A stretch of DNA of 64,000 bases from Microcella indica (GTDB lineage Bacteria; Actinomycetota; Actinomycetes; Actinomycetales; Microbacteriaceae): the NCBI RefSeq assembly GCF_013414345.1, contig NZ_CP058670.1, positions 1,860,001-1,924,000 on the forward strand, written 5' to 3'. Position numbers and translations under genes: made by a program. Positions 1-64,000 of this stretch are shown here, piece by piece (positions within the stretch are counted from its first letter, which is position 1; each line of letters begins with the position of its first letter). Below the pieces are notes generated by a model. It was given only the letters and a program-made list of their open reading frames with translations, ran no database searches and was not told the DNA's origin.

Positions 1-154
1 CCCGGAGCGCGTCGTAGGACTCCTGACTGAAGCGCGTGCCGAGGGCGAGCCGCACGGGGTCGCCAGGCACGAGTTGAATGAGCGCGAAGACGACGATCGA
101 GACGCCGAGCAGCACCACGGCCGTGTGGCCGAGTCGGCGGAGGATGTACAGCAC
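1..154 (-). CDS. ABC transporter permease, N-terminal part (DppB/OppB type)
   Basis: This is the first 51 codons of an inner-membrane permease that continues off the left edge. It begins at a GTG with an AAGGG-type ribosome site and reads LYILRRLGHTAVVLLGVSIV followed by the IQLVPGDP motif, the classic start of dipeptide/oligopeptide permease B subunits. The first membrane segment is complete. It lies 42 bp downstream of the solute-binding protein gene on the same strand, so the two are probably one operon for peptide or similar uptake. The substrate cannot be told from this fragment. Confidence 0.85.
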   Translation of the reverse strand, partial: MLYILRRLGHTAVVLLGVSIVVFALIQLVPGDPVRLALGTRFSQESYDALR

Positions 155-196
155 CGCGTCTGCCCTTCGTCTCGATCGTCGTCTCGCGCTGGCGAG

Positions 197-1738
197 CTAC
201 TCGTTCAGCGTGACATCCCGGAACCGGATGGCCGCGTCGCCACGCACCTCGTACCCGCTCACCGTGTCGGACCAGGCCTGCACGACGTCGGGGTTGTAGA
301 GGTAGATGTAGCTCGCTTCGTCGGCGATGATCGTCGCCGCCTCGGCGTAGATGTCGTACCGGGTCGCCTCGTCGGTCTCGACGCGGCCGGCGTCGAGCAG
401 GCTGTCGACCTCGGCGTTGCTGTAGCCCTGCACGTTGAAGCCGCCCGAGCTGAAGTGCTGCGCGTAGTAGAAGTCGTCAGGATCGAGGTTGCCGAGCCAG
501 CCCATGAGGAGCATGTCGAAGTTGCCCGAGTTCTGCTCGTCGAGCCACGTGCCGAAGTCGAGCGTGCGGATCTCCAGGCCGATTCCGGCCTCGGCGAGCT
601 GGGATTCCATGACCTGCGCGGCGGTCACGGTCTCCGGGTAATCGCTCGCGACCATGATCTCGAGGCTCAAGTCGCTCACGCCTGCCTCGGCGAGCAGCTC
701 CTGTGCCCGCTCGGGGTCAGTCGAGTAGCCGTCGTACTCCACGTACCAGCTGCTCGATTCGGGGATCGCGAGCTGGTTGACCGTCGCGGCGCCCTGCCAC
801 GCGGCCTGGGCGATCGCGTCGCGATCGATCGCGTAGGCGATGGCCTGGCGAACGCGGACGTCGTCGAAGGGCGCGCGGGCCTGGTTGAGGGCGAGGTACC
901 AATAGTCGTTCGAGCCGGTCTGGCCGAGCGTGATCCCCTCGGTGTCGCCGAGCGATGCGATGTTCTGCGCGGGGATCGAGTCGGTCCACTGGATCTCACC
1001 GACCTCGAGCGCCGTGAGAGCGGTCGTCCCCTCGGAGAGGAAGCGGAACGTCACGCCGTCGATGGCCGGCGCGCCGTCCCAGTAGTCAGGGTTGCTACTG
1101 AGCTCGATCGAGTCTCCTGCGGCGTAGCTCTCGAAGACGAAGGGTCCGGTGCCCACGGGGGCCGACTGGATGTCGCCCGACTCGACGTTCTCCTCGTTGA
1201 CGATCGCCATGCCCTTGAAGCCGCCGAGGTTGGCGAGCAGGTTGGGCGTGGGCGAGGCGACCTCGATGACGACCGTCAGATCGTCCGGTGCCGTGATGTC
1301 GGTGATCGCCGCGAAGCGCCAGGCGTTCGCGAGCTCGTCGTCGATAATGCGGTTGTACGAGTAGAGGACGTCCTCGGACGTGAACTCGGATCCGTCGTGG
1401 AACGTCACGCCTTCGCGGAGCGTGAACGTCCAGGTGAGCTGGTCGTCGCTGACCGTCCACGATTCGGCGAGCGCTGGCTGCATCGAGAGGTTCTCGTCAG
1501 GCTCGACAAGCGTGTCGAAGATGTTCTCGAGCACCTGGAACGAGAAGTACGAGGAGGTCGACTGTGGATCGAACTGGTCGGGCTCGCCGCCGATCGCGGC
1601 GATGAACTCGGTGGAGCCGGTGCCGCCATCGACGTCGACACTCTCGCCCGCGGAACATCCGGCGAGCACGAGTGCCGAGGCTGCGGCCACGGCCAGCCCG
1701 AGACGGGTTCGTGAGGGTGCTGCTGTGGTGGGTCGCAT
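197..1738 (-). CDS. ABC transporter solute-binding lipoprotein, family 5
   Basis: This is a 513-residue extracytoplasmic binding protein for a peptide-type ABC importer (SBP_bac_5). It has a basic N-terminus, a hydrophobic stretch and a lipobox LVLAGC with the lipidated Cys at about residue 28. Family signatures follow, such as TFTLREGVTFHDGSEFTSED near residue 105 and RQAIAYAIDRDAIA near 300. The length is normal for the family. A DppB-like permease gene follows on the same strand. The divergent DUF1028 gene and the nearby XRE/cupin regulator may belong to the same uptake unit. The ligand could be a peptide, an opine or another compound and is not resolved. Confidence 0.92.
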   Translation of the reverse strand: MRPTTAAPSRTRLGLAVAAASALVLAGCSAGESVDVDGGTGSTEFIAAIGGEPDQFDPQSTSSYFSFQVLENIFDTLVEPDENLSMQPALAESWTVSDDQLTWTFTLREGVTFHDGSEFTSEDVLYSYNRIIDDELANAWRFAAITDITAPDDLTVVIEVASPTPNLLANLGGFKGMAIVNEENVESGDIQSAPVGTGPFVFESYAAGDSIELSSNPDYWDGAPAIDGVTFRFLSEGTTALTALEVGEIQWTDSIPAQNIASLGDTEGITLGQTGSNDYWYLALNQARAPFDDVRVRQAIAYAIDRDAIAQAAWQGAATVNQLAIPESSSWYVEYDGYSTDPERAQELLAEAGVSDLSLEIMVASDYPETVTAAQVMESQLAEAGIGLEIRTLDFGTWLDEQNSGNFDMLLMGWLGNLDPDDFYYAQHFSSGGFNVQGYSNAEVDSLLDAGRVETDEATRYDIYAEAATIIADEASYIYLYNPDVVQAWSDTVSGYEVRGDAAIRFRDVTLNE

Positions 1739-1751
1739 CGGTTGTATCTCC

Positions 1752-1798
1752 TTCAGCGTGCCAATCAGGACTTCATCAGTATGGTGAAGATTTCATCA
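1752..1798. promoter_or_regulatory. Candidate operator with repeated TTCATCA half-sites
   Basis: In the divergent gap between the binding-protein gene and the DUF1028 gene, TTCATCA occurs at 1772–1778 and 1792–1798. The inverted near-copy TGGTGAA lies between them at 1782–1788, and a related TTCAGCG is at 1752. The local sequence is AT-rich compared with its surroundings. The layout suits a dimeric regulator acting on both promoters, and the XRE/cupin gene is the obvious candidate. This is inferred from pattern only. Confidence 0.4.
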
Positions 1799-1897
1799 TT
1801 CTGCTGTAGATTCTGGAGAACCGCTAGTCAGCATCGGGATGTTTACACGACCGCAACATGCATCGTCGTCCCGGACCCCGAGAGATCTACGGAGCCC

Positions 1898-2560
1898 ATG
1901 ACGTTCTCGCTGCTGCTCACTGATCCCGCGCATCGCTGGATCGTCGTCGCGAGCGCCACCTGCACGCCCGCCGTCGGGGCCGCCGTCCCCGCCGCGCGCA
2001 TCGGTGCGGGCGGCGTCGTGTCGCAGGCCCACACCAACTCGGCGCTGCGGGCTTCCGCGCTCGCACTCCTCGCGGAAGGGCTCGACCCCGCGACCGCCCT
2101 CGAGCGGACCATCGCGACCGACGCACGAGCGGAACTGCGCCAAGTGGGCCTGCTCGACGCTCGAGGCCGAGCTGCGAGCCACACCGGCACCGAGGTCACG
2201 CCCTGGTGCGGTGCGCGCAGCAGGGCGGGCGTCCTCGCCATCGGCAACTACCTGACCGGACCCGAGGTCATCGACGCGCTGCTGGACTCGGTGGCGATCG
2301 ACGCCCTGCACGATGCGGAGAGCGGACCGGGGGGCCTCGCGACGATCGCGCTGAGCGCCATGCACGCCGCCCAAGACGTCGGCGGCGACCGGCGCGGTCA
2401 GCAGAGCGCGAGCCTCCTGCTCACCGCTCTGACCGGCACGAGCAGGGTGGAGGAGGAGGACGGCACCCTGCTCGACCTGCGTGTCGACGACGACGAGCGG
2501 CCGCTCGGCGCGCTCACGGTCCAGCTGCACCGCTCGATCGGCGATCTGCCGACCGCCTAA
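1898..2560 (+). CDS. DUF1028 family protein
   Basis: A 220-residue protein of the DUF1028 family, which is thought to share the Ntn-hydrolase fold but has no settled function. The conserved start TFSLLLTDPAHRWIVVASAT and the segment IGAGGVVSQAHTN place it in the family. The ATG at 1898 is chosen because family homology begins there; the open frame extends to 1742 but that part looks non-coding. Family members often sit next to peptide transporters, as here. Its stop overlaps the stop of the convergent XRE/cupin gene by 3 bp. A role in processing an imported amide or peptide is inference. Confidence 0.85.
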   Translation: MTFSLLLTDPAHRWIVVASATCTPAVGAAVPAARIGAGGVVSQAHTNSALRASALALLAEGLDPATALERTIATDARAELRQVGLLDARGRAASHTGTEVTPWCGARSRAGVLAIGNYLTGPEVIDALLDSVAIDALHDAESGPGGLATIALSAMHAAQDVGGDRRGQQSASLLLTALTGTSRVEEEDGTLLDLRVDDDERPLGALTVQLHRSIGDLPTA

Positions 2561-3153
2561 GGGGCCTGGGGCGTGACCGCCCCGAGCACGACGACGTCGA
2601 CGTCGCCGGCGTTCGCCCACCAGTGCGCCGTGGCGCAGTGGTAGGTCATCGCGTCTCCGGGCTCGAGGATGACTTCCTCGCCGCCGTAGTGGACGAGCAG
2701 CCGCCCCTCGAGCACGACGACGCACTCCATGCCGAGGTGCCGGAACGGCCGCGACTCATTGCTGAAGCCAGGCGGCATGACGGTGCGGATGACCTGGATG
2801 GGGACGCTCGAGCCCGGCGTGAGGAGCTCGCGGACGAGTCCGTCGTCCGCGCTCTGCGGGTCGAGCGGGTCGAGGCGGCGACGATCCGTGCGCCGCACGA
2901 CCTGGCGATCGTCGTCCTCGGAAAAGTGAACGAGCTGCGAGAGCGGGATCGAGAGCGCCTGCGCGAGCCGGGCGAGCGACTCGAGCGCAGGGTTGCCCAT
3001 CCCGCGTTCGAGCTGACTGACCATGCCCGAGCTCACACCGGCACGCGTCGCGAGCCCTTCGACGGTGAGTCCGAGCCGCTTGCGCACCTGGCGGATGGTC
3101 GCACCGATGGCCTGCACTTCACGCTCGTACAGGTCTCTCTGCTCATCGCCCAT
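2557..3153 (-). CDS. XRE-family regulator with C-terminal cupin domain
   Basis: A 198-residue transcription factor. An N-terminal helix-turn-helix occupies roughly residues 15–70 (IRQVRKRLGLTVEGLATRAG, then SGMVSQLERG). A small beta-barrel cupin follows at about 120–190 (MECVVVLEGRLLVHYGGEEV, then LEPGDAMTYHCATAHWW). This architecture is common in regulators of amino-acid, polyamine or peptide use, where the cupin senses the ligand. The ATG at 3153 is used because the upstream frame lies over the glgP 3' region. The gene converges on DUF1028 and may control that gene and the divergent transporter. Confidence 0.88.
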   Translation of the reverse strand: MGDEQRDLYEREVQAIGATIRQVRKRLGLTVEGLATRAGVSSGMVSQLERGMGNPALESLARLAQALSIPLSQLVHFSEDDDRQVVRRTDRRRLDPLDPQSADDGLVRELLTPGSSVPIQVIRTVMPPGFSNESRPFRHLGMECVVVLEGRLLVHYGGEEVILEPGDAMTYHCATAHWWANAGDVDVVVLGAVTPQAP

Positions 3154-3220
3154 AGTCCGCCATGCTAGCCGTCGCACCCGCGGCCGGACGTGAGGGACCC
3201 TTCGGCCTGCGCGCGCTGCG

Positions 3221-5776
3221 CTAGTGCGTCGCCGCGGTGACGAGCCCGAGCTCCGCCGGATGCGCGAGCAGCTCGTGGCACGGCGTGACCCGCACGGTGT
3301 AGCCGAACGACCCGGAGCGCGCGAGCGGCACGGTGCCCGCGAACATCGCCGGCTGGCCGAGGTCGTGCGACTCGAACATGAGCGGCAGGTGGTGCACGTC
3401 GGCGAGCTCGTCGCCCTCGCGTGCGCGCCCGAACACGACCTCGACGAGCACCTCGTCGGGCCTGAGCCCGCCGAGGTTGACGTGGGCCTGCACCGTGAGC
3501 TCGTCCCCGACCTGCGGTGAGCCGACGCCGCCCGACTCGACGTGCGCGACCGAGACGGTCGGCCACTCGGCGGCGACGTGCGCTTTCCACGCGGCGAGCT
3601 CGCGCGCGGGGCCGTACTCGCCCACCGTGATCGCGCGACGCGCACGAGCGGCAGGCACGTAGAGCCGCTCGACGTACTCGGTCACCATGCGGTCGGCCGA
3701 GAGCTCGGGCGAGAGCGTCGCGAGCGTGTGGCGAATGTTCTGCAGCCAGCGGCGCGGCAGCCCGTCGGCGTCGCGGTCGTAGTAGCGCGGCGCGATCTGG
3801 TGCTCGATGAGGTCGTACATGGCCTCGGCTTCGAGCGCGTCGCGCTCGGCCCCGTCGCCCGCGGCGTCGGCGCTCGGGATCGCCCATCCGTTCTCGCCGT
3901 CGTAGTACTCGTTCCACCAGCCGTCGAGGATCGACAGGTTGAGGGAGCCGTTGAGCGCCGCCTTCATGCCGGAGGTGCCGCACGCCTCGAAAGGCCGCAG
4001 CGGGTTGTTGAGCCAGATGTCGGTGCCGGGGTACAGCAGTCGCGCCATGCCGATGTCGTAGTTGGGCAGGAAGACGATGCGCTCGCGAACGTCGTTCTCG
4101 CTCGCGAACTGCACGAGCTTCTGGATGAGCGCCTTGCCGCTGTCGTCGGCGGGATGCGACTTGCCGGCGATGACGAGCTGCACGGGGCGCTCGGGGTCGG
4201 TGAGGAGCGAGCGCAGGCGATCCTGGTCGTGGAGCATGAGCGTGAGGCGCTTGTAGGTGGGCACGCGTCGCGCGAACCCGATCGTGAGCACGTCGGGGTC
4301 GAGGATGCGCGACATCCACTGGGGTGCGGCGACGCCAGGGTTCTCCTCCGCGAAGGCGGCCGCGACGCGCTCGCGCGCGTCGGTGACGAGCTGCTCGCGC
4401 ATGGCGCGGCGCACGGCCCACAGGTCGGCGTCCGAGACGGCGTCCGAGCTCCAGTCGCAGCGCGTCGTGTCGTACGTGCCGAGGGCGTCTTTCGCGAGCG
4501 TCACCATGAGCGGATCGGTCCATGTGGGCGCGTGCACGCCGTTCGTGACGGAGGTGATGGGCACGTCCGCGGCGTCGAAACCGGGCCACAGCTCGCCGAA
4601 CATGCCGCGCGAGACCTCGCCGTGCAATTGCGAGACACCGTTGGCGCGCTGCGCGAGCCGAAGACCCATGACGGCCATGTTGTGCACGCCGGGGTCGCCG
4701 CCCGGGTAGTCCTCCCGTCCGAGGGCGAGCACGTCATGCCCGTCGATGCCGGGCAGCAGGTCGGTCTCGAGGTAGCGACCGATGAGGGATGCGTCGAACC
4801 GGTCGATTCCGGCGGACACGGGAGTGTGGGTGGTGAAGAGCGTTCCCGCGCGCACGACCTGCAGTGCCTCCGAGAACGTGAGCCCCTCCGCGATGAGGTC
4901 GCTGATGCGCTCGAGCCCGAGGAATCCGGCGTGGCCCTCGTTGGTGTGGAAGACCTCCGGCACGGCCGTGCCGGTGACGCGCACGTGCGCCTTGATGGCG
5001 CGCACGCCGCCGATGCCGAGGAGGAGCTCCTGCAGGAGTCGATGCTCGCCGCCTCCGCCGTAGAGGCGGTCTGTGACGCCGCGCAGGTCGTCGGAGTTCT
5101 CGGCGATGTCCGTGTCGAGCAGCAGCAGCACGACGCGGCCGACGTGCATCTGCCAGACGCGCGCGTGAAGCTTTCGCCCGCCGGGGAGGGCGAGGGTGAC
5201 GAGCACGGCGCTGCCGTCGGGCTCGCGCAGCACCTGCATGGGCAGGCCGTCGGGATCGATGAGTGGGTAGGCCTCCTTCTGCCAGCCGTCGCGGTCGATG
5301 GCCTGACGGAAGTAGCCGGCGCGATAGAACAGGCCGACGCCGAGCAGCGGGACCCCGAGGTCGCTCGCGCTCTTGAGGTGGTCCCCGGCGAGGATGCCGA
5401 GGCCGCCCGAGTACTGGGGAATCGCGGAGGCGATGCCGAACTCGGGCGAGAAGTAGGCGATGCGCTGCGGGGCGTCCTCGAGCGACTGGTACCAGCGGGG
5501 CTGCTCCAGATAGGCCGTGAGGTCGGCGCGCAGCGCCTGCGCGTCGGCGATGAACTGCCCATCGGCGGCGAGCTCGTCGAGCCGTGCGGAGTCGACTGCT
5601 CCCAGGAGGGCGATCGGGTCATGGTCGAGCTCGTCCCAGAGGACGGGGTCGATGCGCGCGAACAGTCGCCTCGTCGGCTCGTGCCACGACCAGCGCAGGT
5701 TCGCGGCGAGCGCCGCGACGGCGTCGAGCGCCTCGGGCAGGACGGTGCGGACGGTGAATCGGCGGATCGCCTTCAC
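3221..5776 (-). CDS. glgP: Alpha-glucan (glycogen) phosphorylase
   Basis: An 851-residue cytoplasmic enzyme that releases glucose-1-phosphate from alpha-1,4-glucan ends using pyridoxal phosphate. It belongs to the actinobacterial GlgP type with an N-terminal DUF3417-like segment. Visible motifs include [22 protein letters not shown] and [14 protein letters not shown], where the lysine at about residue 605 should carry the cofactor. The start is GTG (VKAIRRFTV) preceded by GAGGAG five bases upstream. The longer frame to 5842 is rejected because it lacks a ribosome site. It diverges from glgE–glgB, so one region controls glucan breakdown on one strand and synthesis on the other. Confidence 0.96.
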
Positions 5777-6331
5777 AGCTTCTCCTCGGGGCCTGGGTGG
5801 GTGCGGCGGTGCGAACGAGCACGGGGAGCGCGAGTCGATCACGTCGACGTGGTCGAGAGAGCGCGCACGCCCCGACTCGCCACTCTAGGCGAGTCGGACC
5901 CGCATCGGGAACCGGTTCCAGAACACTCGGCGGCAGGCCGCTCACCGCGACGGGCGATGACCTCCTTAACGACGAACAGGACCGGCCTCGCTGGGGGATG
6001 CGAGTGTCGGTCCTGTCTCATGAGACCGTTCGGGTCGGCCTCATCATCGCGCTCGGGGGCCCGCACTGCAGTGCGAACCCGTCGTGCCCTTGTGGTGACG
6101 CCGTGCTATCGCGTTCGGGTCTCGCGACAGTGCTGACGTCGTTCATCGACCATACGCACGCGACCGCGCGAGCCCAAGAGGCTGACAGGAATTCGCGTAC
6201 CCTGCCCGGGGTACATTTTGTCCTCATTTTGTCCGACACGCCGGTCACCGAGACCCTCCCGCACCTCCGAGCCCCCTGGACGCCTGGACGCCTCCCGCGC
6301 GCTCGCCGTCCCGGCGGAGTACGGTCGACTC
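5777..6331. promoter_or_regulatory. 555-bp glgP/glgE intergenic region with palindromes
   Basis: No convincing gene is seen here. The region holds several structures. GGAACCGGTTCC at 5908–5919 is a perfect 12-bp palindrome of the type bound by LacI-family sugar regulators. A stem-loop at 5976–6016 has 9-bp arms (ACAGGACCG/CGGTCCTGT) and an inner CTCGC/GCGAG pair. GTCTCATGAGAC lies at 6015–6026. GTACCC/GGGTAC arms lie at 6197–6214, touching a direct repeat of CATTTTGTCC at 6214–6223 and 6225–6234. The region must contain the promoters of both divergent units. The palindromes are read directly, and their roles are inferred. Confidence 0.5.
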
Positions 6332-8355
6332 GTGGCTGTCACCGAATCGACCCCGTTCACCCCGCGCATCGGGCGCATCCCGATCCGGCACCTGAGCCCT
6401 GTGCAGCCGGAGGACCGCTGGCCGAGCAAGGCCTTCCTGGGAGAAGTCGTCCCCTTCGGAGCGACGGTGTTCCGCGAAGGGCACGATCTGCTCGGCGCCG
6501 ATCTGCTGCTGCGCGCGCCGGACGGCACGCAGAGCGCGCACCCGCTCGAGATGGGCGCACCCGGAACCGACCGCTGGCACACCGAGGTGCTCGTCGACCA
6601 GCTGGGGCTCTACACCTGGCGCGTGCAGGCGTACTCCGACGATTGGGCGACGTGGCTGCACGCCGCCACGGTCAAGATCGAGGCTGGAGTCGACGTCGAG
6701 GTCATGCTCATGGGCGGCGGCGAGCTGCTGGAGCGCGCGACCGAGCTCGCGGGTGCTGGCACCCCGGCCGGCACGACCTTCTCCGACGCCCGCGCGGCCA
6801 TGATGAACGCCGCCCTCTCTCCCGCGGCGCGCCTCGCCGTCGCGAGCGACGCCCGGCTCGTGGCGGCCCTGCAGCAGCACCGCCTGACGAGCCTCGAGAC
6901 CGTCTCGGCCCCGCACACCCTGCGCGTCGAGCGCACGCGCGCCGGCGTGGGCAGCTGGTACGAGTTCTTCCCGCGCTCCGAGGGAGCGAAGCGCCGCAAG
7001 GACGGCTCCTGGCAGTCCGGCACCTTCGCGACGGCCACGCGACGACTGCCGGCGGTGGCGCAGATGGGCTTCGACGTGCTGTACCTGCCGCCGATCCACC
7101 CGATCGGGCGACTCAACCGGAAGGGCCCGAACAACACCCTCGAAGCCGGCCCGAACGACCCGGGGAGCCCGTGGGCGATCGGCGCGAAGGAGGGCGGGCA
7201 CGACGCGATCCACCCCGACCTGGGCACGGCGAAGGACTTCCAGGCGTTCCTCGCGAGCGCCGCGAAGAACGGTCTCGAGGTCGCCCTCGATCTGGCCCTC
7301 CAGTGCGCTCCCGACCACCCGTGGGTGACCGAGCATCCCGAGTGGTTCACGACGCTGCCGGACGGCTCCATCCGCTACGCGGAGAACCCGCCGAAGAAGT
7401 ACCAGGACATCTACCCGCTCAACTTCGACAACGACCCGGAGGGGTTGAGCACCGAGATCCTGCGCATCGTGCGCTACTGGATCGAGTTGGGCGTGCGCAT
7501 CTTCCGCGTCGACAACCCGCACACGAAGCCGCTCGCGTTCTGGGAATGGCTGCTGCACGAGGTCAACGCCGAGCACCCCGACGTGGTGTTCTTCGCGGAG
7601 GCGTTCACGCGCCCCGCGATGATGCAGTCGCTCGCCGCCGTCGGCTTCCAGCAGTCGTACACGTACTTCACGTGGCGCAACTCGAAGCGCGAGCTCGAGG
7701 AGTACCTCACCGAGGTCTCGCAGGAGACGAGCGCGTACTTCCGCCCCAACTTCTTCGTCAACACCCCCGACATCCTCACCGAGTACCTGCAGTTCGGCGG
7801 CGTGCCCGCCTACAAGATCCGGGCCGCTCTCGCCGCGACCGCGAGCCCCTCGTGGGGCGTCTACGCCGGCTACGAGCTCATCGAGAACGTGGCACGCCCC
7901 GGCAGCGAGGAGAACATCGACAACGAGAAGTACGAGTACAAGCAGCGCGACTGGTCGAGCCCCGAGACGCAGCGCCGGTCGATCGCGCCGTACCTGACCC
8001 AGCTCAACACGATCCGCGCGCAGCACCCCGCACTGCGCCAGCTGCGCAATCTGCGCATCCACGCCACGCGCGACGATGCGATCCTCTGCTACTCGAAGGT
8101 TCTCCCTGGTCGCTTCGTGCGATCCGGCCGCACCGACGGCATCATCGTCGTGGCGAACGTCGACCCCCACTCGGCCCGCGAGACGACCGTCTCGCTCGAT
8201 CTCGAGGCGCTCGGCCTCCCGCCTGGCTCGACCTTCGAGGTCAAGGATCTGATCTCGGGCGAGCGGTACACCTGGGGCGCGGAGAACTACGTCAGGCTCG
8301 ACGCCTTCGTGCACCCCGTCCACATCCTCCGCATCGACTACCCGAAGGGGGTCTG

Positions 8356-8356
<1 letters not shown>
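6332..8356 (+). CDS. glgE: Alpha-1,4-glucan:maltose-1-phosphate maltosyltransferase
   Basis: A 674-residue GH13 enzyme that adds maltose units from maltose-1-phosphate to glucan chains. The family N-terminus ([12 protein letters not shown]) is followed by the catalytic barrel. The nucleophile Asp falls at residue 394 ([11 protein letters not shown]) and the acid/base Glu at residue 423 (FFAEAFTRP) when counted from the GTG at 6332. From memory these are the same numbers as in the characterised Streptomyces enzyme, which supports this start. The stop shares its last base with the glgB ATG (TGATG), so the pair is translationally coupled. No treS, pep2 or glgC gene is in the window. Confidence 0.96.
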
Positions 8357-10593
<2,237 letters not shown>

Positions 10594-10603
10594 GCTCGCA
10601 GCC

Positions 10604-11548
10604 TCAGTAGAGGAGGTTGGTGAAGGCGCGGCGCGCGGCGATCGTGCGCTCGTCCTCGGCCCCGACGATCTCGAAGTAGTCGAGAAGGCGGGTGCGGACG
10701 ACCGCCTTGCCGTCGGCGTCGAGACCAGGAAAGAGGGTGAGCAGGCGCGCGAAGGCGTCTTCCACGTGGCCGCCGCTGAGGTCGAGGTCGGCGACCGCGA
10801 GCTGAGCATCCAGATCATCGGGAGCCGCCGCTGCCGCGTCGCGCACCTGCGACGCCTCGCGCCCTTCGAGGCGCTGCAGCAGGGAGACCTGCGCGAGACC
10901 GGCCACCGCGTCGCCGTCGGCGGGGCTCTGCGCGATCGCCGTGCGGTAGGCCGTGGCCGCCGCCTCGAGGTCGCCGCGACTGATCGCATCGAAGGCCTCC
11001 TGGTGGAGCGGCGGCAGGGGCTGCTCGGCAGGCTCCTCCTCGCCCTCCTCCGGCGCGTCGGCCGACAGCGTTCCGGTCACGCCGTTCTGCGCGGCGAGCT
11101 CGAGCACCTGGTCGAGCACCTGGCGCACCTCGGCCTCGGCGGGCATGCCGACGAAGAGGTTCACGGGCCGGCCGCCGACGAGAGCGACGACCGCGGGAAC
11201 CTGCTGCACCTGGAACGCCTGCGCGACCTGCGGGCTGCTGTTGCCGTCCACCGTCGCGAGAGCGAGCCGGCCGCCGTAGGAGCTCACGATGCCCGGCAGG
11301 GCCGGCGCGATGCCCGCGACGTAGAACTCGACGATCACGGGCACCGTGCGCGAGAGCTCGACGACCTCGCCGAACTCGGCGTCGCCCACGTCGCGCACGA
11401 CCGCGCTGCCGCCTGCTCCTGCGGCCGAGGCGGGGTCTGCGGCTCCCGCCGGAGCCTGCTGGGCGGGCGGCTGCTGAGCCGCGCGCACGAGCGAGGAGAG
11501 ATCGACGGCGCCCCGCAGGGCGTCAGGGTTCATCGGGCTTTCGGTCAC
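10604..11548 (-). CDS. Thioredoxin-fold co-chaperone (YbbN/CnoX-like)
   Basis: A 314-residue cytoplasmic protein with a thioredoxin-like domain (about residues 50–155) followed by tetratricopeptide-type helices (about 175–310). The active-site region reads FYVAGIAPALPG instead of a CxxC motif, so it cannot act as a disulfide reductase. The redox-dead YbbN/CnoX family works as a holdase and delivers clients to chaperonins. The start is GTG at 11548, preceded by GGGAGG five bases upstream, and it overlaps the previous stop by 4 bp (GTGA). Translation is therefore probably coupled to the large membrane protein upstream. Confidence 0.85.
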   Translation of the reverse strand: MTESPMNPDALRGAVDLSSLVRAAQQPPAQQAPAGAADPASAAGAGGSAVVRDVGDAEFGEVVELSRTVPVIVEFYVAGIAPALPGIVSSYGGRLALATVDGNSSPQVAQAFQVQQVPAVVALVGGRPVNLFVGMPAEAEVRQVLDQVLELAAQNGVTGTLSADAPEEGEEEPAEQPLPPLHQEAFDAISRGDLEAAATAYRTAIAQSPADGDAVAGLAQVSLLQRLEGREASQVRDAAAAAPDDLDAQLAVADLDLSGGHVEDAFARLLTLFPGLDADGKAVVRTRLLDYFEIVGAEDERTIAARRAFTNLLY

Positions 11549-13383
11549 GGTACCTCCCTGGCACTGACGAGCCCCTGGGTGTAGCCGAGCACGCGGACGG
11601 GCTCCGTGCTGTCCAGGGGCGGGACGAAGAACAGAATCTGCAGGCCGTACGTCGCGATGATGCCGCGCGTGCTCTGCGCGCTGCCCGAGAGGGCCTCGAC
11701 GGCGCCGCTCGAGTTGACCGCAGCGCCGGACTGCGTGGGCGTCACCGTCTCGGTCTCGGTGAGGTAGGCCGTCATGATCGCGCCGCCGTCGTTCGTGACG
11801 AACGAGAGGATGTCGGCGTCCTCCACGACCCGGTTGGTGAACTCGATCGACGCGGTGTCCGGCAGGGCTGAGCGGCGCTCCCGCTTCGCCTCGAGGCCGA
11901 TCTGGGTGCGCAGGCTGTCGCCCTCGGCCTCGAACAGGTCGAAGTTCTCGGCCTCCTCGCCGCGGAGCAGCAGCTGCGAGTAGGAAGCGGCGACCTCGGC
12001 GGGCGTCACGGCCAGCTGCGGGGTGTCGGCGGGCAGCAGGGGGCTGCCGAGTCCGACGGGCGCGAGCGGCGGCACGACCGCCTGCGGCTCGAGGGTGAGG
12101 GCGTAGTGGACCCGATACGGGCTTCGCGGGTCGTCCTGGATCATCAGGAGCGCCTGCGGGGGCCGCGTCTCATCCGTCGGGTCCTCGACGACGGCGAAGA
12201 TCGCGCGCGGCCACGTCGCGCCCTCGTCGGGGAGGCGCTGGGGCAGGGCGAGCTCGACGTTGCGAGACGGGATCGATACGAGCGACCCGAGTTCGGAGTC
12301 CTCCTCGCGCACGGCGTAGGCGGCCTCGCGGAACTGGAGGGCGGGGCCGGCGAGGCGCGTGGCGGCGAGGCCCTCGTCGGTCTCCTCATCGGCGAGCGCC
12401 ACCGTCTCGCCTACGCGGCTGACGATGCGGTCGATCTGGCGCTCGCTCGCGGCGACCGCGGGGGTCACGGGCTCCTCTGTCGGCGCCGGGCTCGGCGTCG
12501 CGACGATCGACGCACCGGGCGTGCACGCGGAGAGCACGAGGGCCGTGATGAGCAGCCCGGGTACGAGAGCGATGCGCGACGCGGAGCGCCGACCCTTCGG
12601 GCGCCCCAGTGTCGGTCGCCCGGAGAGCGGGCGGTAGCGCGAGGGCCGCGGAACCTTCGGCATCTTCTGCGCCTTGGCCGACTTGCGGCGCGGACCCCGC
12701 TGTCGACGCATGTGCAGGAGTGCCCAGAGGAGCGCGATGAGACCGAGGATGAGCGACCCGACTCCCCCGAGGATGAGCCAGGTCGAGTACGGGGTGCTGC
12801 TGTCGAGGGGCCAGGTCACCGAGAACTCCTGCGGAGCGGGCAGCTCGCCGTCGGAGACCAGCAGCACCGAGACGTCGCGGGGAACGTTGACGGTGATGCC
12901 GAGCTCGCCCTCGCCCGTGAAGTCGTCGTACCAGAGGTCGCTGCCGTACGGGTCGGGTACCGACTCCTCCGACCCGCTGACGGGCTGCGCGACGAGCTCG
13001 CCGAGCTCCTCGTCGAAGGTCACGAGCGTGTACCGCGTGTCGCCGACCCAGGCGAGCACGTCGCCCGTGCGCCCGTAGGCGGCCACGACCCGGTCGGTCT
13101 GCGCGATCTGCTCCTCGCCGTCCTCCGCGTCGGCGCCCCCTTCCTCATCGGGCTCGGCCGCGGTGTCGGGCGGTGCGACGACGCCACCGCGGATGGCGAG
13201 GGTCTGGCGCCCCTCGTAGGCGTTGAGAGCCGACCCGTCGATGACCGTGACGGTCGCAGCGCTGTCGAGCTGGACGGTCGACGTGACGCTCTCCGGCGGG
13301 GCGAGCACGGTGCGCTGGGCGACCCCGAGACCGACGCCGACGACGGCGACCACGAAGAAGACGATGGCAATGATGAATCGCAC
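11545..13383 (-). CDS. Large membrane protein with internal lipobox-like segment
   Basis: I do not recognise the family of this 612-residue protein. A membrane helix at the N-terminus (FIIAIVFFVVAVVGVGLGVA) is followed by an exported domain of about 180 residues and a second helix near 220 (LILGGVGSLILGLIALLWAL). A very basic linker comes next. A third hydrophobic stretch near 290 ends in TALVLSAC, followed by Pro/Thr-rich sequence that looks like the start of a mature lipoprotein. The C-terminal half (about 300 residues) would then be outside the cell. The GTG at 13383 is chosen because AGGAG lies eight bases upstream. It is coupled to the ybbN-like gene. Confidence 0.7.
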   Translation of the reverse strand: MRFIIAIVFFVVAVVGVGLGVAQRTVLAPPESVTSTVQLDSAATVTVIDGSALNAYEGRQTLAIRGGVVAPPDTAAEPDEEGGADAEDGEEQIAQTDRVVAAYGRTGDVLAWVGDTRYTLVTFDEELGELVAQPVSGSEESVPDPYGSDLWYDDFTGEGELGITVNVPRDVSVLLVSDGELPAPQEFSVTWPLDSSTPYSTWLILGGVGSLILGLIALLWALLHMRRQRGPRRKSAKAQKMPKVPRPSRYRPLSGRPTLGRPKGRRSASRIALVPGLLITALVLSACTPGASIVATPSPAPTEEPVTPAVAASERQIDRIVSRVGETVALADEETDEGLAATRLAGPALQFREAAYAVREEDSELGSLVSIPSRNVELALPQRLPDEGATWPRAIFAVVEDPTDETRPPQALLMIQDDPRSPYRVHYALTLEPQAVVPPLAPVGLGSPLLPADTPQLAVTPAEVAASYSQLLLRGEEAENFDLFEAEGDSLRTQIGLEAKRERRSALPDTASIEFTNRVVEDADILSFVTNDGGAIMTAYLTETETVTPTQSGAAVNSSGAVEALSGSAQSTRGIIATYGLQILFFVPPLDSTEPVRVLGYTQGLVSAREVP

Positions 13384-13691
13384 GGATTCACTCCTCTCGT
13401 GCCGGCGCACGACTCCCCGTTCAGCACCCGCCCGCGCGTGTCGACCGCGGGAGGCGGTCGCTGAGGGACGAGGTCGCTGCGGTTCAGGACTGATCGGGCG
13501 ACGAGAGCATCAGCCCGGTGCAGTCAGCGGCCAGCAGATTACAGACATTCCAGATTAGCGGATGCCCGGGGTGCGCGTCGCCGCGGGGCGGCCGAGCGGG
13601 CCCCCTCTGGCCGAATACTCAGGCGAGGCAAAGACCGAGTGCGCCGATAGACTCGCAGAGTTCGCGCCCCACCGACCCGGGAGACTCACAC
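13384..13691. other. 308-bp divergent intergenic region
   Basis: This gap lies between the membrane-protein gene (minus) and the coiled-coil gene (plus). I see no gene or RNA in it. A GATAGACT element near 13647, shortly before the GTG at 13692, could be a -10 region for the plus-strand gene. GGGAG at 13679–13683 is its ribosome site. The rest shows no clear repeat. Confidence 0.4.
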
Positions 13692-15482
13692 GTGGCAGGC
13701 ACAGAGTTCGATTTCGGCACCGAGATGCGCGGCTACAAGCGCGAGGACGTCGACAAGGCCCTCCAGGACCTCCGGCGCGACCTCATCCAGTCGAATACGG
13801 AGCGGGCGGAGACCGCCAAGGAGCTCAAGCGCCTGCACGCCGTCATCGACGACCTGCAGTCAGAGCTCGACGAGGTGGGGCGCCCGACGTACGCGGGCCT
13901 CGGCACGAAGCTCGAGCAGACCCTGCGCGTTGCCGAGGAGCAGTCGACGCGCCTCATCAGCCAGGCCGACATCGACGCGGAGAAGCTGCGCACGAGCGCA
14001 CAGGCGGAGGCCGAGCGCCTGCAGGCCGAGACGGCGGAGCGCACCGAGCAGCTCGTCGCCGAGGCGACGGAGCGCGCGCGGCAGCTGGTCGACGATGCGA
14101 CCCGCGAGGCGGAGGACCTGGTGACGCGTGCGCGCGCCGACGCGGACGCGCTCGTGACCGAGGCGCAGCGGGAGGCCGCGGCCGTTCGCGGCGCGGTGTC
14201 CACCGAGGCGGCGGAGGCGCGCGCGACCGCGAAGCGCGAGATCGCGGCGCAGCGCGCCGAGACCGAACGACAGCTCGCCGAGCTGCGGGTCGTCGCCGAC
14301 CGCGAGGTCGCCGACGCGCGGGATGCCGCGGCGCAGCTCGCTCGCGAGACCGAGCAGGCCCGCGCGGAGTTCGAGAGCGACGACGCCACGCGCCGCGCGC
14401 AGCTCGACGCCGACATCACGAACGCGCGCACCGACCTCGAGGACGAGGTGCGGCGGGCTCGCGATGAGGCCGCGCGCGAGGTCGCGCAGAGCAGGGAGGC
14501 GTGGGCGGCCGAGGAGGCCCGTCGGCGGAAGGAGCTCAGCGACGAACTCGCCGCGATGCGCCTCGCTGCGGAGCGCGAGACGACGCTGCTGCGGGAGACC
14601 ACCGAGCGCGAGACCACCGAGCTGCGCGAGACCACCGAGCGGGACACCACCGAGCTGCGGGAGAACGCCGAGCGCGAGGCCGCGGAGCTGCGTGATGCCG
14701 CCGAGCGCGACACGACCGAGCTGCGGGAGAGCACGGAGCGCGAGCTCGCGGAGCTGCGGGCGTCGACCGAGCGCGAGGCGTCGCAGCTGCGCCAGGACGC
14801 CGAGACGGCCGCTCTGCGCGTGCGCGAGCGCGCTGAGCAGGACACGACGGAGCTGCGCGCGACGACCGAGCGCGAGCTCGCTGAACTGCGGGAGGCCGCT
14901 GAGCAGCAGGCTCTCGAGACCCGCAGCGCACTCGAGCGCGAGTCGGCGCGACAGCGAGGCGTCCTCGCCGACGAGGTAGCCAAGGCGCGAGCGCGGCTCG
15001 TGCACGATGCGGAGGAGAATCGCGCGCGTCTCGAGCGCGAGGCCGAGCAGGCGCGCACCGACCTCGAGGTCGAGCTCACGGCGCGACGGGACGAGGCCGA
15101 GAAGGAGTATCTCGCGCGCCAGCAGGAGGCCGTAGCTCAGACCCAGCGCTACCTCGATGAGGCGACCGCCCAGCTCACCGAGGCCCAGGCCAGGGCGGCA
15201 GCGGTGCGCACCGAGGCGGAGGCACTCGACCGCAGCGCGCGGGAGGAGGCTCAGAAGCGGCGGGCCGACGCTGACGCCACCGCACGCGAGGTGCTCGCGA
15301 ACGCCGAGCAGCGCGCACAGGCGCTGCAGAAGGAGGCGGAGGAGCGCAGCGCGAAGCTCGTCGCCGAGGCGGAGGAGTCTCTCGCACGCATCCGCGTCGA
15401 GCGCGACGCCGTGGCTGGCTACTTCGAGGGCCTGCGCGGAGTACTCTCGCAGGCAGAAACGCTGTCCCAGCGCGACGACTAG
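13692..15482 (+). CDS. DivIVA-like long coiled-coil protein with 11-residue repeat
   Basis: A 596-residue, almost entirely helical protein rich in Glu, Arg, Ala and Thr. The N-terminus (TEFDFGTEMRGYKREDVDKA) matches the DivIVA-type membrane-binding start, and the following 570 residues are predicted coiled coil. Residues about 289–421 form a regular 11-residue (hendecad) repeat of the form LRxxxERxxxE. Such proteins in actinomycetes (DivIVA, Scy, FilP) scaffold polar growth or the cell envelope, so a cytoskeletal role at the membrane is likely. The start is GTG at 13692 with GGGAG eight bases upstream. The 14-bp-shorter gap to the AI-2E gene suggests co-transcription. Confidence 0.8.
   Translation: MAGTEFDFGTEMRGYKREDVDKALQDLRRDLIQSNTERAETAKELKRLHAVIDDLQSELDEVGRPTYAGLGTKLEQTLRVAEEQSTRLISQADIDAEKLRTSAQAEAERLQAETAERTEQLVAEATERARQLVDDATREAEDLVTRARADADALVTEAQREAAAVRGAVSTEAAEARATAKREIAAQRAETERQLAELRVVADREVADARDAAAQLARETEQARAEFESDDATRRAQLDADITNARTDLEDEVRRARDEAAREVAQSREAWAAEEARRRKELSDELAAMRLAAERETTLLRETTERETTELRETTERDTTELRENAEREAAELRDAAERDTTELRESTERELAELRASTEREASQLRQDAETAALRVRERAEQDTTELRATTERELAELREAAEQQALETRSALERESARQRGVLADEVAKARARLVHDAEENRARLEREAEQARTDLEVELTARRDEAEKEYLARQQEAVAQTQRYLDEATAQLTEAQARAAAVRTEAEALDRSAREEAQKRRADADATAREVLANAEQRAQALQKEAEERSAKLVAEAEESLARIRVERDAVAGYFEGLRGVLSQAETLSQRDD
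14556..14951 (+). repeat. Twelve tandem 33-bp units encoding a hendecad coiled coil
   Basis: The reading frame can be cut into consecutive 33-bp units whose products start with Leu-Arg and carry Glu-Arg at positions 6–7, for example LRETTERETTE, LRETTERDTTE, LRESTERELAE and LREAAEQQALE. Units 2 to 6 are most alike, and the ends are more worn. Such DNA can expand or shrink by slippage, so copy number may differ between strains. Confidence 0.8.
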
Positions 15483-15515
15483 GCTGACGCCGCTCGACCT
15501 CAGGAGCCACGGCAC

Positions 15516-16577
15516 GTGAAGATTCAGAACGCATTCCGCTTCGGCCTGTTCGGCGGGCTCGGGGTTCTCGTCGCACTCGTCATCGGCGGCGCGATCACGA
15601 GCCTCGCGACGATCATCACCTACATCGGCGCGGCGCTCTTCATCGCTCTCGGGCTGGATCCGCTCGTCTCATGGCTCGAGGAGCGCAAGTGGCCCCGCTG
15701 GGCGGCGATCCTCACCGTCCTCGTGGGAGTCCTCGGGCTGTTCACGGGGCTCGTCTTCACCATCGCCCCCGTGATCGTCGAGCAGTCGAGCCGGCTCGTG
15801 GCGAGCATCTCCGACTACGTGCGGTCGCTCGATTCGCTCGACGACTTCTTCGACAACGTGCAGTCGTTCATCCCGGTCGAGGTCGTCGACGTGCGCCTGG
15901 CCGCCGAGTCAGCTCTCGAGTGGATCACGAACCCCGACAACCTCACGCAGGTCGGCGGCGGCGTGCTGTCGGTCGGCATCGGCATTGCGACCGGCGTGTT
16001 CGGCGCCCTCATCATCCTCATCCTGACCCTCTACTTCGTCGCCTCCCTCAACAACCTCAAGAGCGCCGTATACAAGCTCGTTCCGATGTCGAAGCGCGAG
16101 CGCTTCATCGGCATCGCCGAGCAGGTCTCCTCGGCCGTCGGGCGCTACGTCGTCGGCCAGGTCACACTCGCCTTCTGCAACGGCGTGCTGAGCTTCATCT
16201 TCCTGTCGATCATCGGCGCGCAGTACCCCGCGCTGTTCGCCTTCGTCGCGTTCCTGTTCTCGCTCGTGCCGCTCGTGGGAACCCTCTCGGGGTCGATCCT
16301 CATCGTGCTCACGCAGCTGCTCGTGAACCCGGAGTCGATCTCGACGGTCATCGTCGCCGCCATCTACTACCTGGCCTACATGCAGATCGAGGCGTACGTG
16401 CTGAGCCCGAACATCATGAACCGGGCTGTGAAGGTGCCCGGCGTCGTCGTCGTGATCGCCGCGCTCGCGGGAGGCACGCTCTTGGGGATCCTCGGGGCCC
16501 TCATCGCCATTCCGGTCGCGGCGTCGATCCTCATCGTCATCGACCAGGTCGTGGTGCCCAAGCAGGAAGCGCTCTAG
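15516..16577 (+). CDS. AI-2E family transporter
   Basis: A 353-residue multi-pass membrane protein of the AI-2E (TqsA/PerM/YdiK) exporter family. About eight membrane helices are visible. Two near the N-terminus flank TYIGAALFIALGLDPLVSWL, and the typical central amphipathic region follows. The conserved C-terminal block includes SLVPLVGTLSGSILIVLTQL, and the QIEAYVLSPNIMNRAVKVPG signature is near residue 290. The name reflects one E. coli member, and the substrate here is unknown. The GTG start at 15516 follows the coiled-coil gene by 33 bp. It is convergent with the hydrolase gene and separated from it by a hairpin. Confidence 0.9.
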   Translation: MKIQNAFRFGLFGGLGVLVALVIGGAITSLATIITYIGAALFIALGLDPLVSWLEERKWPRWAAILTVLVGVLGLFTGLVFTIAPVIVEQSSRLVASISDYVRSLDSLDDFFDNVQSFIPVEVVDVRLAAESALEWITNPDNLTQVGGGVLSVGIGIATGVFGALIILILTLYFVASLNNLKSAVYKLVPMSKRERFIGIAEQVSSAVGRYVVGQVTLAFCNGVLSFIFLSIIGAQYPALFAFVAFLFSLVPLVGTLSGSILIVLTQLLVNPESISTVIVAAIYYLAYMQIEAYVLSPNIMNRAVKVPGVVVVIAALAGGTLLGILGALIAIPVAASILIVIDQVVVPKQEAL

Positions 16578-16599
16578 CGGTGGGCCCTAGGGCCACCGC
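16577..16599. terminator. Bidirectional hairpin between convergent genes
   Basis: GCGGTGGGCCC and GGGCCACCGC form a near-perfect stem with one bulged G and a TA loop, directly after the AI-2E stop codon and before the stop of the hydrolase gene on the other strand. There is no long T-run, which is usual in high-GC actinomycetes. Confidence 0.6.
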
Positions 16600-17300
16600 G
16601 TGGGCAGCGGCAGCACACCGGGGTTGAGCCGCGCCACGATCTCGCTCAGCACGCGCGAGGTCTGCGCCTCCCCGACCCAGAGGTGCTTGCCGCCCTCGAC
16701 GGCGACGAACTCCTTGTCGGGGACGGAGGCGAACCTCTCCTCGGCCTCGGGCGGTCGCAAGTAGTCGTCGAGCTCGGGCACCACGACGACGAGGCGCGGG
16801 CCCGCGTGCGCCCACGCCGCGACCTCCTCCTCGCTCGCACGGTGCAGCGGAGGCGACAGCAGGATCGCGCCCTCGATCTCGTGCTCGAGGCCGTGCTTGA
16901 GCGCGACCTCGGTGCCGAACGACCAGCCGAGCAGCCACGGCGCGGGCAGGCCGCGCTCCCGCACGAAGGCCATGGCGGCTGCGAGGTCGTCGGCTTCGGC
17001 GTCGCCGTGCCCGAAGTCGCCCTCCGAGGTTCCGCGCGGTGAGGACACGCCGCGGAAGTTGAAGCGCAGCACAGCGAGATCCGCCATCGCCGGCAGGCGG
17101 GCCGCGGCCTTGCGCAGCACGTGCGAGTCCATGAACCCGCCTGCCGTGGGCAGCGGGTGCAGGCACACGAGGGTCGCGACGGGCTCGGCATCCTCCGGCA
17201 GCGCGAGCTCGCCGACGAGCGTGAGCCCGTCGGCCGTGTGCAGCTCGATCTCCTCGCGCCGGGCGGGCAGCACCGTGCCGCCCCGAATCAGTTCGCTCAC
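16587..17300 (-). CDS. Alpha/beta hydrolase (dienelactone-hydrolase/KANL3-like)
   Basis: A 237-residue alpha/beta-hydrolase. Visible are the oxyanion region (LVCLHPLPTAGGFMDSHVLR), the strand NFRGVSSPRGTSEG, the nucleophile elbow GWSFGTEVAL (Ser as GxSxG), an Asp region near PELDDYLRPPE and a late His (GGKHLWVG). The protein resembles the small esterases that bacterial genomes label as alpha/beta hydrolase of unknown substrate. The GTG at 17300 has AGAGGA eight bases upstream. An alternative GTG at 17363 would overlap the upstream stop by 4 bp (GTGA) but has no clear ribosome site. Confidence 0.85.
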   Translation of the reverse strand: MSELIRGGTVLPARREEIELHTADGLTLVGELALPEDAEPVATLVCLHPLPTAGGFMDSHVLRKAAARLPAMADLAVLRFNFRGVSSPRGTSEGDFGHGDAEADDLAAAMAFVRERGLPAPWLLGWSFGTEVALKHGLEHEIEGAILLSPPLHRASEEEVAAWAHAGPRLVVVVPELDDYLRPPEAEERFASVPDKEFVAVEGGKHLWVGEAQTSRVLSEIVARLNPGVLPLPTRWP

Positions 17301-17359
17301 GGTCGGATCCTCTCGATCATCGTCGTCAGTGGTGCGCGTGACCTCGTCCGTCGCGCGGG

Positions 17360-17659
17360 TCACGGCTCGATCTGCCAGCAGCGGGAGTGCCAGTGGCGCC
17401 GCGCGGCGAGGTCGGCCTGCTCCCCCATGAGGCCGTCGGCACGCCAGGCGACGACGTGCGCGACGCCCACGGGCACCTCAGCCCCGCACCCCGGGCACGT
17501 GTAGACCTTCTGCGCGGCGGCGGCTCCGACCGGCTGCACGTTCCACGTACCCGAGCGCTTCATCTCGGTGCGCCGCATGCCGAGCCGGATGCGCTCGAGA
17601 TCGAGCTCCGACGGCTCCTCCGCGGCGCGACGGCGACGCGAACGGTTGCTGCGGGGCAT
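17360..17659 (-). CDS. Small zinc-ribbon-like protein
   Basis: A 99-residue basic protein. It starts MPRSNRSRRRRAAEEP and ends with a conserved CPGCGAEVPVGVAHVV block and RRHWHSRCW, so Cys-x2-Cys and His-x-His-x2-Cys could bind one zinc ion. Related small proteins are widespread in actinobacteria and are often mislabelled ATP/GTP-binding protein. Its function is unknown. It sits between the lytic-transglycosylase-like gene and the hydrolase and probably shares a transcript with the hydrolase. Confidence 0.75.
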   Translation of the reverse strand: MPRSNRSRRRRAAEEPSELDLERIRLGMRRTEMKRSGTWNVQPVGAAAAQKVYTCPGCGAEVPVGVAHVVAWRADGLMGEQADLAARRHWHSRCWQIEP

Positions 17660-17670
17660 ACCGAGGGAGC

Positions 17671-18327
17671 CTAGTACCAGCCGATGCGCTGGCTCGTCGC
17701 CCACGCGCCGCACGGCGTGCCGTAGCGCGCCTCGATGTAGCCGAGGCCCCACGTGATCTGCGTGCGCGGGTTCGTCGCCCAGTCGGAGCCCACGCTCGCC
17801 ATCTTGTTGCCGGGGAGCGACTGAGGGATGCCGTAGGCACCCGAGCTGGCGTTGTGCGCGTACACGTTCCAGCCGGACTCCTTGTTCCAGAGGGCGACGA
17901 GGCAGTCGAACTCGGCACTGCTCCACCCGCGCGCCGCGACCATGTCTGCGGCGATCCCCTGCGCGGTGCCGGGGTCGGGCGTGCCCGCCGCGGGAGCGAC
18001 GCCGTAGGTGACGACGCGGCTCGTCGTCCACTCCCCGCGATCGGCCGAGATCTCGTGATCGGGGGAGGCGACGAAGGTCTGGACGTCGGGGGCGGCGGGA
18101 GCCTCCGTCTGCTCGGCGGCGAGGCTCAGGCTCGGAGTGGGGTCGGTCACGGCCGCGAGCACGAAGGCGAGGCTCGCCACGGAGGCGAAGAGCGGCAGCG
18201 ACCAGGAGGAGCGCACGTGGCGCTCGATCGTCGGCACTCCCGGCGTCGCCCTGGCATGGTCTACGGCGCCCTCACCGGGTCGACTCGACGCGGTGGGGCG
18301 CGCCTTCGTCGCTGCATGCCTACCCAC
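17671..18327 (-). CDS. Secreted lytic-transglycosylase-like protein
   Basis: A 218-residue exported protein. A signal or anchor helix lies at about residues 43–62 (LPLFASVASLAFVLAAVTDP). After a low-complexity linker, a C-terminal domain of about 85 residues reads FDCLVALWNKESGWNVYAHN, then SGAYGIPQSLPGNKM, then WGLGYIEARYGTPCGAW. This is the lysozyme-like/aggregation-promoting-factor fold, with a Glu in NKESGWN as the likely catalytic acid. It should cut or bind peptidoglycan outside the cell. The start is GTG at 18327 and no strong ribosome site is visible. Confidence 0.85.
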   Translation of the reverse strand: MGRHAATKARPTASSRPGEGAVDHARATPGVPTIERHVRSSWSLPLFASVASLAFVLAAVTDPTPSLSLAAEQTEAPAAPDVQTFVASPDHEISADRGEWTTSRVVTYGVAPAAGTPDPGTAQGIAADMVAARGWSSAEFDCLVALWNKESGWNVYAHNASSGAYGIPQSLPGNKMASVGSDWATNPRTQITWGLGYIEARYGTPCGAWATSQRIGWY

Positions 18328-18363
18328 GGGGCGTCATTCTAGCCCGAGGAGCCGAGGGTCGAC

Positions 18364-18918
18364 TCAGCGGACGGCCAGCATGAGGCGGATCGTCGTGTCG
18401 AGCAGCAGGTCGACCTGCGTCTCGTCGTACCCGCGGAAGGCGGGGCGGAAGGCGATCGTGCGCACGTTTTCCACCGTGAGCGGGGCACCCTCCTGGAAGT
18501 ACCTGCTGACCCGATCCATGAAGGCGTCCACGTCCTCCGCGCGATAGCCGCGCGACAGCGCGCTCACGCGACGGAACCGGCGACCCTCCGGTCGGGCGAG
18601 CCGATCGATGATGTCCTGCGCTGTCGTGCGCGACTCGGCATCGTAGGCCTCCTGCCCGAGCTCGGCGATCGCCCGCTCGCGCTCCCGCGCGGCGAAGGCC
18701 TCCTCGAGGCGCTCGAGAGCGGCATCCACGTGACGGGCCGAGTACCCGCCACGGCGGCGCACGCGGAAGGCGGTGTGGCGGATGTCGTCGCTCGTGAGCG
18801 AGCCCTCCGTACCGGGCGCCGCGCCGTACGCGGTGCGGGCCACCTCGAGGAACTGCTCCACCTCGTCGATGTCGTAGCCCGGCTTGCCCGGGCGCGGAGC
18901 GGGAAACGTGGAGGTCAC
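18364..18918 (-). CDS. DivIVA domain-containing protein
   Basis: A 184-residue protein with three short DivIVA-domain-like repeats: GKPGYDIDEVEQFLEVA near residue 11, RRGGYSARHVDAALERLEEA near 55, and SRGYRAEDVDAFMDRVSRYF near 126. A further FRGYDETQVDLLLD lies near the end. Each G-Y-x-x-x-x-V-D motif is the membrane-curvature-sensing start of a DivIVA module. It is probably a cell-division or pole-associated protein of unknown detail. It lies 28 bp downstream of cdsA on the same strand and probably belongs to that operon. Confidence 0.8.
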   Translation of the reverse strand: MTSTFPAPRPGKPGYDIDEVEQFLEVARTAYGAAPGTEGSLTSDDIRHTAFRVRRRGGYSARHVDAALERLEEAFAARERERAIAELGQEAYDAESRTTAQDIIDRLARPEGRRFRRVSALSRGYRAEDVDAFMDRVSRYFQEGAPLTVENVRTIAFRPAFRGYDETQVDLLLDTTIRLMLAVR

Positions 18919-18946
18919 GTCACCATTCTGCCCCAGTCGGGGAGCC

Positions 18947-20002
18947 TCAGGCGACGATGACGAAGAACACGTACGCGACGACGGTCGCGGGCAGGATCGA
19001 GTCGAGCCGGTCGAGGAACCCGCCGTGGCCGGGCAGCCACGTGGAGATGTCCTTGATGCCGAGATCGCGCTTGATGAGCGACTCGGTGAGATCTCCGAGC
19101 GTCGCGGCCCCGACGAGCGCGAGGCCGAGCAGCACGCCGACCCACCACTCGATGCCGATCATGAAGAGTGCGAGGAGCACCGAGGCGATGATCGCGACGA
19201 CGACGGAGCCGGCGAAGCCCTCCCACGTCTTCTTGGGGCTGATTCGCGGCGCCATGGGGTGCTTGCCGAACAGGAGCCCGGACGCGTAGGCGCCGGTGTC
19301 GATGCTGATGACGACGATGAGGTACGCGAGCACCCACCACTGCCCGCCGAGCTGGCCCGCCATGACGACGGCGAAGCCGCCGAGCAGGGCCACGTAGGCG
19401 AGCACGAGCACTCCGGCACCGAGATCCGTTCCCAGCGAGGCGGCGCCCGTGCGCCGAGCAGGGATGAGCTGCTCGGCGAGCCGCCACACGCTCACGAACG
19501 CGACACCGGCGAGGATGGCCCACCATAGGCCCTCGGCCCCGAGGTAAAACGCGGGCACGATGACACCGACCGCGGCGATCACGAGCGGGATGCGCGGCAC
19601 ATCGCGCCCTGCGAAGCGCAGCGCGCTCGCGAGCTCGTACGCGGTGAAGGCCACGAGGGCCGCGCCGAAAAGCATGAAGATCTCTTTGACGACGATGAGG
19701 CTGAACAGGAGGGCGAGACCGAGGATCAACCCGAAGAGGATGGCTTTGGGCAGGTTGCGGCCGACGCGGGCCTCGACCCGAGCATCCATCTCGCGCGCTC
19801 GCGACTCCAGGTCGTGCAGGGCGGTCTCCACGTCGTGGAGGGCGGCCTCGACGTCGGCGCGCGTGCGACCGCGCCGCGCGAACGGAAAGCGGCTTCGCCG
19901 CGCCGGCCCAGTCTGATCGGCAGGCACCTTGTGAGCAGACACCGGTGCGGCAGACTGCTCCACCGGGGTCTCGGGGGTGGGTTCGACGGGCTCCGGGGGC
20001 AT
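18947..20002 (-). CDS. cdsA: Phosphatidate cytidylyltransferase
   Basis: A 351-residue membrane enzyme that makes CDP-diacylglycerol from phosphatidate and CTP, the branch point for phospholipids. An N-terminal cytoplasmic tail of about 100 residues (Pro-rich, then a basic segment and a short coiled coil) precedes roughly eight membrane helices. The family signature is near the C-terminus: SLIKRDLGIKDISTWLPGHG followed by GFLDRLDS. The ATG directly abuts the frr stop codon with no spacer. The long tail is a common actinobacterial feature. Confidence 0.94.
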   Translation of the reverse strand: MPPEPVEPTPETPVEQSAAPVSAHKVPADQTGPARRSRFPFARRGRTRADVEAALHDVETALHDLESRAREMDARVEARVGRNLPKAILFGLILGLALLFSLIVVKEIFMLFGAALVAFTAYELASALRFAGRDVPRIPLVIAAVGVIVPAFYLGAEGLWWAILAGVAFVSVWRLAEQLIPARRTGAASLGTDLGAGVLVLAYVALLGGFAVVMAGQLGGQWWVLAYLIVVISIDTGAYASGLLFGKHPMAPRISPKKTWEGFAGSVVVAIIASVLLALFMIGIEWWVGVLLGLALVGAATLGDLTESLIKRDLGIKDISTWLPGHGGFLDRLDSILPATVVAYVFFVIVA

Positions 20003-20557
20003 CTAGACCTCGAGGAGCTCGGCTTCCTTCTTCTTGAGGGCCTCGTCGGCCGCGTCCGTGTGCTTCTTCGTGAGCGCCTCGAGGTCCTTCTCGGCGCGCG
20101 CCACCTCGTCATCGCCGACCTCGCTCTTGAGAGCGTCGAGGTCGTCCTTCGCCTTGCGGCGGATGTTGCGGATCGCGACCTTGCAGTCCTCCGCCTTGCC
20201 CTTGACGATCTTCACGTACTCCTTGCGGCGGTCCTCCGTGAGTTCGGGCATCGTCACGCGGATGATCTCGCCGTCGTTGTTGGGGCTGGCCCCGAGGTTC
20301 GGGAAGTTCACGATCGCGCGCTCGATCTCCTTGAGCGCCGTCTTGTCGTACGGCGTGATGATGAGCGTGCGCGCCTCGGGGTTCTGCAGGCTCGCGAGCT
20401 GCGCGAGCGGCGTCGGCGAGCCGTAGTAGTCGACGAGGATCTTCTGGAACAGCTGCGGGTTCGCGCGCCCGGTGCGGACGGTCGAGAAGTCCTCTTTGGC
20501 GACCTCGACGGCCTTGGTCATCTTGTCAGCGGCTTCGGCGAGAACGTCGGCGATCAC
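20003..20557 (-). CDS. frr: Ribosome recycling factor
   Basis: A 184-residue factor that, with EF-G, splits the post-termination ribosome. The family motif [10 protein letters not shown] appears near residue 28, followed by [31 protein letters not shown] and a C-terminal helical bundle ([12 protein letters not shown]). The length is exactly that of the family. The start is GTG at 20557 with a GGAG-type site upstream. In most actinomycetes frr directly follows pyrH, but here a transporter gene lies between them. cdsA follows at once. Confidence 0.97.
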
Positions 20558-20658
20558 GGGCGGCTCCTTCGGTGGGTCGAGGGCCAGTCTAGTGGTCGCG
20601 GGGCGTCCGACGGGCGGGATGCACGGCCGACGCCGCACGCGCGCGTTCTCGGCACGGC

Positions 20659-21357
20659 TCAGCCCAGAGCGAGCAGAGCGACGCCCCCGATCACCACGAT
20701 GCTGCCGAGGATGCGGCGCATCGGGTGCGGCTCGCGGATGAGCATCCACCCCGCGAGGGCGATGAGCACGACGCTCACCTCGCGCGCCGGCGCCACGATC
20801 GCCACGGGCGCGAGCTGGTAGGCGAAGAGCACCGCGATGTAGGCGAGGGACGAGAGAACGCCCACGAGCACAGCGGCGATCGGATGCGCCCGAGCCGTCG
20901 CGGCCGCGGTCGCCGGCGTGCGCAGCGCGATCGCGCCGAGCACGAGCAGCTGCACGACCATGCTCGCCCAGTAGTAGCCGACCGGGGCGAGGCCGGCGAG
21001 AGTCACGGCGGCGGCGTCCCACAGCGTGTACGCGGCGATGACGCTGAGCAGGGGCCCGACGCCCCGCGCTACGGGGTACACGACGCCGACGTCGGCGAGC
21101 CGGTGCCCGCGCTGCAGCAGCAGGAAGTACGCCAGCTGCAGCGTGGCGCTGCCCGCGACGAGCGCGACCACGTACCAGCCGTCCTGCGCCGGAGGCTCGG
21201 TCGCGAGCGAGACGACACCGAACGGCGCGAGGGCGATCACTCCGACCAGCAGGGTCGCGGCGATGAAGGGCGTGCCGCTCGTGCCTGCACGCTTCATCGC
21301 GATGTTCCACGTCGCGTGGGCGAGGGCTGCACCCCCGATGAGCAGTGCGGCGATCAT
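20659..21357 (-). CDS. EamA/DMT-type transporter, unusually short
   Basis: A 232-residue integral membrane protein of the drug/metabolite transporter superfamily. Typical members have 280–300 residues and ten helices in two EamA repeats. Here the first repeat seems to jump from its fourth helix ([20 protein letters not shown]) almost straight into the second repeat, leaving about eight helices. The second repeat is intact, with [20 protein letters not shown] and a final helix. It lies 12 bp downstream of pyrH and 101 bp upstream of frr. An in-frame deletion in a formerly full-size transporter is a reasonable reading, and it may still fold or may be decaying. Confidence 0.75.
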
Positions 21358-21369
21358 GACGCCGCCGGT

Positions 21370-22080
21370 TCAGTTCGAGACGCGCGTGCCGATGTGATCG
21401 CCGCGAATCGCCTTCGCGACGTTGCCGGCGGGCTCCATGCCGAACACGACCATCGGCATGCCGTTGTCCATGCACAGGCTGAAGGCGGTCGAGTCGACGA
21501 CCTTGAGTCCCTTCACGAGCGCGTCCTGATAGGTGATGCGATCGAGCTTGTGGGCCTCCGGGTTGTGGCGCGGGTCAGCGCTGTAGACGCCGTCGACGCC
21601 GTTCTTGGCGACGAGCACCTCGTCGGCCTTGATCTCGAGCGCGCGCTGCGCCGCCACGGTGTCGGTCGAGAAGTACGGCAGGCCCGCCCCGGCGCCGAAT
21701 ACGACCACGCGGCCCTTCTCGAGGTGGCGCACGGCGCGCAGCGGAATGTAGGGCTCGGCGACCTGCGTCATCTGGATCGCCGACTGCACGCGCACGGGTG
21801 CGCCGGCCTGCTCGAGGAAGTCTTGCAGGGCGAGAGCGTTCATGACCGTGCCGAGCATGCCCATGTAGTCGGCCCGGCCGCGGTCCATTCCGCGCTGACT
21901 GAGCTCGGCGCCGCGGAAGAAGTTGCCGCCGCCTACGACGACCGCCACCTCGACGTCCTTCGCCGCCTCGGCGATCTCGCGCGCGATGCCGCTCACGACG
22001 TCGGGGTTGACACCGAGGGATCCGGCGCCGAACGCCTCACCCGAGAGCTTGAGCAGCACCCGACGCTTCTTCTCGACCAC
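21370..22080 (-). CDS. pyrH: UMP kinase
   Basis: A 236-residue amino-acid-kinase-fold enzyme that phosphorylates UMP to UDP with ATP in pyrimidine synthesis. Visible are KLSGEAFG near the start, [44 protein letters not shown] and the ATP-site segment [13 protein letters not shown]. The GTG at 22080 is preceded by AAGGAG six bases upstream, which settles the start against longer frames. Usually pyrH follows tsf directly, but here two plus-strand genes and a terminator lie between. Confidence 0.97.
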
Positions 22081-22148
22081 GGTGTGCTCCTTCTTCTCGT
22101 ACGGCACTTCCAGCGTATGGGGTGATGGGGGTCGGGGATACCGCGATC

Positions 22149-22190
22149 CATCAACTTTGGTTGATCTCTGCCCGAACATCAACTAAAGTT
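22149..22190. promoter_or_regulatory. Two dyad operators upstream of the HTH/Clp-N pair
   Basis: ATCAAC-TTTG-GTTGAT (22149–22164) and TCAACT-AA-AGTTGA are two inverted repeats with the same TCAAC/GTTGA arms, placed just before the ATG at 22197. The second ends within about 10 bases of the start codon. They look like tandem binding sites for one dimeric repressor, most simply the 71-residue HTH protein encoded next. They also face the pyrH promoter on the other strand. Confidence 0.6.
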
Positions 22191-22196
22191 GACGCC

Positions 22197-22412
22197 ATGG
22201 CCGAGAGCATGCACATCCCCTCCCCCGAGGACCCCGCCGAAGCCTTCGCCGCCGTCGTGGCGCTGCGACGCCTCGCCGCGACTCTCGAGCGCGAGGCGGT
22301 CGATCGCGCGCTCGAGGAGCGCTGGACGTGGTCAGACATCGGTCAGGCCCTGGGGATGACCGCGCAGGCCGCCCACAAGCGGCTCTCCCCGGCACGACGC
22401 GCATCCCGCTAG
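22197..22412 (+). CDS. Small helix-turn-helix protein
   Basis: A 71-residue protein made of a helix (EAFAAVVALRRLAATLERE) and a helix-turn-helix at about residues 43–64 (TWSDIGQALGMTAQAAHKR). Genes like this commonly precede Clp-N-domain genes in actinobacteria. No catalytic domain is present. The two dyads immediately upstream suggest autoregulation. The ATG at 22197 is chosen since the longer frame would read through the operators. The Clp-N gene begins 14 bp after its stop. Confidence 0.75.
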   Translation: MAESMHIPSPEDPAEAFAAVVALRRLAATLEREAVDRALEERWTWSDIGQALGMTAQAAHKRLSPARRASR

Positions 22413-22426
22413 AAAGGACCCATGCT

Positions 22427-22903
22427 GTGCCCCTGCGAACCGCTCGACACGACATCGCCCTCATCACCGCACTGCTGACGACGGCCGAGACCGAAGCCCG
22501 AGCCCTCGGCGACTCCGCCCCGGGCGCGGAGCATCTGCTGCTCGCCTCCCTGCTCGTCGACGACGCCTCGGCGCGTGAGGCCTCGGGAGTCTCCGCTGAC
22601 GCGGTTCGCGCGGCGATCTCGGTCGTCCACGTCGAGTCCCTCGGGGCGATCGGCGTGACGCACGCCGAACTCGACGACTCCCTGCCCCCGGGCCGGGGCG
22701 TCTACCGAAGCGACGTGAGCGCTCAGGAGGTCTTCCAGCAGGCGCGCCGACTCGCTCGCCGATCTCCCCGCGGGCTGCGATCGGCGCACGTGCTGCTCGC
22801 GGTGGCCGAGCGCGAGCACGGCACGGCCGCCCGCGTTCTCACCCAGCTCGGGCTCCAGCGGGCATCCGTCGTCGACGCTGCTCGGAAGGTGCTCGAGCGA
22901 TGA
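22427..22903 (+). CDS. Clp N-terminal-domain protein (no ATPase)
   Basis: A 158-residue protein with two Clp-N (ClpA/ClpC N-domain) repeats. The first has SAPGAEHLLLASLLVDD near residue 35, and the second has LRSAHVLLAVAEREHGTAAR near 125. Full ClpC chaperones carry AAA modules after this domain, but here there are none, so the protein may bind substrates or adaptors without ATPase activity. The start is GTG at 22427 after AAAGGA. It is probably co-transcribed with the HTH gene. A role in protein quality control or in regulating the Clp system is inference. Confidence 0.8.
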   Translation: MPLRTARHDIALITALLTTAETEARALGDSAPGAEHLLLASLLVDDASAREASGVSADAVRAAISVVHVESLGAIGVTHAELDDSLPPGRGVYRSDVSAQEVFQQARRLARRSPRGLRSAHVLLAVAEREHGTAARVLTQLGLQRASVVDAARKVLER

Positions 22904-22942
22904 CGACAGGCACCGACGACCGACGGTGCCGCAGAGACCGAC

Positions 22943-22977
22943 GAAAGCCCCGGGTCTCGTGCAGACCCGGGGCTTTC
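22943..22977. terminator. Strong bidirectional terminator
   Basis: A perfect 15-bp stem, with arms 22943–22957 (GAAAGCCCCGGGTCT) and 22963–22977 and a 5-base loop, lies between the convergent Clp-N and tsf genes. The arms end in A- and T-runs on either strand, so it can serve both directions. Confidence 0.9.
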
Positions 22978-22989
22978 GCGGTGATGACG

Positions 22990-23817
22990 TTAGGCGCCGA
23001 CCTTGAAGCGGGCGAAGCCCGTCACGGCGATACCGGCGTCCTTGGCGACCTGCGCGACGGACAGCTTGTTGTCGCGCGCGTAGTCCTGCTCGAGCAGGGC
23101 GACCTGCTTGAAGAAGGCGCCGACGCGACCCTCGACGATCTTGGGCAGAGCGGCTTCGGGCTTGCCCTCGTTGCGGCTGATCTCCTCGACGATGCGGCGC
23201 TCGTTGTCGACCGTCTCGGCCGGAACGTCGTCGCGCGTGAGGTACTGCGGGTCGGCGAAGGAGATGTGCTGCGCGATGCCGCGCGCCGTCTCCGCGTCGT
23301 CACCCGTGTAGGAGACGACGACGCCGACCTGCGGCGGGAGGTCCTTGTTGGTGCGGTGCAGGTAGACCTCGAACTGGGAGCCGTCGACGCGGGCGACGCG
23401 GCGCAGCTCCATCTTCTCGCCGATGATCGCGGCCTCGGCGTCGATGAGCTCGGCGACCGTCTGGTCGCCCACCTTCGCCGCGAGCGCCTCCTCGGCACTC
23501 GCCGCGCCGGCCGCGCTCACGGCTGCGAGGACCGTCGAGCCCAGTGCGCCGAACTTGTCGCCCTTGGCGACGAAGTCGGTCTCGCACGCGAGCTCGATGA
23601 GCACGGCGTAGCCGTCTGCCTCGTGCGCCGCGATGAGGCCCTCGCTCGTCGAGCGGTCGGCGCGCTTCGCGTTGCCCTTCGCGCCCTTCAGGCGCAGGAT
23701 CTCGACGGCCTTCTCCATGTCGCCTTCGGCTTCGACGAGGGCGTTCTTGGTGTCGACCATGCCGGTGCCGAGGCGCTCGCGCAGGGTCTTGACGTCTTCC
23801 AGGCTGACAGTGGCCAT
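22990..23817 (-). CDS. tsf: Translation elongation factor Ts
   Basis: A 275-residue guanine-nucleotide exchange factor for EF-Tu. The N-terminal UBA-like domain is clear (VKTLRERLGTGMVDTKNALVE), as are the core CETDFVAKGD motif near residue 80 and the C-terminal dimerisation region (LLEQDYARDNKLSVAQV). The length is normal. It lies 12 bp downstream of rpsB on the same strand and ends at a strong terminator, so rpsB–tsf form a closed two-gene unit here, without pyrH. Confidence 0.97.
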   Translation of the reverse strand: MATVSLEDVKTLRERLGTGMVDTKNALVEAEGDMEKAVEILRLKGAKGNAKRADRSTSEGLIAAHEADGYAVLIELACETDFVAKGDKFGALGSTVLAAVSAAGAASAEEALAAKVGDQTVAELIDAEAAIIGEKMELRRVARVDGSQFEVYLHRTNKDLPPQVGVVVSYTGDDAETARGIAQHISFADPQYLTRDDVPAETVDNERRIVEEISRNEGKPEAALPKIVEGRVGAFFKQVALLEQDYARDNKLSVAQVAKDAGIAVTGFARFKVGA

Positions 23818-23829
23818 GGAGGGTCTCCT

Positions 23830-24936
23830 CTACTTCTCGTCGGCCGACGCGGCAGCGTCGGCATCGGTCTTCTCAGCCGCCGGCTTCTTGGCGGCGGGCT
23901 TCTTGGCAGCGGGCTTCGCGGCAGCAGGGGCCTTCGTGGCCGGCGCCTTCTTCGCGGCTGGCTTCTTCTCCGCAGGCTCCTTCTCCTCGGGCGCAGCCTC
24001 GGCCTCGATCTTCGCCTCGGCCTCGGCGGGCGCCTCGGGAGCGTGCTCCGGCTCGGCGTCGGTCGTCGGCTCGGTCGTGGCGACCGCCGCGTCGGCGTCG
24101 TTCTCCTCGACCGTCGCGCCCACGCCCTCGGTCTGACCGGCGGGCGTCTCGGCCTTCGCCGCGTCGCTAGTGCCCTGCTCGAGCAGTTCGCGCTCCCACT
24201 CGGCCAGCGGCTCGACGGCGGAGACGTTGCCCTCGGCCTCGGGCTTCTGGTGGCGCTGGATGAGACCCTCGGCAGCAGCATCCGCGATGATGCGCGTCAG
24301 CAGCGAGACGGAGCGGATCGCGTCGTCGTTGCCGGGGATCGGGTAGGCGAGCTCGTCGGGGTCGGCGTTCGTGTCGAGGATGCCGATGACGGGGATGCCG
24401 AGCTTGCGGGCCTCGTCGATCGCGAGGTGCTCGCGCTTGGGGTCGACGACCCACATGGCGCTCGGCGTCTTCGTGAGGTTGCGGATACCGCCGAGCGACT
24501 TGTGCAGCTTCTTGAGCTCGCGGCTCTTGATGAGCAGCTCCTTCTTGGTGAAGCCCTGCGTCGTGTCGTCGAAGTCGATCTCCTCGAGCTCCTTCATGCG
24601 CGAGAGGCGCTTGGAGACCGTCTGGAAGTTGGTGAGGAGGCCACCGAGCCAGCGCTGGTTGACGTAGGGCTGGCCCACGCGCGTCGCCTGCTCGGCGATG
24701 GACTCCTGCGCCTGCTTCTTGGTGCCGACGAAGAGGATCGTGCCGCTGTGGGCGACCGTCTCCTTCGCGAAGTCGTAGGCCTGGTCTATGTAGGCGAGCG
24801 ACTGCTGCAGGTCGATGATGTGGATGCCGCTGCGCTCGGTGAGGATGAAGCGCTTGACTTTCGGATTCCAGCGGCGGGTCTGGTGCCCGAAGTGCACGCC
24901 GCTGTCGAGCAGCTGGCGAATGGTGACGACGGCCAT
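23830..24936 (-). CDS. rpsB: 30S ribosomal protein S2 with long C-terminal tail
   Basis: A 368-residue protein. The first 240 or so residues are ordinary S2 ([20 protein letters not shown] at the start, then [20 protein letters not shown]). Beyond about residue 245 comes an extension of more than 100 residues made of Ala, Glu, Lys and Pro. It is acidic first, then Lys/Ala-rich with repeated AAKKP and PAAK motifs. Actinobacterial S2 proteins often carry tails, but this one is long. Such tails are flexible and may contact RNA. The ATG has AAAGGAG upstream. Confidence 0.95.
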
Positions 24937-25026
24937 GGCCGTACTCCTTTGATCTCAGTTGTCGCTCTCTGACCGGTTGGCGAGAGCCCTGGTGCCCGGC
25001 GCTACCTCCCACCCGCACGGTTCACA

Positions 25027-25042
25027 CCCCGCGCTAGCGGGG
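25027..25042. other. Hairpin in the rpsB leader region
   Basis: CCCCGC-GCTA-GCGGGG is a perfect six-base-pair stem about 90 bp upstream of the rpsB start codon. It could be a leader structure used in ribosomal-protein feedback, or simply a barrier against transcription from the other side. No known leader family is recognised. Confidence 0.35.
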
Positions 25043-25216
25043 CCCGAGTGGGACTGAGGGAGGTGTGCGCCGTGGATGGGCACGCGAAGTCAACCGAACG
25101 AGCCGGTTGCGATGGTCAGCATATCACCGCTCCCCCAGGGCACGCACCGGCGGCCGGTCATCCACCGGTCCGTGATGCGGGGGGCCGGATGCCCGCTCGC
25201 GAGCCACTCTTTCGCC

Positions 25217-26299
25217 ATGCGCTCTCTGCTCGCCCGCGTCGTCGCCGTGCTCGTGGTGGCGGGCGGGCTCGCGCCGGGCGCTCCTGCCGAGTGGACGTGG
25301 CCCACCGAGGGGCCGCGCGTCGTCGTGCGCCCCTTCCTCGCTCCCCCGACCCCCTACGGTGCCGGCCACCGAGGGATCGATCTCGCGGCGGCCGCGAGCG
25401 GGGTGCCCGTGCTCGCGGCGACGAGCGGCGTCGTGCACTTCGCCGGGTTCGTCGTCGATAGGCCCCTCGTGACGATCCGGTCTGGGGCTCTGCTCGTGAC
25501 GGTCGAGCCCGTCGACCCGATCGTGAGTGCGGGTGACCGTGTGGTGGTCGGCGAGGCGATCGGCACGGTGCTGCCCGGGCACTGCGCACGGGCGTGCGTG
25601 CACCTCGGGGTGCGGCTCGCGGGCGAGTACGTCTCGCCGCTGCTCTACCTGGGCGGGCTGCAGCGGGCCGTGCTGCTGCCGCTCGAGCCTGCGGCGCCCG
25701 CCGCGGCGTCGGGCGGTCCGTCGCGCGCGGTCAGGCGCGCGGGTGGGCGGTGCGGTACACGGAGGCCAGCCGCTCGGCGCTCACGTGCGTGTAGATCTGG
25801 GTCGTGCCGAGGCTCGCGTGGCCGAGGATCTCCTGCACGGCCCGCAGGTCGGCTCCGCCGTCGAGCAGGTGCGTCGCAGCCGTGTGGCGGAAGGTGTGCG
25901 GCCCCGCCGGTCCGCTTCCCCCACGGTCGGCGAGCAGCCGGGAGACGAGAGCGTAGACGCCGCGGGCCGACTCGCGCGCGCCGCGGGGGCTCAGGAAGAG
26001 CGCGGCCCCCGAGGCGGGCGTCGCGAGAGCCGGCCGGGCATTCTCCAGGTAGGCAGAGAGGGCGCGCTGGGCGGGCAGCCCGTAGGGCACGATGCGCTCC
26101 TTGGCGCCCTTGCCGAGCACGCGCACGGTGCGCCGCTGCGCATCGAGCCGGTCGAGATCGAGTCCGACGAGCTCGCTCACCCGCAGGGCGCTCGCGTACA
26201 GCAGCTCCACGATCGCGAGGTCGCGCACCGCGACGGGGTCGTCGGTGGATGCTCGTACCGCGAGCTCGTCGAGCACCGCGTCGACCTGCGCTCGGCTGA
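25217..26299 (+). CDS. M23-type peptidase-fold exported protein, open frame runs into xerC
   Basis: The frame encodes 360 residues. Only the first 165 or so look like protein: a signal peptide ([20 protein letters not shown]), then a LytM/M23 barrel with [33 protein letters not shown] and [20 protein letters not shown]. The second metal motif is His-Leu-Gly rather than His-x-His, a form seen in many actinobacterial members. After about 25700 no stop codon occurs in frame until 26299, and the frame lies antisense over xerC, giving Arg-rich sequence of no apparent meaning. Either the stop was lost or the sequence has an error. The conserved neighbourhood M23–rpsB supports the domain as real. 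Confidence 0.65.
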
Positions 26300-26654
26300 G
26301 CACGCGCGGCAGATGCCGGTCGGCGCGCGGCGACTTGAGGCGGGCTCCCGCGTCGTGCGGCGCGCGACCGGTGCGCGCGAGCCAGGCGGTGAAGCCGCGC
26401 ACCGTCGACGTGCGCCGAGCGAGCGTCGAGGCGGCGAGGCCCTGCTCGTTCTGCCACCACACCCACTCGCGCAGCAGCTCGAGGTCGAGCAGCGCCGGGT
26501 CGGGCTCGGCACCGCACTCCTCGACGAACTCGGTGAGCGTCAGAAGGTCGCCGCGGTAGGCGCGCAGCGTGTGCGGCGAGACGCCGCGCTCGAGCTCGAG
26601 GGCGCGCACGTGCTCCTCGATCGCCTCACGCAGTGCTGTCGTCGGCTCATGCAC
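25731..26654 (-). CDS. xerC: Tyrosine recombinase XerC
   Basis: A 307-residue tyrosine recombinase that should resolve chromosome dimers at dif sites. An N-terminal SAM-like core-binding domain ([20 protein letters not shown], then TLRAYRGDL) is followed by the catalytic domain. The Arg of [11 protein letters not shown], the Lys of [36 protein letters not shown] and the catalytic Tyr in IYTHV are all visible. The GTG at 26654 ([10 protein letters not shown]) is the best start by homology, although GGAGG sits only one base away. A GTG at 26699 is an alternative. Its placement next to M23–rpsB and near dprA is typical of the family. Confidence 0.9.
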
Positions 26655-26705
26655 GCCTCCAGCATGACCGCCCCGGGCCGGCGACCCGGGGCGCGACACG
26701 TCCCG

Positions 26706-28826
26706 CTATCGCGCGGCGACCGGCTCAGGCTCTGCCTCGAGGCTGCCGCCCTGCGCGTTCGCCCCGCGGGCCTCGGCCTCGGCGATCGTGAGCGTCGGCC
26801 GGCGGGGCCACCAGAAGCGGTCGCCCGAGATGAAGGCGAGCGCGGGCACGATGACCGTGCGCACGAGCAGCGTGTCGATGAGCACACCGATGCACACGAT
26901 GATGCCGATCTGGGTGAGTGTGATGAGCGGCAGCACGCCGAGCACCGCGAACACGGCGGCGAGCAGGATGCCCGCGCTCGTGATGACGGCGCCCGTCGCC
27001 GCAAGCCCGCGGATCATGCCTTCGCGCACCCCGAGGTGCTCGGCCTCCTCCTTCGCTCGCGTGACGAGGAAGATCGAGTAGTCGACGCCGAGCGCGACGA
27101 GGAAGAGGAAGCTGAACAGCAGCACGTTGGTGTCGATCGCCGGGAAGCCGAACAGCGGCGTCTGGAACAGGAACCACGCGGCGCCGACGGCGGAGAAGAA
27201 GCTCGCGACGACGGCGATGAGCAGCAGGAGCGGAGCGAGCAGCGCGCGCAGGAGGACGGCGAGCACGAGGAACACGAGCACGAGGATGAGCGGGATGACC
27301 AGGGCCTGGTCTCGCTCTTGCGCGTTCGCGACGTCGAGGGCTCGGGCGTCGAGACCGCCGACGAGAGCCGAGCCGTCACCCACGGTGTCGAGCTCGGCGC
27401 GCATCCGCTCGATCGTGGCGAACGCCTCGGCGCTCTCCGGATCGGCCGCGAGAACGACATCGACCTGCACGATGTCGTCCGCCGACTCGCCGAGCGTCGC
27501 CTCGTCCACGCCCTCGACGTCGGCGAGCGCCGCGACGACCTCGTCACCGTCGGAGACCGGCGCGATGACCACGGCCGGCGACGAGCTGCCGGCGGCGAAG
27601 GCATCGGCAAGGATCTCCTGCCCGACGACGGCCTCGGGCTTCTCGATGAAGCGCTCGTTCTGCGAGAGGCCCACCTGCACGAACAGGAGCCCGCTCGCGA
27701 GCGCTCCGAGCGCCACGAAACCGGCGATCGCGACGGTGACGGGTCGCTTGCTGACGCCGCGACCCAGGCGGCCCCACGGGCTGCGCGAGATCGCATCGGG
27801 GGCGCCGAAGCGCGGAATGTAGGGCCAGAAGAGGCCGCGGCCGAAGAGCACGAGGGCGGCCGGGAGCACAAGGAGCGCGAAGATCATCGCGACGATGATG
27901 CCCGTCGCGCACGCGATGCCCAGCGCGCGGTTCCCCGCGAGCTCGGCGAACACGAGCGTCGCGAGAGCGAGAGCGACGGTGCCGCCGCTCGCGAGGATCG
28001 CGGGCCCGGCGCCGAACACGGCACGACGCATGGCCTCGCGCCTGTCCTCGTGCAGGCGCAGCTCATCGCGGTAGCGGGCGATGAGGAGGAGGGCGTAGTT
28101 CGTGCCGGCACCGAAGACGAGCACGGAGAGGATGCCCGTGACGGAGGCGTCGAGCACGATGCCGAGGGCGGCCGCGACGCGCGCGGCGATGATGCCGGCG
28201 AGGCCGTCCGCGATGCCGACGACCGTGAGGGGCACGAGCCAGAGCCAGGGGCTGCGGTAGGTGACGAGGAGGAGCACGGCGACGACGATGACGGTCGTCA
28301 GCAGCAGAGTGAAGTCCGCCCCCTCGAAGACGGCGGCGATGTCGACCTCGAAGCCTTCCGCTCCGCTCAGGTAGACGTCGATGCCGGTCAGCCCCTCGGA
28401 GGCGACCGCGCGCAGCTCGTCGGCGCGCTCGGCCTGCACGCCGACGTCGGTGACGATGTCGAGGGGAACGGCGACGAGGGCGACCGTGGAGTCATCCGAC
28501 ACCGCGGGCGGCGGCACGAAGTCCTCGGAGGAGAGCTCGGCCAGGTCGGTGGTGCGCTCCGTGATGGCGGCGATGTCGTCACCGTCGAGCTCGCCGGCCT
28601 CGCGCGTGAAGACGAGCAGCGCGGACGTGCCGTCGGCGCTCGGCAGCTGCTCCTGCAGCGCTTCGACCTGCGCGGCCTCGGCGCTGTCGGGCAGCCCGAC
28701 GGGCGGTGCCGTCTCCTCCTCGTTGCCGGAGCCCGCCGCGAAGATCGCGACGGAGGCGGCGAGGGCGACGACGAGCACGATCCAGGAGGTGCGGGCGGCG
28801 GTGATGAACCGGAGCAGAGAGCGCAT
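26706..28826 (-). CDS. MMPL-family (RND) transporter
   Basis: A 706-residue membrane protein with the RND layout: one N-terminal helix, a large exported loop (residues about 35–165), five or six helices, a second exported loop (about 380–500) and a final helix group. FGAGTNYALLLIARYRDEL and ALGVDYSIFLVTRAKEEAEH are the paired MMPL motifs that hold the proton-relay residues. Members export lipids or hydrophobic drugs, and the substrate here is unknown. It is divergent from a MarR-type regulator, a common arrangement for inducible efflux pumps. Its stop lies 52 bp from the xerC start. Confidence 0.9.
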   Translation of the reverse strand: MRSLLRFITAARTSWIVLVVALAASVAIFAAGSGNEEETAPPVGLPDSAEAAQVEALQEQLPSADGTSALLVFTREAGELDGDDIAAITERTTDLAELSSEDFVPPPAVSDDSTVALVAVPLDIVTDVGVQAERADELRAVASEGLTGIDVYLSGAEGFEVDIAAVFEGADFTLLLTTVIVVAVLLLVTYRSPWLWLVPLTVVGIADGLAGIIAARVAAALGIVLDASVTGILSVLVFGAGTNYALLLIARYRDELRLHEDRREAMRRAVFGAGPAILASGGTVALALATLVFAELAGNRALGIACATGIIVAMIFALLVLPAALVLFGRGLFWPYIPRFGAPDAISRSPWGRLGRGVSKRPVTVAIAGFVALGALASGLLFVQVGLSQNERFIEKPEAVVGQEILADAFAAGSSSPAVVIAPVSDGDEVVAALADVEGVDEATLGESADDIVQVDVVLAADPESAEAFATIERMRAELDTVGDGSALVGGLDARALDVANAQERDQALVIPLILVLVFLVLAVLLRALLAPLLLLIAVVASFFSAVGAAWFLFQTPLFGFPAIDTNVLLFSFLFLVALGVDYSIFLVTRAKEEAEHLGVREGMIRGLAATGAVITSAGILLAAVFAVLGVLPLITLTQIGIIVCIGVLIDTLLVRTVIVPALAFISGDRFWWPRRPTLTIAEAEARGANAQGGSLEAEPEPVAAR

Positions 28827-28970
28827 CGGTGAGGGGATCCTTCGCGGGGGTCAGGTGTGCCGGGCAGTCGAATGGTCGGTGCGCGCCGAGGGTGCGGATC
28901 GACGGTGGGATTGTACTTAGATCGTCGTATTACATGAACTTCGAGTCACAGTAGTCATAAACTGGTGGTC

Positions 28971-29516
28971 ATGCAATCGTCCGAGCCCGCAGCACCGTCG
29001 ATGGCCGCCGTGCGCCCGCCGACGGTGCTGCTGCGCGCGCTGCTGGACGTCACGGAGGAGTTCGAGCGCGCCCTCGGCTCGGAGCTCACGGTCAACCCGA
29101 CCGACCTGCACGCCATGGAGCACCTCATCATGAGCGGGCCGCTGTCGCCGTCGGAGCTCTCACGGCGACTGGGGGTGACGTCAGCGGCGACGACGACGGT
29201 CGTGGACAGGCTCACCGCTCTCGGGCACGTGCGGCGTGAGCCTCACCCGAGCGATCGGAGGGGCATCCGCGTGGTGGCGTCGGAGGCGTCGACGGCGCGC
29301 GCGATGGGGCGCATCATGCCGATGATCGCGGGGGTGGACTCGGTGCTCGACGACTTCGACGAGGCGGAGCAGGCGGCGATCACCCAGTACCTGCAGCGCG
29401 TCGTCGAGCAGTATCGCGACCACGCGGCGCCCCGCGAGGGTGCCGCGACCGGTGGGGTCGTCAGGCCGCCCGACGCCGGCGATGCGCCGACCGGCGCGCT
29501 GACCGCACCGCAGTAG
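28971..29516 (+). CDS. MarR-family transcriptional regulator
   Basis: A 181-residue winged-helix protein. The core includes TDLHAMEHLIMSGPLSPSEL, then SRRLGVTSAATTTVVDRLTA and the wing VRREPHPSDRRGIRVVASE. Dimerisation helices lie at both ends, and the C-terminal 30 residues are a low-complexity tail. It is divergent from the MMPL gene, which it most likely represses. The 144-bp gap between them is AT-richer than its surroundings. A GTG at 28965 is an alternative start two codons upstream, and neither start has a strong ribosome site. Confidence 0.88.
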   Translation: MQSSEPAAPSMAAVRPPTVLLRALLDVTEEFERALGSELTVNPTDLHAMEHLIMSGPLSPSELSRRLGVTSAATTTVVDRLTALGHVRREPHPSDRRGIRVVASEASTARAMGRIMPMIAGVDSVLDDFDEAEQAAITQYLQRVVEQYRDHAAPREGAATGGVVRPPDAGDAPTGALTAPQ

Positions 29517-30452
29517 TCAGTCGTCGTTCGCGGCGGCCTCGTTGAGGTTGAGCGGTGAGTTCTTGCTGGAGAGGTTCTCGAGCCGCTCCGCGGCGGGCAT
29601 GGCGTCGATCATGGGCCGGTAGGTGGCGGCGAACCCGGTCGCTTCGGGGAAGGAGCCGACGGGCACGGTGGAGCTGACGATGCGGTCGTCGTAGACGTGG
29701 ACGAAGTCGAAGGACTGCCCGCCGTCGACGCCGCTGAGGAGGCGCTGCGCGTCGGCGGCGAGGTCGAGGGTGTAGCACGTAGCGGCGGCGGCGGAGACGG
29801 GGACGCCGGCGAAGGTGCTGTGGGTGGAGTAGTGCAGGTGGCCGCCGAGGATGCCGCGCACGTCGGTGCCCGCGATGACCTCGGCGAGGGCCGGCTGGTC
29901 GTGCAGCTCGAGCACGGCCATGACTTCGAGGGGGGTCGGCACGGGCGGGTGGTGGACGGCGAGGAGGGTGCCGTGCGGTGCCGGTTCGGCGAGGACGCCG
30001 CGCAGCCAGTTGAGCTGCTCGGCGGTGATCTCGCCGTGGTGGTAGCCGGGAACGGTGGTGTCGAGCGAGATGATGCGCAGTCCGCGCACGTCGTAGACGC
30101 GGTCTTGGGGCTTGTCGGTGGGTTCTTCGTCGAAGAGGAGACTCGCGTAGGGGGCGCGCTCGTCGTGGTTGCCCATGACCCAGACGAGCTGCGCGTCGAG
30201 TCGTTCGGCGACGGGTTCGACGGCGGCGCGCAGGCGGAGGTAGGCGTCTGGTTCGCCGAGGTCGGCGAGGTCGCCGGTGAAGACGAGCGCGTCGGGGTCG
30301 ATGGGGCCCGCCTCGAGGCGGCGGAGTGCGTCGGCGAGGCGCTGCTCGACGGGCACGGAGCCGTAGAGCTTGCGGCCGTCGGCGAGGAGGTGCGTGTCGG
30401 AGATGTGCACGACGACGTGCCCTGCTGGCGGGTACTGCCCCAACTGCGTCAT
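29517..30452 (-). CDS. Metallophosphoesterase (CpdA/Rv0805-like)
   Basis: A 311-residue class III cyclic-nucleotide-phosphodiesterase-type enzyme. All metal-binding motifs are present in order: HISDTHLL near residue 16, FTGDLADLG near 60, MGNHDERAP near 93, VHHPPVP near 167 and GGHLHYSTH near 206. The C-terminal tail of about 40 residues resembles that of the mycobacterial homologue. The substrate may be cAMP, another cyclic nucleotide or a phosphodiester, which the sequence alone does not decide. It starts just downstream of dprA on the same strand and converges on the MarR gene. Confidence 0.88.
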   Translation of the reverse strand: MTQLGQYPPAGHVVVHISDTHLLADGRKLYGSVPVEQRLADALRRLEAGPIDPDALVFTGDLADLGEPDAYLRLRAAVEPVAERLDAQLVWVMGNHDERAPYASLLFDEEPTDKPQDRVYDVRGLRIISLDTTVPGYHHGEITAEQLNWLRGVLAEPAPHGTLLAVHHPPVPTPLEVMAVLELHDQPALAEVIAGTDVRGILGGHLHYSTHSTFAGVPVSAAAATCYTLDLAADAQRLLSGVDGGQSFDFVHVYDDRIVSSTVPVGSFPEATGFAATYRPMIDAMPAAERLENLSSKNSPLNLNEAAANDD

Positions 30453-30485
30453 GGGGGAATGGTAGCGGCCCCCGGTGACCGGGTT

Positions 30486-31784
30486 TCAGGAACGCGCGCG
30501 CACCCAGCCTCCAGCGGGGGTGGGCGCGGCGCGGCCGTCGAGCTCGAGCGCGCCGAGGGCGGCGCGAACGCGGCTCTCCTCCTCTCCGACGGCGCGGGAG
30601 AGCTCGACGACGCTCTGGGCTCGTCGGGGTCGGAGCGCGTCGAGGACTCGCGTGTGAGCGGCGGGTTCCCGCGTGGTGCCGGGCGTCTCCGTGTCGCCGA
30701 GATCGAGGACGGCGTCTCCGCCGAAGGCGAGTTCCATGACCTCGGGCACGGAGGTCACGCACTGCGCGCCGCCGGAGCGCAGCAGACGGTGGCACCCGGC
30801 ACTCGCGGCGCTCGTGATCGGACCGGGGATGACGCCGACTTCCCGGCTGAGGGTGTCGGCGTGACGGGCCGTGTTGAGCGCGCCGGATCGGTAGCCCGCT
30901 TCGACGATGACCGTCGCGCGCGCGAGCGCCGCGATGAGCCGGTTGCGCTGCAGGAAGCGCCACTTCGTCGGTGAGGTGCCGCACGGCACTTCGGAGACGA
31001 GCGCGCCCTGCTGGGCGATGCGCGTCAGGAGCGCCTCGTGGCCGCTCGGGTAGAGGCGATCGATTCCTCCCGCGAGCACCGCGATGGTCGCTCCCCCGCT
31101 CGCGAGCGCAGCGCGGTGCGCCATGCCGTCGATGCCGTACGCGCCGCCGGAGACCACGGCGACGTCGCGCCCCGCGAGCCCCGCGGCGAACTCCATCGCG
31201 ACGTGCTCGCCGTAGCCGGTCGCCGCGCGGGCGCCGACGATGGCGACAGAGGGACGGGCGAGGAGCGCGACCGTCCCGCGCACCCAGAGCAGGTGCGGGC
31301 GGTGGGCACCCAGGTCCTCGACGGCGAGGGGCCATTCCGGGTCGCCGGGCACGAGAAGGTGCGCGCCGCAGTGCGCCGCCGACTCCAGGGCGCGCACGAC
31401 GTCCCCGGAGCGAAGCCGCGGGGCCCAGCGGCCGAGGGCATGCTGCGCGTCATCGAGCTCGAGAGCGTGCTCGACCTCCGAGCCGAGCGCCTGCACAAGC
31501 GCCTCCGGTGCGGGCTGCGAGAGCAGGAGCTGTGCCGCCTCGACGGGGCCGAGCGCCTGCACGAGGAGCCCGGCGACGGAGTCGCCCGGTTCGACGACGA
31601 CGCTCCAGAGCACGCGCGCGAAGAGCTCGTCCTGAGTGCGGCGCGCCGCTTCGGAGCTTTCCTGCTCACTCATCTCCTGCACGCTCTTCTCCTGCACTGT
31701 CGCAGCGCAGCGTCGCAGGGGAGCCAGCAGCGCGGCGATGCGCTCGGGGTCGAAGCCCCAGTCGACCGTCGTGCCGTCTTCCAT
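30486..31784 (-). CDS. dprA: DNA-processing protein A
   Basis: A 432-residue protein that loads RecA on incoming single-stranded DNA in natural transformation. The Rossmann-like core carries VAIVGARAATGYGEHVA, DVAVVSGGAYGIDGMAHRAA, PCGTSPTKWRFLQRNRLIAA and EAGYRSGALNTARHADTLSR. A C-terminal winged-helix domain (about residues 365–430) follows, as is usual. The ATG at 31784 has AGGA six bases upstream. comM, its usual operon partner, lies 8 bp upstream but is broken by the island, so transcription of dprA may now start from within or next to the insertion. Confidence 0.94.
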   Translation of the reverse strand: MEDGTTVDWGFDPERIAALLAPLRRCAATVQEKSVQEMSEQESSEAARRTQDELFARVLWSVVVEPGDSVAGLLVQALGPVEAAQLLLSQPAPEALVQALGSEVEHALELDDAQHALGRWAPRLRSGDVVRALESAAHCGAHLLVPGDPEWPLAVEDLGAHRPHLLWVRGTVALLARPSVAIVGARAATGYGEHVAMEFAAGLAGRDVAVVSGGAYGIDGMAHRAALASGGATIAVLAGGIDRLYPSGHEALLTRIAQQGALVSEVPCGTSPTKWRFLQRNRLIAALARATVIVEAGYRSGALNTARHADTLSREVGVIPGPITSAASAGCHRLLRSGGAQCVTSVPEVMELAFGGDAVLDLGDTETPGTTREPAAHTRVLDALRPRRAQSVVELSRAVGEEESRVRAALGALELDGRAAPTPAGGWVRARS

Positions 31785-31792
31785 GGTTGTCC

Positions 31793-32278
31793 TCACAGTC
31801 CTTGTCGCAGGTAGAGAGCGCGGCCGATGTGGTCGGCGCTCGGGCGGTCGGCTCCGTCGAGGTCGACGATCGACCACGCGATGCGCAGCACGCGGTCGTA
31901 GCCGCGCATGGTGAGAGCGCCCCGCTCGAGGGCGCGGTCGAGCGCGGCGCGATCGCGGGGCGCGAGCCTCCAGGTCGGCGACCGCAGCACCGTTCCCGGC
32001 ACCGCGGAGTTGAGTGACCACCCGGCGCTCCCCCATCTCTCGCGTGCGCGGGCGCGCGCTGAGCAGACACGAGCGCGCGCGGCCGTCGTCGTCACCGCGC
32101 CCTCTCCTCCCGCCGTCATCTGGGCCGCGCCGACGCGGCGCACCGTGAGCCGCAGGTCCACGCGGTCCAGCAGCGGCCCCGAGAGCCGCCCGAGGTAGCG
32201 GCGACGCATCATGGGAGTGCACGTGCACGCCCCGTCGAGGGACTCGGCCTGGCCGCACGGGCACGGGTTGGCCGCGAG
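31793..32278 (-). pseudogene. comM: ComM (YifB, Mg-chelatase-like ATPase), 3' fragment
   Basis: About 160 codons from the C-terminal third of ComM, a hexameric helicase that extends recombination branches in transformation. Homology starts abruptly at LAANPCPCG (the position after the second beta strand), followed by CTCTPMMRRRYLGRLSGPLL, DRVDLRLTV and the C-terminal helical domain ending YLRQGL. The codon just upstream encodes Lys where the family has a hydrophobic residue, so the break lies at 32278/32279. A chimeric open frame continues to 32377 within the inserted element. The 5' two-thirds, with the Walker motifs, are absent from the window. Confidence 0.92.
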
Positions 32279-32320
32279 CTTGTGGCTGGGGTTTCCGGCG
32301 TGTCCGGTGTTCACTGCCTG

Positions 32321-33841
32321 ATGTGCGGTCATACGTTCGCTGACGTGATCGAGGACCGGACGCGCTGGAGCTTGCATCGAGTTCGTGAAGCATTCTCTCC
32401 ACCGCTGTTGCCCGAGCTATCGGGTTTCTCAGGAGTTGAGGCGTGGAGTAGATGGCGGTCCGATCTCGCGATCCCAGTGGGCACGCCGTTCCTCATAGCG
32501 CCAGACCTGAGTTACGACGTGAAGTTGAACGCGTTCTTCTATTCGGCAGACATGCTGTCGTCGCGAATGTCAACGCGTTTGGGGTACGCGAGAGATCTCA
32601 AAGGATTCCTCGACTTCCTCGAACACGCCCGGGTAGGAACCAGCTGGTGGAACGCCGATCAAGAGGACCACCGCGCCTACTTGGTGTGGCGTCGTGAGGA
32701 CCTGACCGGGCCGCGCGTGAGTCCAGCGACGTGGGATCGGGAAGTGAGCGCCGTGGATCGCTTCTACCGGTGGCAGCTACTGAACGGTCACGTAGCGGCG
32801 CATCCGATCCCGCAGCGAGCGAAACGTTCCGGCCGCAAGGGCACTCCGCCGGTGGCATCAGGACAGACCGCGGCAACGTACTCCCATTCGGCAAGACGCG
32901 GACTGATTGCCTGGCTCCCGGCTCGGTCCTACCGCATCTGGAGAGATGTCGGTCTCCGCGGGTACGGTTCGGACGGGCTACGCGATCCGCTCTTCCGGGG
33001 TCGGTGGGCTGACCGCAACGCCGTCTTCGCTGACATGATGGTCCGCACCGGCCTACGCCTTTCCGAGCAGTCAGCGTTGAGCGTGATAGAGCTGCCAGAG
33101 GTTCGAGCCAGCAGCGGGTACCACCGGTTCTGGTTGCCGCCCGCGATCGCGAAGGGAGGCTCCGCTCGGTGGGTGTACGTGCCGACGCGCATCCTTCGCA
33201 TGCTTCACTCGTACGTCGACATCGACCGGCGGCTCAGCATCACTCAAGCGCAACGACGAGGAGCATACGATCGCCCCGACGCCGGGTTCTTGTACCTCGA
33301 CGCTCACTTCCGCGCACACGCGACCGCGGAGGGCGCGTCCACGAGAGACAGCTCCGTTCGGTTATCGCAGTTGACTGCCGACGAGCGGCGCCGACTGCTG
33401 ATGCAGGGGCCGGAGGGCTGGGAACCGGCGTCACTCTGGTTGACCGAGGAGGGGATGCCGGTCTCGACTTCCACATGGAAGGACATCTTCCGGCAGGCGA
33501 ATCAACGGTGCGCCAACCATGAGATCGGCGTGGCGGCGCATGCACACATGCTGCGCCATACGTTCGCTGTTCTCACGCTGGAGCAGTTGCAGCGGGGGCA
33601 TATCGCTTCGCTCGCCCACCTGAATCCGGCGCAGCGCACCCACTACACGCGCGTGTTCGGCGACCCGCTCGACTGGGTGCGGCAACGGCTCGGACACAAG
33701 AGCGTCACGACCACGCAGGTGTACCTGCATGCTCTGGAGGAACTGGAGATGGAGACGCGGATGAAGCTGGTGTCGGACCCATGGGAGGACTCGCGCGACA
33801 CCGCGCTGGTCATCACTCACGAGCCCGGATCCGAGCTATGA
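32321..33841 (+). CDS. Tyrosine recombinase, first of trio (TnpA-like)
   Basis: A 506-residue integrase. The N-terminal third is a core-binding domain (RMSTRLGYARDLKGFLDFLE). The catalytic domain shows the first Arg in MVRTGLRLSEQSAL, the HxxR motif in HAHMLRHTFAVL and the C-terminal RQRLGHKSVTTTQVYLHALE with the nucleophile Tyr. This makes it the best-preserved enzyme of the three. The start is uncertain. The ATG at 32321 is used here, but a GTG at 32282 would begin right at the element edge and there is no strong ribosome site for either. Its stop overlaps the next ATG. Confidence 0.82.
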   Translation: MCGHTFADVIEDRTRWSLHRVREAFSPPLLPELSGFSGVEAWSRWRSDLAIPVGTPFLIAPDLSYDVKLNAFFYSADMLSSRMSTRLGYARDLKGFLDFLEHARVGTSWWNADQEDHRAYLVWRREDLTGPRVSPATWDREVSAVDRFYRWQLLNGHVAAHPIPQRAKRSGRKGTPPVASGQTAATYSHSARRGLIAWLPARSYRIWRDVGLRGYGSDGLRDPLFRGRWADRNAVFADMMVRTGLRLSEQSALSVIELPEVRASSGYHRFWLPPAIAKGGSARWVYVPTRILRMLHSYVDIDRRLSITQAQRRGAYDRPDAGFLYLDAHFRAHATAEGASTRDSSVRLSQLTADERRRLLMQGPEGWEPASLWLTEEGMPVSTSTWKDIFRQANQRCANHEIGVAAHAHMLRHTFAVLTLEQLQRGHIASLAHLNPAQRTHYTRVFGDPLDWVRQRLGHKSVTTTQVYLHALEELEMETRMKLVSDPWEDSRDTALVITHEPGSEL

Positions 33842-35604
33842 GCCCCCGCGGAACGACGCGCACCGGACGGGCTGCGGCAATGCCGAACCGCCCGTACGCC
33901 GCTCGTCCTCTCACGGTCGGGACACTGGTCGAGTTCCATGGCGAGGACGGCCGCACGTACACATTCGATGTCGGGACCTTGCCGCTGCCCGAGTGGCATG
34001 AGGCGCTGGCCGCAAGCTGGGCGGCGAGGATCGGACCAGCGGGCACGCTACGCACTCGCGCCTCGGCGCTGAGCGCGTGGGGCGGTCTGGGACGAATGAT
34101 CCGCTGCTACGCCCAGATGCTGCAACCGCCCAGGACGCCTGATCAACTCACCATCGACCACGTCGATGCCTACCTGCGTCTCCGCACAGCCGCCGTCGGT
34201 GTCTCGCCGGCGGGCGAGGAGTCTCGCATCGCTGCGGCGACGTTCGAGACGCAGCCGCTGGCGAGTCTGGTCGCCCCCGAGGTGCGAGACCGGATGCGCC
34301 CGAGGTCTCGGCGCCGCAGGAACCCGCTCCCGGGCTACTCCGACGGCGAGCTCCGACGGATCGTTGCCGCTGCGCGCGCTGACGTGATCGCGCTCCGCGA
34401 CCGGCTCACGGCGACGACACCTGCTGACCTGACCGGATCAGCCCGGGACCGCCTCGACGCCGCACGGGAAACAGGAAAGGTGTCCGTGGCCGGACTCCCC
34501 CTACGCGAGCAGCCTCAGACACGCGCCCGGATAGCACGGCAGCTGTTCGTCACGAACGAGGATCTGACCCCGATGCTCGTCCTGCTGGTGGCGACGACGG
34601 GCTGGAATGTGGAAGTCATCAAGGACCTGCCATCCCACCATCGGCGGATCGAGGATCTCGCCGTCGAGCTCGAGGTGACAAAGCGGCGCCGCGGAGCCGG
34701 CCGATGGCATCAGACAGTGACCTGGGAGATCGGCCCGTCGAACAAGGAGCTCATGACCCCGGGTGGCGTGTACCTCCTCTTGCACGCGCTGATGGCTCCC
34801 GCCCGCGACCTCCTCGCTGACGCCCCCTTCTGGGCGACCTGGCACCGGGCCGGCCAGAGGAAGCAAGGATGTCGGAATCCGTTCGGTCACGAACTGGGCG
34901 CGAACGTCTACATTCAGCGGTGGGTACGCGCGCACCAGCTCCTCGCCGACCCCGTGAGCACCGGCGACGACGCCGAACCGCTGGTGCTGAACTTCAACCG
35001 GCTCAAGACCAGCATCGATGTTCGCCGCACCCGGCAGATGGGCGGCCATCTGCCCTCCGCAGTGCGCAGCAACAGCACGACCGTCCTGTTCCGCAACTAC
35101 CTTTCCGGTGATCCGTCCACGATCGACTGGGCTCGCGAGGTGGTCGCAGACGCGCTCACCGACTTGGAACGGACCGCATGGGAGACCCACCAAAAGGCGC
35201 TGGCCGGACACGGGCGCCGCGCCCTACGGATCCAGCCGCGCGCCGCGGACACGGACGAGCACATCCCGGGGACGGAGACCGCGTGGGCCAGTTGCGCCGA
35301 TCACGATCATCACCCGGGAACGGGGCGACGATGCACGGCGAGTTTCCTCGACTGCTTCCATTGCGGGAACTGCGTGATCACCGACGAGCATCTCCCTCGA
35401 CTGCTCAGCCTTCTGGACGCCCTGGAACAGCGCCGTCAGCACATGACCAACGACGCCTGGTGGGAGCGCTATGGGGCAACCTGGGCGGCCATACGCCGCG
35501 AGGTGCTGCCTACGTTCAGCGAAGCGGAAGTCGATCAGGCAGCCCAACACAAACCCGACGACAGCCTCCTCGACCTTGTCGAGCCGACGTGGGAGCAGCC
35601 ATGA
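33838..35604 (+). CDS. Tyrosine recombinase-like protein, second of trio
   Basis: A 588-residue protein. The middle region (LFVTNEDLTPMLVLLVATTG, then WNVEVIKDLPSHH) matches the recombinase catalytic core, but the first catalytic Arg seems to be replaced (GWNVEVIKD). The later RRTRQMGGHLPSAVRSNSTT keeps only part of the usual HxxR pattern. The C-terminal 100 residues contain a His/Cys-rich group (CADHDHHPGTGRRC, then CFHCGNC) that could bind zinc. It may act with its neighbours in a mixed synaptic complex rather than cut DNA on its own. It begins and ends with ATGA overlaps. Confidence 0.75.
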   Translation: MSPRGTTRTGRAAAMPNRPYAARPLTVGTLVEFHGEDGRTYTFDVGTLPLPEWHEALAASWAARIGPAGTLRTRASALSAWGGLGRMIRCYAQMLQPPRTPDQLTIDHVDAYLRLRTAAVGVSPAGEESRIAAATFETQPLASLVAPEVRDRMRPRSRRRRNPLPGYSDGELRRIVAAARADVIALRDRLTATTPADLTGSARDRLDAARETGKVSVAGLPLREQPQTRARIARQLFVTNEDLTPMLVLLVATTGWNVEVIKDLPSHHRRIEDLAVELEVTKRRRGAGRWHQTVTWEIGPSNKELMTPGGVYLLLHALMAPARDLLADAPFWATWHRAGQRKQGCRNPFGHELGANVYIQRWVRAHQLLADPVSTGDDAEPLVLNFNRLKTSIDVRRTRQMGGHLPSAVRSNSTTVLFRNYLSGDPSTIDWAREVVADALTDLERTAWETHQKALAGHGRRALRIQPRAADTDEHIPGTETAWASCADHDHHPGTGRRCTASFLDCFHCGNCVITDEHLPRLLSLLDALEQRRQHMTNDAWWERYGATWAAIRREVLPTFSEAEVDQAAQHKPDDSLLDLVEPTWEQP

Positions 35605-37679
35605 CAGTCCAGCTCGCCCGCACCCCGACCAGTGGACCCCTTGCCGACGTGTACGTGCTGCACGGGCGCCCGCTGCGCCCGGGGGTCGAGCTCACTCAGA
35701 CGGCGCGGTTCGGGGATGACGAATGGCCGATCGGTCCCGCGGCGCTGCAGACCCAACAGCGCAGCCTCACCCTCCGGTTCGACACCGCGACCAAGCAGTA
35801 CCGGCATGTCCTGAAGCAGTTCACCTACGCGGCCCTGTCCGGCCCGCTCCCGCCCAACGAAGCGCGCCTCACCATCAGCAGCGTCTACTCCGTCTTCTAC
35901 AACCTCGCCGTGTTCTTGCGTTGGCTCGATGTGAACCACGGCGGCCGCGCACTCTCACTGATCACCGCCGACACGCTCCTGGGATATCATCACCACCTCG
36001 CCGTCACCTACCGCAGCGCGACGCGACGACACACCCTGCGAGCTGCGGTCGCGTTCCTGTGGCGATACCGCCACGCCTTTGGCCACGACGCACTACGCCT
36101 GGACCCCCGAACGATCCCAGAATGGCGAGAGCGGAACACCTCCCGGACGGAGAACACCACCGCCCGTATCCCAGAAGAAGTCCACAGCCGGCTACTGGTG
36201 TGGGCGATGCGGTTCGTGAACGACTTCGCCGAGGACATCCTGACCGCCGTTGTCAAATGGGAGAAGCTGCGACGCCCGCGTCTCCCACAACGCCGCACAC
36301 GGGAGTTCAACGACGCCAGCGTCTCCCAGTATCTGGCGGAAGCCCGAGCGGCCGGGCACCCTCTGCCAGGTTTCAACGGACAGGTCAACCACGCCGCGAT
36401 CGCCCGCACCATCGGCTGCAACCGTCGGGCCGTCGACGACCACGCGGACGACTTCGCCGAAGCAGCCAAGACCCTCGGCGTGTCAGACTTCATCTACCTC
36501 GACATCGACGTCACCGGACACATCGACGGGGACAGCTGGATCGAAGGCGTCACGCTCGACCCCGCCCGCGACGACTCTCTCGCCGTTCTCACCCAGATGC
36601 TGCAAGCGGCCTGCTACATCATCATCGCGTTCCTGTCCGGGATGCGCGACAGCGAGGTCAAACACCTGCGGCGAGGGTGCTCCACCGCTCACCTTGACGG
36701 CAACGGCCAGCCCTACCGCTGGACAGTCTCGAGCCTCGCGTTCAAAGGGGAAGACGACCCCACCGGGGTTCCAGCGACATGGGTGATCGGCGCGCCCGCC
36801 GCGAGGGCCATCGCTGTCCTCGAACAGGCACAAGACCGGGCGCACAACCGCACGGACTGGCTCTTCGCGCCGATCAAGACCGGACCCGGGACCGGATCGG
36901 CCGGGCGACTCGGAAACAAGACGATGACCAACGCCGGCAGCAACCGGCAGCTGAACAGGTTCGTCACCTGGGTCAACGACTACTGCTGCACTCGTGGCCG
37001 CAACGACGGCATCCCTGACGTCGACGGCCGCCCCTGGCGGATCAGCACCAGCCAATTCCGCCGCACCCTGGCCTGGTACATCGCCCGCCGGCCCGGTGGC
37101 TCCATCGCGGGGGCGATCGCCTACCGCCACCACAGCATCCAGATGTTCGAGGGGTACGCCGGCACTAGTGATTCGGGATTCCGCGCAGAGGTCGAAGCCG
37201 AACAAGCTCTCACGCGCGGCGAGGACCTCCTCGCCGTCATCGACCAGCACGATCACACGCGCCTCGCCGGTCCCGCCTCTGATGAAGCGCGGCGCCGGCT
37301 CGACCTCATGGGTCAGACCCCGGGATTCGCAGGCACCGTCACCACAGACCGTCGACGCTTCCTGCGCCTGATCAGCGCCCACGATCCCGCAGTGTATCCC
37401 GGCAGGTACGTCACGTGCGTGTACTCCCACGACAAGGCGCTCTGCCGCGCGGGCTCGTCAGAATCAGACAGCTCTCCAGACCAGTCGAACTGCAAACCGC
37501 TCACCTGCCGCAACGTCGCCCTCACCGAAGACAACATCCAGTCTTGGCGGGAGGAGCTCAACGGGCTCGACGCGCAGCTCGCTTCCCGACCGTCGCTCCC
37601 GCCCGCGCTCGAGACGCGGATAAGAGAACGTCGTGATCAGATCACCCAGTTTCTAATGAAGAGCCAGGATCCCCGATGA
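35601..37679 (+). CDS. Tyrosine recombinase, third of trio (TnpB-like)
   Basis: A 692-residue integrase of the long TnpB type. The catalytic domain lies at about residues 330–530. It includes IIAFLSGMRDSEVKHLRRG with the first Arg, ISTSQFRRTLAWYIARRPGG in place of the HxxR block, and AYRHHSIQMFEGYAG with the His and the likely nucleophile Tyr. The C-terminal tail has several Cys (CVYSHDKALC, CKPLTCRN) in a likely zinc-binding arrangement and ends in a short coiled coil. Long recombinases with this tail are typical of Tn554-like elements. Confidence 0.8.
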   Translation: MTVQLARTPTSGPLADVYVLHGRPLRPGVELTQTARFGDDEWPIGPAALQTQQRSLTLRFDTATKQYRHVLKQFTYAALSGPLPPNEARLTISSVYSVFYNLAVFLRWLDVNHGGRALSLITADTLLGYHHHLAVTYRSATRRHTLRAAVAFLWRYRHAFGHDALRLDPRTIPEWRERNTSRTENTTARIPEEVHSRLLVWAMRFVNDFAEDILTAVVKWEKLRRPRLPQRRTREFNDASVSQYLAEARAAGHPLPGFNGQVNHAAIARTIGCNRRAVDDHADDFAEAAKTLGVSDFIYLDIDVTGHIDGDSWIEGVTLDPARDDSLAVLTQMLQAACYIIIAFLSGMRDSEVKHLRRGCSTAHLDGNGQPYRWTVSSLAFKGEDDPTGVPATWVIGAPAARAIAVLEQAQDRAHNRTDWLFAPIKTGPGTGSAGRLGNKTMTNAGSNRQLNRFVTWVNDYCCTRGRNDGIPDVDGRPWRISTSQFRRTLAWYIARRPGGSIAGAIAYRHHSIQMFEGYAGTSDSGFRAEVEAEQALTRGEDLLAVIDQHDHTRLAGPASDEARRRLDLMGQTPGFAGTVTTDRRRFLRLISAHDPAVYPGRYVTCVYSHDKALCRAGSSESDSSPDQSNCKPLTCRNVALTEDNIQSWREELNGLDAQLASRPSLPPALETRIRERRDQITQFLMKSQDPR

Positions 37680-38062
37680 CCCGAGCCGTCTCCCTACCGA
37701 CCGTCGCGCAAATCGACGATGCCCTCACCGTCCTGCGAAGCGGCAGCGATCGTCCCGTCAGCACGAGCGGCCTCGCCGCGCACTTGGGGCTGTCCAACGC
37801 AACCTTCTGGAGACACTTCCCGGCAATCGCGCAACGCGTCTCCGACGAACGACGTGCCGCGCTCCGCGGCCCGAAGCGTTCTGTATCGGAGGCAGAACCG
37901 CGAGGCGACGCCGAGGCGAAGCTCCGGCGAGACATCGCCGCGCTGCGCGGGCAGCTCGATCTCGCCGTCGCTCACATCCAGCGGCTCACGCTAGAAAACG
38001 AAGCGCTCCGCAGCCGGGCGGAATCACACAGCAACATCATCCGCCTCGACGACGCGCGCTAG
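37676..38062 (+). CDS. Small HTH/coiled-coil protein of the recombinase module (TnpC/DUF6262-like)
   Basis: A 128-residue protein. The first 60 residues include a helix-turn-helix-like segment (TSGLAAHLGLSNATFWRHFP). The last 60 form a coiled coil with a leucine-type spacing (LRRDIAALRGQLDLAVAHIQ, then RLTLENEALR). It overlaps the third recombinase by 4 bp. In Tn554 a protein of about 125 residues in this position (TnpC) influences the orientation and frequency of transposition. Assignment rests on size, position and coiled coil. Confidence 0.65.
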   Translation: MTRAVSLPTVAQIDDALTVLRSGSDRPVSTSGLAAHLGLSNATFWRHFPAIAQRVSDERRAALRGPKRSVSEAEPRGDAEAKLRRDIAALRGQLDLAVAHIQRLTLENEALRSRAESHSNIIRLDDAR

Positions 38063-38319
38063 CCCGAAGCGATCGAATCGCAGCTACCTGACTTCGAAGG
38101 GATCCTCGGTGCCCGTTCACTCCGCGGATGGCCTCGACGTGGGGTGCGGAGAGCCCGCGCGCTTGTGCGCCGGCACAGTTCTCGACCGGTTCCCCTTGGT
38201 CATAGACGTGGTGTGAGGAGGAAACCCAGGAGGACGAATGGCGCACCCCGGGGTGGCGAAGCTCGCCGGCTCAGCGTACGATCGCGTCTCGAACACAGTT
38301 ACTATTTCGGGAGGTTGCG
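38063..38319. other. 257-bp region after the recombinase module
   Basis: No convincing gene is seen. AGGAGG at 38228 followed by ATG at 38238 could start a short frame, but that frame overlaps the better-supported gene at 38320 and becomes Arg/Pro-rich. The element's right terminus may lie here. I found no copy of the left-end sequence. Confidence 0.35.
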
Positions 38320-38598
38320 ATGATCGTCACCGTCGAACAAAGAACGGCAACCCTTTCGTTCCAAGACGACCGGCCCGTGACGCTTCTCTGGGACCACAAA
38401 CGGTGGCAGGTGCTAGACGCCCCTACCCGGATCGGCGCGCCCGGCAACCGTTCCTACTCGCCGTTGATCACGCATCCGCCGCGACCCTGGGCAGGATGGC
38501 GATTCACAGCCCGCGTCGACGACCGCACACAGACCTATGTCTTCGACCTCCGTGAGACGAACTGCAACAGCTACGAGGTGCTCGGTGTCTACGAATGA
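38320..38598 (+). CDS. Hypothetical protein, 92 residues
   Basis: I do not recognise the family. The ATG has a good ribosome site (GGGAGG, seven bases upstream). The product is a likely small beta-rich protein (VEQRTATLSFQDDRPVTLLW, then AGWRFTARVDDRTQTYVFDL) with no membrane segment. It resembles small actinobacterial proteins found behind DNA polymerase genes, but that similarity is only an impression. The next gene overlaps its end by 14 bp, so the two are probably co-translated cargo of the element. Confidence 0.55.
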   Translation: MIVTVEQRTATLSFQDDRPVTLLWDHKRWQVLDAPTRIGAPGNRSYSPLITHPPRPWAGWRFTARVDDRTQTYVFDLRETNCNSYEVLGVYE

Positions 38599-38896
38599 GG
38601 CCCCTGCTCAACTCCCGCACGGCATCCAATTGCAGCTGCTTCCGCCCAGGTCCGCACGGTTACGCAACCGCCCACCGGAGTGGGAGGTCCTGCTCAACGG
38701 CAAACGCATCGGCCGGATTGAACAGTGGAGCGTCAGCAGCTCCTCCTCGACCTTCTACCGCGCCACGGCCATCCACCCCCAGACCGGAGAGCCGATCCCC
38801 CTCGAATCCAACACCGACTTTCCCGAACGGGTCGAAAAGGTCGTCGCAGCATGGAACAATCCCGCGCGTTTCGTTCACCGGTCCTCGTGGGAGTGA
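38585..38896 (+). CDS. Hypothetical protein, 103 residues
   Basis: A GTG start (VSTNEAPAQLPHG) preceded by GAGGTG lies inside the previous gene. The central part (WEVLLNGKRIGRIEQWSVSS, then TFYRATAIHPQTGEPIPLES) looks like a compact beta-sheet domain, with a helix near the end (FPERVEKVVAAWNNP). No family is recognised. Coupling to the preceding gene suggests the two act together. Confidence 0.5.
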   Translation: MSTNEAPAQLPHGIQLQLLPPRSARLRNRPPEWEVLLNGKRIGRIEQWSVSSSSSTFYRATAIHPQTGEPIPLESNTDFPERVEKVVAAWNNPARFVHRSSWE

Positions 38897-39040
38897 GTAA
38901 ACCGGCTGGTGCTCAAGTCCCCCGTGTGACGTGCGGTTCCTGCCCGCGCCGGCATCGCAAGCGGGAACGACGGATCCGGGCGTCAGGCCCTGCCAGGACC
39001 GAGCCTGGCTGATCCTGCGAAAGCTGAAGCTGAACGGCGC

Positions 39041-39547
39041 TCATGCATCCGTGGTGCCTGGGGACTCCCGGGTGAGCGAAAAGCGGACGCGTCTGTCTGG
39101 CGTGGTGAGCCAGTGGATCAAGCGACCTCGGACTTCGCGTCGTTCGAGGATCGTTGCATCCTCGATCCACATAAACGCAGTGCCAAAGTCGATGGTTTGC
39201 TGGCCGGTAGCTACCTGAAGAGGAACCTCGACCGCCACAGGACCAGGGATCGTATCGACTTCCGCTGCGAGCTCGAGTCCCAAGGCGTGACCCTCTGGGT
39301 AGGCGGCAATGACGGACTTCCCTTCGAGGAGTGTGGCCGCGCGTCGCCAACTCGCCACCTGCGCATTGGTTGTTGCCGTGAGGTCCGGAACACGGACTAT
39401 CGTGCCGGTGTGCTCTTGCAGTCTCGCGAGGGCGTCGACGGGAACTGCGATCGCATCGAGAAGCTCGCGGATCTCCAGAGGGAACTCGACGCCCCAATTC
39501 GGATCGGTGCTCGCACTGCGTGCTGGAGCGCCAGTGGAGTCCCACAT
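39041..39547 (-). pseudogene. 3' fragment of an unrecognised gene cut by IS256
   Basis: About 168 codons read from the insertion-sequence edge (the first codon outside happens to be ATG, giving MWDSTGAPARSAS). The product is a plausible soluble protein (PLEIRELLDAIAVPVDALAR, then LQEHTGTIVRVPDL, then DFGTAFMWIEDATILERREV) with no known motif. No ribosome site precedes it. It lies in the same orientation as the nuclease-like gene on the far side of the insertion, so it may be that gene's detached 3' part. Family unknown. Confidence 0.55.
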
Positions 39548-39560
39548 AGTGGTGTAACGC

Positions 39561-39605
39561 ACGGTGGTCGCGCACGTCGTTGCTGACGTGGACGCGGTCA
39601 CCGTG
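39561..39605. repeat. 45-nt palindrome inside the IS256 left end
   Basis: CACGGTG (39561–39567) pairs with CACCGTG (39599–39605). Inner CGCG/CGCG and ACGTC/GACGT pairs complete a long stem with a short loop. In the right end the matching outer and inner repeats are separated by only GC, so the left end carries this hairpin as an extra block. It could act as a barrier to transcription entering the transposase gene. Confidence 0.6.
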
Positions 39606-39652
39606 TGATCCTTCGAGAAGTCTCTTACCTCCACTCGAAAGGCATCAACACG

Positions 39653-40900
39653 ATGACCGCTCCACACATTGTCGACCCTGCGACCGTTCTGGGTGAAGCC
39701 CTCTCGGAGGCGTCGCCGGATTTGATGAGGCATTTGCTGCAGACCATGATCAACGCCCTGCTGTCCGCTGATGCCGACGCTGTGGTCGGCGCCGAGTGGG
39801 GCAAGCCCAGCCCTGATCGGGTGACGCACCGCAACGGCTACCGGCACCGTGACCTGGACACTCGCATCGGCACGATCGATGTCGCGATCCCGAAACTACG
39901 ATCGGGCACCTACTTTCCGGAGTGGCTGCTGGAGCGCAGGAAACGCTCCGAGGCGGCTCTGATCACCGTGATTGCCGACTGCTACCTCGCCGGGGTGAGC
40001 ACCCGGCGGATGGACAAGCTGGTGAAGACTCTCGGCATCAACGCTCTATCGAAGTCGCAGGTCTCGCGGATGGCTGCCGAGCTCGACGAGCAGGTTGCCG
40101 ACTTCCGGCACCGGTCTTTGGTCGAGGCGGGCCCGTTCACGTTCGTGGCTGCCGACGCTCTCACGATGAAGGTTCGCGAGGGCGGCCGGGTGGTGAACAC
40201 GGTCGTGCTGATCGCCACCGGGGTCAACGGCGACGGCCGCCGGGAAGTCCTCGGCCTGCAGACGGCCACGAGCGAGACCGGGTCGGCGTGGAATGCGTTC
40301 TTCGCCGACCTCGTCGCCCGCGGGCTCACCGGCGTGCAGCTCGTCACCAGTGACGCGCACGCCGGCCTGAAAGACGCGATCGCAGCGAACCTGCCCGGCG
40401 CCACCTGGCAACGCTGCCGCACCCACTACGCGGCGAACCTGATGAGCGTGACCCCGAAGAGCATGTGGCCGGCGGTGAAGGCGATGCTGCACTCCGTCTA
40501 TGACCAGCCCACCGCCTCCGACGTCCACGCCCAGTTCGATCGGACCCTGGATTACGTCGCCGAGAAGCTCCCCGCGGTCGCCGAGCACCTCGATACCGCT
40601 CGGGCCGACATTCTCGCCTTCACCGAGTTCCCCAAAGATGTCTGGTCGCAGATCTGGTCGAACAATCCCAACGAGCGCCTCAACCGCGAGATCCGCCGCC
40701 GCACCGACTCCGTGGGCATCTTCCCCAACCGCGACAGCGTCATCCGCCTGGTCGGCGGCGTTCTGGCCGAGCAGACCGACGAGTGGGCAGAGGGGCGCCG
40801 CTACTTGGGCCTGGAGGTCCTGGCACGCTCCCGCATGCGGGTGCTGCCCAACAACGGAGACGAGGTGGTCGCCGACACCTTCATCGCGCTCAGCGCATAA
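39653..40900 (+). CDS. IS256 family transposase
   Basis: A 415-residue DDE transposase of the mutator/IS256 type. The start MTAPHIVDPATVLGEALSEA is followed by RVTHRNGYRHRDLDTRIGTI. The catalytic core has FVAADALTMKV with the first Asp, VTSDAHAGLKDAI with the second, WQRCRTHYAANLM, and SNNPNERLNREIRRRTDSVG with the Glu. The length is normal and the gene looks intact, so the element may still be mobile. The ATG at 39653 is preferred over an in-frame start at 39605 that lies in the terminal repeat. Confidence 0.95.
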   Translation: MTAPHIVDPATVLGEALSEASPDLMRHLLQTMINALLSADADAVVGAEWGKPSPDRVTHRNGYRHRDLDTRIGTIDVAIPKLRSGTYFPEWLLERRKRSEAALITVIADCYLAGVSTRRMDKLVKTLGINALSKSQVSRMAAELDEQVADFRHRSLVEAGPFTFVAADALTMKVREGGRVVNTVVLIATGVNGDGRREVLGLQTATSETGSAWNAFFADLVARGLTGVQLVTSDAHAGLKDAIAANLPGATWQRCRTHYAANLMSVTPKSMWPAVKAMLHSVYDQPTASDVHAQFDRTLDYVAEKLPAVAEHLDTARADILAFTEFPKDVWSQIWSNNPNERLNREIRRRTDSVGIFPNRDSVIRLVGGVLAEQTDEWAEGRRYLGLEVLARSRMRVLPNNGDEVVADTFIALSA

Positions 40901-40916
40901 AGCGAAGGATCAGCCG

Positions 40917-42164
40917 TTACACCACTTCCAGGGACTTGACCGGAGCGCCTTTACGCCGCACCCTGACCGTGTTCGGGGATGCCGCTGATGAGATGAACGC
41001 CAGAGCATCGCGCACCCCCAGAGCTGGCTGGTTCGAGTAGTCCCCGAAGCGGAACTGTCGCTTGCCTCCTTCAGACGGTGCGTAGCGGTCCTCGACAGTG
41101 AACACGTTGTTCCTCTGCCGGAGCACCACACGGATCCCCTTCGAGCCCTCACTCCGCTCGATACGGGTCACCTCTGTCGATGCGATCACCTCACCCTCCG
41201 GGGTATAGCTCTCAAGGATGAGATCTGGATCAGCACCGACGTCGTCGCCGAGCGAGACAACCTGCATCGCCGCGTCCTTCAGCGGCCCGCCGAGCCCTCC
41301 AGGAGCGTCGATGCTGCCGGCGAAAGCGCCTCGCGGAGTCACGAATGGCGTACCGAAGTCAACAAAATCCTGAACAGCTGCAGCCAAGTCGGAGTCCCGC
41401 TCCGCGGTCACTGTTCCCGATACGATGATGGGTCGTTCCGTTGCCGACGCGGCGCACCTGGCGATCACGTCCACTGCCTGCCAACTCTTCCCTGGGCCGT
41501 CAGAGTGAATCCAAGTCATCATGAGGTTCGGACGGTCGACCGCCCCGGGTAGTTGCCCGTCCCCCATCCGGAGTTCGTACTTGTAGTGGGGATCCCCCTC
41601 CAAGACTGTGAGCGCCTTTGCCAACCGGGACGAAACGGTCGGGACATCCAGAGCCTCGTTCGCTTCGTAAGGAGCGAGCAGCGCAACGACCACTTGGTAC
41701 GCCTCTTCGATGCGGCTCTTCCCGCCCTCCAAGTAGCAATCGATGACCTCGGGATACTTCGCGGCGAGGGCGTCAATGTATGTCAGGCCATGCCAGACGA
41801 CAGTATGCGAGCCGCCGTCGTCCAGGCCACGAAGCCAAGACTCGGCTTCGGGTGTTGGGTCCCATGGCGTGACTAGGTGCCACTCCTCGACGTTGAGTGC
41901 TTCCCAGCGTGGGTCTGACTGAAGACGAGACCACGACTCCTCGACCCTGTCCTGCTGATTCGCCGAGAGCGGTTTCGTGTAGCGCTTGACCTGGTAGACG
42001 ACGTCACCCCCGTCTGCCGCTGCCCCTCGGTCAAGGATGTCCACCCCGCCATCACCCCTCGATGGCGTTATGCGTACGGAGTTTGGGTGCTCCCGATTGA
42101 TGAGCATCGCGACAACTGCCTCAATGTCGTTGCCCTCATACCGTTCCCACGCAATGCGCGTCAT
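40917..42164 (-). CDS. PD-(D/E)XK nuclease-domain protein, C-terminus altered by IS256
   Basis: A 415-residue protein. The first 110 residues look like a Mrr-type restriction-endonuclease fold, with GDGGVDI near residue 38 (Asp42) and VVYQVKRYTK near 56 (Gln58, Lys60), which is the D...QxK core of PD-(D/E)XK enzymes. The remainder includes helices around 155–200 and a beta-rich C-terminal region, and I do not recognise it. The last codons (Val-Val-stop) lie inside the IS256 right terminal repeat, so the natural C-terminus is probably lost. It is divergent from the HEPN-like gene, and a role in restriction or phage defence is inferred. Confidence 0.7.
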   Translation of the reverse strand: MTRIAWERYEGNDIEAVVAMLINREHPNSVRITPSRGDGGVDILDRGAAADGGDVVYQVKRYTKPLSANQQDRVEESWSRLQSDPRWEALNVEEWHLVTPWDPTPEAESWLRGLDDGGSHTVVWHGLTYIDALAAKYPEVIDCYLEGGKSRIEEAYQVVVALLAPYEANEALDVPTVSSRLAKALTVLEGDPHYKYELRMGDGQLPGAVDRPNLMMTWIHSDGPGKSWQAVDVIARCAASATERPIIVSGTVTAERDSDLAAAVQDFVDFGTPFVTPRGAFAGSIDAPGGLGGPLKDAAMQVVSLGDDVGADPDLILESYTPEGEVIASTEVTRIERSEGSKGIRVVLRQRNNVFTVEDRYAPSEGGKRQFRFGDYSNQPALGVRDALAFISSAASPNTVRVRRKGAPVKSLEVV

Positions 42165-42376
42165 CGATTCCCGCTCTCATCGTCCACGGCGCTGGCGCCT
42201 ACCCACACCATGAGGTCACGCTAGCGGGGCTCCGCAGGGCCCGGGCCGAACGGCACCCACGGCCACGAGGACCCAACACCGGGTCAGGCTCCGTGTCTTG
42301 TGAGCTCGTGCGCGGTTGCGAACTGAGTCAAGAAGCGCGCCTACGCGGTTCACCTTTGGTGCACTAGGTTCCAGAT

Positions 42377-43042
42377 GTGAATGAGCACGCAAAGCCGCAG
42401 TCGCCGCCCACAGGAAGTCGTAGGTTCCTAAGTCCTCATGAACGCAGCGTCGTCGTGGATACGAAATCCACGGTCGAACTTCGCGATCTCGCAAGCTACG
42501 CCCGGGATCTGGAACTCGCCGCTGAGTATCTTCGGCACTACCTTGCGGGCGACATTGAGGAGGACGCGAACTACGCATCGCCCCTTGACGCAATGGCGAT
42601 GATGGCGATCGTCATGTATGCACGCACCTTCTCCAAAGGCGTGCGCAGTGCCGCGGGGCCGGACCTTAGCCAGCTCAGTCCGGATGAGACGGAGCTTCAC
42701 CAGTACATCCTTGATGTGCGAAACAAGTATCTTTCCCATTCGGTGAATGGGTTCGAGCACGTCGAGGTAGTCGCATTCCTCACCACGTCCACACCCACGA
42801 AGCGGGCGATCACCGGCATCGGGAACGTTCACACTTCGCTGAGCCGCATGGACCGCAAGTCTGCCGAGGCTACTCTGGCCCTGTGCGATCGTCACTCCGC
42901 AGCACTACAACGCAGGATGCAAGCGCTACACGTGAGAATCACCAAGGAACTCCTTGCGCTCGGTGTGACCGCCGTCTATGAGTTGCCTGATCACACTGAC
43001 CCGCGGATTGACCAGAGCGCAGCACGCAGGCGGCGCAAGTAA
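42377..43042 (+). CDS. Hypothetical protein with RNxxxxH (HEPN-type) motif
   Basis: A 221-residue soluble, mostly helical protein. Helices such as ASYARDLELAAEYLRHYLAG and MAMMAIVMYARTFSKGVRSA are followed by ELHQYILDVRNKYLSHSVNG. There Arg115-Asn116-x4-His121 fits the R-polar-x4-H signature of HEPN ribonucleases found in toxins and defence systems. I did not recognise a closer family. The start is GTG at 42377 without a clear ribosome site, and the true start may be a few codons away. It is divergent from the nuclease-like gene with a 212-bp gap. RNase activity is inference from the motif. Confidence 0.6.
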   Translation: MNEHAKPQSPPTGSRRFLSPHERSVVVDTKSTVELRDLASYARDLELAAEYLRHYLAGDIEEDANYASPLDAMAMMAIVMYARTFSKGVRSAAGPDLSQLSPDETELHQYILDVRNKYLSHSVNGFEHVEVVAFLTTSTPTKRAITGIGNVHTSLSRMDRKSAEATLALCDRHSAALQRRMQALHVRITKELLALGVTAVYELPDHTDPRIDQSAARRRRK

Positions 43043-43096
43043 CCAAGGAGCAGCATCCATACGAGGTGCCAAGAGGCCACGGGTGGCGCGGGCAGA

Positions 43097-43166
43097 AGAT
43101 GATCACCGATTTGATGGCGCCCCCGGACTCCGAGTCCTCGAATGCCTGCTGATGTCGTCGAACTCA
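43097..43166 (-). pseudogene. Degenerate copy of alcohol dehydrogenase 3' end
   Basis: About 70 bp match the last codons of the intact dehydrogenase gene (44201–44271) with roughly nine in ten bases identical, in the same orientation. One base is missing relative to the intact gene, so the frame is lost. Nothing of the rest of the gene is present. Together with the intact copy it brackets the folP fragment as a direct repeat. Confidence 0.8.
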
Positions 43167-43298
43167 AGAGCCCGCGCTGCGCGACCGGTCTGGCTGGCGA
43201 CGCGACCGCGTAGGCTCGCAACATGGCCGTCCATCGTGATCGCGTCGCGCAGCACCCGCCGAGATCGTGATGCATTCGACGAGCGAAAGGCGGCTGTC

Positions 43299-44096
43299 GT
43301 GACGCTGGTCATGGGCATCGTCAACGTGACCCCGGACTCGTTCAGCGACGGCGGCCGGTACCTCAACGCGGACGCCGCGATCGCACACGGCCGCGCCCTT
43401 CGCGCAGCCGGAGCCGATCTAATCGATGTGGGCGGCGAGTCGACCCGGCCCGGTGCGCAGCGGGTGGCTCCTGCGCTCGAGCAGGACCGAGTGCTGCCTG
43501 TGGTGGCCGCCCTCACGGCCGACGGCGCGATCGTGAGCATCGATACCGTGAACGCCGCGACCGCTGCGGCGGCCGTCGCGGCGGGCGCGCGCATCGTCAA
43601 TGACGTCTCGGCTGGCCTCGCCGACCCCGAGATGCTCCCGGCCGTAGCGGCAACCGGCGCCGACATCATCCTGCAGCACTGGCGCGGGCCGTCCTCCGAC
43701 ATGTACGCGCAGGCGACATACGGTGATCTGGCGCGCGAGCTGGTCGCCGAGCTCGACGGCCGCGTGCGCGCCGCGGCCGAGGTCGGTATCTCGCCCGATC
43801 GTGTGATCGTCGACCCCGGGATCGGCTTCGGAAAGCGCGGCGCGCAGAACTGGCAGGCGCTGCACGCTCTCGACCGGATCATGGCACTCGGACCGCGCGT
43901 GCTGGTCGGCACGAGCCGCAAGCGCTTCCTGGCGGACGCGCTCGGCGAGGACGCGTCCGAGCAACGCCGCGACCTCGCCACGGCGGTGACGAGCGTGCTC
44001 GCCGCGCAGGCCGGGGTCTGGGCCGTCCGCGTCCACGATGTGATCGCGACACGCGATGCGCTTTCGGTATGGCAGCGGTGGGAGAACGCGACATGA
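43299..44096 (+). CDS. folP: Dihydropteroate synthase
   Basis: A 265-residue TIM-barrel enzyme that joins p-aminobenzoate to the pterin in folate synthesis and is the target of sulfonamides. Family motifs are intact: VMGIVNVTPDSFSDGG at the start, DLIDVGGESTRPGA near residue 50, VSIDTVNAATAAAAV, RIVNDVSAGLADPEM, VIVDPGIGFGKRG and LVGTSRKRFL. The GTG at 43299 follows AAAGG at a good distance, and longer frames cross the dehydrogenase remnant. It is of ordinary actinobacterial type and lacks the altered loops of mobile Sul enzymes. It overlaps the folB fragment (ATGA), so it was cut from a folate operon. Confidence 0.92.
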   Translation: MTLVMGIVNVTPDSFSDGGRYLNADAAIAHGRALRAAGADLIDVGGESTRPGAQRVAPALEQDRVLPVVAALTADGAIVSIDTVNAATAAAAVAAGARIVNDVSAGLADPEMLPAVAATGADIILQHWRGPSSDMYAQATYGDLARELVAELDGRVRAAAEVGISPDRVIVDPGIGFGKRGAQNWQALHALDRIMALGPRVLVGTSRKRFLADALGEDASEQRRDLATAVTSVLAAQAGVWAVRVHDVIATRDALSVWQRWENAT

Positions 44097-44200
44097 CCGA
44101 GCGGATCCTGCTTACCGGCATCCGCGCCACCGGCCATCACGGCGCGCACGGCCGCAATCTTCCCTGCCGTCCTCCAGCGGGTGTGGGACTCGCGCTCTAG
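44093..44200 (+). pseudogene. folB: Dihydroneopterin aldolase, N-terminal remnant
   Basis: A 35-codon frame beginning at the ATGA overlap with folP. MTERILLTGIRATGHHGAHG matches the start of FolB, but after about 20 residues the homology ends and the frame stops at 44200, in the 3' end of the convergent dehydrogenase gene. This is the scar of the recombination that placed folP here. Confidence 0.8.
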
Positions 44201-45297
44201 TAGATGATCACGGGTTTGATGGTGCCCCCGGACTCGGAGTCCTCGAATGCCTTGTTGATGTCGTCGAACTCGTAGGTACGGATGAGCTTGTCGAACGGGA
44301 AATCGCCCTTCTCGTACATTCGGATGAGCTTCGGGATGTACAGCTGCGGGACGGAGTCTCCCTCGACGACGAGACTGAGTTTGAGGCCGGTGAGAAGGAG
44401 AGTGCCGATGTTGAACGGTGCCTCCGTACCCAACGGTGCGGCGCCGACGAGCGCACCGTGCCCGCGAGTCGCCAGGGAGGCCAGCATCTGGGGGAAGACG
44501 TCTTTGACGCCCGTGGAGTCGAGAGCGAAGTTGACCCCTTCGCCGCCGGTGATGTCACGAATAGCCTCCACCGGGTTGGTGTCCCGGGAGTTCACGGCAT
44601 GGGTTGCACCCAGCTCGCGGGCGAACTCCAGGCGTGACTCGACGATGTCGACCACGATGACTGTGGTCGCACCTGATGCGATGGCCGCGAGCATTCCTGC
44701 CATCCCGACAGCGCCGGTACCGAAGATGGCGATGGATGAGCCTGGTCCGGGCTGAAGAACGTTGAGGACGGCGCCGGATCCGGTCTGAATGCCGCAGCCG
44801 AGAGGACCGAGAATCTCTAGCGGGACGTTCTCGGGGACTTTGACGACGTTCCTGGCGATGACGTTCGTCACGGATGCGAACGAGGACTGACCGAAGAAGT
44901 TCGAGGAGATCTCGCCGTCGTGATCTGTGAACATCTTGGAGCCGTCGGGACGCGAGCCTCCGAAGTTCAGCGGGTAGAAGTCGACGCAGTACGCCGGGTG
45001 CCCGTCGACGCAGTGGGCACAAGCACCGCACGCGGCCGGCGCCAGGACGACGTGATCGCCCGGTGCGACGGTGGTGACGCCCGCTCCCACCCGCTCCACG
45101 ATGCCGGCACCCTCGTGCCCGAGGACGGCGGGCAGCGGCGTCGGGTACCACTGGTCGCGCACGATCGCGTCCGTGTGACACACGCCGGATGCGACGAGTC
45201 GAACTTGAACCTCGTCTTCGCGAGGTTCATCCAGGTCGAGTTCTCGTATCTCGAGCGGGGTGTGGGGCGCCGTCGCGACAGCAGCACGAATCCTCAT
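44197..45297 (-). CDS. Zinc-dependent alcohol dehydrogenase (aryl-alcohol type)
   Basis: A 366-residue medium-chain dehydrogenase. The catalytic zinc site includes Cys40 (VASGVCHTD) and LGHEGAGIVERVG, and the structural zinc loop is CGACAHCVDGHPAYC. The Rossmann motif is IFGTGAVGMAG, with an Asp (IVVDIVESR) that favours NAD. The sequence is of the aryl-/benzyl-alcohol dehydrogenase type, and the nearby benzaldehyde-type dehydrogenase and catechol genes fit that. The ATG at 45297 has AGAGGA upstream. Its stop codon touches the folB remnant on the other strand. Confidence 0.9.
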   Translation of the reverse strand: MRIRAAVATAPHTPLEIRELDLDEPREDEVQVRLVASGVCHTDAIVRDQWYPTPLPAVLGHEGAGIVERVGAGVTTVAPGDHVVLAPAACGACAHCVDGHPAYCVDFYPLNFGGSRPDGSKMFTDHDGEISSNFFGQSSFASVTNVIARNVVKVPENVPLEILGPLGCGIQTGSGAVLNVLQPGPGSSIAIFGTGAVGMAGMLAAIASGATTVIVVDIVESRLEFARELGATHAVNSRDTNPVEAIRDITGGEGVNFALDSTGVKDVFPQMLASLATRGHGALVGAAPLGTEAPFNIGTLLLTGLKLSLVVEGDSVPQLYIPKLIRMYEKGDFPFDKLIRTYEFDDINKAFEDSESGGTIKPVIIY

Positions 45298-45441
45298 TGA
45301 TTTCCTCTTCTGCAGGTGCGGTGCCGCGGTGCGGCGATCCTCGATCAGACTGCGGAAGTGGTCTGGTGTCCTCATGAGCGCGGGACGGATCACGCGATCT
45401 GGTCTACATCGACCACTCTCGCAACACGCTACGCAGAGCGC

Positions 45442-46740
45442 CTAACTCGCTGAATGACCGGATTCGTCTGCGTTGATACGTTCCCGATCCGAATCGGGTG
45501 CGCTGCTGTCGCGGAGGTCTCCTTCACCGGCGATCGTGCCCGATTCTCGATACCGTGCGGCGAGCTCGCTGCGTGAGCGGATGCCGAGTTTCCCGTAGAT
45601 GCGGGTGAGGTGGTACTGGACGGTCTTCGCCGAGATGTAGAGCTCGGAGGCGACCTCCCGGTTCGACTTCCCGTTGGCGACGAGGCCCGCGACAAGACTT
45701 TCCTGCGAGGTGAGCTCCAGATCGGGTTGTCCTCCACGCTGTGCCCCGATTCCTGCCGCGGCAATCTCCCGGTCGCATCGCTCGATGTAGCGTGTTGCTC
45801 CAAGTCGCGCGAACAGCTGCCGGGCCGACCACAGTGCGGTGTCGGACTCGCGTCGCTTGCCGGCACGTCGGAGGGACTGGCCGTAGGCGAACCACAGACG
45901 CGCCCGATCCACCTCCAGCGGCAGCCCTTCGATGCTGTGCAACGCGTCCTCGAACGTTCGCCGCGCATCCTGTATCTGACCCTGCGCCGCATGCAGTCGC
46001 CCGAGAGGCAGCCCCAGCCGGGCGAGCGAGACGATGTCGCCGCGGCGTTGAGCCAACGCGATCTGCGGCTCCAGGAACGTCTGCGCCTCCTCGAGGCGAC
46101 CCTCCATGACGAGCGCATTCGCGTATATGTCACCCCAAGGCCAGAAGCCGGGTTCGTTGACAGGGTCGTCGGGTGCGCGGTCGGCCAGCGGCGAGAGCGT
46201 GCGCACGACGCCGCGGTAGTCGGCGGAGGTTTCGGCCGCGCTGGCCCGCGCGATCAAGCTCGGCAGCTGCATCACGAGGTAGTCGGTCGACACGCTCGAG
46301 CCGCGTTGCAGGCTCGCAACAGCTCTTTCGTCGTCGTTGCGCATGGCGTGGATCTGGCTGATCGTCCACTCCAGAAGCGGCACGAAGAAGGCCATCCCGG
46401 AGTGCTCGACGATCTCGAGGCCGCGGCGTGCGATGTCCAAGGCGTGATCCCAGTCCCCCACGAGGAACAGCACCCGCGCTAGCCACGCGTGCGCCCAGGC
46501 CGAGATGCGCAGCGAGCCGCCGCCAGCTCAGGGTCGCTCGCCGGGTCCACGGTTCGCCACGCACGAGACAACCTGGCGTCCGCCTCGGCCGGCTGACCTT
46601 GCACCACGGCAAGGTATCCGAGGACGGCATCGTGCAGCGTGGTCTCCCGAAGCCGGTCGACCTGCGGGAGGAGGTCTCGCGCGGCGAGCGTATCGCCGGC
46701 CGCGACGAGCGCGTCGATGGCTCTCACCCGTCGCTCTTCC
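45442..46740 (-). pseudogene. LuxR-family (LAL/TPR type) regulator, frameshifted and 5'-truncated
   Basis: The 3' part (to about 46500) encodes TPR-like helices (LFLVGDWDHALDIARRGLEI) and a C-terminal LuxR helix-turn-helix (LVANGKSNREVASELYISAK, then TVQYHLTRIYGKLGIRSRSE). Upstream, the same protein continues in a different frame (VRAIDALVAAGDTLAARDLL, then VVQGQPAEADARLSRAW). The frames join near 46510–46520 by a one-base shift. At about 46740 coding stops where GMC-oxidoreductase sequence begins on the other strand. The N-terminal half with any ATPase domain is missing. The gene is unlikely to make a working regulator. Confidence 0.8.
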
Positions 46741-46745
46741 TTCAG

Positions 46746-47417
46746 CCCCTCGGCGTGGGACGGAACCTCCACGATGCCCCCGTCGTGCTGTTGCCTTTCG
46801 CCGTCGAACCCCATCCGACGGCCCGTCCGTTGCGCGGCGCACCGGCTTCCCTGCTGTGGCGAAGCGACGCCGGCCTGGACTCTTCAGACATGCAGCTGAC
46901 CGTCCTGGGTCCGCGGGTCGCCGAGCACGCCTTCGTTCTTGCGCTCACTCTGGCCCCGCTCAGTCGCGGCGAAGTGCGACTGGCCCCACCCGGGTGGGGC
47001 GAGATCCACATCCTCAAGCGCCGCCTCCTGACCGATGATGCCGATGTCGACCGGATGCTCGACGCCCTCGGCGTGGTGAGGGACCTGGCAGAGACGGCGG
47101 CATTCGCGTCCGTCGGCTGCCGCGAGCTCGCGCCCACCCCGTTCGCTCGCAGCCTGACCGGTCTGCGCGAGTATGTGCGGCGCATCGCAGGACGGGCGGG
47201 GCGGGCAGGCGGGACCTGTGCGATGGGGATCACTCCGTCGTCGGTGGTCGATTCTCACCTTCGTGTCCACGGCGTGAGCGCGCTTCGCGTCATCGACGAA
47301 TCAGTCCTGCCCGCGCCAACCGCAGTGAACCCGAACGCCGCGACCATAGCGATCGCCGTGCGCGGCGCCGAGCTGCTGCTCGCCGGCACCCCCGCCGAGC
47401 GCTCCCACGCCGCCTGA
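46746..47417 (+). pseudogene. GMC-family oxidoreductase, C-terminal fragment
   Basis: About 220 codons with the C-terminal half of a choline-dehydrogenase-like flavoenzyme: LGVGRNLHDAPVVLLPFAVE at the break, LAPLSRGEVRLAPPG in the middle, and GGTCAMGITPSSVVDSHLRV followed by SALRVIDESVLPAPTAVNPN at the end. The N-terminal FAD-binding half is missing, replaced by the antisense LuxR remnant. No ribosome site or plausible start exists at the break. It lies 37 bp upstream of the aldehyde dehydrogenase and may once have fed alcohol-derived aldehyde to it. Confidence 0.85.
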
Positions 47418-47454
47418 CGTGACGCCAACCCAACCAACCCGGAAGGAAACCACC

Positions 47455-48939
47455 ATGACGAATGTGCTCGATGCCGCACCGCAGCTGCTCGACGAACACC
47501 CCTGGCGCGGCCAGATCTACAGCGGAGGATGGCGGGAAGGACGCCGAGGCGCCGCGGCAAGCGTGGAACCCGCCACGGGTGCGAGCCTGGCCGAGTACGG
47601 CGTCGCCGACACACAGGATGTGTTCGATGCCGTTCGCCGCGCCACCGAGGCACAGCCGTCCTGGGCTGCTACCCCCGGGCCCGAGCGAGCGGCGCTCATC
47701 CGCCGTGTCGCGGCGGTGCTGGAAGAGAGCCGGGGCGAGTTCGAGACGTGGCTGATCCGCGAGGGCGGTTCTGTGCCGGGAAAGGCGCAGTTCGAGGTGA
47801 ACCTGGTCCTCAGCGAACTGTGGGAGGCCGCCGCCCTTGCCACCCAGCCGTGGGGGGCGCTGCTGCCCACCAGTGAGGCGGGACGCGAGAGCTTCGCCCG
47901 CCGCGTTCCCATCGGTGTCGTCGGCGTCATCAGCCCGTGGAACTTCCCTCAGATTCTCTCCATGCGCGCCGTGGCTCCCGCGCTGGCCCTGGGCAACGCG
48001 GTCATCCTGAAGCCCGACGTGCACACGGCCATCTCGGGTGGACTGCTCCTCGCCGCGCTGTTCGAGAAGGCTGGCCTGCCGGACGGGCTGCTGCACGTCC
48101 TCCCCGGCGGGGCAGACGTCGGTGCGGCAGTGGCCGAGGCCCCCGGAATCGGGATGGTGTCGTTCACCGGGTCGACCGCGGTCGGCAAGCTCGTCGGAGA
48201 AGCAGCCGGACGCACGCTGAAGCGCGTCTCGCTGGAGCTCGGCGGCAACAACGCACTGCTCGTCCTCGACGATGCCGACCTCGACGTCGCCAGCTCGGCC
48301 GGCGCGTGGGGCGCGTTCCTGCACCAGGGGCAGGTGTGCATGACAGCCGGCCGTCACATCGTCGCCGAATCGGTCGCCGATCGCTACATCGACCTGCTGG
48401 TCGAGCGGGCGAACCGTCTGCCGGTGGGCGACCCGTTCACCGAGCCGGTCGCGCTGGGACCACTGATCAACGAGCGGCAGGTGGCCAACGTGGACCGCAT
48501 CGTCCGCGAGACCCTCGCCGCCGGCGCGACGCTGCGTGCGGGTGGGGTGGCCAACGGCGCCTACTACAGCCCGACAGTGCTCGCCGACGTCACGACGAGC
48601 ATGCCGGCCTTCTACGAGGAGATCTTCGGTCCTGTCGCTCCGGTCATCGTCGTCAAAGACGACGATGAGGCTGTCCGCGTCGCCAACGAGACAGAGTACG
48701 GACTCGTCGCCGCGATTCAGACCGGCTCGCTGGACCGTGGCCGTGAGGTCGCCGACCGGTTGCGCACCGGCATCGTGCACATCAATGACCAGACCCTCAA
48801 CAACGACGCCTACGCACCGTTCGGGGGCACGGGGGCATCCGGCAACGGCGCCCGATTCGGTACACAGAGCAGCTGGGATGAGTTCACTCAGTGGCAGTGG
48901 ATCACTCAGAGGCGAACCGCCCACGGCTTCCCGTTCTGA
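47455..48939 (+). CDS. NAD-dependent aldehyde dehydrogenase (benzaldehyde type)
   Basis: A 494-residue enzyme that oxidises an aldehyde to its acid. The nucleotide-binding segment is VGVISPWNFPQILSMRAVAP. The general base Glu is at about residue 261 (SLELGGNNALLVL) and the catalytic Cys at about 295 (HQGQVCMTAGRHIV). FGPVAPVIVVKDDDEAV follows. The sequence is closest in style to benzaldehyde/vanillin dehydrogenases. The ATG at 47455 has AAGGAA upstream. With the aryl-alcohol-type dehydrogenase it could turn a benzylic alcohol into a benzoate. Confidence 0.9.
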   Translation: MTNVLDAAPQLLDEHPWRGQIYSGGWREGRRGAAASVEPATGASLAEYGVADTQDVFDAVRRATEAQPSWAATPGPERAALIRRVAAVLEESRGEFETWLIREGGSVPGKAQFEVNLVLSELWEAAALATQPWGALLPTSEAGRESFARRVPIGVVGVISPWNFPQILSMRAVAPALALGNAVILKPDVHTAISGGLLLAALFEKAGLPDGLLHVLPGGADVGAAVAEAPGIGMVSFTGSTAVGKLVGEAAGRTLKRVSLELGGNNALLVLDDADLDVASSAGAWGAFLHQGQVCMTAGRHIVAESVADRYIDLLVERANRLPVGDPFTEPVALGPLINERQVANVDRIVRETLAAGATLRAGGVANGAYYSPTVLADVTTSMPAFYEEIFGPVAPVIVVKDDDEAVRVANETEYGLVAAIQTGSLDRGREVADRLRTGIVHINDQTLNNDAYAPFGGTGASGNGARFGTQSSWDEFTQWQWITQRRTAHGFPF

Positions 48940-48950
48940 TCGCCCCTGAC

Positions 48951-48987
48951 GTACTGCCCGCGCTGGAGGATCCGGCGCGGGCAGTAC
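48951..48987. terminator. Hairpin terminator after the aldehyde dehydrogenase
   Basis: A perfect 13-bp stem, GTACTGCCCGCGC (48951–48963) with its complement at 48975–48987 and an 11-base loop, lies 12 bp after the stop codon and before the convergent permease gene. There is no T-run. Confidence 0.7.
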
Positions 48988-49160
48988 TCGATGGTGCGCC
49001 CGGTGCGGCACCATCTGACCGGCAGCTGCAACTAACGCGGGTCGCGATGAGAGTGAGCGTGCTGATCGTGGCGCGCGATCGCGGGAAGCGGTCGGACCGG
49101 CCATCCTCTCGCCTCGCTGAAGCAGCCCAGTCGAGGAAGCGGCCGGCACGGCTGAGGCGG

Positions 49161-50174
49161 TTATCGCTCCCCGGTCAGAGTGAGGTGCTGACGGAGGGGG
49201 AACAGCTCCACCCGGCGAGCGGCGATGCCCCACAGGCCACGAGGCAGCAGCAAGGTGATGACGATCGCGATGACGCCGAGCACCACCAGGTACCAGGTGC
49301 CGAACGGAGACAGCCAACGTTCGAGGACGAAGAAGATGATCGCCCCGACGATGGGGCCCTCGATCGTGCCGAGCCCGCCGATGACGACGATGAAGATCAT
49401 CCAGACCGCGAAGTCGACGCGGAACATCGAATCCGGGCGCACTTGCAGTGTCGACAGCGCAAGCAGACCCCCGGCGAGAGCGCAACCGGCTGCTGCGACG
49501 ACGAACACGATGCGCTTGCCCCGCATCACCGGGACGCCCAGGGATGCGGCGGCGACCGGTTCGTCGCGGATCGCGGTGAACCCGCCGCCCAGCCGTGATC
49601 GCATCAACAAGTACGCGGCCCCGACGACGACGACGGTCGCGGCGAGTCCGACCCAGAAGACCGTGGCGCTGCGCCACGCGGGTGTGGTGCCGAGCGCGGC
49701 GGAGGGCAGTGTCAGTGTTCCGACGCTGCCGTTGAGAGCGGGCACGCGCGACACGATCTGGCGGACGACTTCGGCGACCACCCATGTCGCGATCGCGAAG
49801 TAGCCGCCGCTCAGCCGGAACACCAGGAAGGAGACCGGGATAGCGAGTGCGGCGGCGACGACTGCGCCGCCGACGATCGCGAGGTAGGGGTTGACGCCGC
49901 CGAGCGTGGCGAGTGCGACGAGTGCGTACGCGCCGACTCCGATGAACGCTTGCTGGCCGATGGAGACCATCCCGGCGTACCCGGCGAGGAGGTTCCAGGT
50001 CGTGCCGATGATGATGAAGAAGAACAGGCGCACGAGTGCGTCCTGCACATCCGAGGCGAACAGGAAGGGCATGACGGCCAGGAAGATCACCAGTGGAGCC
50101 GAGGCGACGCCGCCGATCAGCGACACGCGGGTGCCGCGGGTCAAGCGGAAGTCGGGGATGGTTGTCGAGCTCAT
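49161..50174 (-). CDS. Branched-chain-type ABC transporter permease (LivM-like)
   Basis: A 337-residue membrane protein with eight to ten helices and the LivM signature blocks: TWNLLAGYAGMVSIGQQAFI near residue 55, LVFRLSGGYFAIATWVVAEV near 115, and IFIVVIGGLGTIEGPIVGAI near 265. The ATG overlaps the stop of the LivH-like gene by one base. Within the five-gene set it forms the membrane channel with LivH. Members of this family near aromatic catabolic genes often import benzoate-like or other carboxylates, and the ligand here is unknown. Confidence 0.92.
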   Translation of the reverse strand: MSSTTIPDFRLTRGTRVSLIGGVASAPLVIFLAVMPFLFASDVQDALVRLFFFIIIGTTWNLLAGYAGMVSIGQQAFIGVGAYALVALATLGGVNPYLAIVGGAVVAAALAIPVSFLVFRLSGGYFAIATWVVAEVVRQIVSRVPALNGSVGTLTLPSAALGTTPAWRSATVFWVGLAATVVVVGAAYLLMRSRLGGGFTAIRDEPVAAASLGVPVMRGKRIVFVVAAAGCALAGGLLALSTLQVRPDSMFRVDFAVWMIFIVVIGGLGTIEGPIVGAIIFFVLERWLSPFGTWYLVVLGVIAIVITLLLPRGLWGIAARRVELFPLRQHLTLTGER

Positions 50175-51040
50175 CACTGCACCGCCTTCTGGAACAGACC
50201 GGTGGGTTTCACCGCGAGGATGGTGAGGAAGACGAGGTTGGCGATCAGCACGCCGTACCCGCCGGTGAGCTGGTTGCCGAACGCCTGGGCGAGCCCCAGG
50301 ATGATGCCGCCCGCGAGCGTGCCCCACAGGCTCCCCAGCCCGCCGATGATCACCGCTTCGAACGCGAAGATGAGCTGGTCGTTGCCCGAGACCGGCGTGA
50401 ACTGGGTGCGCAGCCCGAGGAACACACCGGCGATCGCGATCGTCGCGAAGGCGATCGCGGTGGCCAGCGCGTAGATGCGGCGGTTCTCGATGCCCATCAG
50501 TTGCGCCGTCATCTGGTCGTCGCTGACCGCCCGCATGGCCCGCCCGTAGCGGGTCCGCGCGAGGAACAGCTGCAGCACCACGATGACCGCCACCCCGACG
50601 AGGGCCGCCAGCAGCGGCAGCGCGCCGATCGAGATGCCGTCGGCAAGGGGGATGCTCCAGGCTGCCAGTCCCTCCGACGGCAGAGCCCGGCTGTCGGCGG
50701 AGTAGACCTCCTGCAGCGAACTGGAGATGATCACACCGATGCCGAACGTCACGATGATCGGCGCAAGCCCGCCCTGTTCGATCGCCGCGTTGAGCACGAA
50801 GGTTTGCAGCAGCCAGCCCACACCAGCCAGAACGGGCACCACCACGAGCAGGGCAAGCCACCATGACATCCCCGTGATGGTCATCACCGACAGCGCGAGG
50901 TACGCGCCCAGCACGGCGAGCGTGCCGTGGGCGAGGTTGACGATGCGCATGACACCGAAGACGAAAGACAGGCCCGCCGCCAGCAGCGCGAAGAAGCCGC
51001 CGGCGAGGATCCCCTGGATTGCCGCGTTCACCCACTCCAT
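50174..51040 (-). CDS. Branched-chain-type ABC transporter permease (LivH-like)
   Basis: A 288-residue membrane protein. The opening AAIQGILAGGFFALLAAGLS and FGVMRIVNLAHGTLAVLGAY are the standard LivH N-terminus. FLARTRYGRAMRAVSDDQMT is the cytoplasmic EAA-like coupling loop, and EAVIIGGLGSLWGTLAGGII follows. The ATG at 51040 is preceded by GGGGG-type sequence, and the longer frame is rejected because it lies antisense-like in the ATPase gene. It is in one operon with the ATPases and LivM. Confidence 0.92.
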   Translation of the reverse strand: MEWVNAAIQGILAGGFFALLAAGLSFVFGVMRIVNLAHGTLAVLGAYLALSVMTITGMSWWLALLVVVPVLAGVGWLLQTFVLNAAIEQGGLAPIIVTFGIGVIISSSLQEVYSADSRALPSEGLAAWSIPLADGISIGALPLLAALVGVAVIVVLQLFLARTRYGRAMRAVSDDQMTAQLMGIENRRIYALATAIAFATIAIAGVFLGLRTQFTPVSGNDQLIFAFEAVIIGGLGSLWGTLAGGIILGLAQAFGNQLTGGYGVLIANLVFLTILAVKPTGLFQKAVQ

Positions 51041-51050
51041 GAGCGCCCCC

Positions 51051-51749
51051 TCACATTCCGAAGTACGCCGACGCGAGCTGGTCGCGTGAGAACTCGTGGC
51101 TGTCGCCCTCGAGGACCGTCCGACCCTCGAGCAGCACCTGCACGCGGTCGGCGACCGCCAGCGCGTGGTGCACGTCCTGCTCGACGACGAGCACCGTGGT
51201 GCCCTGGCTCGTGATCGCCGGCAGTGCTGCATAGACCGCCTCGACCGCGACGGGCGCCAGCCCCAGCGAGACTTCGTCGAGCATCATGAGAAGCGGGTTG
51301 CTCATGAGGGTGCGGGCGATCGCGGTGGCCTGCTGCTCGCCGCCTGACAGGGTGTGGCCGAGCTTGCCGCGGATGTCGCCGACGAGCGGGATCGCGTCCA
51401 TCACCGTCCGCAGTCCCCACGGGCCCGGGCGCCGGGAGAACCCGCCCACCAGGAGGTTCTCCTCGACGGTCAGGCTGGGGAAGATCCGCCGTCCCTCGGG
51501 GGTGAGCCCGATGCCGCGTCGGACGCGGCGCGGCGCCGTCACGCGGGACACGTCATCCCCGTCGAACACGATCGATCCCTCCGCGGGCGGGAGTATCCCG
51601 GCGACGGCTTTCATCAGCGTCGACTTGCCCGCTCCGTTCGCGCCGATGACGGCGAGCACCTCGCCGGCATCGACATGCACGTCGATGCCGTGAAGGGCCT
51701 CGAAGTGGCCGTAGCGGACGACCAGGCCGTGCACCTCGAGCAGCGTCAT
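51051..51749 (-). CDS. Branched-chain-type ABC transporter ATPase (LivF-like)
   Basis: A 232-residue ATPase. Walker A is GANGAGKSTLMK near residue 36, the Q-loop/LivF-specific segment is RIFPSLTVEENLLVGGF, the ABC signature is LSGGEQQATAIAR and Walker B is LLMMLDEVSLGLAP, followed by the His switch region. The start ATG (MTLLEVHGLVVRYG) overlaps the stop of the LivG-like gene by 4 bp. It pairs with LivG to drive the LivH–LivM channel. Confidence 0.93.
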   Translation of the reverse strand: MTLLEVHGLVVRYGHFEALHGIDVHVDAGEVLAVIGANGAGKSTLMKAVAGILPPAEGSIVFDGDDVSRVTAPRRVRRGIGLTPEGRRIFPSLTVEENLLVGGFSRRPGPWGLRTVMDAIPLVGDIRGKLGHTLSGGEQQATAIARTLMSNPLLMMLDEVSLGLAPVAVEAVYAALPAITSQGTTVLVVEQDVHHALAVADRVQVLLEGRTVLEGDSHEFSRDQLASAYFGM

Positions 51750-52492
51750 CCGCTCTCCTCCCCCGTGGTGAACGTGGTGCCGAGGTAGGTCTCGACCACT
51801 TCGGGGGCGTGCATGACGTTCGCGGGTGTTCCCTGCGCGAGGATGCGGCCGAAGGCCAGGCACATCAGTTCGTCGACGACGGCGGTCAGAGCGTGGACGA
51901 TGTGCTCGATCCAGATGATCGTCAGACCGGACTCCTTGAGTTCGCGGATGAGCCCGACGAGGGCGGGCAGCTCATGGTCGTTGAGGCCTCCCGCGATCTC
52001 GTCCAGGAGGACGAGCCGCGGCCGCGTCGCGAGCGCGCGGGCCAGCTCGAGCCGTTTGCGATCCAGCAGCCGCAGGTCGCCCGCGCGCGTGTCTGCCAGG
52101 TGCAGCAGTTTCGTCCGATCCAGTGCCTCCACTGCGAGCGTGGCCGCGCCCCGGCCGCGTTCGCCCGCCCCGTACGAGGCGCCTACGAGCGCGTTCTCGA
52201 AGACGGTCATGTCGGTGAACGGCCGCGGGATCTGAAAGGTTCGGGCGATGCCGGCGCGGGTGCGTCGGGCGGTGCTGACATCGGTGAGGTCGGCGCCGGC
52301 GAAGGTGACGCGTCCGTCGTCGGGCCGGAGGACGCCCGTGATGAGCGAGAGCAACGTGGACTTGCCTGCGCCGTTCGGCCCGATGACCCCGAGGGCCTCA
52401 CCGGCCTCGACGGCGAAGGTCAGCCGGTCTGCGGTGACGACCGACCCGAACCGTTTGGACAGCCCATCGATCTCCAGGATGTTCGTGCTCAT
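51746..52492 (-). CDS. Branched-chain-type ABC transporter ATPase (LivG-like)
   Basis: A 248-residue ATPase. Walker A is GPNGAGKSTLLSL near residue 38, and the LivG signature ARTFQIPRPFTDMTVFENAL is present. The ABC signature region is degenerate (AGDLRLLDRKRLELARALA, with LLDRK where LSGGQ-type sequence is expected), and Walker B is PRLVLLDEIAGGLN. The weak signature loop is common in LivG members of this subfamily (LSYGxQ/LLDRK). The start is ATG at 52492. It lies 51 bp downstream of the binding-protein gene. Confidence 0.92.
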   Translation of the reverse strand: MSTNILEIDGLSKRFGSVVTADRLTFAVEAGEALGVIGPNGAGKSTLLSLITGVLRPDDGRVTFAGADLTDVSTARRTRAGIARTFQIPRPFTDMTVFENALVGASYGAGERGRGAATLAVEALDRTKLLHLADTRAGDLRLLDRKRLELARALATRPRLVLLDEIAGGLNDHELPALVGLIRELKESGLTIIWIEHIVHALTAVVDELMCLAFGRILAQGTPANVMHAPEVVETYLGTTFTTGEESG

Positions 52493-52543
52493 CTCGCTCT
52501 TCCCTCGGTGCTGGGGCACGTGCATGCCCCAGCACCGGCGTCG

Positions 52544-53845
52544 TTACTGCAGCGGCTGGACCTGCCCGCCGAGCGGGATCTCCGGAGCGGTCGAGTTCGC
52601 GACGACGACGAGGTCGTACGGGAACCGGTCGCCTTCGACCCACTGCCCGCCCACGAGCGGGCTCGCCGCCGTGTTGGGGTACGGTCCGGCGGTGAAATCG
52701 AGTGGGCCGACGATGGAGTCGATCGCGAGGGCTCCGACGGCGGTGTCGATGTCGGCGCCGTTCGTGCTGCCTGCGCTGTCGATCGCCGCGACGAGCACTT
52801 CGAACAGAGCATGGGAGAAGCCGAGCGCCACGGTCCACTGCTTGCCGGTCGCGTCCTCGTATGCGCTGGCGAGGTCGCCGGCGCTCTGCCCGGTGAGGCT
52901 GGAGCTGAACGGGGCGGTTGGCGTCCACCACACCTCGGTCGTGAATCCGATCGGATCATCGAATGCGGCGATCGCGGCGGGGAACTCGATCGCCTTCGCC
53001 ATCGACACGACTTTCGGTGTCCACCCCTGCTGCTGCGCCTGCTGCCAGAAGGCGGCGAAGTCGGGGGGCGGCACGACGCCGGTGAGGATCTCGTCGCCGT
53101 TCGCCTTGAACGTGTTGATGATCGAGGTGAAGTCGGTCGTTCCGGGGTCGTAGAGCGTCGGAACATCCAGGGTGTACCCGTTGCCGCTGCCCTCGAAGAT
53201 GCCGGGCAGCGCACCGCTCCACGCCTGACCGTCCGGATCGTTCGGGAAGAGCCCCGCGACCTTCTTGTTCGTGTCCACCTGCGTCCAGATGTCCTGGTAC
53301 ACGGTCGCGATATCGCCGAGACCCCAGAAGAAGTGATGCACCCACGCCAGCGGCTCCTTGTCGGCCAGCTCCGCCGGGCTCGATGCTCCGTGAACGCTCA
53401 GCGCCCACGGCTCCAGCGGGGTGTCGGCGGTGATGCAGGGAACCCCGGCATCGATGCATTGCAGCGACACCGGCACGGTCGTCTCCGGTGTCGCGTGTGC
53501 CAGCAGCACGTCCGCTCCCGCGGCCAGCAGCTTCTGCGCCGCCTGGCTGGCTCCGTCGGCGGTGGAACCGGAGTCCTCCAGCCGGATGTCCACGGCGACT
53601 TCGTCGCCACCGACCTCGAGCGGATGCTCGTCGAACCACGACTGCAGCTCATCGACCACCCAGCGGTCAGGTTCACCGAACGCGGCAAGCGCCCCGGTGA
53701 GCGGCGTGACGAATCCCACCGTGAAGGTGCCGGGGTCGTCGGACGCGCCGGACTGCGGCGCATCCAGGCTCTGGCATCCCGTCAGCACGACTGCGACGGC
53801 CGCCACCACACCCAGCGCGACAACACGTCCATGTGTTCTGTTCAT
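52544..53845 (-). CDS. Branched-chain-type ABC transporter binding lipoprotein (LivK-like)
   Basis: A 433-residue periplasmic-binding-protein-like (Peripla_BP_6) lipoprotein. The lipobox VVLTGC puts the lipidated Cys at about residue 24. TFTVGFVTPLTGALAAFGEP is the standard family start, and GLFPNDPDGQAWSGALPGIF lies in the hinge region. It is the first gene of the transporter operon and is divergent from the LysR gene. The length is typical for members binding aromatic or larger acids rather than leucine, which is a weak hint only. Confidence 0.92.
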   Translation of the reverse strand: MNRTHGRVVALGVVAAVAVVLTGCQSLDAPQSGASDDPGTFTVGFVTPLTGALAAFGEPDRWVVDELQSWFDEHPLEVGGDEVAVDIRLEDSGSTADGASQAAQKLLAAGADVLLAHATPETTVPVSLQCIDAGVPCITADTPLEPWALSVHGASSPAELADKEPLAWVHHFFWGLGDIATVYQDIWTQVDTNKKVAGLFPNDPDGQAWSGALPGIFEGSGNGYTLDVPTLYDPGTTDFTSIINTFKANGDEILTGVVPPPDFAAFWQQAQQQGWTPKVVSMAKAIEFPAAIAAFDDPIGFTTEVWWTPTAPFSSSLTGQSAGDLASAYEDATGKQWTVALGFSHALFEVLVAAIDSAGSTNGADIDTAVGALAIDSIVGPLDFTAGPYPNTAASPLVGGQWVEGDRFPYDLVVVANSTAPEIPLGGQVQPLQ

Positions 53846-54118
53846 GTGCGTCCTTACACACTCGTGGAGCTACGGCTTCCGCCGCATTGCTCCTCTTCCT
53901 CGGGTTGGAAACCGATGATTGCATGCGATCCCTGCGCCCGGAACCCGTTATCCAGACCGGCCTCCTCTGAGTCGAGACCTGTATCGGATGGATCGGTGCC
54001 GACGCACCAACCATGGATGATTCAGACGCTGTAAATATGAATAGAGAGGATTTATGTCATTCATTTCACCGAGTGCGCCGCTTAGCCTGCCTCTAGGTCG
54101 AAGGCGCAAGGAGGCACG
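53846..54118. promoter_or_regulatory. Divergent control region, transporter operon / LysR–cat operon
   Basis: This 273-bp gap holds an AT-rich patch at about 54030–54070. ATGAAT (54037–54042) and ATTCAT (54059–54064) form an inverted pair, a layout fitting LysR-type regulator binding next to promoters. It probably carries both promoters. No gene is seen. Confidence 0.5.
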
Positions 54119-55024
54119 ATGTCGATCGAGACACGTCAATTGCGCTACTTCGTCGCCGTGGCCGAAGAACACCACTTCGGACGCGCGGCCCAACGTCTGC
54201 TGATCGCCCAGCCTCCGCTGTCGCAGCAGATCCGAGTGCTGGAGAGGTCATTGGGTACGGAGTTGCTGACACGCACGACGCGGAAGGTCGAGCTGAAACC
54301 GGCAGGAGAGCTTCTCCTGGAGCGAGGTCGCCGCATTCTCGCCGAGCTCGACGCGCTGGAAGATGAGGTCAAGAAGGTCGGTGACGGCTTGCAGGGCTCG
54401 CTGCGCATCGGATTCACAGGCTCCACGACCTATGGGCTGATGCCGCGCGTGGTCCGCGAGGCAAGCCGCGCGTTCGACGGGGTGGCCCTTGCCGTCAGTG
54501 GTGAGATGCTCACCCCGCAGCTGGTCCGTGAACTGGAGGATCAGCACCTGGATGTGGTGGTGCTGCGCGCGCCCGTACCGCCGGCCGAGATCAGCCACGT
54601 CACGGTTGCGCGCGAGCAGATCGTGGCCGCGATTCCGTCCAACTCGCGACTGGCCGACCGTGCGACATTGACGTTCGACGACTTCGCCGATCAGGTCATG
54701 GTCGGATATCCCGAGGACTCTTCGATGTCACAGGCCATCACCGCCCGCCTCCTCGACCACGGCCTCACCCCGCGCTACGCGCACCGCGTGCGCGAGACGT
54801 CAGCGCTGCTCTCGCTCGTCGCCGCCGGGATCGGACCTGCGCTGGTTCCGCAGTCGGCAACCTCGCTGAACCTCGGTGGCACGGTGTTCCGCGAAATCGA
54901 GGACGCGCCCACCACTGAGCTGGCCGTCGCCTGGCGGACGAACGACAGCTCTCGCCTGGTCGAGCGCTTCGTCACCTTCCTCACCGAGGTGATCCGCGAC
55001 GTGCGGGGGGAGGTCAACCGGTGA
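54119..55024 (+). CDS. LysR-family regulator of the catechol operon (CatR-like)
   Basis: A 301-residue transcription factor. The N-terminal winged helix is typical (IETRQLRYFVAVAEEHHFGR, then AAQRLLIAQPPLSQQIRVLE). The effector domain from about residue 90 (GSLRIGFTGSTTYGLMPRVV) is of the CatR/BenM/ClcR kind, which senses muconate or benzoate. Its stop overlaps the catB start (GTGA), so it is co-transcribed with the genes it probably activates, rather than divergent from them as in many proteobacteria. Confidence 0.9.
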   Translation: MSIETRQLRYFVAVAEEHHFGRAAQRLLIAQPPLSQQIRVLERSLGTELLTRTTRKVELKPAGELLLERGRRILAELDALEDEVKKVGDGLQGSLRIGFTGSTTYGLMPRVVREASRAFDGVALAVSGEMLTPQLVRELEDQHLDVVVLRAPVPPAEISHVTVAREQIVAAIPSNSRLADRATLTFDDFADQVMVGYPEDSSMSQAITARLLDHGLTPRYAHRVRETSALLSLVAAGIGPALVPQSATSLNLGGTVFREIEDAPTTELAVAWRTNDSSRLVERFVTFLTEVIRDVRGEVNR

Positions 55025-56127
55025 TCATCGACGAGGTCGAAGCCATCCCCTATCGAATCCCGATGAGCAAGCCGCTGCACTTCGCCAGCGGCGCCGTGCA
55101 CGACATCGAGCACGTGCTGCTGCGGATCACGACGTCCGAGGGCATCGTCGGGATCGCAGATGTGCCCCCGCGCCCATACACGTACGGCGAGACCACGGCA
55201 TCGGTCATCGGCATCCTCACCGGCCTGTTCCGGGAGGTCCTGGTGGGCGCAGATCCGTTGGATCGCGCGCAGATCCACGCGAGGCTTGCCCGCACGGTCG
55301 GCAATCCGACAGCGAAGGGTGCCGTCGACATCGCCGTGTGGGACATCATCGGCAAATCACTCGGTGTGCCCGTGCACCGCCTCCTCGGCGGGTACACGCG
55401 GAAGCTTGCGGTCTCGCACATGCTCGGATTCGACTCCGCAGCGGCCCTGGTCGATGAAGCGCACTCGTACATTGAACGCTTCGGCATCCGCACCTTCAAG
55501 GTCAAGGTCGGCCGACGCCCGCTCGCGCTGGACATCGAGCTCACCCGGTCCCTGCGGGAGGCTCTCGGCCCAGACGTGGAACTGTATCTGGATGCGAACC
55601 GCGGATGGACGGCCACGGAGGCGCTGCAGGTCCTCGACGCCACATCCGACCTGGGCCTGACGTACTTCGAGGAACCCGACGACGCCCGCGAGATCCTGGG
55701 CCGTCGGAGCCTCGTGCAGCTCTCGCGCATCCCCATCGTCGCGGACGAGTCCGCGCCGTCGCTCGGCGACGCCGCCCGCGAGATCCAGACCGGCGGCGCG
55801 ACAGCCCTGTCGATCAAGACCGCTCGCACCGGGTTCACCGAGTCGCAGAAGATCCTCGGGTACGCCGAGGCCCTCGGCATCGATGTGCTGATGGGCAACC
55901 AGATCGACTCCCAGCTGGGCAGCATCGCCACCGTCACGTTCGGGGCCGCGTTCGAGTACTCCTCACGCCGCGCCGCCGAGCTGTCCAACTTCCTCGACAT
56001 GGCCGACGACCTCATCGCCGATCCCATCCGCATCGAAGACGGCTTCGTCACCGCCCCCACCGGTCCCGGCGTGGGCACCGCCATCGACGAGGAAAAGCTC
56101 GCCGCCTACCGGATCGACAGGGGGTGA
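55021..56127 (+). CDS. catB: Muconate cycloisomerase
   Basis: A 368-residue enolase-superfamily enzyme that closes cis,cis-muconate to muconolactone. The catalytic Lys pair is at about residues 160 and 162 (TFKVKVG). The metal ligands are Asp191 (DANRGW), Glu217 (YFEEPDD) and Asp242 (VADES), and Lys266 (SIKTART) sits on the opposite face. GTG is the start, overlapping the LysR stop by 4 bp. The substrate assignment rests on the linked catA and catC genes, since chloromuconate enzymes look similar. Confidence 0.93.
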   Translation: MIIDEVEAIPYRIPMSKPLHFASGAVHDIEHVLLRITTSEGIVGIADVPPRPYTYGETTASVIGILTGLFREVLVGADPLDRAQIHARLARTVGNPTAKGAVDIAVWDIIGKSLGVPVHRLLGGYTRKLAVSHMLGFDSAAALVDEAHSYIERFGIRTFKVKVGRRPLALDIELTRSLREALGPDVELYLDANRGWTATEALQVLDATSDLGLTYFEEPDDAREILGRRSLVQLSRIPIVADESAPSLGDAAREIQTGGATALSIKTARTGFTESQKILGYAEALGIDVLMGNQIDSQLGSIATVTFGAAFEYSSRRAAELSNFLDMADDLIADPIRIEDGFVTAPTGPGVGTAIDEEKLAAYRIDRG

Positions 56128-56132
56128 CCGGG

Positions 56133-56468
56133 ATGCTCTACCTGGTCCGGATGGACGTGCATCTTCCCGCTGACATGCCAGCGGCGGCCGCCGAAGACAT
56201 CAAGCTGCGCGAGAAGGAGTACTCGCAAGCGCTCCAGCGAGACGGTCGCTGGAAGGAGTTGTGGCGGGTCGTCGGCGAGTACGCGAACTATTCGGTCTTC
56301 GATGTCGCCGGGAACGAAGAGCTGCACGAGATCCTCAGTGCCCTGCCGCTGTTCCCGCACATGGCGATCACGGTCATCCCGCTCGCCACCCACCCGTCCC
56401 GAGTCGACGTGCCCGCGCCGGCTCACACTCACACAGAAGAAACGCAAAGGAGCACTCATCATGACTGA
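56133..56468 (+). CDS. catC: Muconolactone delta-isomerase
   Basis: A 111-residue enzyme converting muconolactone to 3-oxoadipate enol-lactone. LYLVRMDVHLPADMP and GRWKELWRVVGEYANYSVFD match the family, whose usual length is 90–97 residues. Here a His/Thr/Pro-rich tail of about 20 residues (PAPAHTHTEETQRSTHH) is added because the frame runs into the catA gene by 8 bp. The ATG at 56133 fits the family start. A GTG at 56124 would give a 4-bp overlap with catB instead. Confidence 0.9.
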   Translation: MLYLVRMDVHLPADMPAAAAEDIKLREKEYSQALQRDGRWKELWRVVGEYANYSVFDVAGNEELHEILSALPLFPHMAITVIPLATHPSRVDVPAPAHTHTEETQRSTHHD

Positions 56469-57330
56469 CGCCAGCTTTCAGGCGGAGACGACGGCGAAGG
56501 CGGCCGAGTCCGGCGCCAACGCAACCGAGAACTTCCTCGAGCGATCGCGCGCCGCGTTCGATGGCGTCGTCGTCGACCACGCGCGTGTGAGCCGCCTCGC
56601 CGGCCGTGCGATCCAGGCCCTCAACGACATCATCGTCGAGGAGAAGCTCACCTATCCGGAGTACAACGCGGTCAAAGCGTGGCTCATCAAGGTCGGCGAG
56701 GACGGCGAATGGCCGCTGTTCCTCGACGTGTGGCTCGAGCACTCCGTCGAGGAGGTCGCAAGCGAGCACCGCAAGGGCAGCAAGGGCACCATCGAGGGGC
56801 CGTACTACGTGCCCGATGCACCCGAGCATGCGTGGGACGGCACGATCTCGATGCGCGAAAACGAGCCCGGCGACCCGCTGCTGTTCAGCGGGCAGGTCCG
56901 CGCCGTCGACGGCACACCGCTCGCGGGCGCCCGCATCGAGCTGTGGCATGCCGACGACCTGGGGTTCTACTCCCAGTTCGCGCCGGGCCTTCCCGAGTGG
57001 AACCTCCGCGGCGTCTTCATCGCGAACGAAGACGGCAAGTATGCCTTCAACACGGTCCGACCCGCGCCCTACCAGATCCCCACCGAGGGCGCGTGCGGTG
57101 TGCTCATCGAGGCCGCCGGATGGCACGCCTGGCGTCCCGCGCACCTTCACCTGAAGGTCTCCGCGCCTGGATACGAACTGATCACGACCCAGCTGTACTT
57201 TCCCGGAGACCCGCACAACGGCGACGACATCGCCTCGGCCGTCAAGCCGGAGCTTGTTCTCGACCCGCACCCCCGCACCGATGGCGAGGGAGAAGTCGTC
57301 GTCTACGACTTCGTCCTCGACCCCGAATAG
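56461..57330 (+). CDS. catA: Catechol 1,2-dioxygenase (intradiol)
   Basis: A 289-residue non-haem Fe(III) enzyme that opens catechol between its hydroxyls to give cis,cis-muconate. The four iron ligands can be placed: Tyr170 (DDLGFYSQF), Tyr204 (PAPYQIPTEG), His228 and His230 (RPAHLHLKV). The N-terminal helical dimerisation domain and EGPYYVPDAP are also present. AAAGGAG lies eight bases before the ATG. Hydroxyquinol dioxygenase is the main alternative, but the adjoining catB and catC favour catechol as substrate. Confidence 0.93.
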   Translation: MTDASFQAETTAKAAESGANATENFLERSRAAFDGVVVDHARVSRLAGRAIQALNDIIVEEKLTYPEYNAVKAWLIKVGEDGEWPLFLDVWLEHSVEEVASEHRKGSKGTIEGPYYVPDAPEHAWDGTISMRENEPGDPLLFSGQVRAVDGTPLAGARIELWHADDLGFYSQFAPGLPEWNLRGVFIANEDGKYAFNTVRPAPYQIPTEGACGVLIEAAGWHAWRPAHLHLKVSAPGYELITTQLYFPGDPHNGDDIASAVKPELVLDPHPRTDGEGEVVVYDFVLDPE

Positions 57331-57338
57331 CGATCGCC

Positions 57339-57379
57339 GTCCCGGTAGGTGGGGATCGATCATCTCCGCCTACCGGGAC
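57339..57379. terminator. Hairpin between catA and pcaD
   Basis: GTCCCGGTAGG (57339–57349) and CCTACCGGGAC (57369–57379) form a perfect 11-bp stem. It follows the catA stop by 9 bp and may attenuate or end the catBCA transcript, or protect its 3' end, before pcaD. Confidence 0.6.
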
Positions 57380-57407
57380 CTTGTCCGAGTCAACACAAAG
57401 CCGAACC

Positions 57408-58187
57408 ATGACAGCCCCGATTCTGACCTTCACCGACGCCACCGGGCCAAGCGACGCCCCGCTGCTCATCCTCGGCCCCTCACTTGGCACATCGACGGCT
57501 CTCTGGTCGACCACAACCCCCCTGCTTGCGGAGCGGTACCGCACGATCGAATGGGACCTCCCCGGCCACGGCGCATCGCCGATTGCCAACAGCCCGTTCA
57601 CCGTCGCCGATCTGGCCGACGCGGTCGCCGCCGAGGTGCGCGAACTCGGAGCGGAACCCATCCTCTACGCCGGAGTCTCGCTGGGCGGAGCGGTCGGAGT
57701 CGAGCTCGCCGTCCGCCATCCCGAGCTGGTCGAGGCGGCCCTCATCATCGCTTCGGGGGCGAAGATCGGGGACCCCACTGGATGGCGCGAACGCGCCGCG
57801 CTCGTCCGCTCCGCGTCCACGACAGCGCTCGTCGAAGGCTCCATCCAACGCTGGTTCGCACCCGATTCAACGCGGCGAGACCCAGAGCTGACAGCGCAGC
57901 TGCTCCAGGCGCTGCGGGACGCCGACGACGAATCCTACGCGCGGTGCTGCGAGGCGCTGGCCACGTACGACGCACGCAGGCAGCTGAAACAGATCCAGGC
58001 TCCGCTGCTCGCGGCTTGGGGAGAGTACGACACCGTCGCACCGTACTCGATGGCCGTCGAGCTCGCCGAAGGAGCGCTGAATGGCAAGACAAGCAGGATT
58101 CCCGGTGCCGCCCACCTGCCGCCCGCCGAGCAGCCCGCGGCGACCGCGTTGTTGATACGCGACTTCTTCCACACCGTCCAGCGCTAG
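57408..58187 (+). CDS. pcaD: 3-oxoadipate enol-lactonase
   Basis: A 259-residue alpha/beta hydrolase that opens the enol-lactone to 3-oxoadipate. PLLILGPSLGTSTALWSTTT, YRTIEWDLPGHGASP, the nucleophile elbow YAGVSLGGAVGVELAVRHPE (Ser in GVSLGG), the acid region AAWGEYDTVAPYS and the late His (IPGAAHLPPAEQP) are all family-like. The ATG at 57408 fits the usual start, and the longer frame to 56679 is a shadow of catA. It continues the catA/B/C pathway on the same strand. Confidence 0.93.
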   Translation: MTAPILTFTDATGPSDAPLLILGPSLGTSTALWSTTTPLLAERYRTIEWDLPGHGASPIANSPFTVADLADAVAAEVRELGAEPILYAGVSLGGAVGVELAVRHPELVEAALIIASGAKIGDPTGWRERAALVRSASTTALVEGSIQRWFAPDSTRRDPELTAQLLQALRDADDESYARCCEALATYDARRQLKQIQAPLLAAWGEYDTVAPYSMAVELAEGALNGKTSRIPGAAHLPPAEQPAATALLIRDFFHTVQR

Positions 58188-58233
58188 CCCCCGCCTGCCG
58201 GAGAGGACACCGCCCCATCCGGGGAGTCGAAGA

Positions 58234-59196
58234 ATGAATGACCGAATCACTCTCCGCTTCATGACATCACCGCAAGACGCCGCCCTGAGCAGCACATCCG
58301 TGGCAGCTGGACGTGTGCTGGAGTGGATCGACAAGGCCGGCTACGCGTGCGCTGTCGGCTGGAGCGCGTCATACTGCGTGACCGCGTATGTCGGCAACGT
58401 TCAGTTCACTCGACCCATCGCACCCGGCCAGATCGTCGAGGCGCACGCACGCATCATTCAAACCGGCCGCACGAGCATGCAGGTCCTCGTCACCGTGGAG
58501 GCAGCGGACGTGCGCACGCGCAGGTTCATTCCTGCGACCCATTGCATCCTGGTGTTCGTGGCAGTTGACGAGGACGGCCGCCCGCGCGCCGTACCCCCGT
58601 GGTCACCGTCGAGCGAAACCGACCAGGTCCTGCACGACCGCGCGGAAGAACGGCTGGCTCCCCGCCGTGCGATCCGTGACGCGATGCAGCAGCAGGTGTA
58701 TTCGGATCAGGGGACGACCCCGCGCAGTGTTCTTCGATTCCTCGCCGCCCCCAGCGACGCGAACTGGGGCGGCAACGCGCATGGTGGGACGGTGATGCGC
58801 TGGATCGATGAAGCCGCATACTCCTGCGCTGCGGGGTGGAGTTCAGAGTCCGCTGTGGCCGTCTACTCGGGGGGCATCCACTTCTACCATCCGATCCACA
58901 TCGGCCACATCGTCGAAGTGGATGCCCGCCTCATACACACCGGCCCTCACAGCATGCACATCGCAATCCACGTGCGCTCGAGCTCACCACGCACACCGTC
59001 GGTACTCACTCTGACAACGAGGTGCATGAGCGTCTTCGTCGATGTCGGAAGCGACGGACGCGCGTTGCCCGTGCCACCGCTGCCCCTGTCCTCGGAGGAA
59101 GATCATCGTCTGGCCTCCCATGCCCGGGAACTGATCAGGATGCGCAGCGAGCTTGAGCCGCTCCCGCTGGAACACGCCCCCGCTGGAGATCTGTAG
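58234..59196 (+). CDS. Double-hotdog acyl-CoA thioesterase
   Basis: A 320-residue protein with two hotdog domains. The first is at about residues 5–130 (AAGRVLEWIDKAGYACAVGW, then FTRPIAPGQIVEAHARIIQ) and the second at about 165–300 (WGGNAHGGTVMRWIDEAAYS, then FYHPIHIGHIVEVDARLIHT). The second keeps the Asn-x-His-Gly pattern typical of active acyl-CoA thioesterases (NAHGG), while the first has SSTSVAAG at that position and may be inactive. It could release CoA from blocked intermediates of the downstream pathway. It starts 46 bp after pcaD with GGGGAG before the ATG. Confidence 0.85.
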   Translation: MNDRITLRFMTSPQDAALSSTSVAAGRVLEWIDKAGYACAVGWSASYCVTAYVGNVQFTRPIAPGQIVEAHARIIQTGRTSMQVLVTVEAADVRTRRFIPATHCILVFVAVDEDGRPRAVPPWSPSSETDQVLHDRAEERLAPRRAIRDAMQQQVYSDQGTTPRSVLRFLAAPSDANWGGNAHGGTVMRWIDEAAYSCAAGWSSESAVAVYSGGIHFYHPIHIGHIVEVDARLIHTGPHSMHIAIHVRSSSPRTPSVLTLTTRCMSVFVDVGSDGRALPVPPLPLSSEEDHRLASHARELIRMRSELEPLPLEHAPAGDL

Positions 59197-59273
59197 CGCG
59201 TCGGCGCCACTAGCTTCGCCGGCGCACTGGCGTGCGCTTCCACACGAGGACTCCGCCCCCGGCCGTCGCCGCC

Positions 59274-60041
59274 CTAGACGAGCTGGAGTTCGGCGTCGAT
59301 CGCTGCGGCGGCTGCCCGCACGGCTGGAAGGTACCGGTCCATCAGGTGCTCCAGTGAGTCCCGGCTCGCGCTGGTGGACACGTTGATCGCTGCGATCACC
59401 TCACCGTTCCGCGAATGCACCGGGGCTGCGACCGAGCGTAGGCCGGGCTCGAGCTCGCCATCGACGATCGACCAGCCCTGGGTGCGCACTCGAACGATTT
59501 CCTCGGCCAACCGCACCTGGTCGGTGATGGTGAGATCCGTGAGGGGCCGCAGGTCAGCTGCGGCCAGTGCGGCATCGCGTTCGGCATCCGTCAGACCTGC
59601 CAGCAGGACCCGACCCATGCTCGTCGCATACGCGGGGAACCGCGTTCCAATCGTGATGCGCACGCTCATGATGCGGCGCGTAGGCACGCGCGCGACATAG
59701 ACGATGTCCGTGCCGTCCAGCACCGCCGAGGACACCGACTCGCCGACTTCACGGGAAAGGCGCTCAAGATGTGGCTGCACCACCTCCGGCAGGGACAAGG
59801 CCGACAGGTAGCTGAATCCCAACTCGAGCACCCGAGGGGTCAGCGCGAACGAACGGGCGTCACTGCGGACGTAGCCGAGCGACTCGAGCGTGAGTAGGAA
59901 CCGTCGGGTCGCCGCCCGGGTCAGCCCGGTCCGGCGGGCCACGTCACTCAACGTCAGTTCGGGGTGCTCCGCGTCGAACGCGCGGATGACGGCCAGTCCG
60001 CGCGCAAGCGACTGGACGAAGTCGCCGGCTGCCTCAGCCAT
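59274..60041 (-). CDS. IclR-family regulator (PcaR/PcaU type)
   Basis: A 255-residue regulator. The winged helix (SLARGLAVIRAFDAEHPELT, then LSDVARRTGLTRAATRRFLL) is followed by the IclR effector domain (VPTRRIMSVRITIGTRFPAY, then ATSMGRVLLAGL). The YVRSD–FALTPRVLELGFSYLSA stretch is a hallmark of the beta-ketoadipate subgroup (PcaR, PcaU, PobR, CatR of Rhodococcus). It lies 88 bp downstream of pcaF on the same strand and should regulate pcaIJF, with 3-oxoadipate or a similar acid as likely effector. Confidence 0.88.
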   Translation of the reverse strand: MAEAAGDFVQSLARGLAVIRAFDAEHPELTLSDVARRTGLTRAATRRFLLTLESLGYVRSDARSFALTPRVLELGFSYLSALSLPEVVQPHLERLSREVGESVSSAVLDGTDIVYVARVPTRRIMSVRITIGTRFPAYATSMGRVLLAGLTDAERDAALAAADLRPLTDLTITDQVRLAEEIVRVRTQGWSIVDGELEPGLRSVAAPVHSRNGEVIAAINVSTSASRDSLEHLMDRYLPAVRAAAAAIDAELQLV

Positions 60042-60129
60042 AGGTGCTCCCGCCGGAATCGATACGCAACGCTACTCAACCTAGACGCACGCTGGCATCA
60101 AACAGGTAGCTGGCACCGGTCAGGTCGCG

Positions 60130-61299
60130 TCAGCGCTCGAGGACGACGGCGAGGCCCTGGCCGACGCCGATGCAGATCGCGGCGACCGCGAGGCCTCCGC
60201 CGCGGCGGGCGAGCTCGTGCGCGGCATGGCCGATGATGCGTCCGCCGGAGGCGCCGAGCGGGTGCCCGATCGCGAGAGCACCGCCATGGATGTTCACCCG
60301 CTCGGGATCGAAGTCCGGCCAGCCGGCGATATCTGCGAGCGACTGCGACGCGAAGGCCTCGTTCAACTCGACGACATCAACGTCTGCCCACGTCTTCCCG
60401 GCCCGCGCGAGAGCCTTGTTGGCGGCCTCGATCGGCGCGAGCGGAAACTGATCCGGGTCCACGCCGTGCGCTGCGCGGCTCGCGATGCGTGCCAGCGGCT
60501 CGCCGCGAACCGCGCCCTCCGCGGCGACCAGCACGGCAGAGGCGCCGTCGTTGATTGGCGAGGAGTTGCCGGCGGTCACGGTGCCGTCCGCGGCGAACAG
60601 CGCCTTGAGACCCGCAAGCTTCTCGATCGAGGTATCGTCGCGGATCCCCTCATCGCGGGCCAGCTCGGCGCCGGGCACCTGCACGATCTCGCCATCGTAG
60701 ATCCCGTCAGCCCATGCCTTCGCGGCGAGGCGGTGCGAGCGCACGGCGAACGCATCCTGCTCCTCCCGCGTCAGCCCGGCCTCGCGCGCGACCTTCTCCG
60801 CGGACTCGCCGTTGCTGATCGTCCAGTGCACCGGCAGCGCCTTGTTGACCATGCGCCAGCCGATCGACGTGTTCCACATCGTCTGGTTGCCTACCGACGG
60901 CCACGGCCGCGGCGACTTCTCCACGACGAACGGCGCTCGGCTCATCGACTCGACGCCGCCCGCGAGAATGATGTCGGCGTCACCCGACTCGATCGCCCGC
61001 GAGGCCTGGATGACGGCCTCGACCGACGATGCACACAGCCGGTTCACCGTCACCCCGGTCACCGATGATGGGAAGCCGGCCAGCAGCGCGCCGAAACGCG
61101 CGACGTTCCGATTGTCCTCGCCCGCCTGATTGGCATCGCCGAAGATGACGTCGTCGATGCGTGCCGGGTCCAGGCCGGCGCGCTCGATCATCGCCTTCAT
61201 GACCACCGCAGCGAGATCGTCGGGTCGGACTCCTGCCAGTGCGCCGCCGGCCTTTCCGAACGGCGTGCGTACCGCGTCGTACACGAAGCTCGCAGTCAT
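60130..61299 (-). CDS. pcaF: 3-oxoadipyl-CoA thiolase
   Basis: A 389-residue thiolase that cleaves 3-oxoadipyl-CoA to succinyl-CoA and acetyl-CoA. The nucleophile Cys is at about residue 89 (VTVNRLCASSVEAV). GNSSPINDGASAVLV and VELNEAFASQSLADI precede the His block NIHGGALAIGHPLGASGGRI. The second active Cys lies in AAICIGVGQG. It is of ordinary length. It starts one base after the pcaJ stop and ends the pathway. Confidence 0.9.
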   Translation of the reverse strand: MTASFVYDAVRTPFGKAGGALAGVRPDDLAAVVMKAMIERAGLDPARIDDVIFGDANQAGEDNRNVARFGALLAGFPSSVTGVTVNRLCASSVEAVIQASRAIESGDADIILAGGVESMSRAPFVVEKSPRPWPSVGNQTMWNTSIGWRMVNKALPVHWTISNGESAEKVAREAGLTREEQDAFAVRSHRLAAKAWADGIYDGEIVQVPGAELARDEGIRDDTSIEKLAGLKALFAADGTVTAGNSSPINDGASAVLVAAEGAVRGEPLARIASRAAHGVDPDQFPLAPIEAANKALARAGKTWADVDVVELNEAFASQSLADIAGWPDFDPERVNIHGGALAIGHPLGASGGRIIGHAAHELARRGGGLAVAAICIGVGQGLAVVLER

Positions 61300-61300
61300 G

Positions 61301-61966
61301 TCAGTTTCCTTCGCCTTGTGGTGTCGATGACGGCGTCAGCCGCAAGCCAGTCAGCTCCGCGAGCGACTCGAGAGTGTTGTCGCCGAACGCCTCACGCACC
61401 GCGAAACCGTCGGCGGACACGTCGAAGATGGCGTGATCGGTGTAAACGCGGGTCACGCACCCGACGCCGGTGAGCGGGTAGGTGCATACCTCCACGAGCT
61501 TGGACTCGCCCTGCTTGGTGAGCAGGTCGGTCATGACGTAGACGGACTTCGCGCCGATCGCGAGATCCATCGCACCGCCCACTGCGGGGATCGCACCGGG
61601 CGCGCCGGTCGACCAGTTCGCGAGATCGCCGCGCTGCGACACTTGGAACGCGCCGAGCACGCACACGTCCAGGTGTCCGCCACGCATCATCGCGAAGGAG
61701 TCGGCGTGGTGAAAGTACGCCGCCCCCGGCAGCGCCGTCACCGCCTGCTTGCCCGCATTGGTCAGGTCCGGGTCGATCCGGTCCGGCGCAGGAGCCTCAC
61801 CCATTCCAAGGAGACCGTTCTCGGTATGCAGGATGATCTCCTGATCCTCGGGCAGATAGTTCGCCACGAGTGTCGGCGCACCGATACCGAGGTTCACGTA
61901 GGAGCCTTCCGGGATGTCGGCGGCGACGCGCCGCGCCAGCTCTTGACGGGTGATGCGGCTGCTCAC
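61301..61966 (-). CDS. pcaJ: 3-oxoacid CoA-transferase subunit B
   Basis: A 221-residue subunit of the succinyl-CoA:3-oxoadipate CoA-transferase. The catalytic Glu is in ILHTENGLLGMGEAP near residue 52, and SYVNLGIGAPTLVANYLPED precedes it. GGHLDVCVLGAFQVSQRGDL and GAMDLAIGAKSVYVMTDLLT follow. It overlaps the subunit A stop by 4 bp, as is standard for this enzyme. The linked thiolase and cat genes favour 3-oxoadipate over acetoacetate as substrate. Confidence 0.9.
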   Translation of the reverse strand: MSSRITRQELARRVAADIPEGSYVNLGIGAPTLVANYLPEDQEIILHTENGLLGMGEAPAPDRIDPDLTNAGKQAVTALPGAAYFHHADSFAMMRGGHLDVCVLGAFQVSQRGDLANWSTGAPGAIPAVGGAMDLAIGAKSVYVMTDLLTKQGESKLVEVCTYPLTGVGCVTRVYTDHAIFDVSADGFAVREAFGDNTLESLAELTGLRLTPSSTPQGEGN

Positions 61967-62721
61967 TGATCTACCTCCGTCATGGCCGGAGCGTCCTGAA
62001 GCGGATTCCCCTCAACATCGACGCCGCCGACGAAAACGCCGCCGTCGATCCACCGGCGAGATCCCACTGCGACGACGCGGTCGACGAAAATACCTGGGGT
62101 GACGACTGTCTCGGGGTCAAGCGACCCGAGTTCCACGATCTCATCGACCTGCGCGATGGTCGTCACCGCGGCGGTCGCCATGATGGGGCCGAAGTTCCGA
62201 GCGGTCTCGCGGAACACCAGATTGCCCCAACGATCTCCCCGCAGCGCCGAGATGAGTGCGAAGTCCGCCTTGATCGGATACTCCAGCACGTACGCACGGC
62301 CATCGATCTCACGCGCCTCTTTGCCCTCGGCGAGCACGGTGCCCACCCCCGTAGGGGAGAAGAACGCACCGATGCCGGCCCCCGCCGCGCGGATGCGCTC
62401 GGCGAGATTCCCCTGGGGCACCAGTTCGAGTTCGATCTTCCCGGCGCGGTACAAGTCGTCGAACACCCACGAGTCGTGCTGCCGCGGGAACGAGCAGATG
62501 ATCTTGCGCACACGCCCCTTCGCGAGCAGCGCGGCCAGCCCGGTATCACCATTGCCAGCGTTGTTGTTGACGATCGTCAGGTCGCTCGCTCCCTGCTCGA
62601 TCAGCGCGTCGATGAGCTCGACGGGCTGACCGGCCCGGCCAAAACCGCCGATCATGATGGTGCACCCGTCGCCGATGCCCGCAACGGCAGCCTCGACGTC
62701 CGAGACAGTCTTGTCGATCAC
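61963..62721 (-). CDS. pcaI: 3-oxoacid CoA-transferase subunit A
   Basis: A 252-residue partner subunit. IGDGCTIMIGGFGRAGQPVE near residue 16 is the glycine-rich family start. DLTIVNNNAGNGDTGLAALL and GAFFSPTGVGTVLAEGKEAR follow. The GTG at 62721 has GGAG seven bases upstream. It is the first gene of pcaI–pcaJ–pcaF and lies downstream of a GCGCACA/TGTGCGC dyad. Confidence 0.9.
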   Translation of the reverse strand: MIDKTVSDVEAAVAGIGDGCTIMIGGFGRAGQPVELIDALIEQGASDLTIVNNNAGNGDTGLAALLAKGRVRKIICSFPRQHDSWVFDDLYRAGKIELELVPQGNLAERIRAAGAGIGAFFSPTGVGTVLAEGKEAREIDGRAYVLEYPIKADFALISALRGDRWGNLVFRETARNFGPIMATAAVTTIAQVDEIVELGSLDPETVVTPGIFVDRVVAVGSRRWIDGGVFVGGVDVEGNPLQDAPAMTEVDQ

Positions 62722-62955
62722 GTCAACTCCCGTCGTATGTTCGCTACGCGCACATGTGTGCGCATGGTGCCATCTTACGCGATCTTACGTGGCATCGAGG
62801 TCGACGGCGGCATAGGGATCGCCCTCACCCTCGCGTTGTTCCCGCGGCCGCGCCGGTTCGCCAACGACCCGTTGGCGAATTGAGCGTCCCCCTGACTGCC
62901 CGGTCTGATAGGTTGCTCTGCTCGGCATGCGCGCCGAGCAGAGAGGAGTCTCCCG
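62722..62955. promoter_or_regulatory. pcaI upstream region with dyad
   Basis: GCGCACA-TG-TGTGCGC at 62748–62763 is a perfect inverted repeat 27 bp upstream of the pcaI start and a likely binding site for the IclR regulator. A direct repeat of ATCTTACG follows at about 62772–62790 and may mark the promoter. The rest of this 234-bp gap up to the plus-strand phosphoesterase shows no gene. Confidence 0.5.
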
Positions 62956-63690
62956 GTGCTCCATGAGTATCCGACGTTCGACTACGACCAGGTCGACTAC
63001 ATCACCTCGGACACCCACTTCAGCCACGCGCGGATCAGCGAGCTCGCTGCCCGCCCCTTCGGATCGGCCGGCGAGATGGACGCCGAGCTGATCCGCCGCT
63101 GGAACCAGACCGTCGCCCCCGCAGACGTCGTCCTGCACCTCGGCGACGTCGCGCTCGGACCGATCGCCGAGTCCCTGCCGCTGACCGCGCAGCTCCACGG
63201 GCGCAAGTTCCTCGTCCCCGGCAACCACGACCGCGTCTCACCCGCGACACAGTCCCGCCGCGCGATCGAGCGATTCGCTCCGCTCTACGAGCAGGCCGGC
63301 TGGATCATGCTCCCTGAGATCATTCAAGGCACCCGTCGCGGCACCCTTCTCCTCGCGTCCCACTACCCCTACTCCGGCGACACCCAGGACGCGGACCGGC
63401 ACACCTCACATCGTCCGGTCGACCGCGGCGCTCCGCTGCTGCACGGCCACACCCATGATCGGGAGAATGGGCCGGTCGGTCACCAGTTCCATGTCGGTGT
63501 CGACGCCTTCGGATACGCGCCCATCCCATTCACGCTCATCGACGCCTGGCTCGACGACCTCCGCCGGGAGGAGGAAGAGATCGCCGCGATCGTCCGTGAA
63601 CGCACAGCGATGGGCGAGAGCACGCCGCTCTCGGAACTGGCCGAGAAGCTCGGAATCGACCTCGCGGCCCTCGGTGACACGCCGGAGTGA
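62956..63690 (+). CDS. Metallophosphoesterase, phage/mobile-element type
   Basis: A 244-residue enzyme. The metal motifs run in order: ITSDTHFSHARISEL near residue 16, LHLGDVALG near 61, VPGNHDRVS near 87, LASHYPYSG near 133 and LLHGHTHDREN near 160. Small phosphoesterases that open with the DTHFSH motif are common in actinophages and mobile elements. The C-terminal 60 residues are helical. The start is GTG at 62956 after GAGGAG. It is not related in sequence to the phosphoesterase at 29517, and the substrate is unknown. Confidence 0.85.
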   Translation: MLHEYPTFDYDQVDYITSDTHFSHARISELAARPFGSAGEMDAELIRRWNQTVAPADVVLHLGDVALGPIAESLPLTAQLHGRKFLVPGNHDRVSPATQSRRAIERFAPLYEQAGWIMLPEIIQGTRRGTLLLASHYPYSGDTQDADRHTSHRPVDRGAPLLHGHTHDRENGPVGHQFHVGVDAFGYAPIPFTLIDAWLDDLRREEEEIAAIVRERTAMGESTPLSELAEKLGIDLAALGDTPE

Positions 63691-63703
63691 GGCGATCGGA
63701 CCC

Positions 63704-63742
63704 GCGAAGTCTAGGGAAACGCTAGACATCCCTAGACTTCGC
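63704..63742. terminator. Hairpin between convergent genes
   Basis: GCGAAGTCTAGGG (63704–63716) and its exact complement (63730–63742) form a 13-bp stem. The loop and the second arm also contain a 10-bp-period direct repeat of CTAG at 63722, 63732 and 63742. It separates the phosphoesterase from the convergent gene. Confidence 0.7.
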
Positions 63743-64000
63743 TAGATTCGCCAGTCGTCCCGGTAGTCGTCGTGATCTGCATGAGCAGACGCGAGCTCCC
63801 GCAGCACCGTCTCCAGCGTCTCGGCCGTCGTGGTCGAGGGTTCTGCGGCACGGAACGCGTCGATGATCCGGCGCTTCGCGGCGCACTCCGCGCGCACGCG
63901 CTGATAGTCGATCGCGACGATCATCCGCTCTGGGTCGAACGCGAACTGCGTCGCCCACACGCAGAACCCGGTATCGGTCGTCGGCGATTCCGACTCGACA
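63742..64000 (-). CDS. DUF6221-like protein, C-terminal part
   Basis: The frame is open to the right edge of the window. It encodes about 86 residues ending in CAAKRRIIDAFRAAEPSTTT and ELASAHADHDDYRDDWRI. The ECxAKRRII helix and the final Ala-x-x-Asp-His-x-x-Tyr-x-x-x-Trp motif match the small DUF6221 family common in actinomycete plasmids, phages and integrative elements. Its function is unknown. A GTG at 63960 could be an internal start, but the frame reads well upstream, so the gene probably begins beyond 64000. Confidence 0.65.
   Translation of the reverse strand, partial: VESESPTTDTGFCVWATQFAFDPERMIVAIDYQRVRAECAAKRRIIDAFRAAEPSTTTAETLETVLRELASAHADHDDYRDDWRI

Follow-up and report, generated by a model that had tools for sequence, protein, structure and literature searches.

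A probable site-specific mobile element with a tyrosine-recombinase module interrupts comM in the actinomycete Microcella indica

Introduction

What has cut the competence gene comM of Microcella indica in two, and what has become of the half that is not beside dprA? In other bacteria comM helps the uptake of foreign DNA, and its 3' part in M. indica ends directly at a recombinase gene. We addressed the question in a window of 64,000 nucleotides, which runs from 1860001 to 1924000 on one contig of 2,585,348 bp, and in the sequence beyond its right edge. A sequence-only reading of the window had proposed that comM served as the insertion site of an island and that its 5' part was missing. Our comparisons suggest, with a probability of roughly 0.87, that a site-specific mobile element with a Tn554/Tsy-like tyrosine-recombinase module has integrated into comM.

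Results

The two halves of comM

The 3' part of comM (31793..32278, minus strand) encodes ComM residues 477-637, that is, LAANPCPCG onward together with the C-terminal domain (tblastn; Pfam PF01078 profile positions 154-205, and PF13335). As the sequence-only reading had noted, ComM homology stops sharply at LAANPCPCG (32278), and the ORF of a tyrosine recombinase begins at 32282. The absence of a comM 5' part from the 64-kb window, also noted there, was borne out, but the conclusion that the 5' part is missing was not, as extension of the contig to the right, which the same reading had suggested, recovered it on the same contig, where the window edge had hidden it. With an intact same-genus ComM as the tblastn reference, residues 477-637 correspond to window positions 32278-31796 (74% identity over 161 aa) and residues 35-476 to 65771-64449 (76% identity) in extended coordinates, which carry the window numbering on past 64000 (a position in locus L003 being the extended position minus 52000). 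The near end of the 5' half lies 449 bp past the window edge, the ChlI domain of comM was placed at contig positions 1925061-1925429 by a Pfam search of the genome, and yraN (UPF0102, 2e-27) is found directly upstream of the 5' part, likewise past the edge.

The cut is clean. It falls between residues 476 and 477 (FQLV|LAANPCPCG), the segments 35-476 and 477-637 abut with no gap, and the Mg_chelatase profile (PF01078) is divided at position 154, with 1-154 in the 5' part and 154-205 in the 3' part. In both of the two same-genus genomes sampled comM is uninterrupted, and comparison with such relatives, again a step proposed beforehand, defined the ends of the element and revealed that no comM residue is lost. 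The best PF01078 match in the M. indica genome spans positions 1-154 only, so the genome holds no intact second copy of comM; the sequence-only reading had made impaired transformation depend on this.

Both halves flank the insert, which upholds the proposal that comM was the insertion site of an island. Delimited by its end motifs (TTGTG...CACAA) and by the split comM, the element runs from 32280 to 64443 in extended coordinates (32280..64000 within the window) and measures 32,164 bp. Junctions compared with those of intact relatives and other elements place a 6-bp core at each side, differing in sequence: GCTCGC in the sense of comM at 32274..32279 on the comM 3' side, and CGCCCG at 64444-64449 (extended) on the 5' side, where the comM 5' part occupies 64449-65771. 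On the comM strand the sequence across the 5'-side joint is CTCGT-CGCCCG-TTGTG... and that across the 3'-side joint is ...CACAA-GCTCGC-GGCCAAC. If the flanks are connected through the 3'-side core, the product is FQLVLAANPCP, in frame and the same as in intact relatives; through the 5'-side core it is FQLVARANPCP. A core of 5 bp was rejected, as it would leave the joined site out of frame, whereas 6 bp fits. That the two cores of the 32-kb element differ (GCTCGC and CGCCCG) counts against the main reading. What the sequence-only reading did not foresee is that the insertion loses nothing and would in principle be reversible, nor that comM is split in nine of 150 genomes of the family.

The recombinase module

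At one end of the element lies a module of four genes, ORF1 to ORF4, all on the plus strand and with the recombinase genes open. ORF1 (32282..33841, although the true start may be 32321) is a tyrosine recombinase by its Pfam Phage_integrase match (4e-11), and a single ORF1 match was found in the M. indica genome. Six of its residues (R259, K291, H422, R425, H472 and Y481) are invariant in an alignment of 18 sequences, and we assign them as the putative catalytic residues. ORF2 (33880..35604; 574 aa) is a conserved partner within the module that lacks a Pfam or NCBIfam match. ORF3 (35601..37679; 692 aa) has no domain match either, and some of its homologues are annotated 'integrase'; with R349, K382, R487, H510 and Y519 invariant in 23 aligned sequences, which we read as a putative active site, it is probably a long tyrosine recombinase. 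The small protein encoded by ORF4 (37676..38062; 128 aa), like ORF2 a conserved partner, matches an HTH model weakly (E 6.6e-4, under the cut-off of that model) and is TnpC-like by position and size only.

These alignments drew on the 34 loci described below. After rows with several pieces, short matches and duplicate sequence had been dropped, 22, 23, 22 and 20 sequences were left for ORF1 to ORF4, of which 17, 23, 22 and 18 were aligned together with the window's own sequence. Profile comparison found no similarity between ORF1 and ORF2 or between ORF1 and ORF3, and we count this against the main reading, as we do the lack of a domain match for ORF2 and ORF3. A profile search of the PDB returned one weak XerA match for ORF1, two insignificant matches for ORF2 and none for ORF3.

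Related elements in other genomes

Relatives of ORF1 were found at 34 loci in named genomes, all with actinobacterial names. All four ORFs are present at 26 of these loci, ORF1-3 at six and ORF1-2 only at two. At three of the 34 loci the insertion is at precisely the same comM site, namely those of Mycobacterium sp. OTB74 (L007, with only the 3' half seen), Streptomyces sp. SPB162 (L013, an element of about 7.4 kb) and Streptomyces sp. AC555_RSS877 (L024, 6849-18456, about 11.6 kb). The same site is also occupied, by an element of about 8.6 kb (L043), in genome G087 from another genus of the same family, which came from the family survey; as ORF1-3 there share only 40%, 32% and 36% identity with their Microcella counterparts, this insertion is taken as independent. 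In L024 a decayed ORF1-like piece sits at the comM joint and the complete module is found 3 kb further in, an arrangement that we count against the main reading. The locus looks as if two elements were stacked.

The closest relative, from Arthrobacter sp. E3 (L034; ORF1-4 are 61%, 61%, 59% and 47% identical), is found in another gene. This element (7079-15647; 8,569 bp) interrupts a UmuC-like gene, with the break at VVVL|SNNDG; matches to IMS (starting at profile position 25), IMS_C and DUF4113 are present in the 3' part, and the gene start is at the element's other end. The core, CGTGCT, is identical on both sides, the polarity is the same as that of the comM elements, and the ends match those of the Microcella element at 26 and 29 of 45 positions. 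Brief inspection of nine other module loci named no target gene.

TTGTG is present at every end seen of the Microcella element, L013, L024 and L007, with the variants TTAGA and TTATG in L043. Similarity is higher between ends turned towards the same comM half (mean of 10.9 of 20 positions) than between ends turned towards opposite halves (7.4 of 20), each class comprising 16 non-independent pairs from nine ends of five elements. ORF1 adjoins the comM 3'-half end in Microcella and L007, and the 5'-half end in L013 and L043, which again counts against the main reading. Its position does not explain the likeness of the ends, since pairs of the same proximity agree at 9.06 of 20 positions and pairs of different proximity at 9.19 of 20, in a comparison that treats L024 as 5'-proximal though its complete module starts 3 kb inside. 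We read this pattern, five elements being few, as suggesting that orientation is set by the ends and that the module has switched from one side to the other.

When 394 genomes of the class were searched with the junction pattern, a mismatch-free match was obtained in the Microcella genome only, so this particular use of comM seems rare; we count this result, too, against the main reading. By eye, all five known junctions fit the search pattern within its two mismatches. Two further matches, with 2 mismatches each, were taken as chance, and a reversed control gave one.

comM as a target across the family

Among 150 genomes of the family, the PF01078 match is full-length in 129 (start at 1-2, end at 201 or beyond) and split in nine. 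The rest comprise one genome in which comM is cut by contig ends (G146, excluded from the nine since each of its two pieces stops at such an end), one with a partial match (G121) and ten with no comM-like match (three with none, seven with weak matches only); G066, whose halves are on two contigs, and G127, whose pieces overlap, were kept among the nine. Two of the splits lie at about position 154, those of M. indica and G087. The other seven (G041, G055, G057, G066, G080, G127 and G138) lie at the Walker B motif, with 5' pieces that end at PF01078 positions 115-124 (133 in G041) and 3' pieces that begin at 105-114 (78 in G127). ComM is left just after LFLD(E/D) in all eight 5' breaks read, including that of an extra comM fragment in G116. 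This Walker B break corresponds to ComM 437/438, and the Microcella break, at 476/477, follows 39 residues later.

The eight recombinases found near Walker B breaks (within about 1.6 kb, in seven genomes) are all large serine recombinases, with a Resolvase domain in eight, a Recombinase domain in six and a zinc ribbon in seven. A Pfam scan of the island ORFs found no such domain set (Resolvase with Recombinase and/or zinc ribbon). As a control, the adjacent competence gene dprA (PF02481) was matched in 148 of the 150 genomes, 145 of which gave no sign of a split (best E-value 2.1e-53 or better and, among the matches listed, at least 184 of 212 positions spanned); the matches in G025, G081 and G144 are weaker, and a split is possible there.

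Two further observations concern the Walker B site. In G116 (L056) an intact comM stands beside yraN, and a comM fragment about 13 kb away, 95% identical over 158 aa, ends at Walker B; the two lie at 1229-2875 and 14926-16203 of the locus, with what appears by eye to be a phage-like region between them, and it looks as if comM had been remade or duplicated beside a Walker B-site prophage. In G138 and G041 (L050-L053), Walker B-site insertions of about 68 and 74 kb separate the comM halves, and their outer 10 kb or so carry one large serine recombinase in G138 and two, one per end, in G041.

Cargo and the origin of the island

The island also contains an insertion sequence with an IS256-type (Mutator) transposase gene (39605..40900, plus strand; Pfam 5e-132) and a gene for an Mrr-type restriction endonuclease-like protein (40917-42164; Pfam 2.6e-5, with a weak PADLOC LmuA match, 0.0025). 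A second dihydropteroate synthase (42978..44096, plus strand, domain at 43311-44036; Pfam Pterin_bind 2.6e-75, TIGR01496) is 56% identical over 258 aa to the chromosomal copy elsewhere; it passes the general DHPS model and falls well short of the cut-offs set for the Sul1-4 models. The catabolic cargo (44197..62721) comprises alcohol/aldehyde dehydrogenases, a LuxR regulator, a branched-chain ABC transporter, LysR, catechol 1,2-dioxygenase, a thioesterase, IclR, a thiolase, CoA transferase A/B and a muconate-cycloisomerase-like protein below the curated cut-off, and includes catechol ortho-cleavage and beta-ketoadipate genes. A truncated GMC oxidoreductase at 46428-47417 has a complete GMC_oxred_C domain (5e-24) and no N-terminal domain. 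The best plasmid records match at most 4% of the 22.7-kb cargo. A sulfonamide-degradation (sad) cluster, which the additional dihydropteroate synthase together with an intradiol dioxygenase had suggested, was dropped because the scanned ORFs included no flavin-type monooxygenase and the cargo is in keeping with the catabolism of catechol and aromatic alcohols.

The insertion sequence and the truncated GMC oxidoreductase gene raise the question of whether the island is a composite, in which several elements and the IS accumulated stepwise at the comM site and only the outer ends derive from the first integrant. L024, with its decayed piece at the joint and its complete module further in, would fit such a history, as would the shorter lengths of the related two-ended elements (about 7.4 kb in L013, 8.6 kb in L034, about 8.6 kb in L043 and about 11.6 kb in L024). 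However, the genome holds that one ORF1 match only, and a scan for internal ends of the Y type (the end that faces the comM 3' half) gave five matches with substitutions, none like the true end, and we consider a composite origin possible, if somewhat doubtful. That a deletion removed the 5' part of comM and left a decaying 3' fragment, with recombinases adjacent by chance, is very improbable, since this reading draws on the window showing the 3' fragment only, whereas the contig also carries the 5' part, no residue is missing at the joint and homologous modules are found at the same site elsewhere. A Tn7-like island of the Tn6022/AbaR type, as in Acinetobacter, would share the target gene and has a negligible chance of being correct, given that Pfam found no Tn7-type transposase and no TnsA/TnsB/TnsC match among 36 island ORFs scanned (some probably in wrong frames), in line with the earlier claim of a different recombinase type, that the comM site differs, 39 residues after the Walker B break, and that the junctions have a 6-bp core and not a plain target duplication.

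Discussion

Integration of a site-specific element with its own tyrosine-recombinase module, the reading that we prefer, could have proceeded by crossover at a 6-bp core inside the codons of the conserved motif FQLV-L-AANPCPCG, which would have put end X next to the comM 5' half and end Y next to the 3' half without loss of sequence. The choice of the target might be made by a protein of the module. Such an element would be mobile, and its excision as a circle would restore or nearly restore comM. A wider proposal is tentative and may well not hold: a family of three-recombinase elements in actinomycetes might read a short attachment motif and integrate there through a 6-bp core, always with the same polarity, so that comM would be inactivated reversibly and regain its reading frame when the element leaves, in a gene shared with serine-recombinase elements that use the Walker B codons independently. 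The motif in this proposal would be TCGT-N6-NNCCAAC for the two most closely related elements, from which the others deviate, and would lie within the very conserved V-L-[AS]-x-N codons of ComM and UmuC, proteins of DNA transformation and repair.

Tn554-like elements insert in a site- and orientation-specific manner with a short core, and the same feature was found here, in the form of 6-bp cores and of an end polarity that does not vary, both among the five comM elements (one of which was seen at one end only) and in the umuC-like gene. The Tn554-like operon tnpA-tnpB-tnpC encodes two tyrosine recombinases and a small protein; the Microcella module likewise has a small last gene, as TnpC in Tn554, but three large genes, and the comparison runs via a trio on plasmid pNL1. 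This plasmid is listed as carrying a Tn554-like element in the available part of PMC3414803, which describes Tn554-related actinobacterial transposons and, as far as that part extends, does not name comM. Homologues of ORF1-ORF3 lie on pNL1 in the same order (NC_009426, 102783-108180; 35%, 25% and 32% identity), and no ORF4 match was found in that stretch. RIT elements, with three tyrosine recombinases (ritA-ritB-ritC) in about 3.5 kb, resemble the module in the layout of three adjacent large genes only.

According to the accessible portion of PMC10293859, Tn6022 and Tsy use the Walker B codons to enter comM; Tsy, in Zoogloea, lies between the 5' and 3' parts of comM, has a reported circular intermediate, and has its attachment site within 40 bp upstream of the insertion, overlapping these codons. 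As described there, Tsy resembles the Microcella element in having a tyrosine recombinase, a small HTH protein (the HTH match being weak in Microcella), a second large recombinase-like protein and a split comM, and TnsF of Tsy would be a candidate counterpart of ORF2 or ORF3. The Microcella element differs from it in inserting 39 codons after the Walker B break and in having ORF1 beside the comM 3' half. AbaR/AbGRI islands of Acinetobacter likewise sit in comM but have Tn7-like machinery, with the Walker B region as their target according to the same portion of PMC10293859, and an excerpt of PMC4774983 places mobile elements in comM of several Proteobacteria. Large serine recombinases share the gene and are unrelated enzymes, which in this family use the Walker B site and not that of the island; in the part available of a published data set, comM (by its annotation) is the target of 12.4% of predicted site-specific large serine recombinases.

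The cut in M. indica falls between Walker B and AANPCPCG, which we take to be sensor 1, so both ComM pieces should be inactive as ATPase. ComM function would thus be lost and transformation may be impaired, and dprA has possibly been separated from its native promoter. The genome has a comEC-family gene and a full-length dprA. In Acinetobacter, as far as the accessible text of PMC11472951 goes, loss of ComM lowers transformation with heterologous DNA, and AbaR/AbGRI islands in comM are linked to lower transformation.

As an integration target, comM is already published for Tn6022, Tsy and large serine recombinases. A module of three large genes at the second conserved comM motif looks like an undescribed variant; the accessible parts of the open-licence literature name no comM target for a three-recombinase module or for an actinomycete element, although the published serine-recombinase data set may well include actinomycetes. 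The present locus contributes a case from an actinomycete, with a further recombinase module, to what is known of comM as a landing site, and in nine of 150 genomes of the family one competence gene is entered, at two conserved motifs, by two integration systems unrelated to each other. This could be used as a model for why elements choose comM, be it that conserved codons offer a stable landing site or that the elements gain from blocking transformation.
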